DNA from: Desulfobacterales bacterium
Lineage (GTDB): Bacteria; Desulfobacterota; Desulfobacteria; Desulfobacterales; JALSRD01
NCBI GenBank assembly: GCA_026984935.1
Contig: JALSRD010000067.1
Span: 1 to 51,029 of the forward strand
Length of the DNA stretch: 51,029 bases
Reading direction: 5' to 3'
Shown: in pieces, positions 1-51,029 of the stretch
Position numbering within the stretch: position 1 is the first letter of the stretch
Layout: each line of letters starts with the position of its first letter
The notes under the pieces: model-generated
Database searches by the model: none
What the model was told of the DNA's origin: nothing
The model's input: only the letters and a program-made list of their open reading frames with translations
Program-made: the position numbers and the translations under genes

Positions 1-66
1 CAAAACCGCATTTATCCCAACTGATCGGGATAAAAAGGCGTAACCCCTGGAAGCTTCTGCAAAAAT

Positions 67-1008
67 TTAAGCTGGCGGCCCGCCGTGCGCAGCCGGCGCC
101 ATGCGCTGGACACGCCAGCGGTCCGTGGCCGACGCCGTGCGCGCGCACCCGATGGTACAGGTCGCGTGACAGTGTTTGACCGTGTGGAACTGGGTTTTCA
201 GGTCGTTCAGCGTGTAGGACAGCAAATCCTTGGACCAGATGCCACGGGTCTGGGCGCAGCGGTTGACCCGGCCGAACTCGTCCACGTACAGGTAGCGGGC
301 ACCGGCGCGGCACTTGAAGGGCGCCGCGCCGGTTGCGATGAGTTGTTCGCGGTAGTCGCCGGCCTCGCTGGCGCGTCTGCCGATTCGCTGCTTTACGCGC
401 CGGAAAGCGGTCAGTTCGGCGGCGGACAGCTTCAGGCGCCCTTTGGCATCGTGAACCAGCAGGATACGGGGGGTGAACCCGTGGGCCTGCGCAAAATCAA
501 TCACCTCCTCGACTTCAGCGGGCGGCGCACATCCCACGACGCTGCTCATGACTACCTGAAATTTGGCGTATCGGGCCAGCAGCTCCAGCTTGGGGCGCAG
601 GGGCACAAGGGTTTTTTTGGTGGTATCATTTGCGTGCACGCCGTCGATGCTGATCTGCAGGTCAGTCAGTCCGGCACGGTTGAAAACTTCGATGGATGCA
701 CGGGTCAGCCGGTATGCGTTGGTGATCATCTGGCGGCGGCGAAACCCCAGCTCGCGCATTTGCGCAATAATCCGGGGCAGCTGCGGATGCAGTGTGGGTT
801 CACCGCCGGTCAGGCAGACCGCCCAGGTGCGCAGCGCGCGCAGCTTGCGCAGTCGCGCCGCAAGATCTGCAAACGGCACCGGTGCTGACGTCTGGTCGAA
901 CTCGCTGCAGTAGCCGCAGCGCAGGTTGCAGCGTCGGACAATCACCAGCTGGGCCAGCCAGGGTCCGTACTGCAGCCAACGCCAAAGCGACAGGCGGCTG
1001 CGATTCAC
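67..1008 (-). CDS. Radical SAM protein with SPASM-like C-terminus
   Basis: A 313-residue radical SAM enzyme of unknown substrate. The CxxxCxxC cluster motif (CNLRCGYC) has its cysteines at residues 27, 31 and 34, followed by a GGEP motif near residue 68, both standard for the family. The C-terminal third carries further cysteines (KCRAGARYLYVDE, NRCAQ, and CHATCTIGC near residues 280-290), which resembles a SPASM/twitch auxiliary Fe-S region as in MoaA- and PqqE-like proteins. The start is a GTG with no strong ribosome site, so the exact N-terminus is uncertain. The gene ends at the left edge and lies about 170 bp after pabBC on the same strand. No peptide substrate or cofactor pathway gene is next to it, so the reaction cannot be named. 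Confidence 0.8.
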   Translation of the reverse strand: MNRSRLSLWRWLQYGPWLAQLVIVRRCNLRCGYCSEFDQTSAPVPFADLAARLRKLRALRTWAVCLTGGEPTLHPQLPRIIAQMRELGFRRRQMITNAYRLTRASIEVFNRAGLTDLQISIDGVHANDTTKKTLVPLRPKLELLARYAKFQVVMSSVVGCAPPAEVEEVIDFAQAHGFTPRILLVHDAKGRLKLSAAELTAFRRVKQRIGRRASEAGDYREQLIATGAAPFKCRAGARYLYVDEFGRVNRCAQTRGIWSKDLLSYTLNDLKTQFHTVKHCHATCTIGCARTASATDRWRVQRMAPAAHGGPPA

Positions 1009-1177
1009 GGCATCGCCAATCGGGTTTCAAGGGGGTTTTCTCCGGCCATGCGCTTCATCATATTCACTCTGGAGAAACTGTCAAGGCGCCGGACGGCAGA
1101 AAGACTCCCCTGCGACGATTTCTCCGGCAGATGCCAAAAGGGGGGGTGAAATCCGGCAGGGGCTGTGGCTGCGGGCC

Positions 1178-3445
1178 TCAGGGGCCGGCAATGTTCAGCG
1201 TGCGGTTGATTTCGCGCCACAGGTTCGAAGGCGCCTTGAGCCGCCGGCCGTCGACGGAAAGCACCGGTACGGCGCCCATCAGCGAGTTGGTGAGCAGCAC
1301 CTCGTCGGCGCGAAACAGGTCGGCGGGCATCAACCGTTTGCGGAAAATGCCCCAGCCCGATCGGCGCAATTGCCTGCAGACGACTTTTTGCATGGTTCCC
1401 GGAAGCGCGTGCAGCGATTCCGGTAGCCCGGCCATCTGTCCGCGAAGCAGGATCAGGCTGGCACTGTTGGTTTCGCAGAGCGATCCATCGGGGTTGGTGA
1501 TCAGGGCTTCATCGGCGCCCTGGCCGGCCGCCCATGCCGCGGCGCGGTGGTAGTAGAGATAGTTGAGGGTCTTGTGTTCGGCCAGCGGTGTCTGGTGCGC
1601 ATGGGGATAGCTGGCCAGATGCAGGCCGGCTCCGGTTTTACCGGCCAGGCGGTGACGGTAGGGCCGGGCGCTGACCAGCAGAGTGCGTCGCCTGCATGTG
1701 GCATTGGGCGGTCCGGCCGCAGCCAACAGTTTGACTGCCGCCGGCCGGCTGTTCAGCCTGTTTGCGGCCAAAACCTGGGTGATAATCTGCGCCCAGCTGA
1801 GATCCGGTATCTCATCACCGAACAGATGCCGCCAGGTGCGGTAGAATCTGGCCAAATGAAGGTTCAGATAACGAGGCCGCCCACTGTCTGCACGAATGGT
1901 TTCGAAAAAGCCGAAGCCATACAGCAGCCCCAGATCATCGACCGGTACCGCCGCCTCGGCCGCCGGTACCAGGAGGCCGTTTAGCCAGACCATGGCCTGT
2001 CCTGCGGCTGGTTTCACTCCGCCGTTAAAAACGTTCATCAGGGTTTGCCCCTTGTGCAGCGTTTCTTCGTACTCTGCCGCCGGGTCGGAGTCGAAAACGA
2101 TGCCGCCGCCCACCGAAAACAGAATACGTCCGTCCACCACCGTGGCGGTGCGGATGGCGATGGAGAGGTCCATGCAGTCGTGAAAACCGATGTAGCCGAT
2201 GGCCCCGGTGTAAACGTGGCGCCGGTGGGGTTCGAGTTCGTCGATGATCTCCATGGCGCGGATCTTGGGGCAGCCGGTGATGGACCCACCGGGGAAAGTG
2301 GCCGCGATGAGATCTGCGGAACCGAACCCATCGTCCAGCCGGCCTTCCACGATGGACACCAGGTGGTAGACGTTTTCGTACACCTCCAGTTTTTTGTGGT
2401 GGGCGACTTTTACGGAGCCCTGGCGGCAGACCCGGCCGATATCGTTGCGCATCAGATCGACGATCATGGAAAGTTCGGCGTCGTCCTTGGGGCTTGCGAG
2501 GAGCTCTGCGGCCAGTTGGCGGTCCTCGGAAGGGGTCTTGCCCCGCGGCCGGGTGCCCTTGATGGGGCGCGTTTCCACGCGTCGTCCCTGCTGTAGCAGG
2601 AAGCGTTCGGGTGAGGTGGAAACCACCTGGTGATCGCCGGCGTTGATATAAGCGAAAAAAGGCGCCGGATTGCGTTTGAAAAGTTCACGAAACAGATCGA
2701 AGACGCTGCCTGCAAACGGCATTTCGAAGCGCTGGCAGAGGTTGACCTGGTATACATCGCCGGCGGTGATGTATGCACGAACCTTTTCCACGGCGGCCTC
2801 GTAAGCCGGGCGGCGGAAATTGGAACGCAATCCTTCTGCATGGCCGCTAAACGGCTCTAAAGGCGGTGCTGCGGCGGCCAGCAGATCGTTCACCTGCCGC
2901 TGGTCGGCCGGCAGGGTCGGCATGCCGTCGACACGGCGTGCGGTAATAAAAATCCGTGTACGCTCCTTACGGATGTCGTGGATGATGATTACGGCCGGCG
3001 CGTACAGGCAGACGTGCGGCAGCTTAAGGTCGTCGATGGACGTGCGCGGCAGATCTTCCAGACAGTCCTTGATGTCGTAGGCCAGATAGCCCAGCAGCCC
3101 GGCCATAAGCGGCCAGTCGGAAGCATCGTCCGGCGGGATGTGCCGGCGGACGTCACAGACAGCCAGCACCTGTTTCAGGACATCCAGCGGCCGGCGCCTG
3201 GCGGTGAACTTGCGGCTGCCGCCGGCAAGTGTCATGCTACCCCGGCGGGCGGTCAGACGAAGGTAGGGCAGGGCGCCAAGAATGTGCCAGCGGGCGCAGT
3301 CCAGATCCGAGCCGCTCAGCAGCACCACGTTTCCCGGCAAATGGGCAAAGCGTGCGGCCAGTTCCAGGAAATCCCCGTCAAAGTCCAGTGTTCGGCTGTA
3401 TACGCCCTCTATTTCGCCGGTCAATGTTCGGATGCGGTCGATCAT
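1178..3445 (-). CDS. pabB: Aminodeoxychorismate synthase component I fused to aminodeoxychorismate lyase (PabB-PabC)
   Basis: A 755-residue bifunctional enzyme of p-aminobenzoate (folate) synthesis in the cytosol. Residues about 1-465 are the PabB/TrpE-type chorismate-binding part, with PIKGTRPRG, a DLMRNDIGR segment and GCPKIRAMEIIDELE. Residues about 485-755 are a class IV PLP aminotransferase fold with KTLNYLYY, which carries the presumed PLP lysine, as in PabC (4-amino-4-deoxychorismate lyase). The first half makes 4-amino-4-deoxychorismate from chorismate using ammonia from PabA; the second releases pyruvate to give p-aminobenzoate. It starts 16 bp after the pabA stop with a GGGA-like ribosome site, so the two form an operon. 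Fused PabB-PabC proteins are known in several bacteria. TrpE is less likely because of the lyase domain. Confidence 0.93.
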   Translation of the reverse strand: MIDRIRTLTGEIEGVYSRTLDFDGDFLELAARFAHLPGNVVLLSGSDLDCARWHILGALPYLRLTARRGSMTLAGGSRKFTARRRPLDVLKQVLAVCDVRRHIPPDDASDWPLMAGLLGYLAYDIKDCLEDLPRTSIDDLKLPHVCLYAPAVIIIHDIRKERTRIFITARRVDGMPTLPADQRQVNDLLAAAAPPLEPFSGHAEGLRSNFRRPAYEAAVEKVRAYITAGDVYQVNLCQRFEMPFAGSVFDLFRELFKRNPAPFFAYINAGDHQVVSTSPERFLLQQGRRVETRPIKGTRPRGKTPSEDRQLAAELLASPKDDAELSMIVDLMRNDIGRVCRQGSVKVAHHKKLEVYENVYHLVSIVEGRLDDGFGSADLIAATFPGGSITGCPKIRAMEIIDELEPHRRHVYTGAIGYIGFHDCMDLSIAIRTATVVDGRILFSVGGGIVFDSDPAAEYEETLHKGQTLMNVFNGGVKPAAGQAMVWLNGLLVPAAEAAVPVDDLGLLYGFGFFETIRADSGRPRYLNLHLARFYRTWRHLFGDEIPDLSWAQIITQVLAANRLNSRPAAVKLLAAAGPPNATCRRRTLLVSARPYRHRLAGKTGAGLHLASYPHAHQTPLAEHKTLNYLYYHRAAAWAAGQGADEALITNPDGSLCETNSASLILLRGQMAGLPESLHALPGTMQKVVCRQLRRSGWGIFRKRLMPADLFRADEVLLTNSLMGAVPVLSVDGRRLKAPSNLWREINRTLNIAGP

Positions 3446-3461
3446 GGCATCGGTCCCTGTT

Positions 3462-4058
3462 TCATGCGGCCTGCCGCGGCTGGATATTCAGCGGACCCAG
3501 CGCAAGAAAGTTTTCGATCAGCCGAAAGCCGTGGGCGGTCAGAAAACTCTCGGGATGAAACTGCACGCCGTGCAGCGGATGACGGCGGTGGGACAGGCCC
3601 ATGACCACCCCATCGGTGCTGCGGCAGGTAATTTCCAGCTCCGGACTGCAGTCGTGGACCATCAGAGAATGGTAGCGCGCCGCCGGAAAAGGCGATGGGA
3701 GGCCTCTGAAGAGTCCTTTCCGGCCATGCTGCACGTGACTGGTTTTACCGTGCACGGGCAGCGGCGCACGTACGGTGCGCCCGCCGAAAGCCTCATTGAT
3801 GCACTGCATGCCGAGGCAGACGCCCAGGATGGGCACATGGCGGTAAAAGTGCCGGATAAGTTCGATGGAAATGCCGGCATGCGAAGGGTCCCGCGGGCCG
3901 GGACTGACCAGAATATAATCCGGCCCTTTTCGGCGGACCTGATCCAGAACGATGCAATCGCTGCGAAAAATCTGGATTTGAAGATCATAGCAGCGAAACA
4001 TTTGCACCAGATTAAAGGTAAATGAATCGTAGTTGTCGATGACCAGCAGGCACGCCAT
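3462..4058 (-). CDS. pabA: Aminodeoxychorismate/anthranilate synthase glutamine amidotransferase subunit
   Basis: A 198-residue class I glutamine amidotransferase that supplies ammonia to PabB. The visible triad is Cys81 in GVCLGMQ, with His168 and Glu170 in the FHPES motif. The N-terminus (LLVIDNYDSFTFNLVQ) is typical of PabA/TrpG. It is the first gene of a two-gene operon with pabBC. PabA and TrpG are hard to separate by sequence; the partner gene makes the folate role the better reading, though one amidotransferase may serve both pathways. The ATG at 4058 follows GGGGGAG. A terminator-like hairpin lies 18 nt upstream of the start, suggesting transcriptional attenuation. Confidence 0.92.
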   Translation of the reverse strand: MACLLVIDNYDSFTFNLVQMFRCYDLQIQIFRSDCIVLDQVRRKGPDYILVSPGPRDPSHAGISIELIRHFYRHVPILGVCLGMQCINEAFGGRTVRAPLPVHGKTSHVQHGRKGLFRGLPSPFPAARYHSLMVHDCSPELEITCRSTDGVVMGLSHRRHPLHGVQFHPESFLTAHGFRLIENFLALGPLNIQPRQAA

Positions 4059-4075
4059 TTACTCCCCCAATAAAA

Positions 4076-4104
4076 AAGGCCGCCCCTTGAGTCTGGGTGG
4101 CCTT
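4076..4104 (-). terminator. Terminator-like hairpin in the pabA leader (possible attenuator)
   Basis: On the minus strand, arms AAGGCC and GGCCTT (plus a CCC/GGG inner stem) form a hairpin followed by a run of six T. It ends 18 nt before the pabA ATG and lies downstream of a likely promoter. No minus-strand gene precedes it that it could simply terminate, so a regulatory leader hairpin is inferred. Confidence 0.55.
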
Positions 4105-4151
4105 GGCCTGGATCATAACTCTGCAAATGTTTTTCCGTAGGTGTATGCTTT

Positions 4152-4180
4152 TCTCTATGCCAAGTGAAGCGTGTCGTCAA
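4152..4180 (-). promoter_or_regulatory. Candidate sigma-70 promoter for pabA
   Basis: On the minus strand, TTGACG (4180-4175) and TAGAGA (4157-4152) are separated by 17 nt. Transcription would start about 85 nt upstream of the pabA ATG and run through the hairpin at 4104-4076. The -10 match is only moderate. Confidence 0.4.
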
Positions 4181-4181
4181 G

Positions 4182-4201
4182 AAAAAACCCGGCGTCGCCG
4201 G
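4182..4201 (-). terminator. Small hairpin with T-run on the minus strand
   Basis: CCGGC-gac-GCCGG followed by G and six T on the minus strand has the form of an intrinsic terminator. It lies just upstream of the candidate pabA promoter, where it could block antisense transcription coming from inside the divergent radical SAM gene. This role is inferred. Confidence 0.4.
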
Positions 4202-4300
4202 TTGTGATTGCTGGATCCGGACCGTTGCCATTGACATCCGTCGCCGCGTGTGTCTCTATCAGTAGCTGTTCTTCTGAAAGCGGGTTAACGGGATTTGGCA

Positions 4301-5626
4301 ATGACGAAAAAACAATCTCCGCGCTGGGTGACGGCGCTGGTGGCCGCGGCCGACGGCCGTATTTTCGAACTGCCCGGGTATGCAGCCGTGGGCAGGGACG
4401 GTTCACATTTAGAGCCGCTGGAGGTAAGCAACACGCGGCCCATGCCGTACGGCGGTGAATTGATGCTGCTGCCGCAGCGCCGTCCCCTGCTCTACAACCT
4501 TCGCCGCCATAAAGTCGAACTAGTGGCCGCAAACCCCTACGTACCGGGGGAGCGCATTTTCCCGGTGGCGGCTTTCAACTCGCCCGGCTATGTCAACACG
4601 CACACCAGCGCCTACCGGGAAGATGCCGACGCCCGCACACTGCCCCTGTTCGCCTACGGTGCGGTGGGCTGGCATCACGGGAAGTTTCGTACGGCGGCCA
4701 TGCGTGTGGACCGCGAACGGCGCCAGGACCTGCGGCTCATGGATCCCGACAAAGTGGCGGCGGGCGTGCGGCGCATGCGGCTGCAGCTGCCGCAAAACCG
4801 CCTGCGCCGGCACCTGGAAACCTGCGCGCTGACCTACGGCTGTCCGGCCGGCAAAAATTTCTTTCTGGGTCGCTGCGAAGCGCCGCTGCCTGCTTCGCAG
4901 CACTGCAATGCCCGCTGCCTGGGCTGTATCTCGCTGCAGCGCGCAAGTGATGTCTCCAGCTGCCAGGCACGCATCGCCTTTACCCCCACGCCGGCAGAGA
5001 TTGCCGAGGTGGCGCTGGCGCACATCCGGCACGTCCGACGGCCGGTGGTCAGTTTCGGCCAGGGATGCGAGGGCGACCCTCTGCTGGCCGCCGGCGTCAT
5101 CGCGCCGGCCATCGGCCGCATCCGGGATGCCACCGGCCGCGGGACCATCAACCTGAACACCAACGGCAGCCGGCCGGATCTGCTGGCGCGGCTGCTGGAC
5201 GCCGGCCTGGACAGTCTGCGTGTCAGCGTAAACAGTTTGCGGCCGCAGACCTACGCGGCCTATTTCCGGCCGCGCGGATACCGTTTCGAAGATGTACTGG
5301 CCAGCATCGACCTGGCCCTGGCACGTGGAAGATTCGTGGCCATCAACTACCTGAACTGCCCGGGATTCAGCGACACGCCGGCGGAGGCCGAGGCCTTGAT
5401 CGCCTTTCTGCGGGCCCATCCCATCGGCCTGATCCAGTGGCGCAACCTGAATATCGATCCGCTGCGCTACCTGAAGATCATGCAGGCGGCCGGTCCGGGC
5501 GGTGTCCCCATGGGTATGCGGCGGCTTTTGCAAAATATCCGTCAGATTTTTCCGCAGCTGCGATACGGCTATTTCAATCCGCCCAAGGAAACCTTTGCCG
5601 CAAAACATGGCTCCAAGAATGATTGA
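4301..5626 (+). CDS. Radical SAM domain protein of unknown substrate
   Basis: About 441 residues. A long N-terminal region (residues 1-195) without a recognised domain is followed by the CxxxCxxC motif CNARCLGC at about residues 202-209 and a TIM-barrel-like radical SAM core, with NLNTNGSRPDLL and LRVSVNSL typical of the strands that bind SAM. Extra cysteines before the motif (CALTYGC and GRC, about residues 175-192) may hold another metal cluster. The ATG at 4301 is preferred over a TTG two codons earlier. The gene overlaps the longest possible prmA reading by a few bases and probably forms an operon with it. It could be an RNA or protein modification enzyme paired with a methyltransferase, but nothing proves this. 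Confidence 0.75.
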   Translation: MTKKQSPRWVTALVAAADGRIFELPGYAAVGRDGSHLEPLEVSNTRPMPYGGELMLLPQRRPLLYNLRRHKVELVAANPYVPGERIFPVAAFNSPGYVNTHTSAYREDADARTLPLFAYGAVGWHHGKFRTAAMRVDRERRQDLRLMDPDKVAAGVRRMRLQLPQNRLRRHLETCALTYGCPAGKNFFLGRCEAPLPASQHCNARCLGCISLQRASDVSSCQARIAFTPTPAEIAEVALAHIRHVRRPVVSFGQGCEGDPLLAAGVIAPAIGRIRDATGRGTINLNTNGSRPDLLARLLDAGLDSLRVSVNSLRPQTYAAYFRPRGYRFEDVLASIDLALARGRFVAINYLNCPGFSDTPAEAEALIAFLRAHPIGLIQWRNLNIDPLRYLKIMQAAGPGGVPMGMRRLLQNIRQIFPQLRYGYFNPPKETFAAKHGSKND

Positions 5627-5666
5627 AAATGCATCCGGAACAAAGTTGCAGGGGAAAGCGGCGTCC

Positions 5667-6593
5667 ATGCAGTGGATGCAGGCCACGGTGGTTTATTCCG
5701 CCGAGCACCCCGCACTGGTCCAGGAACTGATCAGCGCTGCCTTTATGGACCTGGGCCTTTCCGGCGTGGTCATCGACGATCCGTCCATAACGCCTGGCGA
5801 TCCCCGGGGTGAAGACGCACCGGGGCAACCGAAACAGCCGGCCGTCAGTGCATACTTTCCGCTGGACGCGGACTTTGCGGGCCGGCGCGAGGGGTTGCTG
5901 CAGGCCCTGAAGCGGCTCGCCGCGCGGCATGCGCTCGACTACCGTATCACCTGGCGCCGGATTGCCGGCCAAAATTGGGCCGAGTCCTGGAAGGTGCACT
6001 TCAAGCCGCGGCGCATCTCCGAGCGCCTGGTGGTCAAGCCCAGCTGGTGCGAATTTTCGGCGCGTCGCACAGATATCGTGCTGGAGATCGATCCGGGCAT
6101 GGCCTTTGGCAGCGGCACCCATGCGACCACGGCCCTGTGTCTGCGGATGCTGGAAAAGTATCTTGCTGCCGGTCAAACTTTCCTGGATGTGGGCACCGGT
6201 TCGGGCATTCTGATGGTTGCGGCCGCCCGGCTGGGGGCGGTCCGGGTGTGCGGCAGCGACAGTGATTTCATTGCGCTGGCAACGGCTGCCGAAAACCTGC
6301 GCCGCAACGGCATTTCCAGGTCACGGTATGACCTTATGGGTGCCAGCCTGACAGACTGCCTGAGTGGTGCCGCCGCTTTCGACATACTGGCGGCCAATAT
6401 CCTGCCGCCGGTGATCCTGCACCTGCTCGATGACGCACGGCGCGTGCTGCGGCCGGGGGGCGTGCTGATCTGTTCCGGTTTTTTGGCGAAACACCGGTCG
6501 GCCGTGGCCGCCAGAATGGATGAAAACGGAATTGCGGTCATAGACGCCGCCGGGCAGGAAGGCTGGGTCTGTCTGGCGGGCCGCCGCGTGTGA
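5667..6593 (+). CDS. prmA: Ribosomal protein L11 methyltransferase
   Basis: A class I SAM-dependent methyltransferase that methylates ribosomal protein L11. The SAM-binding loop LDVGTGSGIL lies near residues 171-180 and the substrate-loop motif AANILPPVI is present, as in PrmA. From the ATG at 5667, which follows AGGGGAAA, the protein is 308 residues, close to the usual ~295. An earlier in-frame ATG at 5619 would overlap the upstream gene and add 16 residues. The N-terminal region (MQWMQATVVYSAE) matches the small L11-binding domain start. It is co-oriented with the radical SAM gene directly upstream. Confidence 0.9.
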   Translation: MQWMQATVVYSAEHPALVQELISAAFMDLGLSGVVIDDPSITPGDPRGEDAPGQPKQPAVSAYFPLDADFAGRREGLLQALKRLAARHALDYRITWRRIAGQNWAESWKVHFKPRRISERLVVKPSWCEFSARRTDIVLEIDPGMAFGSGTHATTALCLRMLEKYLAAGQTFLDVGTGSGILMVAAARLGAVRVCGSDSDFIALATAAENLRRNGISRSRYDLMGASLTDCLSGAAAFDILAANILPPVILHLLDDARRVLRPGGVLICSGFLAKHRSAVAARMDENGIAVIDAAGQEGWVCLAGRRV

Positions 6594-6747
6594 GGCCGGC
6601 CGGAGTTTTCAGCGCCGGCAGGGGGAAATTGTGCGGACCGGCCGCAACGCAGCGGCCAGATTCCTCCAAACGGCGAGGCGTATTTCGACGCCACATGCGC
6701 CACAGTTGGTGCTTGCTCTCCGCCGGGTTGTTTCTCAAAGCCTGAAA

Positions 6748-6940
6748 GACTCGTAAAAAGTCGGTTTGGAGCGAATTTCAAGACGTTTCGGGCAAAGTGC
6801 TGTGCAAAATTCAGGTAATAATCCCAAGCTGTTTGAGGAGCGTGGCGACGAGTTCTCGTCGGGATTTAGCGCAACGGCGCACTACTCCCGAAAAGGCTTG
6901 CGGAAGCGAGAAATCCGGACTTTTTACGGAATCATCAAAG
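6748..6940 (-). repeat. Dispersed palindromic repeat, copy A
   Basis: About 193 bp filling the gap between convergent prmA and the decarboxylase; the rest of 6594-6965 shows no gene. The ends carry an 11-bp inverted repeat (CGTAAAAAGTC at 6752-6762, GACTTTTTACG at 6918-6928). The minus strand matches copy B at 30430-30620 over GTGCGCCGTTGC, CTAAATCCCG and a CTCCTCAAACAGC loop. It begins 25 bp after the decarboxylase stop, in that gene's orientation. No transposase is present, so it is a non-autonomous element or a folded 3' RNA element. Confidence 0.65.
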
Positions 6941-6965
6941 ACTGATTTTCGCCTGCCGCTGTATG

Positions 6966-8411
6966 TCATTTGCCCTTTTCGAGGTTCCCGGCTGTCTTTT
7001 GGATATGATGCCAGGCCTGACGGACATGCCGGGTCCCTGTGTGGGTTTGGCCGACACAGAATCGCAGGACATATTGCCCGTTCAAGGTCGTGTGGGTGAG
7101 GTAGAGATGTCCGCTGGCATTGAGCCTCTCCAAAAGTCGCCGGTTAAAGGCGTCTCCGGCGGTATGCCGGAAGCATACCAGGTTCAACGGTGCTGCTGCG
7201 GCAAGTTCGAAACGGTCGGATTGGGCCACCCATTTCGCAAAATCCTGGGCGAGACTGACGTGGTGCCGGATGTGGTGACGCAGGCCTTCGGCACCGTAAT
7301 AGCGGATGACGAACCAAAGCTTCAGGGAGCGGAAGCGTCTGCCCAGAGGAATGTGCCAATCGCGGTAATCCGTGACGGCTCCGGATTCCGTCGCCTGGTT
7401 GCGCAGATATTCCGGCAGAACGCTCAAGGTCCTGATCAAGGCGGCCCGATCGGCCACGTAGAAACAGTCGCAGTCGAAATTGGTAAACATCCACTTGTGG
7501 GGATTGAAGCAGAAACTGTCCGCCAGCTCTAAGCCGTCAAGGATATATCGATATTCGGGGCACAGCGCGGCGGTGCCGGACATGGCGCCGTCCACGTGCA
7601 GCCAGACCCCTTCATCCCGGCAAATCCGGCCAATGGCAGGCAATGGATCCATGGCATTGCAGGAGGTCGTACCCACGGTGGCGCAGACAAGGCAGGGAAC
7701 CAGCCCGTTCCGACGGTCTTTGCGGATTTGCCGCCCAAGAAGGTCCGGGCGCAGTGCAAAGCGGTCGTCCACAGGTATGAGCCGCAGGTTCCGGCGCCCG
7801 AGCCCGGCGATTTTTACCCCCTTTTCGATGGAGGAGTGCGTTTCGGTGGAGGCATAGACGACCAGGCTGCGGTCGCATCCGCGTTCATTGCTCGCAAAAT
7901 CCGTAGCCCGTTCACGGGCCGCCAGAATGGCACACAGGGAAGCACTCGAAGCGGAGTCCTGAATGACGCCGCCCCCGGCACCGTCGGACCTGAATTTCTC
8001 TGGCAATCCAAGCAAGTCCACCAGCCAGTCGAGCACGAGGGCTTCCAGCTCCGTGCAGGCAGGGCTCGTCGACCAGAGCATACCCTGTACGCCGAGGCCG
8101 GCGCAAAGCAGCTCCCCGAGTATGGAAGGCCCGGATGCATTTGCCGGAAAGTAGGCGAAAAAATTGGGCGACTGCCAGTGGGTGATTCCCGGCAGGATCC
8201 GCTTGTTCATGTCCTCGAGAATGTCTTCGAAGGCTTCTCCTTCCACGGGCGCCGCCGGAGCAAGGGAAGCGCGGATTTCACCGGGGGCGACCCGCGCAAG
8301 GACCGGAAAGGATTCTATCTTTGCATAGTAGTCGGCCAGCCAGTCCACCACGGCCCGGCCGTGCCGGCGGAATTCTTCAGGGGACATATGAAAGTCATTT
8401 TTTCTGGGCAT
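6966..8411 (-). CDS. PLP-dependent group II decarboxylase (aromatic-L-amino-acid decarboxylase-like)
   Basis: A 481-residue pyridoxal-phosphate enzyme of the group II decarboxylase family, which includes aromatic amino acid, glutamate and histidine decarboxylases. The PLP lysine is Lys306 in FNPHKWM, and the LHVDGAMSGTAAL segment carries the family's PLP-binding aspartate. The N-terminus (SPEEFRRHGRAVVDWLADYY) is typical of the aromatic amino acid decarboxylase branch. The ATG at 8411 is chosen because AAGGAGAAATGT stands directly before it; longer readings lack a ribosome site. The substrate cannot be fixed from sequence; phenylalanine, tyrosine, tryptophan or a diamino acid are possible. 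It is co-directional with the RidA gene 99 bp upstream. Confidence 0.87.
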   Translation of the reverse strand: MPRKNDFHMSPEEFRRHGRAVVDWLADYYAKIESFPVLARVAPGEIRASLAPAAPVEGEAFEDILEDMNKRILPGITHWQSPNFFAYFPANASGPSILGELLCAGLGVQGMLWSTSPACTELEALVLDWLVDLLGLPEKFRSDGAGGGVIQDSASSASLCAILAARERATDFASNERGCDRSLVVYASTETHSSIEKGVKIAGLGRRNLRLIPVDDRFALRPDLLGRQIRKDRRNGLVPCLVCATVGTTSCNAMDPLPAIGRICRDEGVWLHVDGAMSGTAALCPEYRYILDGLELADSFCFNPHKWMFTNFDCDCFYVADRAALIRTLSVLPEYLRNQATESGAVTDYRDWHIPLGRRFRSLKLWFVIRYYGAEGLRHHIRHHVSLAQDFAKWVAQSDRFELAAAAPLNLVCFRHTAGDAFNRRLLERLNASGHLYLTHTTLNGQYVLRFCVGQTHTGTRHVRQAWHHIQKTAGNLEKGK

Positions 8412-8510
8412 ACATTTCTCCTTTACCTTGGCACAGGCGGCGCGCGGACAAAATGCGCCCCCCTCGTGCGGCGCTGACGGCTGCAATGAGGGTGAGGCTA
8501 TCCTTAGCGG

Positions 8511-8933
8511 TCAGGCCGGGCCGCCTGTTTGCGGGTGTGTCGCGTTCTCCGGGACAATGGCATCTGCTTCTATCTCCACCAATATTTCCGGAGCAATCAG
8601 CCGGTGCACTCCCACCATGCTGGAGGAAGGCCGGACGGTCCCGAAGAATTCGCAGTGGGCCTTGCCCACCTCCTTCCAGTCGTCAATATTGACCAAATAT
8701 ATCCGGGTGCGCACGACATCTTTAAGTGCGGCGCCAGCTTCTCGCAAAGCCGCTTCGATGTTTTTGAGTATCTGAACCGCCTGGGCGTAAGGATCGCCGA
8801 TCCCGATGATCCGTCCATCCTTGTTCGTAGCGGTTGTTCCGGAAACATGGATGTGTGGCCCCACCCTTACGGCTCTGGCGTAGCCCACAATCGGTTCCCA
8901 TTTGGTTCCTGTCAAGACATACTGTCTGTGCAT
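8511..8933 (-). CDS. RidA family (YjgF/UK114) protein, reactive enamine/imine deaminase-like
   Basis: A 140-residue member of the RidA superfamily. These small trimeric proteins hydrolyse reactive enamine/imine intermediates released by PLP enzymes, or act as related hydrolases. The characteristic segments [39 protein letters not shown] (with the substrate-binding arginine) and EIEADAIVP are present. The ATG at 8933 follows AAGGGA; a TTG five codons earlier is less likely. It lies just upstream of a PLP decarboxylase in the same direction, which fits damage control for that enzyme, but this link is inferred. Many subfamilies are not true RidA deaminases. Confidence 0.85.
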
Positions 8934-9105
8934 AAATGTTCCCTTCAAGATCAGTCACCGTTATTCTAAGGCAAACGCCGAACGGCTTCGAACCCCGCAA
9001 CCCGGCCGATCCACACACGCCTGACGATATGCCGAAGTTTTCGCGCCTTGCCAGGCAGGCGCCTTGACGGCTGCGGTGCGTCACCGTATTTTCGAATCTG
9101 ACCAT

Positions 9106-10419
9106 TTAGCCATACAGATACAGGCAGGCCAGCACGGCGAAAATCACGCCGAACAGGTCGGCGGTGAGCCCGGCGGCCAGGGTGTAGCGGATGCGCTTGA
9201 CCTGCACGGCCCCGAAATAAACGGCCAGCACGTAGAACGTTGTTTCGGTGGAGCCCTGCAGCGTGGAGACCAGGTAGCCGGTGTAGCTGTCCGGGCCGAT
9301 GGCCGGATTGTTGATGATCGAAGCCAGGATGCCGTAGGCGCCGGACCCCGAAAGCGGCCGCATCAGCGCCATGGGCAGCGCCTCGGCGGGCAGGCCGAGG
9401 CGGGCGGTCCAGCCGCCCAACCCGTTCACCACGGTCTGCATGGCGCCGCTGGCGCGAAACATGCCCACCGCCACCAGGATGGCCACCAGGTAGGGAATGA
9501 TGCGCACGGCCACCTGGAACCCCTCTTTGGCGCCCTCCACAAAGACCTCGTAAACCGCCACGCGGCGGAGCATGCCGAACCCCAGAAAGGCGACCATGAG
9601 ACCGGGCAGGATCCAGGGCGACAGGCGCCTGCCATAGACGATGGAAAGCGGGATACAGGCGGCCAGAAGCGTCAGGGCGCTAACGCTCACCCACAGGGGG
9701 TAGCCTTCGTGATCGTCCGCAAGTTCCGGCATGGATGTCGCGCCTGTGTCCTTAACGGCGTCCACGGCGTCTGCTTCCCGCTCCGCCGGGGCCCCGCTGT
9801 TTTTGGATGGCATGGGGGAAAAGCGGCGGTAAACCATCACCGACAAAATGGCGGCCGTCGTGGATCCCAGGGTGGCAAAGAGGGTGGTGGGCAGAATGCC
9901 GGCCGGATCGGCGGAACCGGCCGCCGCCCGCAAGGCGATGACGCCGGTGGGCAGCAGGGTCACGCTGGAAGTGTTGATGGCCAGAAACAGCGCCATGGCA
10001 TCGGTGGCGGTGCCCTTTTCGGGATTGAGCCGGTCCAGCTCCTGCATGGCACGAATACCGAAGGGAGTGGCCGCGTTGCCCAGTCCCAGCGCGTTGGCCG
10101 CAAGGTTTAAAATCATGGCGCCCATGGCCGGGTGCTCGGGCGGCACGTCCGGGAAGAGGCGTACCATCAGCGGGCGGATCAGGCGGGCCAGGATTTTCAG
10201 CATGCCGCCGGCCTCGGCCACTTTCATCAAACCCAGAAAGAGCGTCATCACGCCGATTAGCCCGATGGCCAGCTCCACCGCGTCCTTGGCCGAATCCACC
10301 ATGGCTTTGGACAGAATTTCCATGGGGACGGCACTGCCGGCGGGCGGCGGGACCGTGAGCTGATGCCAGCCGGCGAAGCCGAAAGCCAGCAGGATGATGG
10401 CCACGAATATGCGGTTCAT
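9106..10419 (-). CDS. Fused SpmA-SpmB-type nucleoside-recognition (Gate) membrane protein
   Basis: A 437-residue polytopic inner-membrane protein. Two Gate/nucleoside-recognition-like halves are joined by a charged linker near residues 205-245. The first half has NLAANALGLGNAATPFG, the hallmark of spore maturation protein A; the second resembles SpmB (GASGAMQTVV-like and SGSGAYGILASI). About ten hydrophobic segments are visible. The ATG at 10419 follows TAGGGACATT; longer readings run into the region next to glyA without a ribosome site. SpmA/SpmB were named in spore formers, but fused homologues occur widely in non-sporulating bacteria with unknown transport function. It is last in the tdh-kbl-glyA direction, 112 bp after glyA. 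Confidence 0.8.
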   Translation of the reverse strand: MNRIFVAIILLAFGFAGWHQLTVPPPAGSAVPMEILSKAMVDSAKDAVELAIGLIGVMTLFLGLMKVAEAGGMLKILARLIRPLMVRLFPDVPPEHPAMGAMILNLAANALGLGNAATPFGIRAMQELDRLNPEKGTATDAMALFLAINTSSVTLLPTGVIALRAAAGSADPAGILPTTLFATLGSTTAAILSVMVYRRFSPMPSKNSGAPAEREADAVDAVKDTGATSMPELADDHEGYPLWVSVSALTLLAACIPLSIVYGRRLSPWILPGLMVAFLGFGMLRRVAVYEVFVEGAKEGFQVAVRIIPYLVAILVAVGMFRASGAMQTVVNGLGGWTARLGLPAEALPMALMRPLSGSGAYGILASIINNPAIGPDSYTGYLVSTLQGSTETTFYVLAVYFGAVQVKRIRYTLAAGLTADLFGVIFAVLACLYLYG

Positions 10420-10531
10420 AATGTCCCTATACGCCCGATCGAGGCGGGCTGTGGCCGATCGCGGCGGGCAGAACCCGGGCCGGACAGCCCCGTGCGGGTG
10501 ATCTGCCGAGGCAGCCCCGGCGGGGATGCAT

Positions 10532-11785
10532 TCAGGCGGCTCCCGTTGCCATGGGAAATGCATCGCAGAGTTCGCGCATCGTGCCACGGACACGGTTGGC
10601 CACGCGGGCATCGCCGGGGTGTTGCAGCACGGCCACGATGCCGTCGCCGATGATTTTGATCTCTGGTGCTCCCATGCCGCGGGAAGTCACCGCCGGCGTG
10701 CCCAGGCGGATACCGCTGGTTACGGCAGGACCCCGGGGATCGAAGGGGATCCGGTTTTTGTTGACGGTGATACCTGCGTCTTCCAGGGCGCTTTCGGCAT
10801 CTTTCCCGGTGATGCCCAGGGCGCTCAGATCGGCCAGAATCATGTGGTTGTCGGTGCCGCCGGAAACCAGCCGCACACCGCCGTGCAACAGCCGTTCACT
10901 CAGAATGCGGGCATTTTGTACCACCTGCTGCTGGTAGGATATGAAATCCGGTGCGAGGGCCTCTTTCAGAGCCACCGCCTTGGCGCCGATGACGTGCATC
11001 AAGGGGCCGCCCTGAATGCCGGGGAAAATCTGCCTGTCGATGGTGTGGCCGATGTCGGTGGATCTGGAGAGGATCATGCCCCCGCGCGGACCGCGCAGGG
11101 TTTTGTGGGTGGTGGTGGTAACCACGTCCGCGAGGGGGATGGGGGACGGGTGCAGACCGGCGGCCACCAGCCCGGCAATGTGCGCCATGTCCACCATCAA
11201 CAGCGCACCCGTCTCGGCGGCAATTTCCGCAAAAGCCTTAAAATCGATGATGCGCGGGTAGGCGCTGGCCCCGGCAATGATCATCTTGGGCCGATGCCGC
11301 CGGGCCAGGCGCCGCACCTGGCTGAAATCGATCCGTTCCGTTGCAGGATCCACACCGTAGTGCGCAAATCGAAAGAGTTTTCCCGAAAAATTGGCCGGGC
11401 TGCCGTGTGTCAGGTGCCCGCCGCAGGAAAGATTCATGCCCATAACCCGGTCCCCGGGTTCCAGCAGCGCGAAAAGCACGGCCATGTTGGCCTGCGAACC
11501 CGAGTGGGGCTGTACGTTGACCCAAGCGGCGTGATACAGCCTGCGGGCGCGTTCAATGGCCAGCGATTCAACTTCATCGACGTGTTTGCAGCCGCCGTAG
11601 TAGCGCTGGCACGGATATCCCTCGGCGTACTTGTTGGTCAGCACGCTGCCCTGGGCGGCCGTCACCGCCGCGCTGACAATGTTCTCCGAAGCGATCAGTT
11701 CGAGGGTCTGCTGTTGGCGCAGCACTTCCTTTTCGATGGCGGCGCACAGGTGCGGGTCGGTCTTGCGGATTTTTCGGGCGACCAT
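10532..11785 (-). CDS. glyA: Serine hydroxymethyltransferase
   Basis: A 417-residue PLP enzyme, the same length as the E. coli protein. It interconverts serine plus tetrahydrofolate with glycine plus methylene-tetrahydrofolate in the cytosol. The PLP lysine is Lys228 in [13 protein letters not shown]; other family segments are [23 protein letters not shown] and QPHSGSQAN. The ATG at 11785 gives the canonical N-terminus; the longer frame adds 14 unsupported residues. It lies 47 bp after kbl, so glycine made from threonine can go straight to serine or one-carbon units. Confidence 0.96.
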
Positions 11786-11832
11786 GGAATTTCCGTTCCG
11801 GCGGCCGCAGAAGCGCTGCGGCCGCATTTGTG

Positions 11833-13017
11833 TCAGTCTTCGAGTTCGGCCTGCACGGCGCTGAACTGGTCCAGCGCAAAATCCAGATCGCTGCGGGTGT
11901 GCAGGGCGCTCAACTGGACCCGGATACGAGCCTGGCCCATGGGCACAACGGGATAGAAAAAACCGGTTACGTAAACCCCTTTCTGCAGGAGCCGGGCGGC
12001 CATTTTCTGGGCCCGCACGGCATCCCCCAGCATGATGGGCACGATGGGATGCTCCCCCGGCCGGATGTCGAAGCCGCGTGCCGAAACCTGCTGTCGGAAG
12101 TAGTGTGTGTTTTCCGCCAGGCGGTCGCGCAGTTCGCCGCTGCGTGACAGCAGTTCGATGGCCTTGAGCGAAGCCGCGGCGATCATGGGCGCCACGGTGT
12201 TGGAAAACAGATACGGCCGCGAGCGCTGGCGCAAGAGGGCGACGATTTCACGCCGGCCGCTGGTGTAGCCGCCGCTGGCACCGCCCAAGGCCTTGCCGAA
12301 GGTGCCGGTGAGAATGTCCACGCGCTGCATGACGTTGCAGTATTCGTGCGTGCCGCGGCCGCGGGCCCCCACAAAACCAACGGCATGCGAATCGTCCACC
12401 ATCACCAGGGCGCCGTACTTATCGGCCAGATCGCAGATGTCAGACAGCCTGGCGATGTCGCCGTCCATGGAAAACACACCGTCCGTGGCGATCAGGCGCC
12501 GGCGGCAGTCACCGGTCTTCTGCAGCTGTGCTTCCAGGTCGGCCATGTCGCTGTGCCGGTAGCGCCGACGCCGGGCTTTGCACAGGCGGATGCCGTCGAT
12601 GATGCTGGCATGGTTGAGTTCATCGCTGATCACAGCGTCTTCGGCGTCCAGCAGCGTTTCGAACAGGCCGCCGTTGGCATCGAAACAGGAGGTGTACAGG
12701 ATGGTGTCTTCGGTGCCCAGAAAGTCTGACACGGCATACTCCAGGTCCTTGTGAATCTGTTGCGTGCCGCAGATAAAACGCACCGATGACAGGCCGTAGC
12801 CCCATCGGTCCAGGGCCTGGCGCGCCGCATCGATAACCTGCGGATGGCTCGACAGTCCCAGGTAGTTGTTGGCACACAGGTTGAGCACTTCGTTTCCGTC
12901 GGCCACGCGCACCCGCGCCGCCTGGGGAGAAGTCAGAATACGTTCGTCTTTATAGAGACCGCTGGTGCGGATCTGGTCCAGCGTGTCGTGCAACTGGTCT
13001 TTTGCGGCGCTGTACAT
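11833..13017 (-). CDS. kbl: 2-amino-3-ketobutyrate coenzyme A ligase (glycine C-acetyltransferase)
   Basis: A 394-residue alpha-oxoamine synthase family PLP enzyme, close to the usual 398. It cleaves 2-amino-3-ketobutyrate with CoA to glycine and acetyl-CoA. The PLP lysine is Lys242 in [20 protein letters not shown] and [10 protein letters not shown] are also present. The ATG at 13017 follows AAAGGAGGCTTACC, a strong ribosome site. It directly follows tdh, which makes its unstable substrate from threonine. Confidence 0.96.
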
Positions 13018-13092
13018 GGTAAGCCTCCTTTGGTGTTCGGTGCCGGGCATCGCACAACGTGACCACGGACCGGGGGTGCCGTCTTTGTCTGC

Positions 13093-14133
13093 TTAGGACG
13101 TCTGCCACTCCAGAATCACCTTGCCGCTCTGGCCCGAACGCATGACGTCGAAGGCCTTTTCGAACTCCGTGAAGTGAAAACGGTGGGTAATCACCGCACG
13201 AATGTCCAGGCCGGACTGAATCATGGACGTCATCTTGTACCAGGTTTCATACATTTCACGGCCGTATATGCCCTTGATGGTCAGGCCATTGAAGACCACC
13301 AGGTCCCAGTCGATGGCGGTGTGCGGCGGCTGGATGCCCAGCAGTGCGATTTTGCCGCCGTGGCACATGTTGGGCAGCATGGCGTTTAGCGCTTCCGGAC
13401 TGCCGGACATTTCAAGACCCACGTCGAACCCCTCTTTCATGCCCAGTCGGGTCTGGGCATCGGTGATGGATTCGTTGCGCACATCCAGGGAGAGGGTGGC
13501 ACCCAGCTTCTTGGCCAACTTCAGGCGATAAGGGTTGACGTCGGTCACCACCACGTAGCGTGCGCCTGCGTGTCTGGCGATGGCCGCGGCCATGCAGCCG
13601 ATGGGGCCGGCGCCGGTGATCAGCACGTCTTCTCCCAGCACGTCGAAGGAAAGCGCCGTGTGGGTGGCGTTGCCCAGGGGGTCGAAGCAGGTCAGAATAT
13701 CCGTGGGAATCTGGGCGTCGCAGTACCACACGTTGGTCTGTGGAAGGCTCAGGTACTCGGCAAAGGCCCCCTGCCGGTTGACGCCCACCCCGCTGGTGTG
13801 GTTGCACAGGTGGCGCCGGCCGGCCAGGCAGTTGCGGCAGTGCCCGCAGACCACGTGTCCCTCGCCCGAGACCAGATCACCAGGGTTGAAATCGTGTACG
13901 CTGCTGCCCACCCGGGCCACGCGGCCAACAAATTCGTGCCCCACGGGCATGGGAACCGGTATGGTTTTGCGCGCCCAGTCGTCCCAGTTATAGATGTGCA
14001 CATCCGTACCGCAAATGGCGGTTTTTTCAATTTTAATCAGCACATCGGTAATGCCGATTGCAGGAACCGGGACCTCCTGCAGCCAGAGCCCCCGCTCGGG
14101 CCTGGCCTTGACCAACGCTCTCATCCGGGCCAT
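13093..14133 (-). CDS. tdh: L-threonine 3-dehydrogenase
   Basis: A 346-residue zinc-dependent medium-chain dehydrogenase that oxidises threonine to 2-amino-3-ketobutyrate with NAD. The catalytic zinc cysteine is Cys41 in [23 protein letters not shown] follows, and the structural zinc site is [15 protein letters not shown]. The Rossmann segment is [17 protein letters not shown]. The ATG at 14133 follows AAGGAGGCAACCC. Tdh, Kbl and GlyA are arranged in pathway order on one strand, 65 bp after an exporter gene, so transcription may begin upstream of or within that gap. Confidence 0.96.
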
Positions 14134-14198
14134 GGGTTGCCTCCTTCACAGCTGTCGATGCAAATTGGTTGACTATAAAGGCCCTAAAAGCGGGAATG

Positions 14199-15755
14199 TC
14201 AACCCATTTTCCGCCGCCGGTCGGTCACGAGCAGCAGGGCCAAGAAAACGCAGCCGGCCACGGCGAATTCGAAGCACTGGAAAAAAGTATCATGGAAAGC
14301 CAGGCTAAGCGCCCTGAGGCCCTGTGCGTAGCCCAACAGGGCATGTGCCTTGCCGGAAGCTTGGTGTAATGGGAAAAAACGGGCCACGCCGCCGGAAATC
14401 GCCAGCAAGTAGCGCTGGATGTGGTCGCTGTTCTGCAACGCGGAGGTGCCCTCGTAGTGCAGTGCCTGTTGCATCTCCAGGGTGTTGGTGGCGATGGCCG
14501 TGCCAAACGAACCTCCTACGAATCGGAGGTAGTGCATGAAACTGACACCCAAAGCGGTTTTCTCTCCCAAACCCCCCAGCGCCAGGGCGGAAAGGGGTGC
14601 GAAAAAGGAGCCCAGAGCCACGCCCAGCGGTATGGTGAGCAGGGCGGCGCTTACCGAGGGGGTGTAGTAGTTCAGTGAAGGAATCAGGTAAGCGCTGGTG
14701 GCCAGGTAGATCAGCGCAGAGCTCAGCAGAACCCTGGGTGAGCCGAAGCGGTCGCTCAGGATGCCGGCAAGGGGGGAAAATATGGCGATGAAAATGGCAA
14801 AAGCCAGCATGTGCAGCCCGGTTTGGAAGGTTGTCAGGTGTTTTAGCGTCTCGTAGTACAGGGGCAGCAGGTAGAATATCTGATAGATCGACAGCCCCAT
14901 CACGAAAAAGTAAAACCCCATGGAAAAGGTGTACTCAGTATTTTTGAAAAGCGACGGGTCGATGAGCCGGTGGTGCGAAAGCGTCTCGCTCAACAGGTAA
15001 CAAAGCATTGAAATGGCGGCGGAAAAGGCCAGACTTACAATCCATGTGGACTGCAGCCATCCCAGCTGTTGGCCTTTGGAGAGCAGGATCAACAGCGATA
15101 CCGTGAAAGCGGACAGGAAAAAATAACTGGTGAAGTTGAAACGCAGCCGCTGGCGCTGCTTGATGATGGTCGGTAGAAAAGAAAAAGCGGCCGCCAGGTT
15201 CAGGGTGCCGACGGGCAGGTTGATGAAAAAGACCCAGCGCCAGCTCAGGTGCTCGGTGATCCAGCCTCCTACGGTGGGACCCAGCGAAGGTGCAAAGCTG
15301 ACCCCCATGGCGTAAACTCCCATGGCCAGTCCGTGCTTTTCAGGCGGGTAAATAGCAAAAAGAATGGTCTGGGCGGAGGCCATGATGAAAGCCTCGCCGA
15401 ATCCTTGCAAGGCGCGGAATCCGATCATTTGCGGCAGCGAGGCCGCGGTGCCGCAGAATGCACTGGCGCTGGTGAAAATCACCAGACCCATCACGAACAG
15501 GCGTTTAAGGCCCAGTACTGAACTGAGGCTGTGGGTGAGCAGCAGCCCCGTGGCCGCCGCTGTCATGTAGCCGGTAATTACCCACTGGATGCCATAGAGG
15601 TCAGTGGCCAAGGGGCCCATCATCTTGGGAATGACGACGTCCACCACCGTGGTGTCCAGAATGGCCATAAAGGCCCCCACCATGACGATGAGGGTGAGAA
15701 AACTCCGCATGCCGGTGGATATGGTATCGTAGATCGGCAGATCTTTCGGCGCCAT
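14199..15755 (-). CDS. DHA2/EmrB-QacA family MFS efflux transporter
   Basis: A 518-residue major facilitator superfamily transporter with about 14 hydrophobic segments. It is recognised by the DHA2 signatures DTTVVDVVIPKM, QWVITGYMTAAATGLLLT and RALQGFGEAFIMA, and by GVSFAPSLGPTVGGWI in helix 5. The gene starts 5 bp after the stop of a membrane-fusion protein gene. The pair matches the EmrAB type of proton-driven drug or fatty-acid export across both membranes, which would also need an outer-membrane channel encoded elsewhere. The substrate is unknown. Confidence 0.92.
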   Translation of the reverse strand: MAPKDLPIYDTISTGMRSFLTLIVMVGAFMAILDTTVVDVVIPKMMGPLATDLYGIQWVITGYMTAAATGLLLTHSLSSVLGLKRLFVMGLVIFTSASAFCGTAASLPQMIGFRALQGFGEAFIMASAQTILFAIYPPEKHGLAMGVYAMGVSFAPSLGPTVGGWITEHLSWRWVFFINLPVGTLNLAAAFSFLPTIIKQRQRLRFNFTSYFFLSAFTVSLLILLSKGQQLGWLQSTWIVSLAFSAAISMLCYLLSETLSHHRLIDPSLFKNTEYTFSMGFYFFVMGLSIYQIFYLLPLYYETLKHLTTFQTGLHMLAFAIFIAIFSPLAGILSDRFGSPRVLLSSALIYLATSAYLIPSLNYYTPSVSAALLTIPLGVALGSFFAPLSALALGGLGEKTALGVSFMHYLRFVGGSFGTAIATNTLEMQQALHYEGTSALQNSDHIQRYLLAISGGVARFFPLHQASGKAHALLGYAQGLRALSLAFHDTFFQCFEFAVAGCVFLALLLVTDRRRKMG

Positions 15756-15760
15756 CGGGT

Positions 15761-16933
15761 TTACACGGAGGCCTTTCTGCGAATCTGCACGCTGCCGCCC
15801 AGGCCGATCCTGAGCAGTGAGATGTCACCGGCGGTAATTCTGATCTTTACGGGGATACGCTGGGAAACCTTGGTGAATTCACCGGCCGAAATATCGCGTG
15901 GAACCAGGGCAAATGTAGCTGCCGAGGCCGGCAACACCTGGGTGACCACGCCTCTGAAGCGCTTTTTCGGGTATGCATCGATGGTGATATCGGCATGACA
16001 GCCTTTGCGGACACCTCGCAGTTTGTTTTCTTCCAGCAGCACCATGGCAAAGATATCCTGCGGATCGACCAGGGCATATATCGCCCGGTTGGGCGAAACA
16101 ACGTCGCCGGTGCTGACGAATTTTTTGGCCACCCGACCGTTAATGGGGCTTTTCAGCACGCATTCTGAAAAAGCCTTGCGCGCTGATCCCAGGCTGGCTT
16201 CAAGGCCCTTGATTTTTTCGGCCAGTGCTGCGATCGCCAATCCGGTCTCCTGGATCTGCAGCTTTTTGGCGCGCGCCAAAAGAACGCTTTTGCGGGCTGA
16301 GGCCAAGGCAGCTTGTATGGCCGTGGCTTCATCCCTGACAGATTTCAATGCCTGGCGGTTAACCGCCAGCTCGGTGGCGGCTTCTTCCGCTTTTCTTTTG
16401 GGTGCCACATGGGAGTGATAGAGTTTCTTGTATCGCTGCGCATCACGTTCATTCTGGGCGATGCGTGCTTTAAGGCCGGCGGCTTTGGCTTCTATCGCCG
16501 CCTTGCGTTGCTGCAGGTTCTGCACCTTGGCGGCGGCAATTTCTTCGTTGAGACGGATTTCTTTCCTCAGCCGCAACAGGAAGAGTGCCCGGGCCGCCTT
16601 TTCTTTGCGGGCGGCACCGATTTCAGCGGTGAGACGATCAACGGCCAGGCGGTAGTGCAGGTCGTCGATGGCCGCCAGGACTTCGCCTTTGCGAACCGGG
16701 TCTCCTTCGTGTTTTTGCATACTCACCAACCGTCCGGCCACCTGATCGAAGCCAACGGTCGTCAGGTTGTCTGTGCGAATGAAAACTGCGTCGCTGACCG
16801 CATAGGCCATGCGGTGCCGGATAAAATTCAGTGTGAAAAAGGCCAGCGCCACAATTCCCGCAATTAAAACCACCGCAGCCATGGTTCGTCCACTGAAGGA
16901 CTGTATTTTATTGCGCTTCTTCTCCGGATCCAT
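15761..16933 (-). CDS. HlyD/EmrA family membrane fusion (periplasmic adaptor) protein
   Basis: 390 residues: a short cytoplasmic N-terminus, one membrane helix near residues 18-38 (VVLIAGIVALAFFTLNFI), a biotinyl-lipoyl half-motif (RLVSMQKHEGDPVRKGEVLAAID), and a long coiled-coil hairpin of roughly 170 residues rich in Ala, Lys and Glu. The second lipoyl half (SPINGRVAKKFVSTGDVV) and a beta-barrel domain follow. This is the adaptor layout of EmrA, linking the downstream MFS pump to an outer-membrane channel. The ATG at 16933 follows GAGGCGG. It is the first gene of the HlyD-MFS pair. Confidence 0.92.
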   Translation of the reverse strand: MDPEKKRNKIQSFSGRTMAAVVLIAGIVALAFFTLNFIRHRMAYAVSDAVFIRTDNLTTVGFDQVAGRLVSMQKHEGDPVRKGEVLAAIDDLHYRLAVDRLTAEIGAARKEKAARALFLLRLRKEIRLNEEIAAAKVQNLQQRKAAIEAKAAGLKARIAQNERDAQRYKKLYHSHVAPKRKAEEAATELAVNRQALKSVRDEATAIQAALASARKSVLLARAKKLQIQETGLAIAALAEKIKGLEASLGSARKAFSECVLKSPINGRVAKKFVSTGDVVSPNRAIYALVDPQDIFAMVLLEENKLRGVRKGCHADITIDAYPKKRFRGVVTQVLPASAATFALVPRDISAGEFTKVSQRIPVKIRITAGDISLLRIGLGGSVQIRRKASV

Positions 16934-17119
16934 AAAAACCGCCTCACATTCCCGGGATACTCAAGCCCTGCAAGCTTGTCAGCATAATGAGACCTCCGGC
17001 CGCTGTCAAGCACCGGTTGGTCTGTCCGGGCCTTGAAAACCATCACAACCTGTGGGTTGAAACGGTTTCCGAAAGATTTTGGTTGACTTCCCGAAAGCCG
17101 GGCCCGTGCTGTATTTCGC

Positions 17120-17149
17120 TTGACAATTCTTCGCCGGTTTTGGTAAAAA
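17120..17149 (+). promoter_or_regulatory. Candidate sigma-70 promoter before a non-coding stretch
   Basis: TTGACA (17120-17125) and TAAAAA (17144-17149) are separated by 18 nt. The perfect -35 box lies in an AT-richer stretch. A transcript would start near 17157 and meet a clear terminator at 17419-17449 before the next gene. Confidence 0.45.
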
Positions 17150-17156
17150 TAACCCG

Positions 17157-17449
17157 GTATTGAACTGTACGGCAATGAAGTCTGCCCGAACCGCCCTGCC
17201 GGACCGACGGCGGCTGATGACTTCTATGGACTTTCAGATCGTTTTAAAGACAAACTGAAGGAAGGCCTGTGGGTTGGCTGCGAAGGGCCACCTGCCGACA
17301 GGGGGAGCAAGCGCGACGCAGGCCTGCGGCGTTATCTGGAAGGCTGTAGTGATAAACGTTCACGTCGGCGCTGCCGGGCGTAGCCAGCAGGTGATTTGCC
17401 ACAGCAATAGGTACTACACCCCGTTTCAGCGCAACTGGCGGGGTTTTTT
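17157..17449 (+). ncRNA. Candidate structured non-coding RNA or leader RNA (family not recognised)
   Basis: The 600-bp gap before the GTPase gene contains a promoter, about 290 nt without a convincing reading frame, and an intrinsic terminator. Several internal segments can pair (for example GTAGT near 17345 with ACTAC near 17412, and the palindrome GCAGGCCTGC near 17320). I compared it by eye with 6S RNA, tmRNA, SRP RNA, RNase P RNA and the cobalamin, TPP, SAM and c-di-GMP riboswitches and found no convincing match. Either an independent small RNA or a terminating leader of the downstream GTPase gene would fit. Confidence 0.35.
17419..17449 (+). terminator. Intrinsic terminator upstream of the GTPase gene
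   Basis: CCCCG (17419-17423) pairs with CGGGG (17439-17443), with an inner CAG/CTG pair, followed directly by six T. This is a textbook Rho-independent terminator, 85 nt before the GTPase start. Confidence 0.75.
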
Positions 17450-17534
17450 AATGGGCAGGCCCGGCAGCACCTAACGGGTTGCCTCGCGGGGTGCGAGTTT
17501 TGCACCACGGCGCCGAAAGCGGAGGGTGAACATC

Positions 17535-19319
17535 ATGAGTACAGGCTATGCTGAGATCAGGGACGGGCTGCTCGATGTGGTCGGGGGGCTTTCACAGATG
17601 AACCCGGACGGTGGTTCGGCTCGGCTGGGCGAACTTGCTGAGAAGCTGCGTCTGGAACAGTTCAATCTGGTGGTCATGGGGCAGTTCAAACGCGGCAAGT
17701 CCACCCTCATCAACGCCCTGATCGGCGCCGGGATCCTGCCGACTTCCATTCTGCCGCTGACGTCCATCGTCACGATTCTGCAGTTCGGCGAAACCGAAAA
17801 AGCGGTGGTGCACTACCTCAACGACGAACGCCGTGAGATTGGCTTCGACGAGATTCCCAAATTTGTGACCGAACGTGAAAATCCCGAAAACAAGCTGGGC
17901 GTCAAGGACGTGGAGGTGTACTACCCGTCTGATTTTCTGAAAGACGGCGTGCGCATCATCGATACCCCCGGGGTCGGCTCGGTCTTCCAGCACAACACCG
18001 ACGTGGCGTATAGTTTTCTGCCTTACGTGGATGCGGGCATCTTCATCGTGACCTCTGATCCGCCCATGGGAGAGGCGGAACAGAATTTTTTAAAAAACGT
18101 GCGCGAACACGCCCACAAGATCTTCTTCGCCTTGAATAAGTCCGATTTGGTGGACCCGTCCGATCTCGCAGTGGCCAAGCATTTTACGGAAGACCTGATC
18201 AAAAAATACATGGGCTATGAAGCTCAGCTCTATCCGGTGTCGGCCAAGCAGGCACTGCACGCCAAAATGGAAAACGACGCCCAAAAACTGGAGCGCAGCG
18301 GTTTCGCGGCCTTCGAAAAAGAGTTGCAGCACTTTCTGCACCGTGAGAAAGGCGAAGTCTTTCTGCAGGCCGTGATTACGGCCTTGCTCAAAATCACCGC
18401 CGATGAAACCATGGCCTGTCAGCTGGAGCAGAAAGCGGCGGAGCTCTCGGTTCAGGAACTGAAAGAAAAAGTGGCCAAGTTCGAAGACTACGCCCGCACG
18501 ACGCAAAAAGATCGCGAACGCCAGCGTTTTATCTTAGACGGCCAGATCAAAAAGCTGCACGCCTTGATCGATCAAGACCTCGACGCGCTGCAGGCCGGGG
18601 AACTTCCCGCGCTGCTCGACAAGCTGGAAGGCGAGTTCGCCCAGACCCTCTCCGGACGGCCCAGCAGCCACGAACTGGAAAAGAAACTGGAGGGGTATGT
18701 TTTCGATCAAATCAAACATATCTTTTCCAACTTCCGGAGTGCGGAATCCGAAAAGATCGCGGCGGTGCTGGAAACCATCTATCTTGAAGTCGCCGAACAG
18801 ACCAATGCCGCGATTGCGGATATCGTCAAGATGACGGCGGATCTTTTCGAGGTCGAACTCAACCCCTTTACGCGTGTGGAAAAACTGAGCAGCAAGAGCG
18901 ATTTTTACTTTCTGCTGCGCGACGACCCCGGCGCCATCGAACTCATCGGGCTTTCGCTGCGCATTGCCCTGCCGGTGATGGTCACCAAGAAAATGATTTT
19001 AAAGCGCGTCCGCAGCGCCGTTGCCGAACGCTTTGAACGGCACTGCGGCCGGGTGCGCTACGACCTGGTGCAGCGCATCGAGCGCACCACCAACGGCTTC
19101 CGCAAGCAGCTGAACGAAAAAATCGAACAGACCCTCTCCACCATCCGCCGGGCCCTGGAGCGCGCGGTGACGCTCAAAGAGCAGAGCGAAAAAGCGGCTG
19201 CCTCCACCCTGAACGATCTGACGCAGCGTCTTTCCAGTGTCGACCAGATCCGCGCTGCGCTCATCGACTGGCAGCAGAAAGCCGGCGCCCTGGAAGATCC
19301 GGGCCCGCCGGCGGCCTGA
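17535..19319 (+). CDS. Dynamin-like GTPase family protein
   Basis: A 594-residue large GTPase. The G1 P-loop is GQFKRGKST at residues 49-57, the G3 motif is DTPGVGS near residue 143, and the G4 motif is NKSD near residue 203. The rest is mostly helical with heptad-like charged stretches, and a hydrophobic patch (LIGLSLRIALPVMV near residues 475-488) could insert into membrane. Bacterial dynamin-like proteins remodel or repair membranes. The ATG at 17535 has GGAGGG nine bases upstream, so it is preferred over the GTG at 17526. It stands alone after a terminator. Confidence 0.85.
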   Translation: MSTGYAEIRDGLLDVVGGLSQMNPDGGSARLGELAEKLRLEQFNLVVMGQFKRGKSTLINALIGAGILPTSILPLTSIVTILQFGETEKAVVHYLNDERREIGFDEIPKFVTERENPENKLGVKDVEVYYPSDFLKDGVRIIDTPGVGSVFQHNTDVAYSFLPYVDAGIFIVTSDPPMGEAEQNFLKNVREHAHKIFFALNKSDLVDPSDLAVAKHFTEDLIKKYMGYEAQLYPVSAKQALHAKMENDAQKLERSGFAAFEKELQHFLHREKGEVFLQAVITALLKITADETMACQLEQKAAELSVQELKEKVAKFEDYARTTQKDRERQRFILDGQIKKLHALIDQDLDALQAGELPALLDKLEGEFAQTLSGRPSSHELEKKLEGYVFDQIKHIFSNFRSAESEKIAAVLETIYLEVAEQTNAAIADIVKMTADLFEVELNPFTRVEKLSSKSDFYFLLRDDPGAIELIGLSLRIALPVMVTKKMILKRVRSAVAERFERHCGRVRYDLVQRIERTTNGFRKQLNEKIEQTLSTIRRALERAVTLKEQSEKAAASTLNDLTQRLSSVDQIRAALIDWQQKAGALEDPGPPAA

Positions 19320-19327
19320 ACCGGCCG

Positions 19328-19349
19328 CGGGGCCGCAACAACCCCGTTT
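19328..19349 (+). terminator. Weak terminator after the GTPase gene
   Basis: CGGGG and CCCCG arms with a nine-base loop and only three T. It lies 9 bp after the GTPase stop, so position supports it while the short T tract does not. Confidence 0.3.
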
Positions 19350-19499
19350 CACCGGCTTTTCGGGACAGGCCGCTTCCCCGTGGAGCCCGTACGACGGCTT
19401 GCAGCTTTCCCGGGGCTTAAGCTTTGCTTCACATGCGCCGATACACTTTTCAAGGATGTCACACTCGTTTTCAATCCCCGGCTTCCAAGGCGCACATCG

Positions 19500-20963
19500 A
19501 TGCTGATCATACCGCTTACGGGAAAAACCGGCCGCCGCAATCTGCCGCTGGTCACGCTGGCGTTGATTCTGGCAAACTGCCTGGTGCTGTTTGTTTTCCA
19601 GGCCGGTGAGCAGGCGCAGGACATCCGGGCCGAAAAGTTTTACATTCAATCCGGCCTGGCGCGCATGGAAGCCGCACGCTACCAGGCTTATCGGGGCGGA
19701 TCCGCGCCCGCCGGAACGGTGCAACCGGGCTCTGCCGCGTCCGCCCGGGCACGGCAGGCGATGCTGCACCGGCGCATCGAAAGCGATGCAGTTTTCATGT
19801 CCAAACTGAAAAGCGGCGCATTGTTCGGCGACGACGCGGCTGCCTTTGCGCGCTGGAAAAGGCTGCGGGCGCTTTATGAAGCCAAGCGCGCACAGGTTGT
19901 CTCCTATCGTTACGGCCTGAAACCGGCTGCCCCCTCGCTGGCCACTTTTTTCGCTTACATGTTTCTGCACGCCGGGTTTCCCCACCTGCTGGGCAACATG
20001 ATCTTTCTGTGGATCATGGGCTGCCTGCTCGAAAGCTGCTGCGGCCGGATGATTTTTCTACTGGAATACCTGGCGGGCGGCTTGGCGGCCGCCGGCTTGT
20101 TTTGCCTCTTAAACCCCCATCAAACCACTCCGCTGGTGGGCGCCTCGGGCGCCATTGCCGGCCTCATGGGAATTTCCAGTGTTCTTTTCGGCACCCGGCG
20201 GATTAAAATTTTCTACTCCCTGGGCGTATATTTCAATACCCTCAGCCTCCCGGCCATCTGGCTGCTGCCGCTGTGGGTGGGAAATGAACTGTTCCAGCTT
20301 TTCTGGCACAGCACCAGTCATGTGGCTTATATCGCCCATGTCGGCGGGCTGGTCGGCGGCGCCCTGATGGGCACGTTCCAACGCAAATTTGGCGCTCCGG
20401 TGCCCGAAGCGCCGGGCAGCGCCGAGGCTGAAGACGGGATTCCAGTGCTCATGGAGCAGGCGCTGGAGCGGATGGGCGCGCTGGACATGCCGGCCGCAGA
20501 AAAATACCTGCAGCAGGTGTTGGCCCAAGACCCGCATAACGTGGATGCGCTGACACACCTGTTTCACATATACAAGCGCGACTCGATGCGGCCGGCCTTT
20601 CATGAAACCGCGTGCCGGCTCATGACCCTGCGGCTGCAGAACCCCGTACACCACGCCGAAGCGCTGCAGGTATACCGGCAGTACCGTGAACACTGCCGCC
20701 GGCCGGCGCTTTCGGCCGGGCTCTACCTGCAAATCAGTGCGTTGCTGATCGCCAACGGGAATATCGAGGAGTCTGAACAGATTCTGCTGGCGCTGGTAAA
20801 AAAGAAGCCGGATCTGCCGGGAATGCCGACCGCCCTGCTCAAGCTGGGTAAAGCCCTTCAGGACCGGGGCCTGCAGGACCGCTGGCAGCGCTGCCGGCGC
20901 GTTATCTGTGCACGCTACCCGCATTCCCACGAAGCCCGCCTGCTGCTGCAGGCTGACACCTGA
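19500..20963 (+). CDS. Rhomboid family intramembrane serine protease with C-terminal helical repeats
   Basis: 487 residues. A rhomboid core of six or seven membrane helices carries HAGFPHLLGNM, the catalytic GASGA motif (Ser216) and the catalytic histidine His280 in AHVGGLVGG. After residue ~300 a soluble region of TPR-like helical repeats follows (for example ALERMGALDMPAAEKYLQQV), probably cytoplasmic and protein-binding. A long insertion between the first helix and the core (residues ~40-130) is also seen. The ATG at 19500 is chosen because it immediately precedes the first hydrophobic helix; the longer frame has no support. The substrate is unknown. Confidence 0.88.
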   Translation: MLIIPLTGKTGRRNLPLVTLALILANCLVLFVFQAGEQAQDIRAEKFYIQSGLARMEAARYQAYRGGSAPAGTVQPGSAASARARQAMLHRRIESDAVFMSKLKSGALFGDDAAAFARWKRLRALYEAKRAQVVSYRYGLKPAAPSLATFFAYMFLHAGFPHLLGNMIFLWIMGCLLESCCGRMIFLLEYLAGGLAAAGLFCLLNPHQTTPLVGASGAIAGLMGISSVLFGTRRIKIFYSLGVYFNTLSLPAIWLLPLWVGNELFQLFWHSTSHVAYIAHVGGLVGGALMGTFQRKFGAPVPEAPGSAEAEDGIPVLMEQALERMGALDMPAAEKYLQQVLAQDPHNVDALTHLFHIYKRDSMRPAFHETACRLMTLRLQNPVHHAEALQVYRQYREHCRRPALSAGLYLQISALLIANGNIEESEQILLALVKKKPDLPGMPTALLKLGKALQDRGLQDRWQRCRRVICARYPHSHEARLLLQADT

Positions 20964-21044
20964 TCCCCTATCCCCGCCCCTGCGCCATCCTCCCACCATA
21001 TCTGTCAACCGCCAACATGCAGTTGCAGTATCGCCGACCCGCGC

Positions 21045-22481
21045 CTATTCCATATGTGACAGGTAGGTTTCGGCCTGCGTGATGATATTGTGATGGGGGT
21101 AGCGGCGGATCAGTCCTTTCAGGATTTTTTGGGCTTTCAGCGGGTTCAGCAGCCGGTCGTGGAAGATCTGGGCGGCCCGGAAATAGGCTTTGGGTACCTG
21201 ATCGTCATCGGGATAGGCCTTGACCAGGCGGTTGAAAGCGCCGATGGCCTCCCTGCTTTTCCCGGTTTCGTTCAGCCATCCGGCCAGCGTAAACAGGGTT
21301 TTTGGCGGCGGCACAAAGGTATTGTCGTCGGCCAGGCAATCGCTGTACAGCGCCAGGGCGGCCGCTTTTTTCCGACCGGCCGTCAAAAGGTCCAGGTGGT
21401 GCGGCCGATGGCGCTTCATTTCCGCAGTCCGCTGCATGAACTTTAGCAGGCTGTAATAGCGCTCGAAGAGGGCGGCATCCGTAAACCCTTCGGGGCCGGC
21501 CGTATTTTGCAGCAGTTCCAGAGCCTGTTCGTGCCGGCCGGCTTTGACCAGCAGCTGGGTACGTTCGAGCAAGGCTTCGGTTTCATTGGCAGGTGCATGT
21601 TCGTCGGCCCGGTCCGGATCTTTAAAATCTTCAAAATCCACCTGGTAGCCGATCTGGCGATGGTACTGCAGGATGACATAGCCCATGAGATGATAGGAGA
21701 TAATGGTGTAATAGGCATTGACCATGCCGAACAGAAACAGCTGGAGTGGGGCCGGCAGGTGCTGAATGATGCTCCGTGCCAGTATTGCCGGTGCACCGCC
21801 AAGCAGCGAGAGGAAAAAGTACATCAACAGGTAGCTCCAGCCGATACGCATTGCCAGCGGAACAATGGTCAAGGGGTTGATGGCCTTGATCAGCGAGTTG
21901 GTGGTCGCCAGCAGGATGATCATGGCCGGGACCAGCAGCATGGCGCCCAGCAGAAACAAACCGCCGACCAGCCTGCCGAGATGAATCGCCACCCAGGCGA
22001 AAGCCATGCCGATGATGACAAAAAGAACGACCTGTTTAAACACCTGGTGGAAGTCTTCGGACAGGGATTGGGAATTTAAGGGCGGTGGCGCCAGATTGCC
22101 GCTGGCGGTGGTCAGCAGCACGCTGTAGCTGTATTTGATCAGTACGCCCCAGAGGGTTGCCCGCAGCAGCCAGCTGACCAGGCTTCTGCCGGTGACCAGC
22201 GTACCGGCGGCCGCCAGGACGAAAATCAGGATCAGGGGCTGGCGTTTGAACGGATAGGCAAAGAATTTGGGCAATCGCTGCCAGAAGGGTGCGATCATGT
22301 GTTCGACGCCCAGCCAGTGGGCCGGCAGGTGACAGACCGGGCACAGGTGCAGTTGCCTGTGGGATTCGTGCCGCCCACCGGCCTGGCGGGAAATGATACA
22401 GAGCGAGCACAACGTCTGTCCGCATTTCGGACACTCCCAGTGGGCGCTGCGGGTGGGATGATAAGCACAGCCCTGTTTCAT
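21045..22481 (-). CDS. Zinc-ribbon/B-box, Yip1-like membrane protein with TPR-like tail
   Basis: 478 residues of unknown function. The N-terminus has paired cysteines and histidines (CAYHPTRSAHWECPKCGQ, LCSLC, then CPVC) that look like a B-box or treble-clef zinc site. Residues ~75-265 contain five or six hydrophobic helices resembling the Yip1 family. Residues ~310-478 are TPR-like (GRHEQALELLQN, KSREAIGAFNRLV). Such three-part proteins recur in Deltaproteobacteria. The gene converges on the rhomboid gene and diverges from hypA. Confidence 0.6.
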   Translation of the reverse strand: MKQGCAYHPTRSAHWECPKCGQTLCSLCIISRQAGGRHESHRQLHLCPVCHLPAHWLGVEHMIAPFWQRLPKFFAYPFKRQPLILIFVLAAAGTLVTGRSLVSWLLRATLWGVLIKYSYSVLLTTASGNLAPPPLNSQSLSEDFHQVFKQVVLFVIIGMAFAWVAIHLGRLVGGLFLLGAMLLVPAMIILLATTNSLIKAINPLTIVPLAMRIGWSYLLMYFFLSLLGGAPAILARSIIQHLPAPLQLFLFGMVNAYYTIISYHLMGYVILQYHRQIGYQVDFEDFKDPDRADEHAPANETEALLERTQLLVKAGRHEQALELLQNTAGPEGFTDAALFERYYSLLKFMQRTAEMKRHRPHHLDLLTAGRKKAAALALYSDCLADDNTFVPPPKTLFTLAGWLNETGKSREAIGAFNRLVKAYPDDDQVPKAYFRAAQIFHDRLLNPLKAQKILKGLIRRYPHHNIITQAETYLSHME

Positions 22482-22616
22482 GGCATCCGGCTCCGTTGGA
22501 TTGAGGCCCTTGAAGAATATGGGCGTTTCAGCAGATCTCTCCTGTTTCCGTTATCGGCAATTGAAGCCGTGGGCTTGAATTTTACACAATGCATCGCTGT
22601 CCCGCATGCACAGTGC

Positions 22617-22646
22617 TTGATCTTGAGTGTCACTTTATGGTACAAA
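22617..22646 (+). promoter_or_regulatory. Possible hyp operon promoter
   Basis: TTGATC and TACAAA are separated by 18 nt, ending 33 bp upstream of hypA. Both boxes are imperfect. No sigma-54 site with correct spacing was seen in this gap. Confidence 0.3.
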
Positions 22647-22679
22647 TAAATTCATGTTCACATCGCGGGCAGGGATTCA

Positions 22680-23057
22680 ATGCACGAAATGAGTATCGCC
22701 ATGCAGGTGGTGGAAATCGCCGTGGCATCCATACCGCCGGACTTGAAGGGGGCACGAGTCGAGCGCGTGAACCTGAAAATCGGCAAACTTTCGGCGGTGG
22801 TGCCCGACAGCCTGCAGTTCTGTTTTTCGGTGGCGATTGAAAGCACGCTGCTGGAGGGCGCTGAACTGTTCATCGAAGAGGTTCCGGTTCTGGCCGCCTG
22901 CGGGCGCTGCAGCCACCGCTGGACCATCGATGCACCGGTGTTTTGCTGTCCGCAATGCCGCAGCGCGAATCTGGAGATCTTGACCGGACGCGAACTTGAC
23001 ATCGAATCCATCGAACTTTACCAAGAGGATGAAAATGACGATCGACTGGCTCCATGA
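22680..23057 (+). CDS. hypA: Hydrogenase nickel incorporation protein HypA
   Basis: A 125-residue nickel metallochaperone. It starts MHEMS, giving the conserved nickel ligand His2, and holds a structural zinc site with Cys74, Cys77, Cys90 and Cys93 (CGRC and CPQC). It delivers nickel with HypB to the hydrogenase large subunit after Fe(CN)2CO insertion. It is the first gene of hypABCFDE and overlaps hypB by 23 nt, indicating coupled translation. The acidic tail is longer than in E. coli HypA. Confidence 0.95.
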   Translation: MHEMSIAMQVVEIAVASIPPDLKGARVERVNLKIGKLSAVVPDSLQFCFSVAIESTLLEGAELFIEEVPVLAACGRCSHRWTIDAPVFCCPQCRSANLEILTGRELDIESIELYQEDENDDRLAP

Positions 23058-23823
23058 CATTGCGGGATACCGCCATCATCAGGATTTTCACAAAGCGCGT
23101 CATTTACACTCCGGCCACGGCAGTGCGCGGACCGTCGCTTCAAAAGGCGCGCGGCGCGAGATCCAGGTGGTGCGCCGGGTGTTGGATGTCAACGAAAAAA
23201 TGGCACAGCACAACCGGCGCCTATTTGCGGGAAAAGGTGTTTTCGTGCTCAACATGATGAGCTCGCCGGGTTCCGGCAAGACCACCATCCTGGAAAGAAC
23301 GCTTGCCGAAATCATGCCCCGCATACCCAGCGCCGTGATCGTGGGGGATATCTGCACCGCGCACGATGCCCAACGGCTGGCCGGCAGCGGTGCCCCGGTG
23401 GTTCAGGTCAACACCGACGAATTCGGCGGCGACTGTCACCTGGCCGCGCACGTCATCGAAAAGGCCGCCGCGGGCATCGACCTTGCGGCCGTGGACCTGC
23501 TGATCGTTGAAAATGTCGGCAACCTGGTGTGCCCGGCGGAATTCGATATCGGCGAAAACGTCAGGGTTGTCGTGTTGAGCGTAACCGAAGGCGAAGACAA
23601 GCCCGTGAAATACCCGCTGATGTTTCGCCAGTGCCAGGCGGCCCTGCTGAACAAGATCGACCTGCTGCCGTACCTGGACTATGACAAACAAAGGGCTGTT
23701 GACTACATCCACCAGGTGAATCCCCAGATGCCGGTTTTTGAAATTTCTGCGCAAACCGGTCAGGGGTTCGACGCCTGGATCCGGTGGTTGGAAAAAAGAT
23801 CGGGCGCGACCGACGGTCGGTGA
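23035..23823 (+). CDS. hypB: Hydrogenase nickel incorporation GTPase HypB
   Basis: A 262-residue GTPase of the SIMIBI class that drives nickel transfer with HypA. The P-loop SSPGSGKTT lies at about residues 76-84, VGDICTAHDAQRL follows, and NKIDLL is the base-specificity motif. The first 30 residues are histidine-rich (HHQDFHKARHLHSGHG), which could bind spare nickel, as in HypB proteins with His tracts. The N-terminal CxxCGC nickel site of E. coli HypB is absent. The ATG at 23035 follows AGAGGAT inside the hypA end. Confidence 0.95.
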   Translation: MTIDWLHDIAGYRHHQDFHKARHLHSGHGSARTVASKGARREIQVVRRVLDVNEKMAQHNRRLFAGKGVFVLNMMSSPGSGKTTILERTLAEIMPRIPSAVIVGDICTAHDAQRLAGSGAPVVQVNTDEFGGDCHLAAHVIEKAAAGIDLAAVDLLIVENVGNLVCPAEFDIGENVRVVVLSVTEGEDKPVKYPLMFRQCQAALLNKIDLLPYLDYDKQRAVDYIHQVNPQMPVFEISAQTGQGFDAWIRWLEKRSGATDGR

Positions 23824-23854
23824 CAGGAACTTTTTTTAAGGGGAAAAGCAACTC

Positions 23855-24085
23855 ATGTGTCTGGCCATTCCATCGAAAATTGTTGAGATCCGGGATCAGA
23901 TGAGCGTTATCGATGTCGACGGCGTCAGGCGCGAAGCCAGCCTGATGCTCATCGAAGATGCGCGCATCGGTGATTACGTGATCGTGCACGCCGGCTTTGC
24001 CATCCAGAAGATCGACGCCACTGAGGCCCTCGAGTCCCTGAAACTCCTGCGCCAGGCCGCCGCATTGATGAACCCGGCAGATTAA
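23855..24085 (+). CDS. hypC: Hydrogenase assembly chaperone HypC
   Basis: A 76-residue HypC/HupF family chaperone. After removal of the start Met the N-terminal Cys2 (MCLAIPSKI) is the key residue that binds the Fe(CN)2CO group together with HypD and hands it to the large subunit. GDYVIVHAGFAIQKID is the other family signature. AAGGGG lies upstream of the ATG. It ends one base before hypF. Confidence 0.95.
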   Translation: MCLAIPSKIVEIRDQMSVIDVDGVRREASLMLIEDARIGDYVIVHAGFAIQKIDATEALESLKLLRQAAALMNPAD

Positions 24086-24086
24086 G

Positions 24087-26381
24087 ATGACCGGCAATTT
24101 CACTGCCAGAAAAGTCAGGGTCAACGGCATCGTGCAGGGCGTGGGGTTCCGGCCCTTTGTCTACCAGCTGGCCCGGCGCCACGGCCTGCGGGGCGAGGTG
24201 GCCAATACGCCGGACGGCGTGAGGATCCACGTAGAGGGTTTTTGCCGGGACATCGACGCTTTCCGCCGCGACCTGGGAGAGCACCCGCCGCCGCTGGCTC
24301 AGATTACCGAAATTGTGGATTGCCCGGATCCCGTCGACGGCTATACGGATTTTTCCATAGCCGCCAGTCAGCGGCATGCCGCCCGCTCCACCCTGATCTC
24401 ACCGGACGTTTGCGTCTGCGACGACTGCTTGGAAGAGCTCTTCGACCCGCGCGACCGCCGCTACCGCTACCCGTTTGTCAACTGCACCAACTGCGGACCA
24501 CGCTATACGATCATCGAGGACATCCCCTATGATCGTCCGGCCACCGCCATGCAGGGCTTTACGATGTGCCGCCGCTGCCAGGCGGAATACGACGACCCCG
24601 GCGACCGCCGCTTCCACGCCCAGCCCAATGCATGCGCCGACTGCGGGCCACAGGTCGCTCTCTACGACCGCCGCCGGCGGCCGGTGGCCGGCGATGCCGT
24701 CGAAACCGCGGCAGACCTGTTGAAGCGGGGCAAAATCGTCGCCGTCAAGGGCCTGGGCGGCTTCCACCTGGCGGCCGATGCGGCTAATGCCGCCGTTGTG
24801 AGCCGGCTTAGAAAAAGAAAAAACCGCGAGGAGAAGCCCTTCGCGCTCATGTCATACCGCCTGGCGGACATTGTTCGCTACGCTGTGGTGCGGGCTTTCG
24901 AGCAGGAACTACTCACCTGCCCCCAGCGACCCATCGTGCTGCTGGAAAAAAGAACGCCCAACCCCCTTTGCCCGCAGGTGGCGCCCGGCAACCGCTATTT
25001 CGGCGTCATGCTGCCCTATACGCCGCTGCATTACCTGCTCCTTGGCTGCGGCTTTTCAGCCCTGGTGATGACCAGCGGCAACCGGGCCCATGAGCCCCTG
25101 GCCATTGAAAACGAGGAGGCCTTTGGGCGGCTGAGCGACATTGCGGACTATTTCCTGGTCCATAACCGGCCCATCGTCATCCGCAGTGACGATTCCATCG
25201 CGCGCATCGCGGCCGGCGCTGTCCGCTTCCTGCGGCGTTCGAGGGGTTATGTGCCGGCACCGGTTTTTTTAAAGACCAAAGTCCCACCAATTTTGGCCTG
25301 CGGCGGCGAACTGAAGAACACCGTGTGCCTGTCTGCGGGCAACCGGGCCTTTTTGAGCCAGCATATCGGGGATCTTGAAAATCCGGCCGCCGGCCGCTTT
25401 TTCGAAGAGACCATTGCCCACCTGCAGCGCATCCTGAGCATCCGGCCCGAGATCATCGCCTGTGACCTGCACCCGGACTACCTGAGCAGCCGCTATGCAC
25501 GACGGCAGACCGGTATGCGCCGGATCGGCGTGCAGCATCACCACGCCCACATCGCCAGCTGCATGGCCGAAAACGGGATTGACGGGCCGGTGATCGGCCT
25601 GGCCTTCGATGGCACCGGCTATGGCAGCGACGGCCGCATCTGGGGCGGCGAAGTGCTGATCGTCGAGGGCCACCGCTTCCGGCGCGCCGCCCATCTGGCC
25701 GAGGTCGCCCTGCCCGGTGGCGCCGCCGCCATCCGGGAGCCCTGGCGCATGGCCGTCAGCTACCTGTACGCGGCGTTCGGGAATGGGTTCCGGGATCTGG
25801 CACTGCCGGCAATCGAAAAGATCGATTCCTGGAAAATCGACGGTATCGTCGCCATGATCGCCAAGAAAATCAATTCGCCGGCAACAACCAGCATGGGGCG
25901 CCTCTTCGACGGTATGGCCGCCCTGCTGGGCCTGCGGGATACGGTTTCCTACGAAGGCCAGGCCGCCATGGAACTGGAGATGCTGGCCGGTGCCGACCGG
26001 GCGGCGGCCTATGAATATGAATGGACCGGCGGTGATGTACGTGTGGTTGCGTTGGCGCCCCTGGTCCGGCAGGTGGTGTGCGATATCGAAAACGGCCGTA
26101 CGGCCGCCGAAATCAGCGCCCGCTTCCACCGCACCCTGATCGAGCTGTTCACGGCGCTGTGCGAAACCATCCGTGCCGAAAGCGGGCTTAAACGGGTGGT
26201 TTTGAGCGGCGGCGTCTTTCAGAATGTAAGGCTCCTGTCCGGTTTCGTGCGCACCCTTGCCCAGAAAAAGTTCGACGTTTACACCCACAAAAAGGTCCCG
26301 GCAAATGACGGCGGCCTGTGCCTGGGCCAGCTGCTGGTCGCCGCCGAAACAGCGGCGCGGAAAAGGTTGAGGTGTGTATGA
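24087..26381 (+). CDS. hypF: Carbamoyltransferase HypF
   Basis: A 764-residue enzyme that activates carbamoyl phosphate and passes the carbamoyl group to the HypE C-terminal cysteine, the source of the cyanide ligands. Domains in order: acylphosphatase-like (GIVQGVGFRPFVYQ, residues ~10-25), two zinc-finger-like Cys motifs (CDDCLEEL, CTNCGPRYT, CRRCQAEY, CADCGP; ~110-195), a YrdC-like domain (~200-385), and a Kae1-like domain with HHHAHIASCMAE near residue 485. Length is normal for the family. It overlaps hypD by four bases (ATGA). Confidence 0.96.
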   Translation: MTGNFTARKVRVNGIVQGVGFRPFVYQLARRHGLRGEVANTPDGVRIHVEGFCRDIDAFRRDLGEHPPPLAQITEIVDCPDPVDGYTDFSIAASQRHAARSTLISPDVCVCDDCLEELFDPRDRRYRYPFVNCTNCGPRYTIIEDIPYDRPATAMQGFTMCRRCQAEYDDPGDRRFHAQPNACADCGPQVALYDRRRRPVAGDAVETAADLLKRGKIVAVKGLGGFHLAADAANAAVVSRLRKRKNREEKPFALMSYRLADIVRYAVVRAFEQELLTCPQRPIVLLEKRTPNPLCPQVAPGNRYFGVMLPYTPLHYLLLGCGFSALVMTSGNRAHEPLAIENEEAFGRLSDIADYFLVHNRPIVIRSDDSIARIAAGAVRFLRRSRGYVPAPVFLKTKVPPILACGGELKNTVCLSAGNRAFLSQHIGDLENPAAGRFFEETIAHLQRILSIRPEIIACDLHPDYLSSRYARRQTGMRRIGVQHHHAHIASCMAENGIDGPVIGLAFDGTGYGSDGRIWGGEVLIVEGHRFRRAAHLAEVALPGGAAAIREPWRMAVSYLYAAFGNGFRDLALPAIEKIDSWKIDGIVAMIAKKINSPATTSMGRLFDGMAALLGLRDTVSYEGQAAMELEMLAGADRAAAYEYEWTGGDVRVVALAPLVRQVVCDIENGRTAAEISARFHRTLIELFTALCETIRAESGLKRVVLSGGVFQNVRLLSGFVRTLAQKKFDVYTHKKVPANDGGLCLGQLLVAAETAARKRLRCV

Positions 26382-27469
26382 CAGTCAACGGCAAACCCGC
26401 ATACAGCCGGAAGGAACTGGCTGCGGCTTTTGCCGCGCGCATCCGGGACGCCGTCCGGCGCCCCATGCGCCTGATGGAAGTCTGCGGTACGCATACGGTT
26501 TCCATTTTCAGAAACGGCATCCGTACGCTTCTGCCGCCGGAAATTGCGCTGCTCTCCGGACCGGGCTGTCCGGTGTGCGTCACCGCCCAGCAGGAGATCG
26601 ACGCCTTTATCGCGCTGGCGCGTATCGAAAAGGTGACCGTGGCGACATTCGGCGATCTCATGCGCGTGCCGGGCACGCTGTCCACGCTGCGCAGCGAGAA
26701 AGCCGATGGACGGGACATCCGCATGGTCTATTCGGCGCTGGACGCGCTCAACATCGCTGCGCACAACCCGGACCGCCGGGTGGTTTTTATCGGTGTGGGC
26801 TTCGAAACCACGGCGCCCACCATTGCCGCTTCCATCGTGATGGCCGCGGATCGCGGCATCAACAACTTCAGCGTACTCGCGGCCCACAAGCTGGTTCCAC
26901 CGGTGCTGGCGGCATTGATGGAAAGCGGCGGCGTACAGATCGACGGCTTTCTGCTGCCGGGGCATGTATCGGTGATCATCGGGGCGCAGGCCTATCTGCC
27001 GTTTGTGCAACAATACGGCATCCCCTGTGTCATTGCAGGTTTTGAAGCCGAGGATATCCTGAATGCCATTTTGAAACTGGCCAGGCAGGTCGCCAATGGC
27101 GGCGCCCGGCTGGAAAACGCATACAAACGTGTCGTTTCTTTCGAAGGCAACCCCAGGGCGCTGGCCTTGATGCACACCGTTTTCGAGCCCGTTGACGCAC
27201 CCTGGCGCGGGATCGGTACGATTGCCGCCAGCGGCTTGAAAATCCGCAAAGATTTTTCCCGCTTTGATGCGCGAAAGGTATTTGCGCTGGACGTGCCGGA
27301 AACCGGGGAGCCGCCGGGCTGCGCCTGCGGTGATGTCTTGATGGGCCGCAAAACGCCGCCGCAGTGCGCCCTCTACAAACGCATCTGCACACCGGCAAAT
27401 CCGGTGGGGCCCTGTATGGTTTCCAGCGAAGGGTCGTGCGCGGCCTATTACCGCTACCACGGCGATTGA
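26378..27469 (+). CDS. hypD: Hydrogenase expression/formation protein HypD
   Basis: A 363-residue Fe-S protein that with HypC assembles the Fe(CN)2CO unit. Family motifs present: EVCGTHT, GPGCPVCVT, GFETTAPT and LLPGHVSVIIG, plus the C-terminal cysteines CACGDVLMG and CALY that hold the [4Fe-4S] cluster. The ATG at 26378 overlaps the hypF stop, so it is preferred to the longer frame. Confidence 0.96.
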   Translation: MTVNGKPAYSRKELAAAFAARIRDAVRRPMRLMEVCGTHTVSIFRNGIRTLLPPEIALLSGPGCPVCVTAQQEIDAFIALARIEKVTVATFGDLMRVPGTLSTLRSEKADGRDIRMVYSALDALNIAAHNPDRRVVFIGVGFETTAPTIAASIVMAADRGINNFSVLAAHKLVPPVLAALMESGGVQIDGFLLPGHVSVIIGAQAYLPFVQQYGIPCVIAGFEAEDILNAILKLARQVANGGARLENAYKRVVSFEGNPRALALMHTVFEPVDAPWRGIGTIAASGLKIRKDFSRFDARKVFALDVPETGEPPGCACGDVLMGRKTPPQCALYKRICTPANPVGPCMVSSEGSCAAYYRYHGD

Positions 27470-27541
27470 GCGCGGGGGCGCAAGGCCCCGGTAAAGCCGG
27501 CACCGCCCGATATTGGAGCGAAAACGACACGGAGAAACCAA

Positions 27542-28558
27542 GTGGCGGACAAGAAACAACACATTCTGTTGGACCACGGCGGCGGCGGCCAGCTCAGCCA
27601 TGAATTGATCAGCGGGCTGATGCTGCCCGCCTTTCGAAACGACATTCTTGCACAGCTCAACGACGGCGCGCTGCTCGATATCGGCGCAAACCGGCTGGCC
27701 TTTTCCACCGACACCTACGTGGTGGACCCTGTTTTTTTCCCGGGCGGCGATATCGGCGAACTGGCTGTCAACGGCACGGTCAACGATATCGCCATGTGCG
27801 GCGCGGTGCCGCTCTTTCTGAGCGCCGGCCTGGTGGTAGAGGAGGGCTTTGCCATGGCGGACCTGGAAAAGATCCTCGCGAGCATGGGCCGGGCCGCCGA
27901 TGCCGCCGGCGTCAAGGTGGTCACCGGTGATACCAAGGTGGTGCCCAGGGGTGTGGCGGACAAGATCTTTATCAACACGTCGGGCATCGGCCAGATCCAT
28001 GCCGGAGTGAACCTCTCGGCGGAAAAGGCCCGCGCCGGGGACTGTGTGATCTTGAGCGGCAGCATTGCCGATCACGGCATGACGATCCTGCTCCAGCGCG
28101 AAGAAATGGCTTTCGAAGCCCGGCTGCAAAGCGACACCGCACCGCTCAATTTCCTGGTTGCCCGCATGCTGGCGGCCAGCGGCGAGATCCACGTGCTGCG
28201 TGACCCCACCCGTGGCGGGGTGGGGAGCGCGCTGAACGAAATTGCCGTGCAGTCGCAGGTGGGGATCCGCATCCATGAAGATCGGATTGCAGTGAAGCCG
28301 GCGGTTGCCGGCGTCTGTGACCTGCTGGGGTTCGAGCCCCTGTACGTGGCCAACGAGGGCAAGCTGCTGGCTTTTGTTGCCGCTCCACATGCCGAAAAGG
28401 TTTTGGCGGCCATGCACGAAGATCCCTGCGGCCGCGATGCCGCGGTTATCGGGGAAGTGGTGGCGGAGAACCCCGGCACCGTGGTTATGGAAACGCGCAT
28501 CGGCGGCAGCCGCATCGTACCCATGCTCACCGGTGAACAACTGCCCAGAATCTGCTGA
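27542..28558 (+). CDS. hypE: Hydrogenase expression/formation protein HypE
   Basis: A 338-residue AIR-synthase-like ATPase. It dehydrates the thiocarbamate on its own C-terminal cysteine to thiocyanate, and the protein ends in PRIC as required. LDHGGGGQLSHELI at the N-terminus and RDPTRGGVGSALNEIA are family motifs. The start is GTG after ACGGAGAAACCAA. It lies 72 bp after hypD and 10 bp before the regulator gene. Confidence 0.96.
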   Translation: MADKKQHILLDHGGGGQLSHELISGLMLPAFRNDILAQLNDGALLDIGANRLAFSTDTYVVDPVFFPGGDIGELAVNGTVNDIAMCGAVPLFLSAGLVVEEGFAMADLEKILASMGRAADAAGVKVVTGDTKVVPRGVADKIFINTSGIGQIHAGVNLSAEKARAGDCVILSGSIADHGMTILLQREEMAFEARLQSDTAPLNFLVARMLAASGEIHVLRDPTRGGVGSALNEIAVQSQVGIRIHEDRIAVKPAVAGVCDLLGFEPLYVANEGKLLAFVAAPHAEKVLAAMHEDPCGRDAAVIGEVVAENPGTVVMETRIGGSRIVPMLTGEQLPRIC

Positions 28559-28568
28559 AGGTCCTGAG

Positions 28569-30431
28569 ATGAAAGCACAAACAACAGATGACCGGATGAC
28601 TGAAGTTATGCATTTACGCCAGCAGCTGGCGGCACAGCAGACCCTTTTGCACAAGATCGAAGCCGCCCGCGAAGCGGCCAGAAAAAGCGATCTCAAGTGC
28701 CGGACGGTCTTTGAAAATGCAGGAACGGCCACCTTTGTCACACAAAGCGACATGACCATTTCCATGGTCAACCATCGGTTTGAAATCCTTACCGGCTATT
28801 CCAAGCTGGAAATCGAGGGCCGGCTGAAATGGACGCACGTTTTTGCGCGCGAAGATCTTGGCCGGCTGGCGCGCTGCCTTGCCGAGCGGCAGGGTGCCGA
28901 AGGGCCACCCAAAGAGCTGGCCTGCAGGATCGTTGGCCGCAACGGGCAAGTCAGGGATGTTATCTTCAGCCTGGATATCGTGCCCGGCACCCGCGAGATC
29001 GTCGGCTCGCTGATGGACATCTCGGCACTCAAAAAGGCCAAGCGCTATGTGTTGGAATCCAAGGCGCAGCTCAGCGCCATCGTCGAGGCCTTTGACGGAT
29101 TGATCTACGCCTGCACGGCCGATTACCAGATTCTCTACGTCAATGCAAAGATGAGCCGCCAAAGCGGCTACGATGCGGGCCAGAAGCTGTGTTATCGTGC
29201 CATTCATGGACGGCGGACACCGTGTTCCTTTTGTCCGATGGCAAAAGTGCAGCAAGGCCGGGTGGTGCGCTTTGACATCACCAACCCCGGTAACGGCCGC
29301 TGGTACGCCAGCACCAACACCCCCATTTACCATACCGACAAAAACATATCCCTGCTGGCGATGATTACCGATATTCACGAGCGCAAATTAGCCGAAATCG
29401 CACTAAAAGAAAGCGCACAGCGGTTGCACCGCGAAAACCGGGCCCTCAAATCGGGTCTGCGCGAGCGTTTCCGCTTTGGCGATATCATCGGCAAAAGTCC
29501 CGTCATGCAGGAGATCTACGAACAGATTTTACGCGCCGCCGGCACCGACACCAATGTCATTGTTTATGGAGAGCCGGGAACCGGCAAAGAGCTGGTCGCA
29601 CGTGCGATCCACGACACCGGCCCGCGGCGCGCGCGGCGCTTTGTCCCCGTCCACTGCGGCGCAATTCCCGAGCCGCTGTTCGAAAGTGAGTTTTTCGGCT
29701 ATAAAAAGGGCGCTTTTTCAGGTGCTTACCATGACAAGCCGGGATATCTGGATTATGCGCACCAAGGAACCCTGTTTCTGGATGAAATCGGGGAAATCAA
29801 TCCGCATATGCAGATGAAGCTGCTGCGCGCCATCGAAGGCGATGGCTATACGCCGGTTGGCAGCACCCAGGTCAAAACATCGGAATTCCGCATTGTCGCC
29901 GCCACCAACCGCGATTTGAAGGAGCTGGTTCGACAGGGGTTGGTGCGCCAGGATTTTTTCTATCGCATCCACATCATTCCCATCCATTTGCCGCCGTTGC
30001 GGGAGCGCAGGGAAGATATCCCGCTGCTGGCAGATTATTTTTTGGAAAAATACAGCCATGCTGGTTGTCCGCCGTCGCCGGTCGCCGGAAAATTTTACGA
30101 GATTCTGCACGGCTACAACTGGCCGGGAAACGTGCGCGAACTGCAAAACGCCATTATCCGCTTTTGTGCCACCGGGAATCTGGATTTTATCGTTTCGTCG
30201 GGCAATCGCATGGATGCATGCCATCTGGCCGCAAGTCCCACGCTGCCGATAGCCGACCACACGCTCAAAGAGCACATCCAGAAACTGGAAAAAAGCGTGA
30301 TTGCCCAGGCCTTGCAGCAGCACCACTGGCATCGCAGCAAGACGGCGGCAATGCTGGGAATCGACCGCAAAACCCTGGCGGCCAAGATAAAGCGGTATCG
30401 CCTGATGACCTCTTCACCGCAAAGTTGGTGA
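28569..30431 (+). CDS. Sigma-54-dependent response activator, PAS-PAS-AAA+-Fis
   Basis: A 620-residue transcription activator of the NtrC type without a receiver domain. A first PAS domain spans ~40-160. A second (~165-275) has an unusual cysteine set, CYRAIHGRRTPCSFCP near residue 207, which could bind an Fe-S cluster or act as a redox switch. The AAA+ domain has Walker A GEPGTGKE near residue 335, the sigma-54 contact motif GAFSGA near residue 382 and arginine-rich RERREDIP. A Fis-type helix-turn-helix ends the protein (HRSKTAAMLGIDRKTLAAKI). It is the last gene of the hyp operon and stands before a sigma-54 promoter, so it probably controls the following hydrogenase operon. Its signal is unknown. 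Confidence 0.9.
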   Translation: MKAQTTDDRMTEVMHLRQQLAAQQTLLHKIEAAREAARKSDLKCRTVFENAGTATFVTQSDMTISMVNHRFEILTGYSKLEIEGRLKWTHVFAREDLGRLARCLAERQGAEGPPKELACRIVGRNGQVRDVIFSLDIVPGTREIVGSLMDISALKKAKRYVLESKAQLSAIVEAFDGLIYACTADYQILYVNAKMSRQSGYDAGQKLCYRAIHGRRTPCSFCPMAKVQQGRVVRFDITNPGNGRWYASTNTPIYHTDKNISLLAMITDIHERKLAEIALKESAQRLHRENRALKSGLRERFRFGDIIGKSPVMQEIYEQILRAAGTDTNVIVYGEPGTGKELVARAIHDTGPRRARRFVPVHCGAIPEPLFESEFFGYKKGAFSGAYHDKPGYLDYAHQGTLFLDEIGEINPHMQMKLLRAIEGDGYTPVGSTQVKTSEFRIVAATNRDLKELVRQGLVRQDFFYRIHIIPIHLPPLRERREDIPLLADYFLEKYSHAGCPPSPVAGKFYEILHGYNWPGNVRELQNAIIRFCATGNLDFIVSSGNRMDACHLAASPTLPIADHTLKEHIQKLEKSVIAQALQQHHWHRSKTAAMLGIDRKTLAAKIKRYRLMTSSPQSW

Positions 30432-30620
30432 TGTCGCAAAAAGTCCGGGCTTTCCGCCTGCGCCGTCCGTTTCGGAAGCTGTGCGCCGTTGCACTAAATC
30501 CCGGCAACGCGCCGCTTGGCCCTTCAAACAGCCTGGGATTTTTTGGTCAATTTTGCGCAATGCTTTTCGACGCAAAGTAGGGGCATCCGCTCGGGGCCGG
30601 CCTTTTACGGACCGATCAAA
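30430..30620 (+). repeat. Dispersed palindromic repeat, copy B
   Basis: About 191 bp starting inside the stop codon of the sigma-54 activator gene. The left end (CGCAAAAAGTCCGG) and right end (CCGGCCTTTTACGG) form an imperfect inverted repeat. It matches the minus strand of copy A over GTGCGCCGTTGC, CTAAATCCCG and CTTCAAACAGC. Between it and the next sigma-54 site (30621-30809) I see no gene. Confidence 0.65.
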
Positions 30621-30809
30621 GTTGAAACACGCATCATTTTGGGGATTTTTTCCTCAATTTGATGTTATGTGTCGTTATTCCGGTGAGTTGGAATTTTATT
30701 CGCTGGATGTTGCGAGGAGTTTTTCCCCGCCTGCGCCCTCACCCTATCTCCTCTCTTAACGGATGAATTTACTTTAAATTCCACATAGATAGGCGTATCA
30801 TGCGCAATG

Positions 30810-30825
30810 TGGTATAGTTCTTGCT
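30810..30825 (+). promoter_or_regulatory. Sigma-54 (-24/-12) promoter
   Basis: TGGTATAGTTCTTGCT matches the TGGCAC-N5-TTGCW consensus with correct GG-N10-GC spacing; the two C positions of the -24 box are T. It lies 61 bp before the endopeptidase gene and 380 bp after the sigma-54 activator gene, so it likely drives the selenoprotein hydrogenase operon. Confidence 0.65.
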
Positions 30826-30885
30826 GAGCTTTCCTGTCAAGGTCTTGCACAAAATGCACAATTTTAACAGATCGCATAAATCCCC

Positions 30886-31389
30886 ATGACGCTTTCGCTG
30901 ATTTTCAAAAAGGACCACCTGGTTTTCGGCTGCGGCAATCCCCTGCTGGGAGATGACGGGTTCGGGCCGGCCGTGATTGAATATATGCAGCATCACTGCC
31001 GGGTACCCGAAAACGCCGCGCTGATCGATGCCGGAACATCCATCCGGGATATTTTGTTTGACATTCTCCTATCTTCCAAAAAACCCAAACAGATCATTAT
31101 CGTCGATGCGGCGGATCAGCCGCACAGGCGAACGGGTGACATATTTGAAATTGACGTGGACCAGATCAGCCCCGCCAAGATCAACGATTTTTCGCTGCAC
31201 CAGTTTCCGACGACCAACATGCTCAAGGAGCTCCAGGAGGGGACTCGCATCGACGTGCGGGTCCTGGTCGTTCAAACGGGCGCCGTTCCGGATGAAGTGC
31301 GGCCGGGGCTTTCAAAACCGGTGGAAGCGGCGATTCCGGATATGAGCCAACGCATTCTAACGCTGATCAAGGAGGATCGTGATGATTGA
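30886..31389 (+). CDS. [NiFe] hydrogenase maturation endopeptidase (FrhD/HycI family)
   Basis: A 167-residue protease that recognises nickel in the large subunit and removes its C-terminal tail. [19 protein letters not shown] holds the first acidic nickel ligand, and IIVDAADQP and the histidine in LHQFPTTN supply the others. It is the first gene of the operon whose last gene, mvhA, encodes a 28-residue C-terminal extension after the metal-binding motif, its likely substrate. Its stop codon overlaps the strong ribosome site region and start of the HTH-hdrA reading frame. Confidence 0.88.
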
Positions 31390-34300
31390 GATTCGTGTCG
31401 GTAAATTAGCCCGGATGCTGGGAGTTCACCGCAATACGGTCAGCAACTGGATCAAAAGCGGAAAATTCAGCGCCCGGCCGACCGTCGGCAGGCGTTATCT
31501 GATCGAGCGGGCCGATTTCATCCATTTTTGCCGCAACCAGGGAATTTCAGAGGATATCACGGCACAGTTTGCAAACAGCGGCGGATTTGCCAAGCCCAGG
31601 GCGCACGCTGCATATCCCGTGGCCCGCGATACGGATAGGCACACAGAAAAAGGGGGGGGCATGACAGACGGACCCATCGGTTCGGTGATGGTGGTCGGCG
31701 GCGGCATCGCCGGCATGCAGGCGACCCTCGATCTGGCCGATTCCGGCTATAAGGTGTTTCTGGTTGAAAAAAGCGCCGGCATCGGCGGTGCCATGGCGCA
31801 GCTGGACAAGACTTTTCCCACCAACGACTGCGCCATGTGAATTATCTCACCCAAACTGGTCGAGGTCGGCCGGCATTTGAACGTCGAACTGTTAACGCTT
31901 TCCGAAGTGGAAGAATTTTCGGGAAATGAAGGCAATTTCAGTGTCCGAATCAAGAAAAATCCGCGCTACGTGGACATGGACAAGTGCATTGCCTGCGGCC
32001 TGTGCATGCAGAAGTGCCCCCGCAAGGTGGACGATGAGTTCAACATGGGTGTGGGCAAGCGCAAGGCCGCCTACATCAAGTACGGCCAGTCGGTGCCGCT
32101 GAAGTATGCCATCGATGCCGAGCACTGTATCTATCTGACGCGCGGCAAATGCCGGGCCTGCGAAAAGTTCTGCCCTACCGGGGCCATCAACTTCGAAGAC
32201 CGTGAAAAACATCTGTCCATCGATGTCGGGGCCGTCATCCTGGCCCCCGGGTTTCACCCTTTCGATCCGTCCGGTTTCGACTTCTACGGATACGGCCGCA
32301 TCACCGATGTGGTCACCAGCCTGGAGTACGAACGCATGCTATCGGCCAGCGGGCCCTGCATGGGCCATCTGATCCGCCCCTCGGACCATACGGAACCCAA
32401 GAAAATCGCTTGGCTGCAGTGCGTGGGTTCGCGCAGCACCAACCGCTGCAAGAACGGGTACTGTTCCAGCGTCTGCTGTATGTACGCCATCAAACAGGCC
32501 GTGGTGACCGCCGAACATTTAAATGAGGGCATTCCCCAGCAGACCATCTTTTTCATGGACATCCGCAGCCATGGAAAGGATTTCGAGCGCTACTACGAAA
32601 CAGCAGCGGCCAAGGGCATCCGGTTCGTACGCGCACGCCCGCACACCATCCTGGCGGGGAAAAACAACATGGGCGTGACCATGCAGTACACGGCCGAGGA
32701 CGGGCGCATGCACTGCGAAGACTTTGACCTGGCCGTGCTCTCCATCGGGCTGGAGGCGCCCGAAGATGGACCCGTGCTGGCCGCAAAATTCGGTATCGAG
32801 CTGAACTCCTACGGCTTTGCGCAAACCACCGATTTCGAACCGGTGCGAAGCACGCGCCCGGGTATTTTCGTCACCGGCGCCTTCCAGGCGCCCAAAGATA
32901 TCCCCCAGGCGGTCACCGAAGCCTCCACGGCGGCCTGCGAAGCCGCCCGGGCGCTGATGCCGGCGCGTGGCGCGCTGACGCATGAGAAAACCTACCCGGC
33001 CGAGCAGGATGTCACGTCCCAAGAGCCGGTCATCGGTGTGTTCGTGTGTTCCTGCGGCATCAACATTGCCAGCGTCGTCGACGTCGATGCCGTGGCGCAA
33101 TACGCCAGGACCCTGCCGCATGTGGGTTTCGTGGAAAACAACCTGTTTACCTGCTCGGCGGACACCCAGAGCCTGATCGCCGAGAAAATCAGGGAGCATC
33201 ACCTCAACCGCGTGGTCATCGCCGCCTGTACGCCCAGAACCCATGAGCCGCTGTTCCAGGACACCTTGCGGGAGGCCGGGCTGAACGGCTTTCTGGTCGA
33301 GATGGCCAACATCCGCAATCACAACGCCTGGGTGCACCAGGCGCTCCCGGAAGCCGCGACACAAAAAGCCAAGGACCAGGTGCGCATGGCGGTTGCACGG
33401 GTGGCCCAAAACGATCCGTTGAGGCAGCTCAAGGTGGACGTGGTGCAGAAGGCCCTGGTGATCGGCGGAGGGGTTGCGGGCATGAACGCAGCGCTGGCGC
33501 TGGCCGACCAGGGATTCGACTGCGTGCTCCTTGAGAAGTCGGATCGCCTCGGTGGAAACGCCCGGCGCCTGGCGGCCACCGACCGGGGCCAGAAGGTTGC
33601 GCCCATGCTCACGCGGCTCATCGAACGCACCGAGAGCCATGCGCGCATCAAGGTGCTGAAAAAAGCGGTTTTAAGAAGCGCCGTCGGTTCGGTGGGCAAT
33701 TTCGTCAGCAAAATCGAGGTGGACGGTGACACCCGGGCGGTTACCTACGGCACGGCCGTGGTGGCCACCGGGGCTGCGGAATACCAGCCCCGAGAATATC
33801 TCTACGGCCAGGACGAGCGCATCATGACGCACCTGCAGTTCGATGACCAGCTGGCGCAGAACGAAGCCGCCGTCGGAAGAGCCCGCAGCAGCGTTTTTAT
33901 CCAGTGCGTGGGGTCGCGCGAACCGCAGCGGCCTTACTGCAGCCGCCTGTGCTGTACGCATTCGGTCAAAAACGCCCTCCGCCTCAAAACCTTAAATCCC
34001 GAAATGAATGTTTACATCCTGTACCGCGATATACGCACCTACGGCGAACGTGAAGATCTGTACAAGAGCGCCCGCGATCTGGGGGTGATCTTCATTCGCT
34101 ACGGTCTCGACAGCCAGCCCGTGGTTTCCAGGAAAGGCGATGACCTGTTTGTCGAGGTGTTTGACCCGGTTGCCCAGCTGCCGCTGAAGCTGTATGCCGA
34201 CTATCTGGTGCTGGCCGCCGCCGTGGTGCCCCACGATCACCAGGCGCTGGTTGAGCTGTTCAAATGCGGGGTCAATGCGGACGGGTTTTTAAACGAAGCG

Positions 34301-34708
34301 CATCCCAAGCTGCGGCCCGTGGACATGTCGGTGGACGGGCTGTTCGTGGCCGGCCTGTGCCACTATCCCAAACCCATGGATGAATCCATTGCCCAGGCAC
34401 GGGCCGCCGCTTCGCGGGCAGGCTTGATTCTGGCCAAAGAAGAAATGCAGCTCGATGCCATCAAATCTTATGTCACGGAAAATTGCGACGGCTGCGCCCT
34501 GTGCGTGGACGTCTGTCCCTACCGGGCCATCAAGCTTGAGCAAGAGAAGATCGACGGCCGCAGCCATATCGTGACCGATCCGGCATTGTGCAAAGGCTGC
34601 GGGCTGTGCGCGGCGACCTGCCCCAAGGAGGGGGTCTATGTACATGGATTCACCCTGCCCCAGTTAAAGGCCCAGGTCGAGGCCCTGCTTGCGGAAGCAA
34701 CCGCCTGA
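31382..34708 (+). CDS. hdrA: HdrA-like FAD/Fe-S electron-bifurcating subunit, selenoprotein, with in-frame N-terminal helix-turn-helix
   Basis: Read through the UGA at 31838-31840 this is 1108 residues. Residues 1-60 form an excisionase-type helix-turn-helix ([20 protein letters not shown]). HdrA proper begins near Met94 (ATG 31661, after a G-rich ribosome site), so a 1015-residue product without the HTH is also possible. Next come an FAD motif ([10 protein letters not shown]) and the active-site region NDCAM-Sec-IISPK, where Sec153 replaces the family cysteine. Ferredoxin motifs ([12 protein letters not shown]), a second FAD motif ([10 protein letters not shown]) and C-terminal [12 protein letters not shown] and [12 protein letters not shown] follow. 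HdrA bifurcates electrons between ferredoxin and a disulfide-type acceptor. AAGGAGG precedes the ATG at 31382. Confidence 0.9.
31856..31873 (+). promoter_or_regulatory. SECIS-like hairpin in hdrA
   Basis: CTGGTC-gaggtc-GGCCGG forms a 6-bp stem (two G-U pairs) with a six-base loop, starting 15 nt after the UGA. The AGGUC in the loop resembles the E. coli fdhF SECIS loop. It would be bound by SelB. Confidence 0.6.
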
Positions 34709-34762
34709 CCGGCGAAGCACGCTTTTGAACCCGTCACGTCGATGCGGCAAAGGAGAAAAGTG

Positions 34763-35194
34763 ATGCCTGAAGATTTCGAACCCGTCATTATCGGTTTTCT
34801 GTGCAACTGGTGCGCTTATGCCGGCGGTGACCTGGCCGGCGTGTCGCGCCTGCAGTATCCGCCCAACATGCGGGCCGTGCGGGTGATGTGCTCCGGCATG
34901 GTGCACCCGGATATCGTGGTGCACGCACTGCAAAAGGGTGCCGACGGCGCCCTGGTGATGGGGTGACATCCGGGCGAATGCCATTACCTGGAAGGTAATA
35001 CCAAAGCTTTGGCCCGCGGTGAAGCGATCAAAATCGTGCTGGACGGTCTGGGAATCGATGCACGGCGTTTTGCCATCGAATGGGTGTCTTCTGCCGAGGC
35101 GCCGCGCTTTGCCGAAGTCGTTACCCGCTTTACCGAGAAAATCAAAATGCTGGGCCCGAATCTGATATGCAGCCAGCGCGCCCTGAGCCGATGA
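34763..35194 (+). CDS. mvhD: MvhD-like hydrogenase/Hdr electron-transfer subunit, selenoprotein
   Basis: 143 residues when the UGA at 34964-34966 is read as Sec68. The family carries a [2Fe-2S] cluster and passes electrons from the hydrogenase to HdrA. FLCNWCAYAGGDLAG near the N-terminus and CSGMVHPD are typical. The Sec lies in G-Sec-HPGECHYLEGN, where MvhD proteins usually have GCHxGDCHYxxGN, so it replaces a cluster cysteine, as in methanogen VhuD. AAAGGAG precedes the ATG at 34763. It follows hdrA by 54 bp. Confidence 0.9.
34983..34999 (+). promoter_or_regulatory. SECIS-like hairpin in mvhD
   Basis: ATTACC-TGGAA-GGTAAT is a perfect 6-bp stem with a five-base loop, starting 16 nt after the UGA, which is the placement expected for a bacterial SECIS element. 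Confidence 0.65.
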
Positions 35195-35229
35195 CTGCAG
35201 CGATGTACGGGTCAAACGGAGAATCACGC

Positions 35230-36549
35230 ATGAAACAGACAGCCGTTTTGCTGGGAAGGGAACACCGCAGCACATTCAGAGATCACGTGATGGCGCTATT
35301 GCCCGCGGGCGGCAACCTGAACGCCTGCCTGACCTGTGGCGCGTGCGCCTCCGGGTGTCCCGCCACCGGTCTCAAGGACATGGACCCGCGCAAATTTTTG
35401 CGCATGGCGGCGCTGGGCTTGGATGACCAGGTGACCACGACCCCGTGGGTCTGGATGTGTAGCATGTGCCAGCGCTGCATCTATGTGTGCCCCATGAAAA
35501 TCGATATCCCCCAGCTGGTTTATTACGCCCGTCAGTCCTGGCCGCGCGAAAAGCGCCCCAAGGGAATTTTGGGCTCCTGCGACATGGCCCTGCGCAGTGA
35601 CACGTGCAGCGCCATGGGCACCAGCGAGGAGGATTTTCAGTTCGTCGTGGAAGATGTGCTGGACGAATACCGCGAAACCCAGCCGGAATTTGCCCACATG
35701 CAGGCGCCCATCAACAAGAGCGGCGCGTATTTTTTCTTAAACCAGAATTCACGCGAACCGGTGACCGAACCGGACGAGATGGTCCCGCTGTGGAAAATCC
35801 TGCACCTGGCCGGCGCCGACTGGACCTATGCCACCAAGGGGTGGGCGGCGGAAAATTACTGCATGTTCATGGCCGACGATGAAAACTGGAAACACATTGT
35901 CGAAATCAAGAAAAAAGCCGTGGAGGACCTGGGCTGCAAGGTCTGGCTCAACACCGAATGAGGGCACGAACTTTTCGCGGTCCGGGCCGGACTGAAAAAG
36001 TTTAACATCCCCTACAATTTTGAAATCCGAAGCATCATCCAATACTACGCCCAGTGGATTCGGGAGGGAAAGCTCAAGGTCAGTGCCGACTGGAACCATG
36101 ACCTGAAAATCAAGTTTACCATACAGGACCCCTGTCAGTTGGTGCGCAAGAGCTTCGGCGATCCCGTGGCCGAAGACCTGCGTTTTGTTACCCAAGCCGT
36201 GGTTGGAGAAGAGAATTTCATCGACATGCATCCCAACCGCTCCAACAACTACTGCTGTGGCGGCGGCGGCGGCTTCCTGCAGTCCGGCTACACCGATGCC
36301 CGGCGGGCCTACGGGAAGATGAAAGCCGAACAGATTCTGGCCACGGGTGCGGATTATTGCATCACGCCCTGCCACAACTGTCATGCACAGATTCATGATC
36401 TCAGTGACATCCGCAAGCATGCCTGGCAGACGGTGCACCTGTGGACGCTGATCTGCCTGTCGCTGGGGGTGTTGGGGCCCAACGAACGCACCTATCTGGG
36501 AGATGATCTGCAGAATGTGGCCCCCTTTCACCCGGAATCGGCCCTGTGA
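35230..36549 (+). CDS. HdrC-HdrB-like (HdrD-type) Fe-S oxidoreductase, selenoprotein
   Basis: 439 residues with the UGA at 35959-35961 read as Sec244. Residues ~30-105 hold two ferredoxin-type clusters (CLTCGACASGCP, CSMCQRCIYVCP), as in HdrC. The remainder has two CCG-like halves, as in HdrB. In the first, Sec244 stands in NTE-Sec-GHELFAVRAG where a cysteine is expected. The second has DPCQL, CCGGGGG and CHNCH. In Hdr the CCG domains hold the noncubane clusters that reduce a disulfide. The true acceptor in this bacterium is unknown. GGAG precedes the ATG at 35230. Confidence 0.87.
35978..35994 (+). promoter_or_regulatory. SECIS-like hairpin in the hdrCB-like gene
   Basis: CGGTCC-GGGCC-GGACTG forms a 6-bp stem with one G-U pair and a five-base loop, starting 16 nt after the UGA. 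Confidence 0.6.
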
Positions 36550-36612
36550 GGACAGATCCGGATTTAAAGCTGCCCCGGCACTTTCGCCTTGTATCCGCAG
36601 ACTGGAGGGACC

Positions 36613-37725
36613 ATGAAAACCTTTTTCGACTTGATTCAAAGAGTCCAGAAACCCGGACTCTGCCATCGCTGCGGCGGATGCGTGACCTTCTGCACGGCGG
36701 TTAATTACGGTGCGCTGGAGATGGATGAAGATGGCAAACCCCGCTATCGGGACATCGACAAGTGCATCGAATGCGGTTTGTGCTACATGATCTGTCCTGA
36801 AATTGAAGAACTGGAGGAGGAAACCCGCCAGCGCATCGGATGGAGCGAGCCCATCGGCCGGGTCATGGAAACCACGGTGGCCCGTGCAGCCGATCCGGCC
36901 ATCCGCCAGCGCGGCACCGACGGCGGTGTCGTCACCGCCCTGCTGGCGCACCTGTTCGATACCGGCCGCATTGACGGTGCCATCGTCAGCAAGCAGGTGG
37001 GGCCCTTTCAGCGTGAATCGGTGCTGGCCACTAGCCGCGAAGAAATCCTGCAGGCCGCCGGATTTTTCTTTGACACTTCGCACGGCATGAAAAGTCTGGG
37101 CGATGAGTACATGATTCACACTTCCATCGAACAGTTCAGCCCCCTGATCAAAAAGGGCCTGCGCCGCGTGGCACTGGTGGGCACGCCCTGCCAGATCCAG
37201 GCCTTTCGCCGAATGGAAACCATCGGCATTGTGCCTGCAGACGCCATTCGTATCTGTCTGGGGCTCTTTTGTTCCGGCAACTTCCTGTTTGGCGAAGCCC
37301 AGCGCAAAAAAATCGCCAAAATCGGCGGTTTTGCCTGGGAAGATGTGCGCAAGATCAACGTCAAAGACCAGTTCATGGCGCATCTGAAAAGCGGAGAAGT
37401 GCGTACCATCGACATCGATGCACTCGCCGACATGAAGCGCCATGCCTGCCGCTACTGTCCGGATTACAGTTCCCAGTATGCGGACATTTCGTTCGGCGGC
37501 ATCGGTGCCGAGGAAGGCTGGACCACCGTGATCACGCGTACACCCCAGGGCCGGGCGGCGTTTGCCGATGCCCGTCAAGATGCCCTGGAACAATACAACC
37601 CCAAGGACGATCCGGATTATGCCAGTGCAGCCTTGAATCAGGTGCTGCAGGCCGCGGCCAGGAAAAGAAAGGCTGCCCGGGCCTGTCGCCGCGAGCTGGG
37701 CCGCCCAGTGGTCGTCAAGCAGTGA
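36613..37725 (+). CDS. FrhB-like coenzyme F420 hydrogenase/dehydrogenase beta subunit family protein
   Basis: A 370-residue flavo-iron-sulfur protein. Two N-terminal ferredoxin-type motifs (CHRCGGCVTFC and CIECGLCYMICP, residues ~17-65) precede the FrhB domains with RGTDGGVVTALLAHL, VGTPCQIQAFRR and CRYCPDYSSQYADIS. The family uses FAD to exchange electrons with F420 in archaea, but bacterial members may use ferredoxin or another carrier. It lies inside the hdr-mvh operon, between the HdrB-like gene and mvhG. The ATG at 36613 follows TGGAGGGACC. Confidence 0.87.
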   Translation: MKTFFDLIQRVQKPGLCHRCGGCVTFCTAVNYGALEMDEDGKPRYRDIDKCIECGLCYMICPEIEELEEETRQRIGWSEPIGRVMETTVARAADPAIRQRGTDGGVVTALLAHLFDTGRIDGAIVSKQVGPFQRESVLATSREEILQAAGFFFDTSHGMKSLGDEYMIHTSIEQFSPLIKKGLRRVALVGTPCQIQAFRRMETIGIVPADAIRICLGLFCSGNFLFGEAQRKKIAKIGGFAWEDVRKINVKDQFMAHLKSGEVRTIDIDALADMKRHACRYCPDYSSQYADISFGGIGAEEGWTTVITRTPQGRAAFADARQDALEQYNPKDDPDYASAALNQVLQAAARKRKAARACRRELGRPVVVKQ

Positions 37726-37783
37726 TACCCGTCTGGACAGGCGTATGCCCACAGACGAAAATTGCGTCAAGTAAGGAGATGTC

Positions 37784-38722
37784 ATGGCGGTTAAAGTTGC
37801 GAGCGAATGGTTGAACTCCTGTTCCGGCTGCGAAATTTCAATTCTTGACATGGGCGAACGCCTGCTGGAGGTGTTGAAAGTTGCCGATTTCGTCCACATT
37901 CCGGCGCTGATGGACCACAAGTATTTCGGTCAGCAAGGCGACGGCACCCATCTCGAGATCCCGCAAGCGGATGTCGGGCTGATCAGCGGCGGCATCCGCA
38001 ACGAAGAACACCTGGAGGTGGCCCGCGAAATGCGCAAAAAGTGTCAATTCATCGTGGCGCTGGGAACCTGCGCCACCCACGGCGGGATCCCCGCCTTGAC
38101 CAACTCGTATTCCAACCGGCAGACCCTGGAGCGCTGTTTTGCAACCGAAACCACCGATGCCAACGATTTTAGTCCCGCCGAAAGCATCCCTGTGTTCCTG
38201 GATGCCTGTTATGCCCTGGATGAAAAGATCGAGGTGGATCTTTACATGCCGGGCTGCCCGCCGCACCCGGACCATATTTTTGCGGCCCTGGTGGCGTTGG
38301 TAGAAGGAGAACTTCCGGAACTTCCGGGCAAGAGCAACTGCGATACCTGCCCCACGGCCCGCGAGGGCAAGGGGAACCTGAAGCAGCTGCGCCGTTTTCT
38401 GCAAGCGCCCCACTACCAGTCGGCGGCCGAGCCGCTGGACAAGATGCGCTGCTTTCTGGAACAGGGAATCCTGTGCATGGGACCGGTCACCCGGGCCGGC
38501 TGCGGCGGAGATGAACGCCCGCCACGCTGTATTTCGGCCCGGGTGCCATGCCGGGGCTGCTATGGACCGGTCAAACCGGACGGCAACCAGCAGCTGGACA
38601 TGCTGAACGCCCTGGCCTCCAACGGCATCGATATCAAATCCCTGCCGGAATTCACTTCACTGCTGCGTTTTTCCGGCGCGCATCAACTGCTGAAACCGAT
38701 ACCGAAGCAGAAGGAGGTATAA
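37784..38722 (+). CDS. mvhG: [NiFe] hydrogenase small subunit, MvhG type (group 3)
   Basis: 312 residues with no Tat signal, so cytoplasmic. NSCSGCEISI with Cys13 and Cys16 binds the proximal cluster; LGTCATHGGIP and MPGCPPHPD supply further ligands. C-terminal cysteines (CDTC, CMGPVTRAGCGG, CISARVPCRGCYGP) bind the other clusters. It pairs with MvhA, which starts 3 bp after its stop. AAGGAGATGTC precedes the ATG. Confidence 0.93.
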   Translation: MAVKVASEWLNSCSGCEISILDMGERLLEVLKVADFVHIPALMDHKYFGQQGDGTHLEIPQADVGLISGGIRNEEHLEVAREMRKKCQFIVALGTCATHGGIPALTNSYSNRQTLERCFATETTDANDFSPAESIPVFLDACYALDEKIEVDLYMPGCPPHPDHIFAALVALVEGELPELPGKSNCDTCPTAREGKGNLKQLRRFLQAPHYQSAAEPLDKMRCFLEQGILCMGPVTRAGCGGDERPPRCISARVPCRGCYGPVKPDGNQQLDMLNALASNGIDIKSLPEFTSLLRFSGAHQLLKPIPKQKEV

Positions 38723-38725
38723 CTG

Positions 38726-40180
38726 ATGGCACAGGTTATCAAAATACAGCCGATTACGCGTATCGAAGGGCATGCTTCCATCGGCATCCAGCTGGATGAC
38801 AGCGGCAACGTCGAAAATGCCAGGATGAACATCATGTCCCTGCGCGGATTCGAAAAGTTCATCGAGGGCAAGCCCGCCGAGGAGGTTCCGCGCATCGTCA
38901 GCCGGATCTGCGGCATCTGCCCCTGGATGCACCACATGGCCTCCAACAAGGCGGTGGACCGTTGTTTCGGGGTGACACCTCCGCCGGCCGGCCGCAAACT
39001 GCGCGAGCTGATGCAAACCATTGCGCATGCCGAAGACAAGCTGCTGCACTTCTTTTTCCTGGCGGCGGCCGACTTCGTCATCGGCCCGGACGCCGATTAT
39101 GCCGTGCGTAATGTGATCGGCATTGCCAAGGCCAATCCCGAACTGGCCCAAAAGGTCGTGCAGATGCGCTACAAGGCCAAGATGGTCCTTGAAAAATTTG
39201 CCGGCAAGGCCATTCACCCCATCGCCGGCGTAACCGGCGGGTTCTCCAAGCCCATGCTGGAGGAAGAGCGCCGGGAGATCCTGGCCACCATGCATGAGCT
39301 GCTCGATTTTGCGCTGTTTACTATGGATTTTGCCAAGGAGAAGGTGTTTCCCCCTTACCTGGACACGATTCAGACCCTGGGGGTCATCAACACGGGTTTT
39401 ATCGGTACGGTGGACGATGCGGGGGCGCTGAACCTCTACGACGGCCGGATTCGCGTCATGAAGCCCGACGGCAGCTATACGGATTTCGATGTGCAGCATT
39501 ACGCCGACTACATCGGTGAGCATGTGGAATCGTACTCTTACAGCAAAATGCCCTATGCGCGTTTCTGGGACGAGGGCTTTTCGCTGGACCTGGAAGACCC
39601 CAAGGGAATTTACCGCGCAAACACCCTGGCGCGCCTCAACGTGGCCGATAAAATGGCAACCCCCAGGGCCCAGGCTGAACTGGAAGAGTTCCGTGAGCAC
39701 TTCGGCCGTCCGGCCCAGGCGACCCTGCTCTACCACTGGGCGCGGTTGATCGAGGAAGTTTATGCCTGTGAGCACGCCATCGAACTTCTGCAGGATCCCG
39801 AAATCACCGATACCAACATCCGCACACCGGCCGAACCACAGGCCGGCACGGGGGTCGGCTCGGTGGAAGCGCCGCGCGGGACCCTGATCCACGATTACTC
39901 CACCGACGACAACGGACTGATCACACGCGCCAACATGATCGTGGGAACCACCCACAATATCGGTCCCATGAATATGAGTGTCAATCAGGCGGCCAGGATG
40001 CTGATCCATGCCGGCCAGGTGGACGAAGGCATTTTAAACCGCATCGAAATGGCGGTGCGCGCCTACGACCCATGAATTTCGTGCGCCACCCATCGCCTGG
40101 ACGGCGACCACGGCATTTCCGTCACCATCACGGACGCAAGCGGCAAAGTGCTTCAAACCTGGCCGCGCGCATCGGTTTGA
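38726..40180 (+). CDS. mvhA: [NiFe] hydrogenase large subunit, MvhA type, selenoprotein ([NiFeSe])
   Basis: 484 residues with the UGA at 40073-40075 read as Sec450. The N-terminal nickel ligands are Cys62 and Cys65 in RICGIC. The C-terminal motif reads DP-Sec-ISCATH, where other group 3 enzymes have DPCxxCxxH, so Sec450 and Cys453 bind nickel. After His456 a 28-residue tail remains, the part normally cut off by the endopeptidase. GGAGG precedes the ATG. Stopping at the UGA would leave an enzyme without its second nickel site, which argues strongly for readthrough. It is the last gene of the operon. Confidence 0.94.
40093..40107 (+). promoter_or_regulatory. SECIS-like hairpin in mvhA
   Basis: TCGCC-TGGAC-GGCGA forms a 5-bp stem with a five-base loop, starting 17 nt after the UGA. 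The loop is nearly the same as in the mvhD hairpin (TGGAA). Confidence 0.6.
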
Positions 40181-40271
40181 GCCCATCTTGACAGGCGGGA
40201 GGCGTTGCGCTAAGGTTGGACCGAACCAAACAGATTGATCTTTGATTTTCTATAAATAACAGCACGTTAAT

Positions 40272-40465
40272 AGATTTCTCCGTAAGTTTTCAAAAAGTTC
40301 CGGTAACACCGCGCCAGTCGCGTTTCGCCTGCGCTCCTCCGTCCATCCGGGGCGCCATGCGTTCGTCCGGCTGAATTTCAAAAACGTTGTCGCTGCGCTC
40401 CTCAAACAGCTTGAAATTCTTAACGCCGGCCGACCGCATGGCTTTTCTCGCCGGATGCACGATAT
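40272..40465 (+). repeat. Dispersed palindromic repeat, copy C
   Basis: It fills most of the 388-bp gap between mvhA and the periplasmic hydrogenase operon; nothing else is recognised there. Its core (40354-40442) is an imperfect palindrome with ~28-nt arms (GCCATGCG ... GAATTTCAA) around a 29-nt loop containing CTCCTCAAACAGC, the same loop as in copies A and B. The left end CTCCGTAAG ... AAAAAGTTCCGG recalls the other copies' ends. Confidence 0.6.
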
Positions 40466-40568
40466 CGCTTCACCGAAACACGCTTGGCGCTCCTTGGCAA
40501 TTGCTGCCGGAGGTTTTTGAGAACATACATTTCTCCTGTGATTATTACCCTGCAGGAGGAAATTCGAT

Positions 40569-41735
40569 ATGTGCTGCCCGGTAAGGGCCCAACAGCCAAG
40601 GGGGGGGGACATGGACGTTCAAAAGAATTGCATGCCTGACAGACAAAAACTGACGGGGGTGTCACGGCGGGATTTCATCAAATTCTGCGGCGTCATGGCG
40701 GTGGGTATGGGCCTGCCCGTGGGCATGGGGCCCAGAATCGCCGCCGCCGCCACGGCCCCCCAGCGGCCGCCGGTGATCTGGATACACGGCCAGGAGTGCA
40801 CCGGGTGCTCGGAGTCCCTGCTGCGCACCTCCCATCCCACCCTGGAGCGCCTGATCCTGGATCTGATCTCGCTGGATTACCACGAAACCCTGGAGGCCGG
40901 CGCCGGCCGGCAGGCCGAGGCGGCCTTTGACCAGGCCGTCAAAAAAAGCGCCGGCAGATTCATCCTGGTGGTCGAAGGTTCGGCGCCTGTAAAAGACGGC
41001 GGTATTTATTGTAAAATCGCCGGCAAACCCTTTGTGGACATCGTTACGGAAACGGCCGCTAAGGCGGCGGCCATAATCGCCATCGGCTCATGTGCCTCCT
41101 GGGGCGGGGTGCAGTCCTCGGCCCCCAATCCCACCGGCGCCACCGGCATCCCCGAAGTGCTCAAGGGCAAAACGGTGGTTACCATTCCGGGCTGCCCGCC
41201 CAATCCCTACAACTTTCTTTCGACGGTGCTCTACTTTCTGACCTTCAAGAAACTGCCGGACTTGGACGACCTGGGCCGGCCCAAGTTCGCCTACGGCCGC
41301 CTGATCCATGAAAACTGCATGCGCCGGCCGCATTTCGACGCCGGCCGCTTTGCCGAACAGTTCGGCGACGAGGGGCACCGTAAGGGCTACTGCCTTTACA
41401 AGCTGGGATGCAAAGGCCCCATGACCTATGCCAACTGTCCGGTCATTTTGTTCAACGACGTGGGTTCCGGCGCCTGGCCGGTGGGCACCGGGCACCCCTG
41501 TTTCGGCTGCACCGAAGAGGGAGTGGGATTCACGATTCCCCAATTCACCGAAGCCGATGTGGAAATCGTTACGCCGGCGGCTGCGCACGCGCCCATCACT
41601 GTCGAAAAAGGCCGGGGGATGTCCAAGGGTTCGGCCGCCCTGCTGGGGGGTCTGGCCGGAGCGGCCATCGGCGCCGGTGTCATGGTCACCAAGCAGCTGG
41701 GCAAGGCCGAGAGCGCCGACGAAAAAGAGGAGTAA
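40569..41735 (+). CDS. Periplasmic [NiFe] hydrogenase small subunit (HybO/HynB type, Tat-exported)
   Basis: 388 residues. A Tat signal (VSRRDFIKFCG, then MAVGMGLPVGMG) lies near residues 32-55 and exports the folded dimer. ECTGCSESLL binds the proximal cluster; GSCASWGG, PGCPPNPYNF, CLYKLGCKGP and CFGCTEEG bind the rest. A C-terminal hydrophobic helix (ALLGGLAGAAIGAGVMV) anchors it in the membrane, as in HybO. The ATG at 40569 has AGGAGG nine bases upstream; the ATG at 40611 is an alternative with a G-rich ribosome site. It is the first gene of a five-gene operon. Confidence 0.93.
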   Translation: MCCPVRAQQPRGGDMDVQKNCMPDRQKLTGVSRRDFIKFCGVMAVGMGLPVGMGPRIAAAATAPQRPPVIWIHGQECTGCSESLLRTSHPTLERLILDLISLDYHETLEAGAGRQAEAAFDQAVKKSAGRFILVVEGSAPVKDGGIYCKIAGKPFVDIVTETAAKAAAIIAIGSCASWGGVQSSAPNPTGATGIPEVLKGKTVVTIPGCPPNPYNFLSTVLYFLTFKKLPDLDDLGRPKFAYGRLIHENCMRRPHFDAGRFAEQFGDEGHRKGYCLYKLGCKGPMTYANCPVILFNDVGSGAWPVGTGHPCFGCTEEGVGFTIPQFTEADVEIVTPAAAHAPITVEKGRGMSKGSAALLGGLAGAAIGAGVMVTKQLGKAESADEKEE

Positions 41736-41738
41736 ATC

Positions 41739-42689
41739 ATGCAGATCAAGAGACGTGATTTTCTCAAGACGGTCGCCGGTGGCGCCGCTCTGGCGGCCGC
41801 ACCGTCCATCACCATGGCCTCTGATGCGGTCAGACGGCTGCCGGGGGCGGTGGGGATTCTGTACGACTCCACCCTGTGCATCGGCTGCCAGGTGTGCACG
41901 GTGGCCTGCAAGGAAGCCAACAATATGCCGCCCGAATTCTCCGGGAACCAGCGGCGCTGGGACAATCCCGTCGACCTGTCCGCGCGTACGCTGAGCATCA
42001 TCAAGGAATACGAAAGCGGCAACCGGCACCACAAGGATCATGCGCAGGACGGATACGCCTTTGTCAAACGCCAGTGCATGCACTGCGTGGACCCGCCCTG
42101 CACCACGGCCTGCCCGGCGTCGGCGCTGACCAAGGATCCGCAAAATGGCATGGTCACCTACAACAAGGACGCCTGCATCGGCTGCCGCTATTGCGAGGTG
42201 GCCTGCCCCTTCGAAATTCCCAAGTTTCAGTGGGACCGGCCCTTTCCCCAGATCGTCAAGTGCCAGCTGTGCGCCCACCTGCTGGCCAAAGGCCGCATCC
42301 CGGCCTGCTGCCATCAGTGCCCCACGGGCGCTTCACTCTTCGGTCCGGTGGCGGGACTGCTCGCAGAGGCCCGGCGGCGCCAGCAGATGACAGCCGGGAA
42401 AACCTACGACTTCCCGCTGTCTTCGCTGGCTTCGGGCAAAACCCGCACGCACCGCGCCGGGAAATACATTCCGCACATCTACGGTGAACATGAAAACGGC
42501 GGCACCCAGGTACTCTATCTGGCCGGGGTGAGTTTCGACAAACTGGGGCTGCCGGATCTCCCCGAGCGCCCCTACACGGCCCTGGCTCGAAGCATTCAGC
42601 ACACGCTCTACAGAGGGCTGGTGGCGCCCATCGTGGTTTTCGGCGGCCTGATGGTACTGGTCGCTCGGCGCACAAAAGACAAGGAATAG
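41739..42689 (+). CDS. hybA: HybA-like periplasmic ferredoxin subunit of the hydrogenase
   Basis: 316 residues. The N-terminal twin-arginine signal is KRRDFLKTVAGGAALAAA. Four [4Fe-4S] clusters are indicated by CIGCQVCTVACK, CMHCVDPPCTTACP, CIGCRYCEVACP and CQLC...CCHQCP. A C-terminal membrane helix (LVAPIVVFGGLMVLV) anchors it. It carries electrons from the small subunit to HybB. It starts 3 bp after the small subunit gene. Confidence 0.93.
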   Translation: MQIKRRDFLKTVAGGAALAAAPSITMASDAVRRLPGAVGILYDSTLCIGCQVCTVACKEANNMPPEFSGNQRRWDNPVDLSARTLSIIKEYESGNRHHKDHAQDGYAFVKRQCMHCVDPPCTTACPASALTKDPQNGMVTYNKDACIGCRYCEVACPFEIPKFQWDRPFPQIVKCQLCAHLLAKGRIPACCHQCPTGASLFGPVAGLLAEARRRQQMTAGKTYDFPLSSLASGKTRTHRAGKYIPHIYGEHENGGTQVLYLAGVSFDKLGLPDLPERPYTALARSIQHTLYRGLVAPIVVFGGLMVLVARRTKDKE

Positions 42690-42742
42690 GATCTGCCGGT
42701 GGTGTACGCAGATTCATCCGGCCTGCATGCAAGGAGGGACAT

Positions 42743-43870
42743 ATGAGAGCAGCAAGACCGCTGGGCGGCAGGGTCGTTTCGCGAACCTTTCTGGCGGCGC
42801 TGGTGATCGTGCTGGTGGCGCTGTACTTTCTGGCCAAACGGTTCATGTTCGGCCTGGGGGCCGTCACCAATTTAAATGACGGCTATCCCTGGGGCCTCTG
42901 GATCGCCTACGATGTGGTCACGGGCACGGCCATCGGCTGCGGCGGCTATTCCATGGCGCTGTTGGTCTATGTTTTCAACAAGGGCCGCTACCACCCGCTG
43001 GTGCGGCCGGCGGTCATGACCAGCATGTTCGGCTACACCCTGGCAGGCGTGGCGGTGTTTTTCGATATCGGCCGCTACTGGCATATCTACAACCTGTTTC
43101 TGCCGTGGTATGCCAATCCCGATTCGGTGCTGCTGGAAGTGGCGCTGTGCATTGCGCTGTACAGCCTGGTGCTGTGGATCGAATTTGCCCCCACTTTTTT
43201 GGCCCATTGGCATGCATCGCGGTGGCGGACCCGACTCGACAGGGCGATGTTCGTCTTCATCGCCCTGGGCATCCTTTTGCCCACCATGCACCAGTCTTCG
43301 CTGGGCACCATGATGATCGCCGCCGGCCAGAAGCTGTCGCCCCTGTGGCAAACGGCCTGGCTGCCGCTGCTGTTTCTGATGACGGCCGTCATCATGGGAT
43401 ACGCGGCCGTGGTTTTCGAATCCACCCTGTTGGCCAACCGTTACGGGCTGCCCGGCGAAAACCGCATCCTTGGCAAATTGTCCGGCGGCGTCGTATGGCT
43501 GGTGGCCGGCTATCTGGTGGTCCGGTTTGCCGATGTGATCCTGCGGGGGCAACTGGGTCTGGCGTTCAAAGGCGACTTGGCGGCCAATATGTTCTGGATC
43601 GAAAATGCGCTTTTCCTACTCCCCCTGGTGATGCTGGCGGGAAAATCCGGCCGCGGCAGGCCGCGCGTGCTGTTTCTGGCGGCGGCGTCACTGCTGCTGG
43701 CCGGCGGTGTGTACCGCTTTGACTGCTACCTGATCGGTTTTAATCCGGGCAACGGCTGGCATTACTTCCCGGCGGTGCCGGAAATCGTGATTACCCTGGG
43801 ACTTATTTCCGTAGAGCTGATGGCCTACCTGTGGTTTGTCAAGCGGCTGCCGGTGTATCGGGAGGCCTAA
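42743..43870 (+). CDS. hybB: HybB-like (NrfD/PsrC family) quinone-reactive membrane subunit
   Basis: A 375-residue integral membrane protein with about ten hydrophobic helices. It belongs to the NrfD/PsrC family, whose members exchange electrons with the quinone pool. The N-terminal GLGAVTNLNDGYPWGLWIAYD is the family signature. With HybA it links periplasmic H2 oxidation to menaquinone. AAGGAGGGACAT precedes the ATG. No cytochrome c subunit is encoded nearby. Confidence 0.92.
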   Translation: MRAARPLGGRVVSRTFLAALVIVLVALYFLAKRFMFGLGAVTNLNDGYPWGLWIAYDVVTGTAIGCGGYSMALLVYVFNKGRYHPLVRPAVMTSMFGYTLAGVAVFFDIGRYWHIYNLFLPWYANPDSVLLEVALCIALYSLVLWIEFAPTFLAHWHASRWRTRLDRAMFVFIALGILLPTMHQSSLGTMMIAAGQKLSPLWQTAWLPLLFLMTAVIMGYAAVVFESTLLANRYGLPGENRILGKLSGGVVWLVAGYLVVRFADVILRGQLGLAFKGDLAANMFWIENALFLLPLVMLAGKSGRGRPRVLFLAAASLLLAGGVYRFDCYLIGFNPGNGWHYFPAVPEIVITLGLISVELMAYLWFVKRLPVYREA

Positions 43871-43908
43871 AGGGCATTTGAGCAGGTATTCTATTAAGGA
43901 GACGCAAG

Positions 43909-45624
43909 ATGGCAAAGAGAATCGTCGTTGATCCCATCACGAGGATAGAAGGGCATCTCAGAATTGACTGCGAAATCGACAGAGGCAAGGTTGTCAACGC
44001 CTGGTCTTCCGCCCAGATGTGGCGCGGCATCGAGCAGATCCTGGCCGGGCGCGACCCACGCGAAGCCTGGATTTTCACCCAGCGCATCTGCGGCGTCTGC
44101 ACCACCGTGCATGCCATGGCTTCGGTGCGCGCCGTCGAAAATGCACTGAAGCTGGAAGTGCCTTTGAATGCCCAGTACATCCGTAACCTGATCATCGGTG
44201 CCCACGGCATCCACGATCACATCGTGCACTTTTACCATCTCTCGGCCCTGGACTGGGTGGATGTGGTCTCCGCCCTCAAAGCCGACCCGCAAAAAACCGC
44301 CAAGCTGGCCCAAAAGCTGTCGCCCTGGCCACACAACGGCTACCAGGAGCTGAAAACCACGCAGGAAAAACTCAAGACCCTGGTCTCCTCCGGCCAGCTG
44401 GGTATTTTCGCCAGCGGCTACTGGGGCCACCCGGCCATGAAACTGCCGCCTGAGGTTAACCTGCTGGCCACCCATCACTACCTGCAGGCCCTGGAATACC
44501 AGCGAAAAATCAACAAGGCCGTGGCGATTTTGGGCAGCAAGACGCCGCATATTCAGAACCTGGCGGTGGGCGGCGTGGCCAACCCCATCAATCCGCAGAG
44601 CCAGTCCACCCTGACCGTGGAGCGCCTGGTTTACGTCAAGAAGTTCATCGATGAAGTCGGTGATTTCATCAAAAACGTCTACATGGTGGACGTGGCCGCC
44701 GTGGGAGCCATGTATGCCGACTGGACCACTTACGGGGCCGGTGTTACCGATTACCTGAGCGTACCGGACATGCCGCTGGATACGGCCGGCACGCGTTTCG
44801 AACACCCCGGAGGCTATATGCCCGGCGGGGATCCGGCCGAATTCGAACCCATTCGTTCTTTCGACGATGATTTGTTCGGCAAGAACGTCAAGGAGAGCAT
44901 CAAGCACGCCTGGTACAAGGGGGACTGGGACCGCCATCCCTGGGATGAAGAAACCGTTCCCGAGTATACCGATTTCCAGGACAACGGGAAATATTCCTGG
45001 ATCAAGTCGCCGAACTTTAAAGGCAAACCTGCCCAGGTGGGGCCGCTGGCAAACGTGCTGGCCATGTATGCCGCGGGCCATGAGCCTACGCGCAGACACG
45101 CCGGCCGAATGCTTAAAACCATCAACAGCGTGCTGGCGCTGACGGGTTCCACGACGCGCGTTTCGCTGGCTGGGCTGCAGTCCACCATCGGCCGGCATGC
45201 CGCCCGGGCGGTGCGTTGCGCGGTATTGCATGATACGATCGTCAAACACTGGCAGCTGCTGGTGGACAACATCGGCAGAGGCGACTACAAGACGTTCAAT
45301 GCGCCGGTTTTCCCCAAGGGCGAACAGCAGGGATTCGGATTCCACGAAGCGCCGCGCGGGACATTGTCGCACTGGGTGGTGATCCGGGACGGCAAGATCA
45401 AGAACTACCAGTGCGTGGTGCCTTCCACCTGGAACGCCGGTCCGCGCAGCAGCCAGGATCAGCGGGGGCCCTATGAAGCCTCCCTGATCGGCAACCCGGT
45501 GGCGGATCCGCAAAAACCGCTGGAGGTCGTCCGCACCGTGCACTCGTTTGATCCCTGTATCGCCTGTGCGGTTCACATGGTGGACATGCAGCACAACGAG
45601 ATCGTCAGGGTGCGGGTGTTTTGA
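43909..45624 (+). CDS. hybC: Periplasmic [NiFe] hydrogenase large subunit (HybC/HynA type)
   Basis: 571 residues, normal for group 1 enzymes. QRICGVCT near residue 62 and the C-terminal DPCIACAVH (Cys550 and Cys553) supply the four nickel cysteines; here all are cysteine, unlike the Sec-containing MvhA. A 15-residue tail after His556 is removed during maturation. It has no signal of its own and is exported with the small subunit. AAGGAGACGCAAG precedes the ATG; the stop overlaps the endopeptidase gene start. Confidence 0.95.
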   Translation: MAKRIVVDPITRIEGHLRIDCEIDRGKVVNAWSSAQMWRGIEQILAGRDPREAWIFTQRICGVCTTVHAMASVRAVENALKLEVPLNAQYIRNLIIGAHGIHDHIVHFYHLSALDWVDVVSALKADPQKTAKLAQKLSPWPHNGYQELKTTQEKLKTLVSSGQLGIFASGYWGHPAMKLPPEVNLLATHHYLQALEYQRKINKAVAILGSKTPHIQNLAVGGVANPINPQSQSTLTVERLVYVKKFIDEVGDFIKNVYMVDVAAVGAMYADWTTYGAGVTDYLSVPDMPLDTAGTRFEHPGGYMPGGDPAEFEPIRSFDDDLFGKNVKESIKHAWYKGDWDRHPWDEETVPEYTDFQDNGKYSWIKSPNFKGKPAQVGPLANVLAMYAAGHEPTRRHAGRMLKTINSVLALTGSTTRVSLAGLQSTIGRHAARAVRCAVLHDTIVKHWQLLVDNIGRGDYKTFNAPVFPKGEQQGFGFHEAPRGTLSHWVVIRDGKIKNYQCVVPSTWNAGPRSSQDQRGPYEASLIGNPVADPQKPLEVVRTVHSFDPCIACAVHMVDMQHNEIVRVRVF

Positions 45625-46163
45625 ACCTCGGCGGCCATACCGGTATGCCGGACGGTCCGGCGGTGGGTCTGAGTGTAGATGACCGGGCCGGTGATCCGCC
45701 AGGTGTTCTGGTGCTGGGACTGGGCAACGTGCTGCTGTCCGATGAGGGTGTGGGGGTAAAGGTCGTGGAAGCGCTGCAGCAGCGCTTCCGCATACCGGCC
45801 GCCGTCGAGGTTGTCGACGGCGGGACCATGGGCATGGACCTCATCCCCTATTTTGAAAAACGCCGCCACGTGATTCTCGTCGATGCCGTGCGCAGCGGGG
45901 GTGCACCGGGAAGTGTGGTCAAAATCAAAGACCCGTCGGCGTACCTGAAAAAGCGCATGTCACCGCACCATATCGGGCTGAGCGATGTGTTGGCCTTTGC
46001 AACCCTTTCCTATGGGCGCCTACCCGCCATTACCCTGCTGGGCATGGAGCCGGCGCGCGTGACCCCCGGGCTCGACCTGTCAGTCGCTGCGGCACGCAAC
46101 TTCCGGCACCTGGTGGAGCAAGTCGTCGCCGAACTGCAGGAACTGGGCATCCGGCTCGAATAG
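45621..46163 (+). CDS. hybD: Hydrogenase maturation endopeptidase (HybD type)
   Basis: Up to 180 residues. [23 protein letters not shown] has the first acidic nickel ligand, [10 protein letters not shown] the second, and the [12 protein letters not shown] histidine the third, as in HybD/HyaD. It cuts the tail of the preceding large subunit. The start is uncertain: a TTG at 45621 overlaps the large-subunit stop, while ATG 45645 or GTG 45663 would give shorter proteins that keep the whole catalytic fold. Confidence 0.9.
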
Positions 46164-46307
46164 CGTCGTCCCGTATCCCGCCGGCGGCCTTCCGGGCGTC
46201 GGCTTTCGATCCGGATGCCGGGGGCACGCCGATCTCGGGATCGGCGGTGAACGGAAGGCCAAAAAAGGGAAACCGGAACACGCCGCAGTTCCCCGACATG
46301 AAATGGC

Positions 46308-46384
<77 letters not shown>

Positions 46385-46471
46385 AAATCATACCGAGCGG
46401 TGCCTGCTTCTATAAAATTCCTGCCTGAAAAGTGATCTTCCGGTCAAAGGGTAACGCCCGGTACATAAAAA

Positions 46472-46548
46472 TGGGGTGAGTGAAGGGACTTGAACCCTCG
46501 GCCACCTGGGCCACAACCAGGTGCTCTACCAACTGAGCTACACCCACC
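46472..46548 (-). tRNA. tRNA-His (anticodon GTG)
   Basis: A 77-nt cloverleaf on the minus strand. The acceptor GGTGGGTG pairs with CACTCACC over eight positions, including the extra G-1 typical of tRNA-His. The anticodon loop TTGTGGC gives GTG, and CCA is encoded. Confidence 0.95.
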
Positions 46549-46811
46549 ATAATTGTCCTCTGTCTCTAACAGAATGCGTGCCGGAATTCAATAGCCTTTT
46601 GATGCCATTACAGACGAATCAGGATATGCCTGCCGACCTGCATTCGGCAAAGGATGCGGCCGGCTGAAAGCGTCGTTTTCGGGCAGTCGCCGCTGGCCAC
46701 AGGAAAAATGATGGTCACCGGTCATCCAGCTTTCGGGCCGCGGGCCTGCGGCCGGTCGTGTTTTCCGGCAATGACCGCGGCCCTGATGCTCCTTTGCACT
46801 TAAACTCGTTA

Positions 46812-46840
46812 TTGACCCCATCGCGCTTCTCCGTTATGAT
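46812..46840 (+). promoter_or_regulatory. Sigma-70 promoter for the small ORF-selB operon
   Basis: TTGACC (46812-46817) and TATGAT (46835-46840) are separated by 17 nt. Nothing else is recognised in the gap 46549-46899. Transcription would begin about 50 nt before the 58-codon gene. Confidence 0.6.
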
Positions 46841-46899
46841 TTCGGCCGCATTGGCATGGTGACCCGCGTTTTTCAATTGGTAAAACCGCCAGAGGGCCG

Positions 46900-47076
46900 A
46901 TGAACCGTTTTTATATCTTCTTGCTGCGAATTTTTCTGGGGGCCTTTTTTGCCGTTGTGCTGATGCGTTTTTTCTACCCCGCAGCCGGCGCACTTTACGT
47001 AGCCGGACTGGGGGCTTTTCTGGTAGGGTTGGCCTACCTGCTGGAAGCCGGCCGCAACCGGTCCGGCAAGGGTTAA
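46900..47076 (+). CDS. Small (58-residue) membrane protein upstream of selB
   Basis: Starts MNRFYIFLLRIFLGAFF and has two hydrophobic helices (about residues 5-25 and 30-48) and a basic C-terminus (GRNRSGKG). AGAGGG precedes the ATG and a good promoter lies just upstream. It ends 14 bp before selB, and AAGGAG at its end serves selB, so the two are probably co-transcribed. No function is recognised. Confidence 0.65.
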   Translation: MNRFYIFLLRIFLGAFFAVVLMRFFYPAAGALYVAGLGAFLVGLAYLLEAGRNRSGKG

Positions 47077-47090
47077 GGAGTCATGCAGCG

Positions 47091-49001
47091 GTGAAACAGA
47101 TTATCCTGGGTACCGCCGGCCATATCGATCATGGTAAAACGTCATTAATCCGTGCACTTACCGGTGTAGACACCGACCGGCTCAAGGAAGAGAAGCTGCG
47201 CGGCATTACCATCGAACTGGGGTTTGCGGGGTTCGATCTTCCCGGTGGGCAGCATCTGGGCATCGTGGATGTCCCCGGCCATGAAAAATTCGTCAAAAAC
47301 ATGGTGGCCGGTGCCACCGGCATCGATATCGTGGCCCTGATCATCGCCGCCGATGAAGGGGTCATGCCCCAGACCCGCGAGCATATGGAGATCTGCAGCC
47401 TGCTGGGTATCCGGTACGGCCTGGTGGTGCTCACCAAAATCGATCTGGTGGATGACGAGTGGCTCGAACTCGTCACCGAGGACATCCGTGATTTTACACG
47501 CGGCACGTTCCTGGAAGAGCGGCCCATCATTCCCGTTTCCTCGGTGACCGGCCAGGGAATCGACGCCTTTGTCGACACCCTCGACCGCCTGAGCCGTGAG
47601 GTCCCCGAGCGGCACGCCAGCGGCATTTTCAGGTTGCCGGTGGACCGCGTGTTCACTATGAAGGGGTTTGGTACGGTCATCACCGGCACGCTGATTTCAG
47701 GCCGTATCCGTAATGCCGACTCCGTAATGGTCTATCCGTCCGGGATAACTTCCAAGGTGCGCGGCATCCAGGTGCACAACCGCAGCGTCGAGGAAGCCGT
47801 GGCCGGCATGCGTACGGCGATCAACTTCCAGGGGCTTGAAAAATCCGGTGTCAAGCGCGGCGAGGTGGTCTCTGTGCCGGACGCGCTGTCCGTCAGCTAC
47901 ATGCTGGATGTGACGCTGAACTACCTGCGGGCAAACCGGAAACCGATGAAGAACCGTACCAGGGTGAGGTTTCATACCGGGACCAGTGAGATTTTCGGCA
48001 ATCTCATCCTGCTCGAAGGCGATGAAGTCAATCCCGGTGAATCCACGGTCGCCCAGGTGCGCCTGGACACCCCGGTGGCGCTCATCCGGGATGATCGCTA
48101 CGTCATTCGCAGCTACTCGCCGGTACGCACCATCGGCGGCGGACGCGTGCTCAATCCGATTCCCGAAAAGCATAAGCGCTTGAATGCCGAGGTGATCCGA
48201 TCATTAAAGCGCCTGAAGGACCGCCCGCCCGCTGAAATCATCGACCAGCATGTGGAAAATTCAAGCTACCGGGGGCTTTCTTTCAGCCAGCTGAGGCTGA
48301 TGACCAATTTGTCCGAAAAGCAGCTTCAGCAGCATGTCAGTGAACTTTTGTCCAAGCGTTGTCTGGTGCAAGTCGACCGTGACAGCCGCCGCTATGTTCA
48401 CCAGTATGCCGTGGAGGAGGCCGCGCGCCGCATGCTCGAACATCTGGAGACCTTTCACCGCGCCCATCCGCTGAAGGCCGGAATATCCAAAGAAGAGTTG
48501 AAATCGCGGTTTCCAGCGAATGTGCAGGGGAAGTTGTTTACCCTCGTTTTCAATCAGCTGATCAAGCAGCAGCGGATCCGGCAGGAAGACAATACCGTGG
48601 CCCTGGCCACACACCGGGTCTCACTGGGCAGCGACCAGGCCGACGCACGACGGAAAATCTTGGATATATATCGCAAAAGCGAACTGACTCCCCCGTATTT
48701 CAAAGAAATCGTCAAAAGCCTGGGGATTGATGCCGGTCAGGCCGAAGCGGTCTTGGTGCTGCTGCTGGATGAGGGCGTGCTGGTCAAGGCCAAGCCGGAC
48801 CTCTATTTCCACCGCCGGGCGATTCAGCGCCTGCGGGAGCGCATTACCGAATTTCTGAGCGACCACGGCCAGATGACGACGCCGCAGTTTAAGGATATGA
48901 CTGGCGTTTCGCGTAAATATTTGATACCGTTACTGGAGTATTTCGATGCCAGCCATGTGACCATTCGGGTTGGCGATGTGCGCAAACTGAGAAGCGGCTG
49001 A
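47091..49001 (+). CDS. selB: Selenocysteine-specific elongation factor SelB
   Basis: A 636-residue EF-Tu-like GTPase that brings Sec-tRNA to UGA codons marked by a SECIS hairpin. It has [12 protein letters not shown] (residues 7-18), [31 protein letters not shown] and LTKIDLVD. The C-terminal half (~375-636) is the winged-helix region that binds SECIS RNA. The start is GTG after AAGGAG. Its presence supports reading the four in-frame UGA codons in the hdr-mvh operon as selenocysteine. selA, selC and selD are not in the window. Confidence 0.95.
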
Positions 49002-49049
49002 CGGGCGCTGCTGACAAGACAGCACGCGAGGACAGGCGGGAGAGAGGGC

Positions 49050-50756
49050 ATGGCCAAACCAGATTCACACGAAGACCGTTCGTCGAAGAAATCGAAACCC
49101 AGATCCTTTTTTTCCATTCGCAATGGTGTCATTCTGTTGCTTGCCGTTGGCTTTCTGGCGGTGGGCGCCAGAATGCTCGGGCTGTTCGGAAAGCCTGCTG
49201 CCAGTGAAAATGTCGTGGCAATCCAAGACCAGCCGATTCGCAATGAGCGGGAGCGTGCGCCCCAGGCACGGTCTGTCGAATCTTCGAGCGCCCAAGCGAA
49301 CACCCATGCCGCCGCCGGCAAAACAGCGGCGGACCTGATGGACAAGAAATTTATCGCGCTGGCAGAGACACTGACTGCCGGCCAGGCCGTCGAGCGCCTG
49401 AAGGAAAAAGAGATCGACGCCGAACATCCGGAGCCGGTCTATGTGATCGACTCTTTGGGACGCCTGGTGGGTGAATGCGCGCCGGGAAAAGTGCTGATAG
49501 CGCCTGAAGATACGCCCCTCAAAGAGATCATGGTGCCAAATGTCAAGGCGCTGGAGATCAATACCGCAGCCGCCGAGGTTGCCACACGGATGCAGCAGTC
49601 CAACGCCCCGGTGATGCCGGTGGTCGATATGGCCGGGCGCCTGGTGGGGCTGGTCTCCTCCGAAGCGCTGAAAGCGCGTGCGGCAAGTGAAGCTACGGCT
49701 GCAGCCGGCAGCCAGCATGCAGAAAAGCGGAACCGTGCGTCCGACGGCGAGGTTCAGGCGGCGCACGCAAAATCACCCGCGGCGGCCGCCCCGGCCGGCG
49801 AAACTGCACAGAGCGCCGAAAAGCACGAAACCGTCGCCGATGAGCATGCCAGAAAAGCCGGAACTGCCAAGCAAGCGTCCGTACGGAAAGCCGCAGAGGA
49901 AGGCGAAACTGAGGCCACTGCAGGCGAACAGGCCCATGCCGCCAAAGCAGCCAAGGGTGAAGAAGCCGAGCGGCGGGTTCATGAACCCGCCGCCGAAGCG
50001 GCCAAGGCTAAAGGCGTGGCCTTCGTGGAAGCCGCCGTCAAACCGCTCAAGCATGAGCTAGAAGATCGGTTTTGGGGGTGGCGGCCCAACGATATCCTGG
50101 ATTTTACCGACAACGTGAACCAGTTCCAGCTGGGTGTGCTGGAGGTGACGCGGCGCACTGCTGTGGCCCTGGCCGAGAGGATTTCACGCACGGGCACCAT
50201 CGAAGCCTTTGACGCCAATGTTCAGAACGCCATGAATTGGTTCATGGTCAAATCGAACCGCTACTGGCTGCCGTCACCCGAATACAAGTACCGTGCCGGC
50301 ATCAAGGAACTGGAGAAATACAAGGAGCGGCTGCAGCGCGGCGAAGCAACCTTTTACACCCGCCAGGACAACCTGATACCGCTGCTGGTGGCTTTTAAAG
50401 ACCTGCTGGGAAGCTGTGAAGAAAACCTGGTCAAGTCCAAAGAGGAAGACGGCAGCCCGATCAGCTTTTTCAAGGCCGACGACTACTTTTATTATGCCCA
50501 GGGTGTTGCCAGTGCCATGCATACGATACTGGAAGCGGTTGCCGAGGATTTCAAAGTCACCGTGGAGTCGCGCCGCGGTATGCAGGAGTTGGAGCACGCC
50601 ATCCACTGGTGTCATGCCGCCACCGAAATTCACCCCTGGCTGATTTTAGACAGCAGCCCCAGCAGCATTTTCGCCAATCACCGCGCCAACCTGGCGGCGC
50701 CTATCAGCCATGCCCGGTTTCACCTGGGCGTGCTGATCCGTACCCTGTCGACCTGA
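49050..50756 (+). CDS. Membrane-anchored protein with CBS-like pair and DUF2333-type domain
   Basis: 568 residues of unknown function. One membrane helix lies near residues 26-48. A CBS-like pair (~90-210) contains PVYVIDSLGRLVGE and PVMPVVDMAGRLVGLVS, resembling adenosyl-ligand sensor modules. Next is a low-complexity linker rich in Ala, Lys and Glu (~210-325). The C-terminal ~240 residues (WGWRPNDILDFTDNVNQFQLG onwards) resemble DUF2333, an uncharacterised proteobacterial domain. The ATG at 49050 follows GGGAGAGAGGGC. It lies 48 bp after selB but is not known as a selenium gene. Confidence 0.65.
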   Translation: MAKPDSHEDRSSKKSKPRSFFSIRNGVILLLAVGFLAVGARMLGLFGKPAASENVVAIQDQPIRNERERAPQARSVESSSAQANTHAAAGKTAADLMDKKFIALAETLTAGQAVERLKEKEIDAEHPEPVYVIDSLGRLVGECAPGKVLIAPEDTPLKEIMVPNVKALEINTAAAEVATRMQQSNAPVMPVVDMAGRLVGLVSSEALKARAASEATAAAGSQHAEKRNRASDGEVQAAHAKSPAAAAPAGETAQSAEKHETVADEHARKAGTAKQASVRKAAEEGETEATAGEQAHAAKAAKGEEAERRVHEPAAEAAKAKGVAFVEAAVKPLKHELEDRFWGWRPNDILDFTDNVNQFQLGVLEVTRRTAVALAERISRTGTIEAFDANVQNAMNWFMVKSNRYWLPSPEYKYRAGIKELEKYKERLQRGEATFYTRQDNLIPLLVAFKDLLGSCEENLVKSKEEDGSPISFFKADDYFYYAQGVASAMHTILEAVAEDFKVTVESRRGMQELEHAIHWCHAATEIHPWLILDSSPSSIFANHRANLAAPISHARFHLGVLIRTLST

Positions 50757-50925
50757 AGCAGGCGCGGCCAAAGTCCGCCGTCCATGATGCGCCACGGAAC
50801 TCGCGGACGCCGTGCAGCGTTTGATCAGAGGCGATCCTTTGATGGCTGCAGCCAAGTGGTCCTGCGATCGGATGCGCTGCAGAAGAAAAACGTCACCCAC
50901 GTTTTCAGACCTGAATCTTGCACAG

Positions 50926-50951
50926 ACAATTTTGAAAACTTATAAAATTGT
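50926..50951. repeat. Perfect 8-bp inverted repeat in an AT-rich island
   Basis: ACAATTTT and AAAATTGT with a 10-nt spacer, in otherwise GC-rich DNA. It overlaps a possible TTGAAA -35 box (with TGTTAT 16 nt downstream). This looks like an operator or promoter region for a gene beyond the right edge. No gene was seen in 50757-51029. Confidence 0.35.
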
Positions 50952-51029
50952 AATGTTATCTCATGGTTGTCTATGGATGCAGCGCGATATTTTTTAGCGT
51001 CATTGGTATGTTCGGAAACCTTCCATTTT

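Follow-up and report, generated by a model that had tools for sequence, protein, structure and literature searches.

The window, i.e. the whole 51,029-nucleotide stretch of DNA analysed here, is a contig of a sulfate-reducer-like bacterium. It carries a single-strand (+) cluster in the order protease-HTH/hdrA-mvhD-glpC-frhB-mvhG-mvhA, in which a flavoenzyme and a DNA-binding domain share one reading frame. We consider it likely that the product of the cluster is a bifurcating complex of [NiFeSe] hydrogenase and Hdr and that, like PutA, it regulates the operon encoding it, with DNA binding predicted from a helix-turn-helix (HTH) domain. On the selenium side, the findings confirm a known operon and extend it. 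The novel part is the predicted DNA-binding domain joined to HdrA plus a matching repeat before its own cluster, through which the enzyme probably helps to control its own production. The genes and domains are as follows:

30886..31389, + strand: hydrogenase maturation protease of the HycI/FrhD type (TIGR00072, 122.6 bits, cut-off 47.45; PF01750)
31379..34708, + strand: HTH-HdrA in one frame, flavin subunit with two FAD-type domains, selenocysteine (Sec) UGA at codon 154
31382..31576, + strand: winged HTH domain (HTH_17, PF12728; BldC/MerR-like), followed by a linker of ~30 residues
34763..35194, + strand: mvhD, Sec UGA at codon 68 (PF02662, 170.7 bits)
35230..36549, + strand: hdrCB-like/GlpC-type Fe-S oxidoreductase gene, Sec UGA at codon 244
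36613..37725, + strand: FrhB/FdhB-type Fe-S flavoprotein gene, without Sec (PF04432, 128.4 bits; PF04422, 72.1 bits)
37784..38722, + strand: mvhG, hydrogenase small subunit (PF01058, 111.5 bits; VhuG model 215.9 bits, under its cut-off of 450)
38726..40180, + strand: mvhA, [NiFeSe] hydrogenase large subunit, Sec UGA at codon 450 (VhuA model 460 bits, under its cut-off of 800)

The four Sec-encoding genes (hdrA, mvhD, glpC and mvhA) lie together with mvhG on one strand, and profile or structure matches identified homologues of HdrA, MvhD, MvhG and MvhA of the Mvh-Hdr complex. HdrA scored 932.8 bits with the HdrA2 profile NF040770 (under the cut-off of 1100), and Foldseek found its N-terminal half 41-43% identical to HdrA from methanogens, in Hdr complexes that contain hydrogenase or Elp. 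Profile scores of the HdrCB-like protein were all under cut-off (HmcF 165 bits, TmcB 157 bits, DsrK 104 bits); its predicted model resembles HdrB (Z ~20, model range 166-431) and EtfD (Z 24.2). HdrB has two complete CCG motifs and two noncubane clusters. The HdrCB-like protein has a single PF02754 stretch, its only invariant set is the second CCG set (C302, C342, C343, C381, C384), and its first half retains residue 244 alone. The original prediction, a cluster for a bacterial Hdr-Mvh hydrogenase whose HdrA, MvhD, HdrB-like protein and MvhA contain Sec, was borne out. Its inventory of hdrA, mvhD, the HdrCB-like gene and mvhA was correct as far as it went; the protease (30886), the HTH, the FrhB-like gene (36613) and mvhG (37784) were not mentioned.

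Read with TGA as Sec, each of the four frames contains exactly one internal UGA in addition to a terminal UGA stop, and a Sec elongation factor gene follows downstream:

31838..31840, + strand: Sec UGA of HdrA, residue 154 (TNDCAM-U-IISPK)
34964..34966, + strand: Sec UGA of MvhD, residue 68 (VMG-U-HPGECHY)
35959..35961, + strand: Sec UGA of the HdrCB-like/GlpC-like protein, residue 244 (NTE-U-GHEL)
40073..40075, + strand: Sec UGA of MvhA, residue 450 (YDP-U-ISCATH)
47091..49001, + strand: selB (TIGR00475, 387.6 bits, cut-off 242.25)

Translation and alignment agreed with the prediction that each UGA stands at a family cysteine. In HdrA and MvhD the position corresponds to a cysteine of archaeal HdrA and MvhD of solved structure, the MvhA site falls within the region covered by the VhuU selenoprotein model, and all 31 aligned sequences have either Cys or Sec at the position of residue 244 of the HdrCB-like protein. 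Among the best 80 of 446 HdrCB-like matches, U was present in the main match of every named locus kept (80/80). With the window included, UGA recurred at the same codon in 59 HdrA, 61 MvhD, 16 HdrCB-like and 78 MvhA rows, and the downstream sequence was conserved. Nearly all full-length MvhA relatives (58-86% identity) had one TGA, and such rows came from many genomes across the phylum.

Bacterial SECIS-type stems start 15 (HdrA), 16 (MvhD), 18 (HdrCB-like) and 17 nt (MvhA) after the UGA, so that the predicted hairpins are present and their spacing, given earlier as 15-17 nt, is 15-18 nt. The full planned pairing was found in 46/55 (HdrA), 29/59 (MvhD), 16/16 (HdrCB-like) and 71/75 (MvhA) distinct Sec sequences, as against 0/5, 0/13, 0/4 and 0/2 Cys sequences. 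The share of paired cells was 93-100% for Sec rows, compared with 40-83% for Cys rows; a slid control on the Sec rows gave means of 32-39% and maxima of 65-78%. The MvhA hairpin showed 33 two-sided changes. For HdrA, a second hairpin register occurs in 38/59 Sec rows, and the pair count therefore understates the support. Folding energy alone gave a mean z of -1.1 to -1.5 for the Sec rows of HdrA, HdrCB-like and MvhA; by this measure the MvhD hairpin was not outstanding (mean z +0.37, about +0.4), and the four Cys HdrCB-like rows (z -0.95) were nearly as low as the Sec rows. The energy-only test then gave way to the counts of formed pairs, compared with Cys rows and slid controls. Every Sec row has a G near the start of the loop, but so do 18/24 Cys rows.

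The terminal codon of all four genes is also UGA, as would be expected if the internal UGAs were true stops or sequencing errors. This explanation is highly improbable: the UGAs recur at the same codons with conserved sequence beyond them, none of the relatives' homologues seen ended there, and the hairpins pair in Sec rows and incompletely in Cys rows. Moreover, the genome encodes Sec machinery, namely a tRNA-Sec (76.1 bits, above cut-off) and SelB, whose gene lies ~6.9 kb beyond the operon, in keeping with the predicted 7 kb.

The four-selenoprotein operon of the original prediction is not new. The available part of Zhang et al. 2006 (PMC1794560) describes glpC-hdrA-frhD-frhG-frhA in Deltaproteobacteria, repeated in 2026 in the part available of PMC13188914. 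The present cluster has what defines this operon, i.e. the gene set on one strand, a SECIS after each UGA and Sec machinery, and it shares with the 2006 description the bacterial group, the small subunit, the four families with Sec and an hdrA composed of two joined halves. It differs in gene order, and the available text of PMC1794560 does not mention FrhB, the HTH domain, the protease or the operator. For Desulfobacterium autotrophicum HRM2, a sulfate reducer, the accessible part of PMC2702500 reports an mvhA2DG-hdrA1 cluster with Sec HdrA1 and a Sec MvhA2DG hydrogenase, and elsewhere a Sec HdrD4 (an HdrCB homologue); compared by this description alone, it differs in that an HTH or operator is not mentioned there. 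The archaeal Mvh-Hdr/Vhu-Hdr complex (e.g. PDB 5odc) has homologues of HdrA, MvhD, MvhG and MvhA, and the archaeal HdrA, VhuD/MvhD and VhuU/MvhA are noted as carrying Sec in the parts available of PMC1794560 and PMC13188914. In contrast to the archaeal complex, the domain order of HdrA is permuted here (query residues 542-714 correspond to the archaeal N-terminal part), the HdrCB-like chain, in which one CCG motif is complete, takes the place of HdrB, and an FrhB-like subunit and the HTH joined to HdrA are additional.

We compared 80 stretches chosen from MvhA matches, which were mostly of the Sec type and several of which end at contig ends. An HdrCB-like match was absent in 46 of 77 Sec-MvhA loci within the stretches fetched, some of which end at contig ends; the Sec HdrCB-like subunit is optional. 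Where MvhA has U, HdrA has C in 6/65 and MvhD in 10/71 scorable loci, so that a whole path tuned by selenium, as had been proposed, is no rule. The proposed acceptors, ferredoxin and a thiol/disulfide or other acceptor, form an incomplete picture in view of the missing HdrCB-like subunit and of an FrhB-like flavoprotein, which we found in 47/77 Sec-MvhA loci. The F420 marker CofD (TIGR01819), the sole F420 gene searched, was above cut-off in 0/28 genomes, among them the present one (10/28 gave weak partial matches), and in 3/14 control genomes, which disfavours F420 as acceptor. Taken together, these counts suggest a second acceptor that is probably something other than F420 and may sit on the FrhB side.

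Upstream of the operon we found three candidate regulatory features:

28569..30431, + strand: PAS-PAS sigma-54 activator gene, directly upstream of the operon (PF00158, 202.4 bits)
30810..30825, + strand: match to a sigma-54 type -24/-12 promoter, TGGTATAGTTCTTGCT (score 12/12)
30845..30861, + strand: 9-bp direct-repeat operator candidate, TTGCACAAAATGCACAA (pattern fitted to this site)

No other stretch of the window matches the sigma-54 consensus perfectly (0.44 matches would be expected by chance), and none of 100 shuffles of the upstream region scored equally well. Scores of at least 11/12 were reached in just 3/64 upstream regions, the window's included, and three relatives (L185, L200, L203) showed TTGACA-type promoters instead (by eye). 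The prediction of a sigma-54-driven operon is therefore plausible for this genome; as a conserved feature we rejected it. The PAS-PAS activator is a candidate regulator of the operon, and homologues lie 5' of the protease gene in several relatives.

The HTH domain matched PF12728 with 41.1 bits (cut-off 27, residues 8-53). An AlphaFold model of HTH-HdrA was mediocre (mean pLDDT 69, 18 sequences) and was used only for the HTH fold, which is predicted as helices plus a wing, and for disorder of the linker (residues 67-96, pLDDT <50). A scan with one regular expression, which can miss diverged copies, found 42 HTH places in 82 loci, of which 31 continue into HdrA, 9 into the HdrCB-like protein and 2 into neither. 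The HTH is thus not a stand-alone small protein, since the frame is joined at 40/42 places; the stretch from HTH to HdrA was stop-free in 31/32 neighbours. Cys-type fusions to HdrA (L209, L229; 1092-1094 codons) and to HdrCB (L240, L248, L249; 475-477 codons) contained no stop. Among relatives the HTH is under purifying selection (dN/dS 0.12-0.35) and the linker is not, and the hydrogenase of many relatives lacks the HTH. We found no report of an HTH joined to HdrA or GlpC in the accessible portions of the open-access literature searched. The fusion may have been overlooked because gene calling that stops at UGA would give a short HTH protein alone.

The repeat lies 25-41 bp before the operon; 24 bp separate it from the protease ATG, and it follows the sigma-54 match at a distance of 19 bp. 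The rest of the 3.89 Mb genome contains no match to its pattern with 0-1 mismatches and six with 2. Among 64 loci with a protease match (the protease-less HTH loci L232, L234 and L237 were excluded), which are related to one another, a repeat score of at least 13/16 was reached by 29/39 loci that have the HTH, by 4/11 whose genome has it at another place and by 0/14 without it; the site was absent from the other 10 and 7 loci of the first two groups. The value of 29/39, which compares with 0.3% of shuffles, is partly circular because the motif was found in 38 of those 39 loci. Strict sites numbered 20 in 38 genomes (2 for the reversed pattern), 18 of them upstream of a cassette gene; 24/38 genomes had none, the HTH carriers G003 and G082 among them. 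A palindromic operator was rejected, as the enriched dyads are direct repeats. In five genomes of another order (f139) the HTH is joined to HdrCB at a second locus (joined frame 5/5), and all five have exactly two strict sites, of which one belongs to this HTH-HdrCB locus and the other to the hydrogenase operon. At the level of sequence, these paired sites are support for the operator independent of motif discovery.

Streptomyces BldC is, in the available part of PMC5859096, a free 68-residue protein with a MerR-like winged HTH and no dimerisation domain, whose protomers bind 9-bp direct repeats. The present HTH is likewise a MerR-like HTH_17 winged HTH that lacks such a domain; it is associated with 9-bp repeats, which are candidate BldC-type sites; it differs in being joined to a redox enzyme, and its sequence resembles BldC weakly (E 0.6 to 6ama and 6amk). 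PutA is a flavoenzyme that represses its own gene through a fused N-terminal DNA-binding domain. That domain is a ribbon-helix-helix and the substrate side is proline, in contrast to the winged HTH on a hydrogenase-linked flavoprotein here; the N-terminal position on a flavoenzyme is shared, and repression of the own gene would be the analogous function. If a flavin-based bifurcating hydrogenase carries its own DNA-binding domain and has operators to match, regulation would sit within the energy-converting enzyme, as in PutA. In Methanosarcina, by comparison, the accessible text of PMC11218639 describes HdrR as a separate HTH regulator of hdrBCA.

The product of the operon would, we propose, be a hydrogenase-Hdr complex of the [NiFeSe] type that is located in the cytoplasm and belongs to the four-selenoprotein kind already known from Deltaproteobacteria. 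MvhA would split H2, with Sec at the active-site metal, and electrons would pass first to MvhG, then to MvhD with its Sec, and on to HdrA. Judged by homology, the HdrA flavins probably split the electrons between ferredoxin and a second acceptor, to which the Sec-containing HdrCB-like subunit, the FrhB-like flavoprotein or both would lead. The BldC-like winged HTH, on its flexible linker at the HdrA N-terminus, probably binds the 9-bp repeats just downstream of the promoter, and the enzyme subunit would thus repress or otherwise tune its own operon, as the flavoenzyme-repressor PutA does. Translation from an internal start probably yields a shorter HdrA as well.

In the extreme, HdrA could be made from that internal start, with the joined chain rare or absent and the HTH acting as a small regulator that is at most a minor fusion product. 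An ATG lies 12-13 residues before the FAD glycine motif in 26/31 HTH-HdrA loci, window included, mostly after a Shine-Dalgarno (SD)-like stretch, the linker of 25/31 has an ATG with an SD-like 4-mer, and HdrA without the HTH may accordingly be the main product; in L191 the HTH is a separate frame with stops before HdrA. A ribosome starting at the HTH must nevertheless enter HdrA in the stop-free neighbours. Furthermore, the linkers of L204, L209 and L229 have no ATG, GTG or TTG until at most 4 residues before the glycine motif, and 7/9 HTH-HdrCB linkers lack an ATG (GTG or TTG is left in 6 of those 7). We regard a rare or absent joined chain as rather improbable.

It also appears unlikely that the repeat is the operator of another regulator, e.g. 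the PAS/sigma-54 activator, with the HTH as a structural or protein-protein module of the complex. The activator gene is directly upstream in this and several other genomes, and an N-terminal HTH could dock a partner; however, presence of the site tracks the HTH, the f139 genomes have their second strict site at the separate HTH-HdrCB locus, and the 9-bp period is that of BldC sites. We likewise give little credence to a selenium switch, in which selenium shortage would stop translation at the UGA at 31838 and yield an HTH peptide of ~150 residues that represses the operon, and selenium would keep the HTH tied to HdrA. The frame from the HTH motif does end at the Sec UGA in 29/31 HTH-HdrA loci (129-146 codons) and in 6/9 HTH-HdrCB loci (after 290-293 codons), with the whole HTH retained. 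However, the HTH is also kept in the five UGA-less Cys-type fusions and thus works there without such a switch, which weakens this as its general purpose, and the fragment would include part of the flavin domain and may be unstable.

Autoregulation by the joined domain, our preferred reading, can be extended to a more speculative and rather doubtful form, in which a multi-subunit bifurcating hydrogenase is its own transcription factor: the BldC-type domain of the flavin (or HdrCB) subunit would polymerise head-to-tail on the 9-bp promoter repeats, with binding gated by redox or assembly state and, in the Sec form, by UGA decoding. If true, hydrogenase synthesis would be matched to electron load and selenium supply with no separate sensor needed. 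The repeat at 30845-30861 offers a concrete DNA site for asking if the redox state of flavin or cluster is read out as transcription.

The host genome (3.89 Mb in 112 contigs, completeness 99.45%) carries the operon on contig C67, of 51,029 bases. The original prediction was of a sigma-54-driven operon for four selenoproteins of an Hdr-Mvh hydrogenase, with hairpins behind the UGA codons and selB nearby. The four genes were borne out, each with one internal UGA, and selB was found downstream of the operon. Upstream lie the genes hypF, hypD and hypE and one for a PAS-type sigma-54 activator; the tRNA-Sec gene is located on contig C41.

Features of the operon (window coordinates; TGA read as selenocysteine, Sec, in the four Sec genes)
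30845-30861, candidate operator, to which the pattern TTGCACAANNTGCACAA was fitted
30886 (start), maturation protease, adjoining the Sec genes
31379-34708, HdrA with an N-terminal BldC/MerR-like winged helix-turn-helix (HTH); one internal and a terminal UGA
34763-35194, MvhD; one internal and a terminal UGA
35230-36549, HdrCB/GlpC-like protein; one internal and a terminal UGA
36613 (start), FrhB-like protein, between the Sec genes
37784 (start), MvhG, between the Sec genes
38726-40180, MvhA; one internal and a terminal UGA

Excerpts from Zhang et al. (PMC1794560) and a 2026 review (PMC13188914) already describe a four-selenoprotein operon of this kind, the latter also listing a UGH motif for an Fe-S oxidoreductase, and Sec-containing HdrA1, MvhA2DG and HdrD4 are recorded for HRM2 in an excerpt from PMC2702500. 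The predicted operon, confirmed as an observation, is therefore a further case of a described type. For an HTH and an enzyme in one joined frame with an operator, no description was found in the open-access literature searched; the novelty is this joined frame and the candidate operator, not the selenoprotein operon.

The HTH_17 domain (PF12728) matched residues 8-53 of the HdrA frame with 41.1 bits (cut-off 27). We scanned 82 loci, comprising 80 stretches around MvhA homologues chosen from matches, plus L051 (a named locus) and the window, and found 42 HTH motifs. Of these, 31 shared an open frame with HdrA, nine with the HdrCB-like protein and two with neither (L191, with a stop after the HTH, and L230, whose downstream frame appears decayed). 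Cys-type frames, with Cys at the Sec codon, were likewise open, over 1092-1094 codons for HTH-HdrA (L209, L229) and 475-477 codons for HTH-HdrCB (L240, L248, L249). HTH residues H16, R17, N18, T19, N22 and W23 were invariant across 23 aligned HTH-HdrA rows. In ten pairs that share loci, dN/dS was 0.12-0.35 for the HTH and 0.01-0.15 for HdrA; for the linker, predicted to be disordered behind a winged HTH, it was 0-1.7 (computable in 8 of the 10 pairs). Against an obligatory fusion, an ATG lies 12-13 residues ahead of the FAD glycine motif in 26 of the 31 HTH-HdrA loci, and a linker ATG follows an SD-like 4-mer in 25 of 31, so that a shorter, HTH-free HdrA is probably also made alongside the joined form. 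The linkers of L204, L209 and L229 contain no ATG, GTG or TTG until at most four residues before the glycine motif, and 7/9 HTH-HdrCB linkers lack an ATG.

According to an excerpt from PMC5859096, each BldC protomer binds one 9-bp direct repeat. TTGCACA/TGTGCAA occurred upstream in 30 of 38 HTH loci (shuffle maximum 13), and GCACA with a 9-bp period in 18 of 38 (shuffle maximum 3). We scored tandem TTGCACAA with this period, requiring at least 13/16 within 300 bp of the protease, a score reached by 0.3-0.4% of shuffled sequences. Sites were present in 29 of 39 HTH loci (37 joined, L191 and L230) versus 4 of 25 loci without a local HTH; the first count is partly circular, as the consensus was derived from 38 of these 39 loci, and the tests that follow are less so. 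When the genomes of the 25 loci were searched for an HTH elsewhere (thresholds 1e-3 and 1e-6), sites were found in 4 of the 11 with one and 0 of the 14 without. In the host genome, TTGCACAANNTGCACAA matched nowhere else with fewer than two mismatches, and with two mismatches at six places (reversed control: one). The repeat starts 19 bp past the sigma-54 match, a geometry that would fit repression.

A strict pattern gave 20 matches in 14 of 38 genomes (reversed control: 2) and was absent from the other 24, HTH carriers among them. Eighteen sites, two of them overlapping, lie upstream of a cassette protease, HTH or HdrA gene (cassette: protease-HTH/hdrA-mvhD-hdrCB-like-frhB-mvhG-mvhA). The site at L283 is on the cassette's contig in a position not clearly upstream; that at L289 (G763:C2:20300-20316), with no cassette gene within 1.5 kb and no HTH match in its genome, is probably a chance match. 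The most telling sequence evidence for the candidate operator is from the five genomes examined of another order (f139). Their hydrogenase operon yielded no HTH match; in all five, an HTH elsewhere runs into an HdrCB-like protein in one open frame, and strict sites number exactly two per genome, the first at this HTH-HdrCB locus and the second at the hydrogenase operon. In three of them (L294, L295, L299) a separate maturation protease is matched (42-44%) at the HTH-HdrCB locus.

On the MvhA tree the window, L178 and the five sequences from f139 form one group (7 rows, support 100/99), and the label 'order' requires 6 changes. In G001, a genome of the same genus, neither MvhA (at 1e-120) nor an HTH (at 1e-3) was matched. 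From this grouping and these absences, the cassette seems to have been often transferred or lost.

The MvhA residue was Sec in 77 of the 82 loci, Cys in 4 and not scorable in 1. Among the 77, HdrA had Sec in 59 and Cys in 6 (12 not scorable), MvhD Sec in 61 and Cys in 10 (6 not scorable), and the HdrCB-like protein Sec in 24 and Cys in 7 (46 not found). In 21 loci all four proteins had Sec, a count that includes the window and the distant HdrCB-like type. The predicted hairpins also held up: among distinct sequences, every planned pair downstream of the UGA formed in 46/55 Sec versus 0/5 Cys sequences for HdrA, 29/59 versus 0/13 for MvhD, 16/16 versus 0/4 for the HdrCB-like protein and 71/75 versus 0/2 for MvhA. 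For MvhD, 93% of cells were paired in Sec rows versus a mean of 32% (maximum 78%) with shifted pairing, and third codon positions of the stem were nearly invariant in 61 Sec rows and variable in 13 Cys rows; a folding-energy test did not single this hairpin out on its own. Counting against the hairpin evidence, the early-loop G was also frequent in Cys rows (18/24).

The HdrA SECIS (window 31838-31880, and relatives) has two alternative hairpin registers, with 21 loci in one class and 38 in the other. That of MvhA (40076-40180) sits in sequence coding for the tail at and past CATH; as this tail is presumably removed by cleavage during maturation, RNA and protein constraints are largely separate there. 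The terminal UGA of HdrA is in frame with mvhD (34706-34760), and readthrough would yield an HdrA-MvhD fusion; the fold 3' of it (-9.5) was not stronger than those after other stops.

HdrA residues 104-473, 542-714 and 965-1107 align with archaeal HdrA residues 155-517, 4-176 and 519-656, respectively. By this segment order, the host protein differs from archaeal HdrA in having its parts permuted around a second flavin domain. In structure comparison of the predicted model, the HdrCB-like chain combines an HdrC-like part with a fold of the HdrB kind (Z about 20, model range 166-431) and is also similar to EtfD (Z 24.2). Of its two CCG sets, just the second is complete; the first half retains Sec244 on its own, which may perform thiol/disulfide chemistry facing one noncubane cluster. 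This subunit is optional, and FrhB is present in 47/77 Sec loci; FrhB is probably not F420-dependent, since CofD exceeded the cut-off in 0 of 28 genomes. Bifurcation from H2 to ferredoxin and a second acceptor would follow from homology only.

Among the best 80 of 446 matches, the nearest named relatives of the HdrCB-like protein were Desulfobacteraceae and Desulfobacterales MAGs. The UGH-type HdrCB/GlpC protein had Sec in the main match of all 80 of these named loci (L040-L119); within the DNA covered around them, L051 alone gave an MvhA match of more than 60 bits. This family has 13 matches in the host genome, including a second Sec gene, 83% identical (L039, G000:C60:17374-18684, minus strand), in a stretch with no further cassette match above 60 bits. 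Directly 3' of the operon lies a Hyb-type [NiFe] hydrogenase set (40569-46163) comprising a small subunit, HybA, HybB, a large subunit that lacks an internal UGA, and a protease. Genes for tRNA-Arg(tcg) and tRNA-His(gtg) lie between the hydrogenase genes and selB (46308-46547, minus strand), and a fluoride riboswitch was found at 17162-17233 (42.9 bits).
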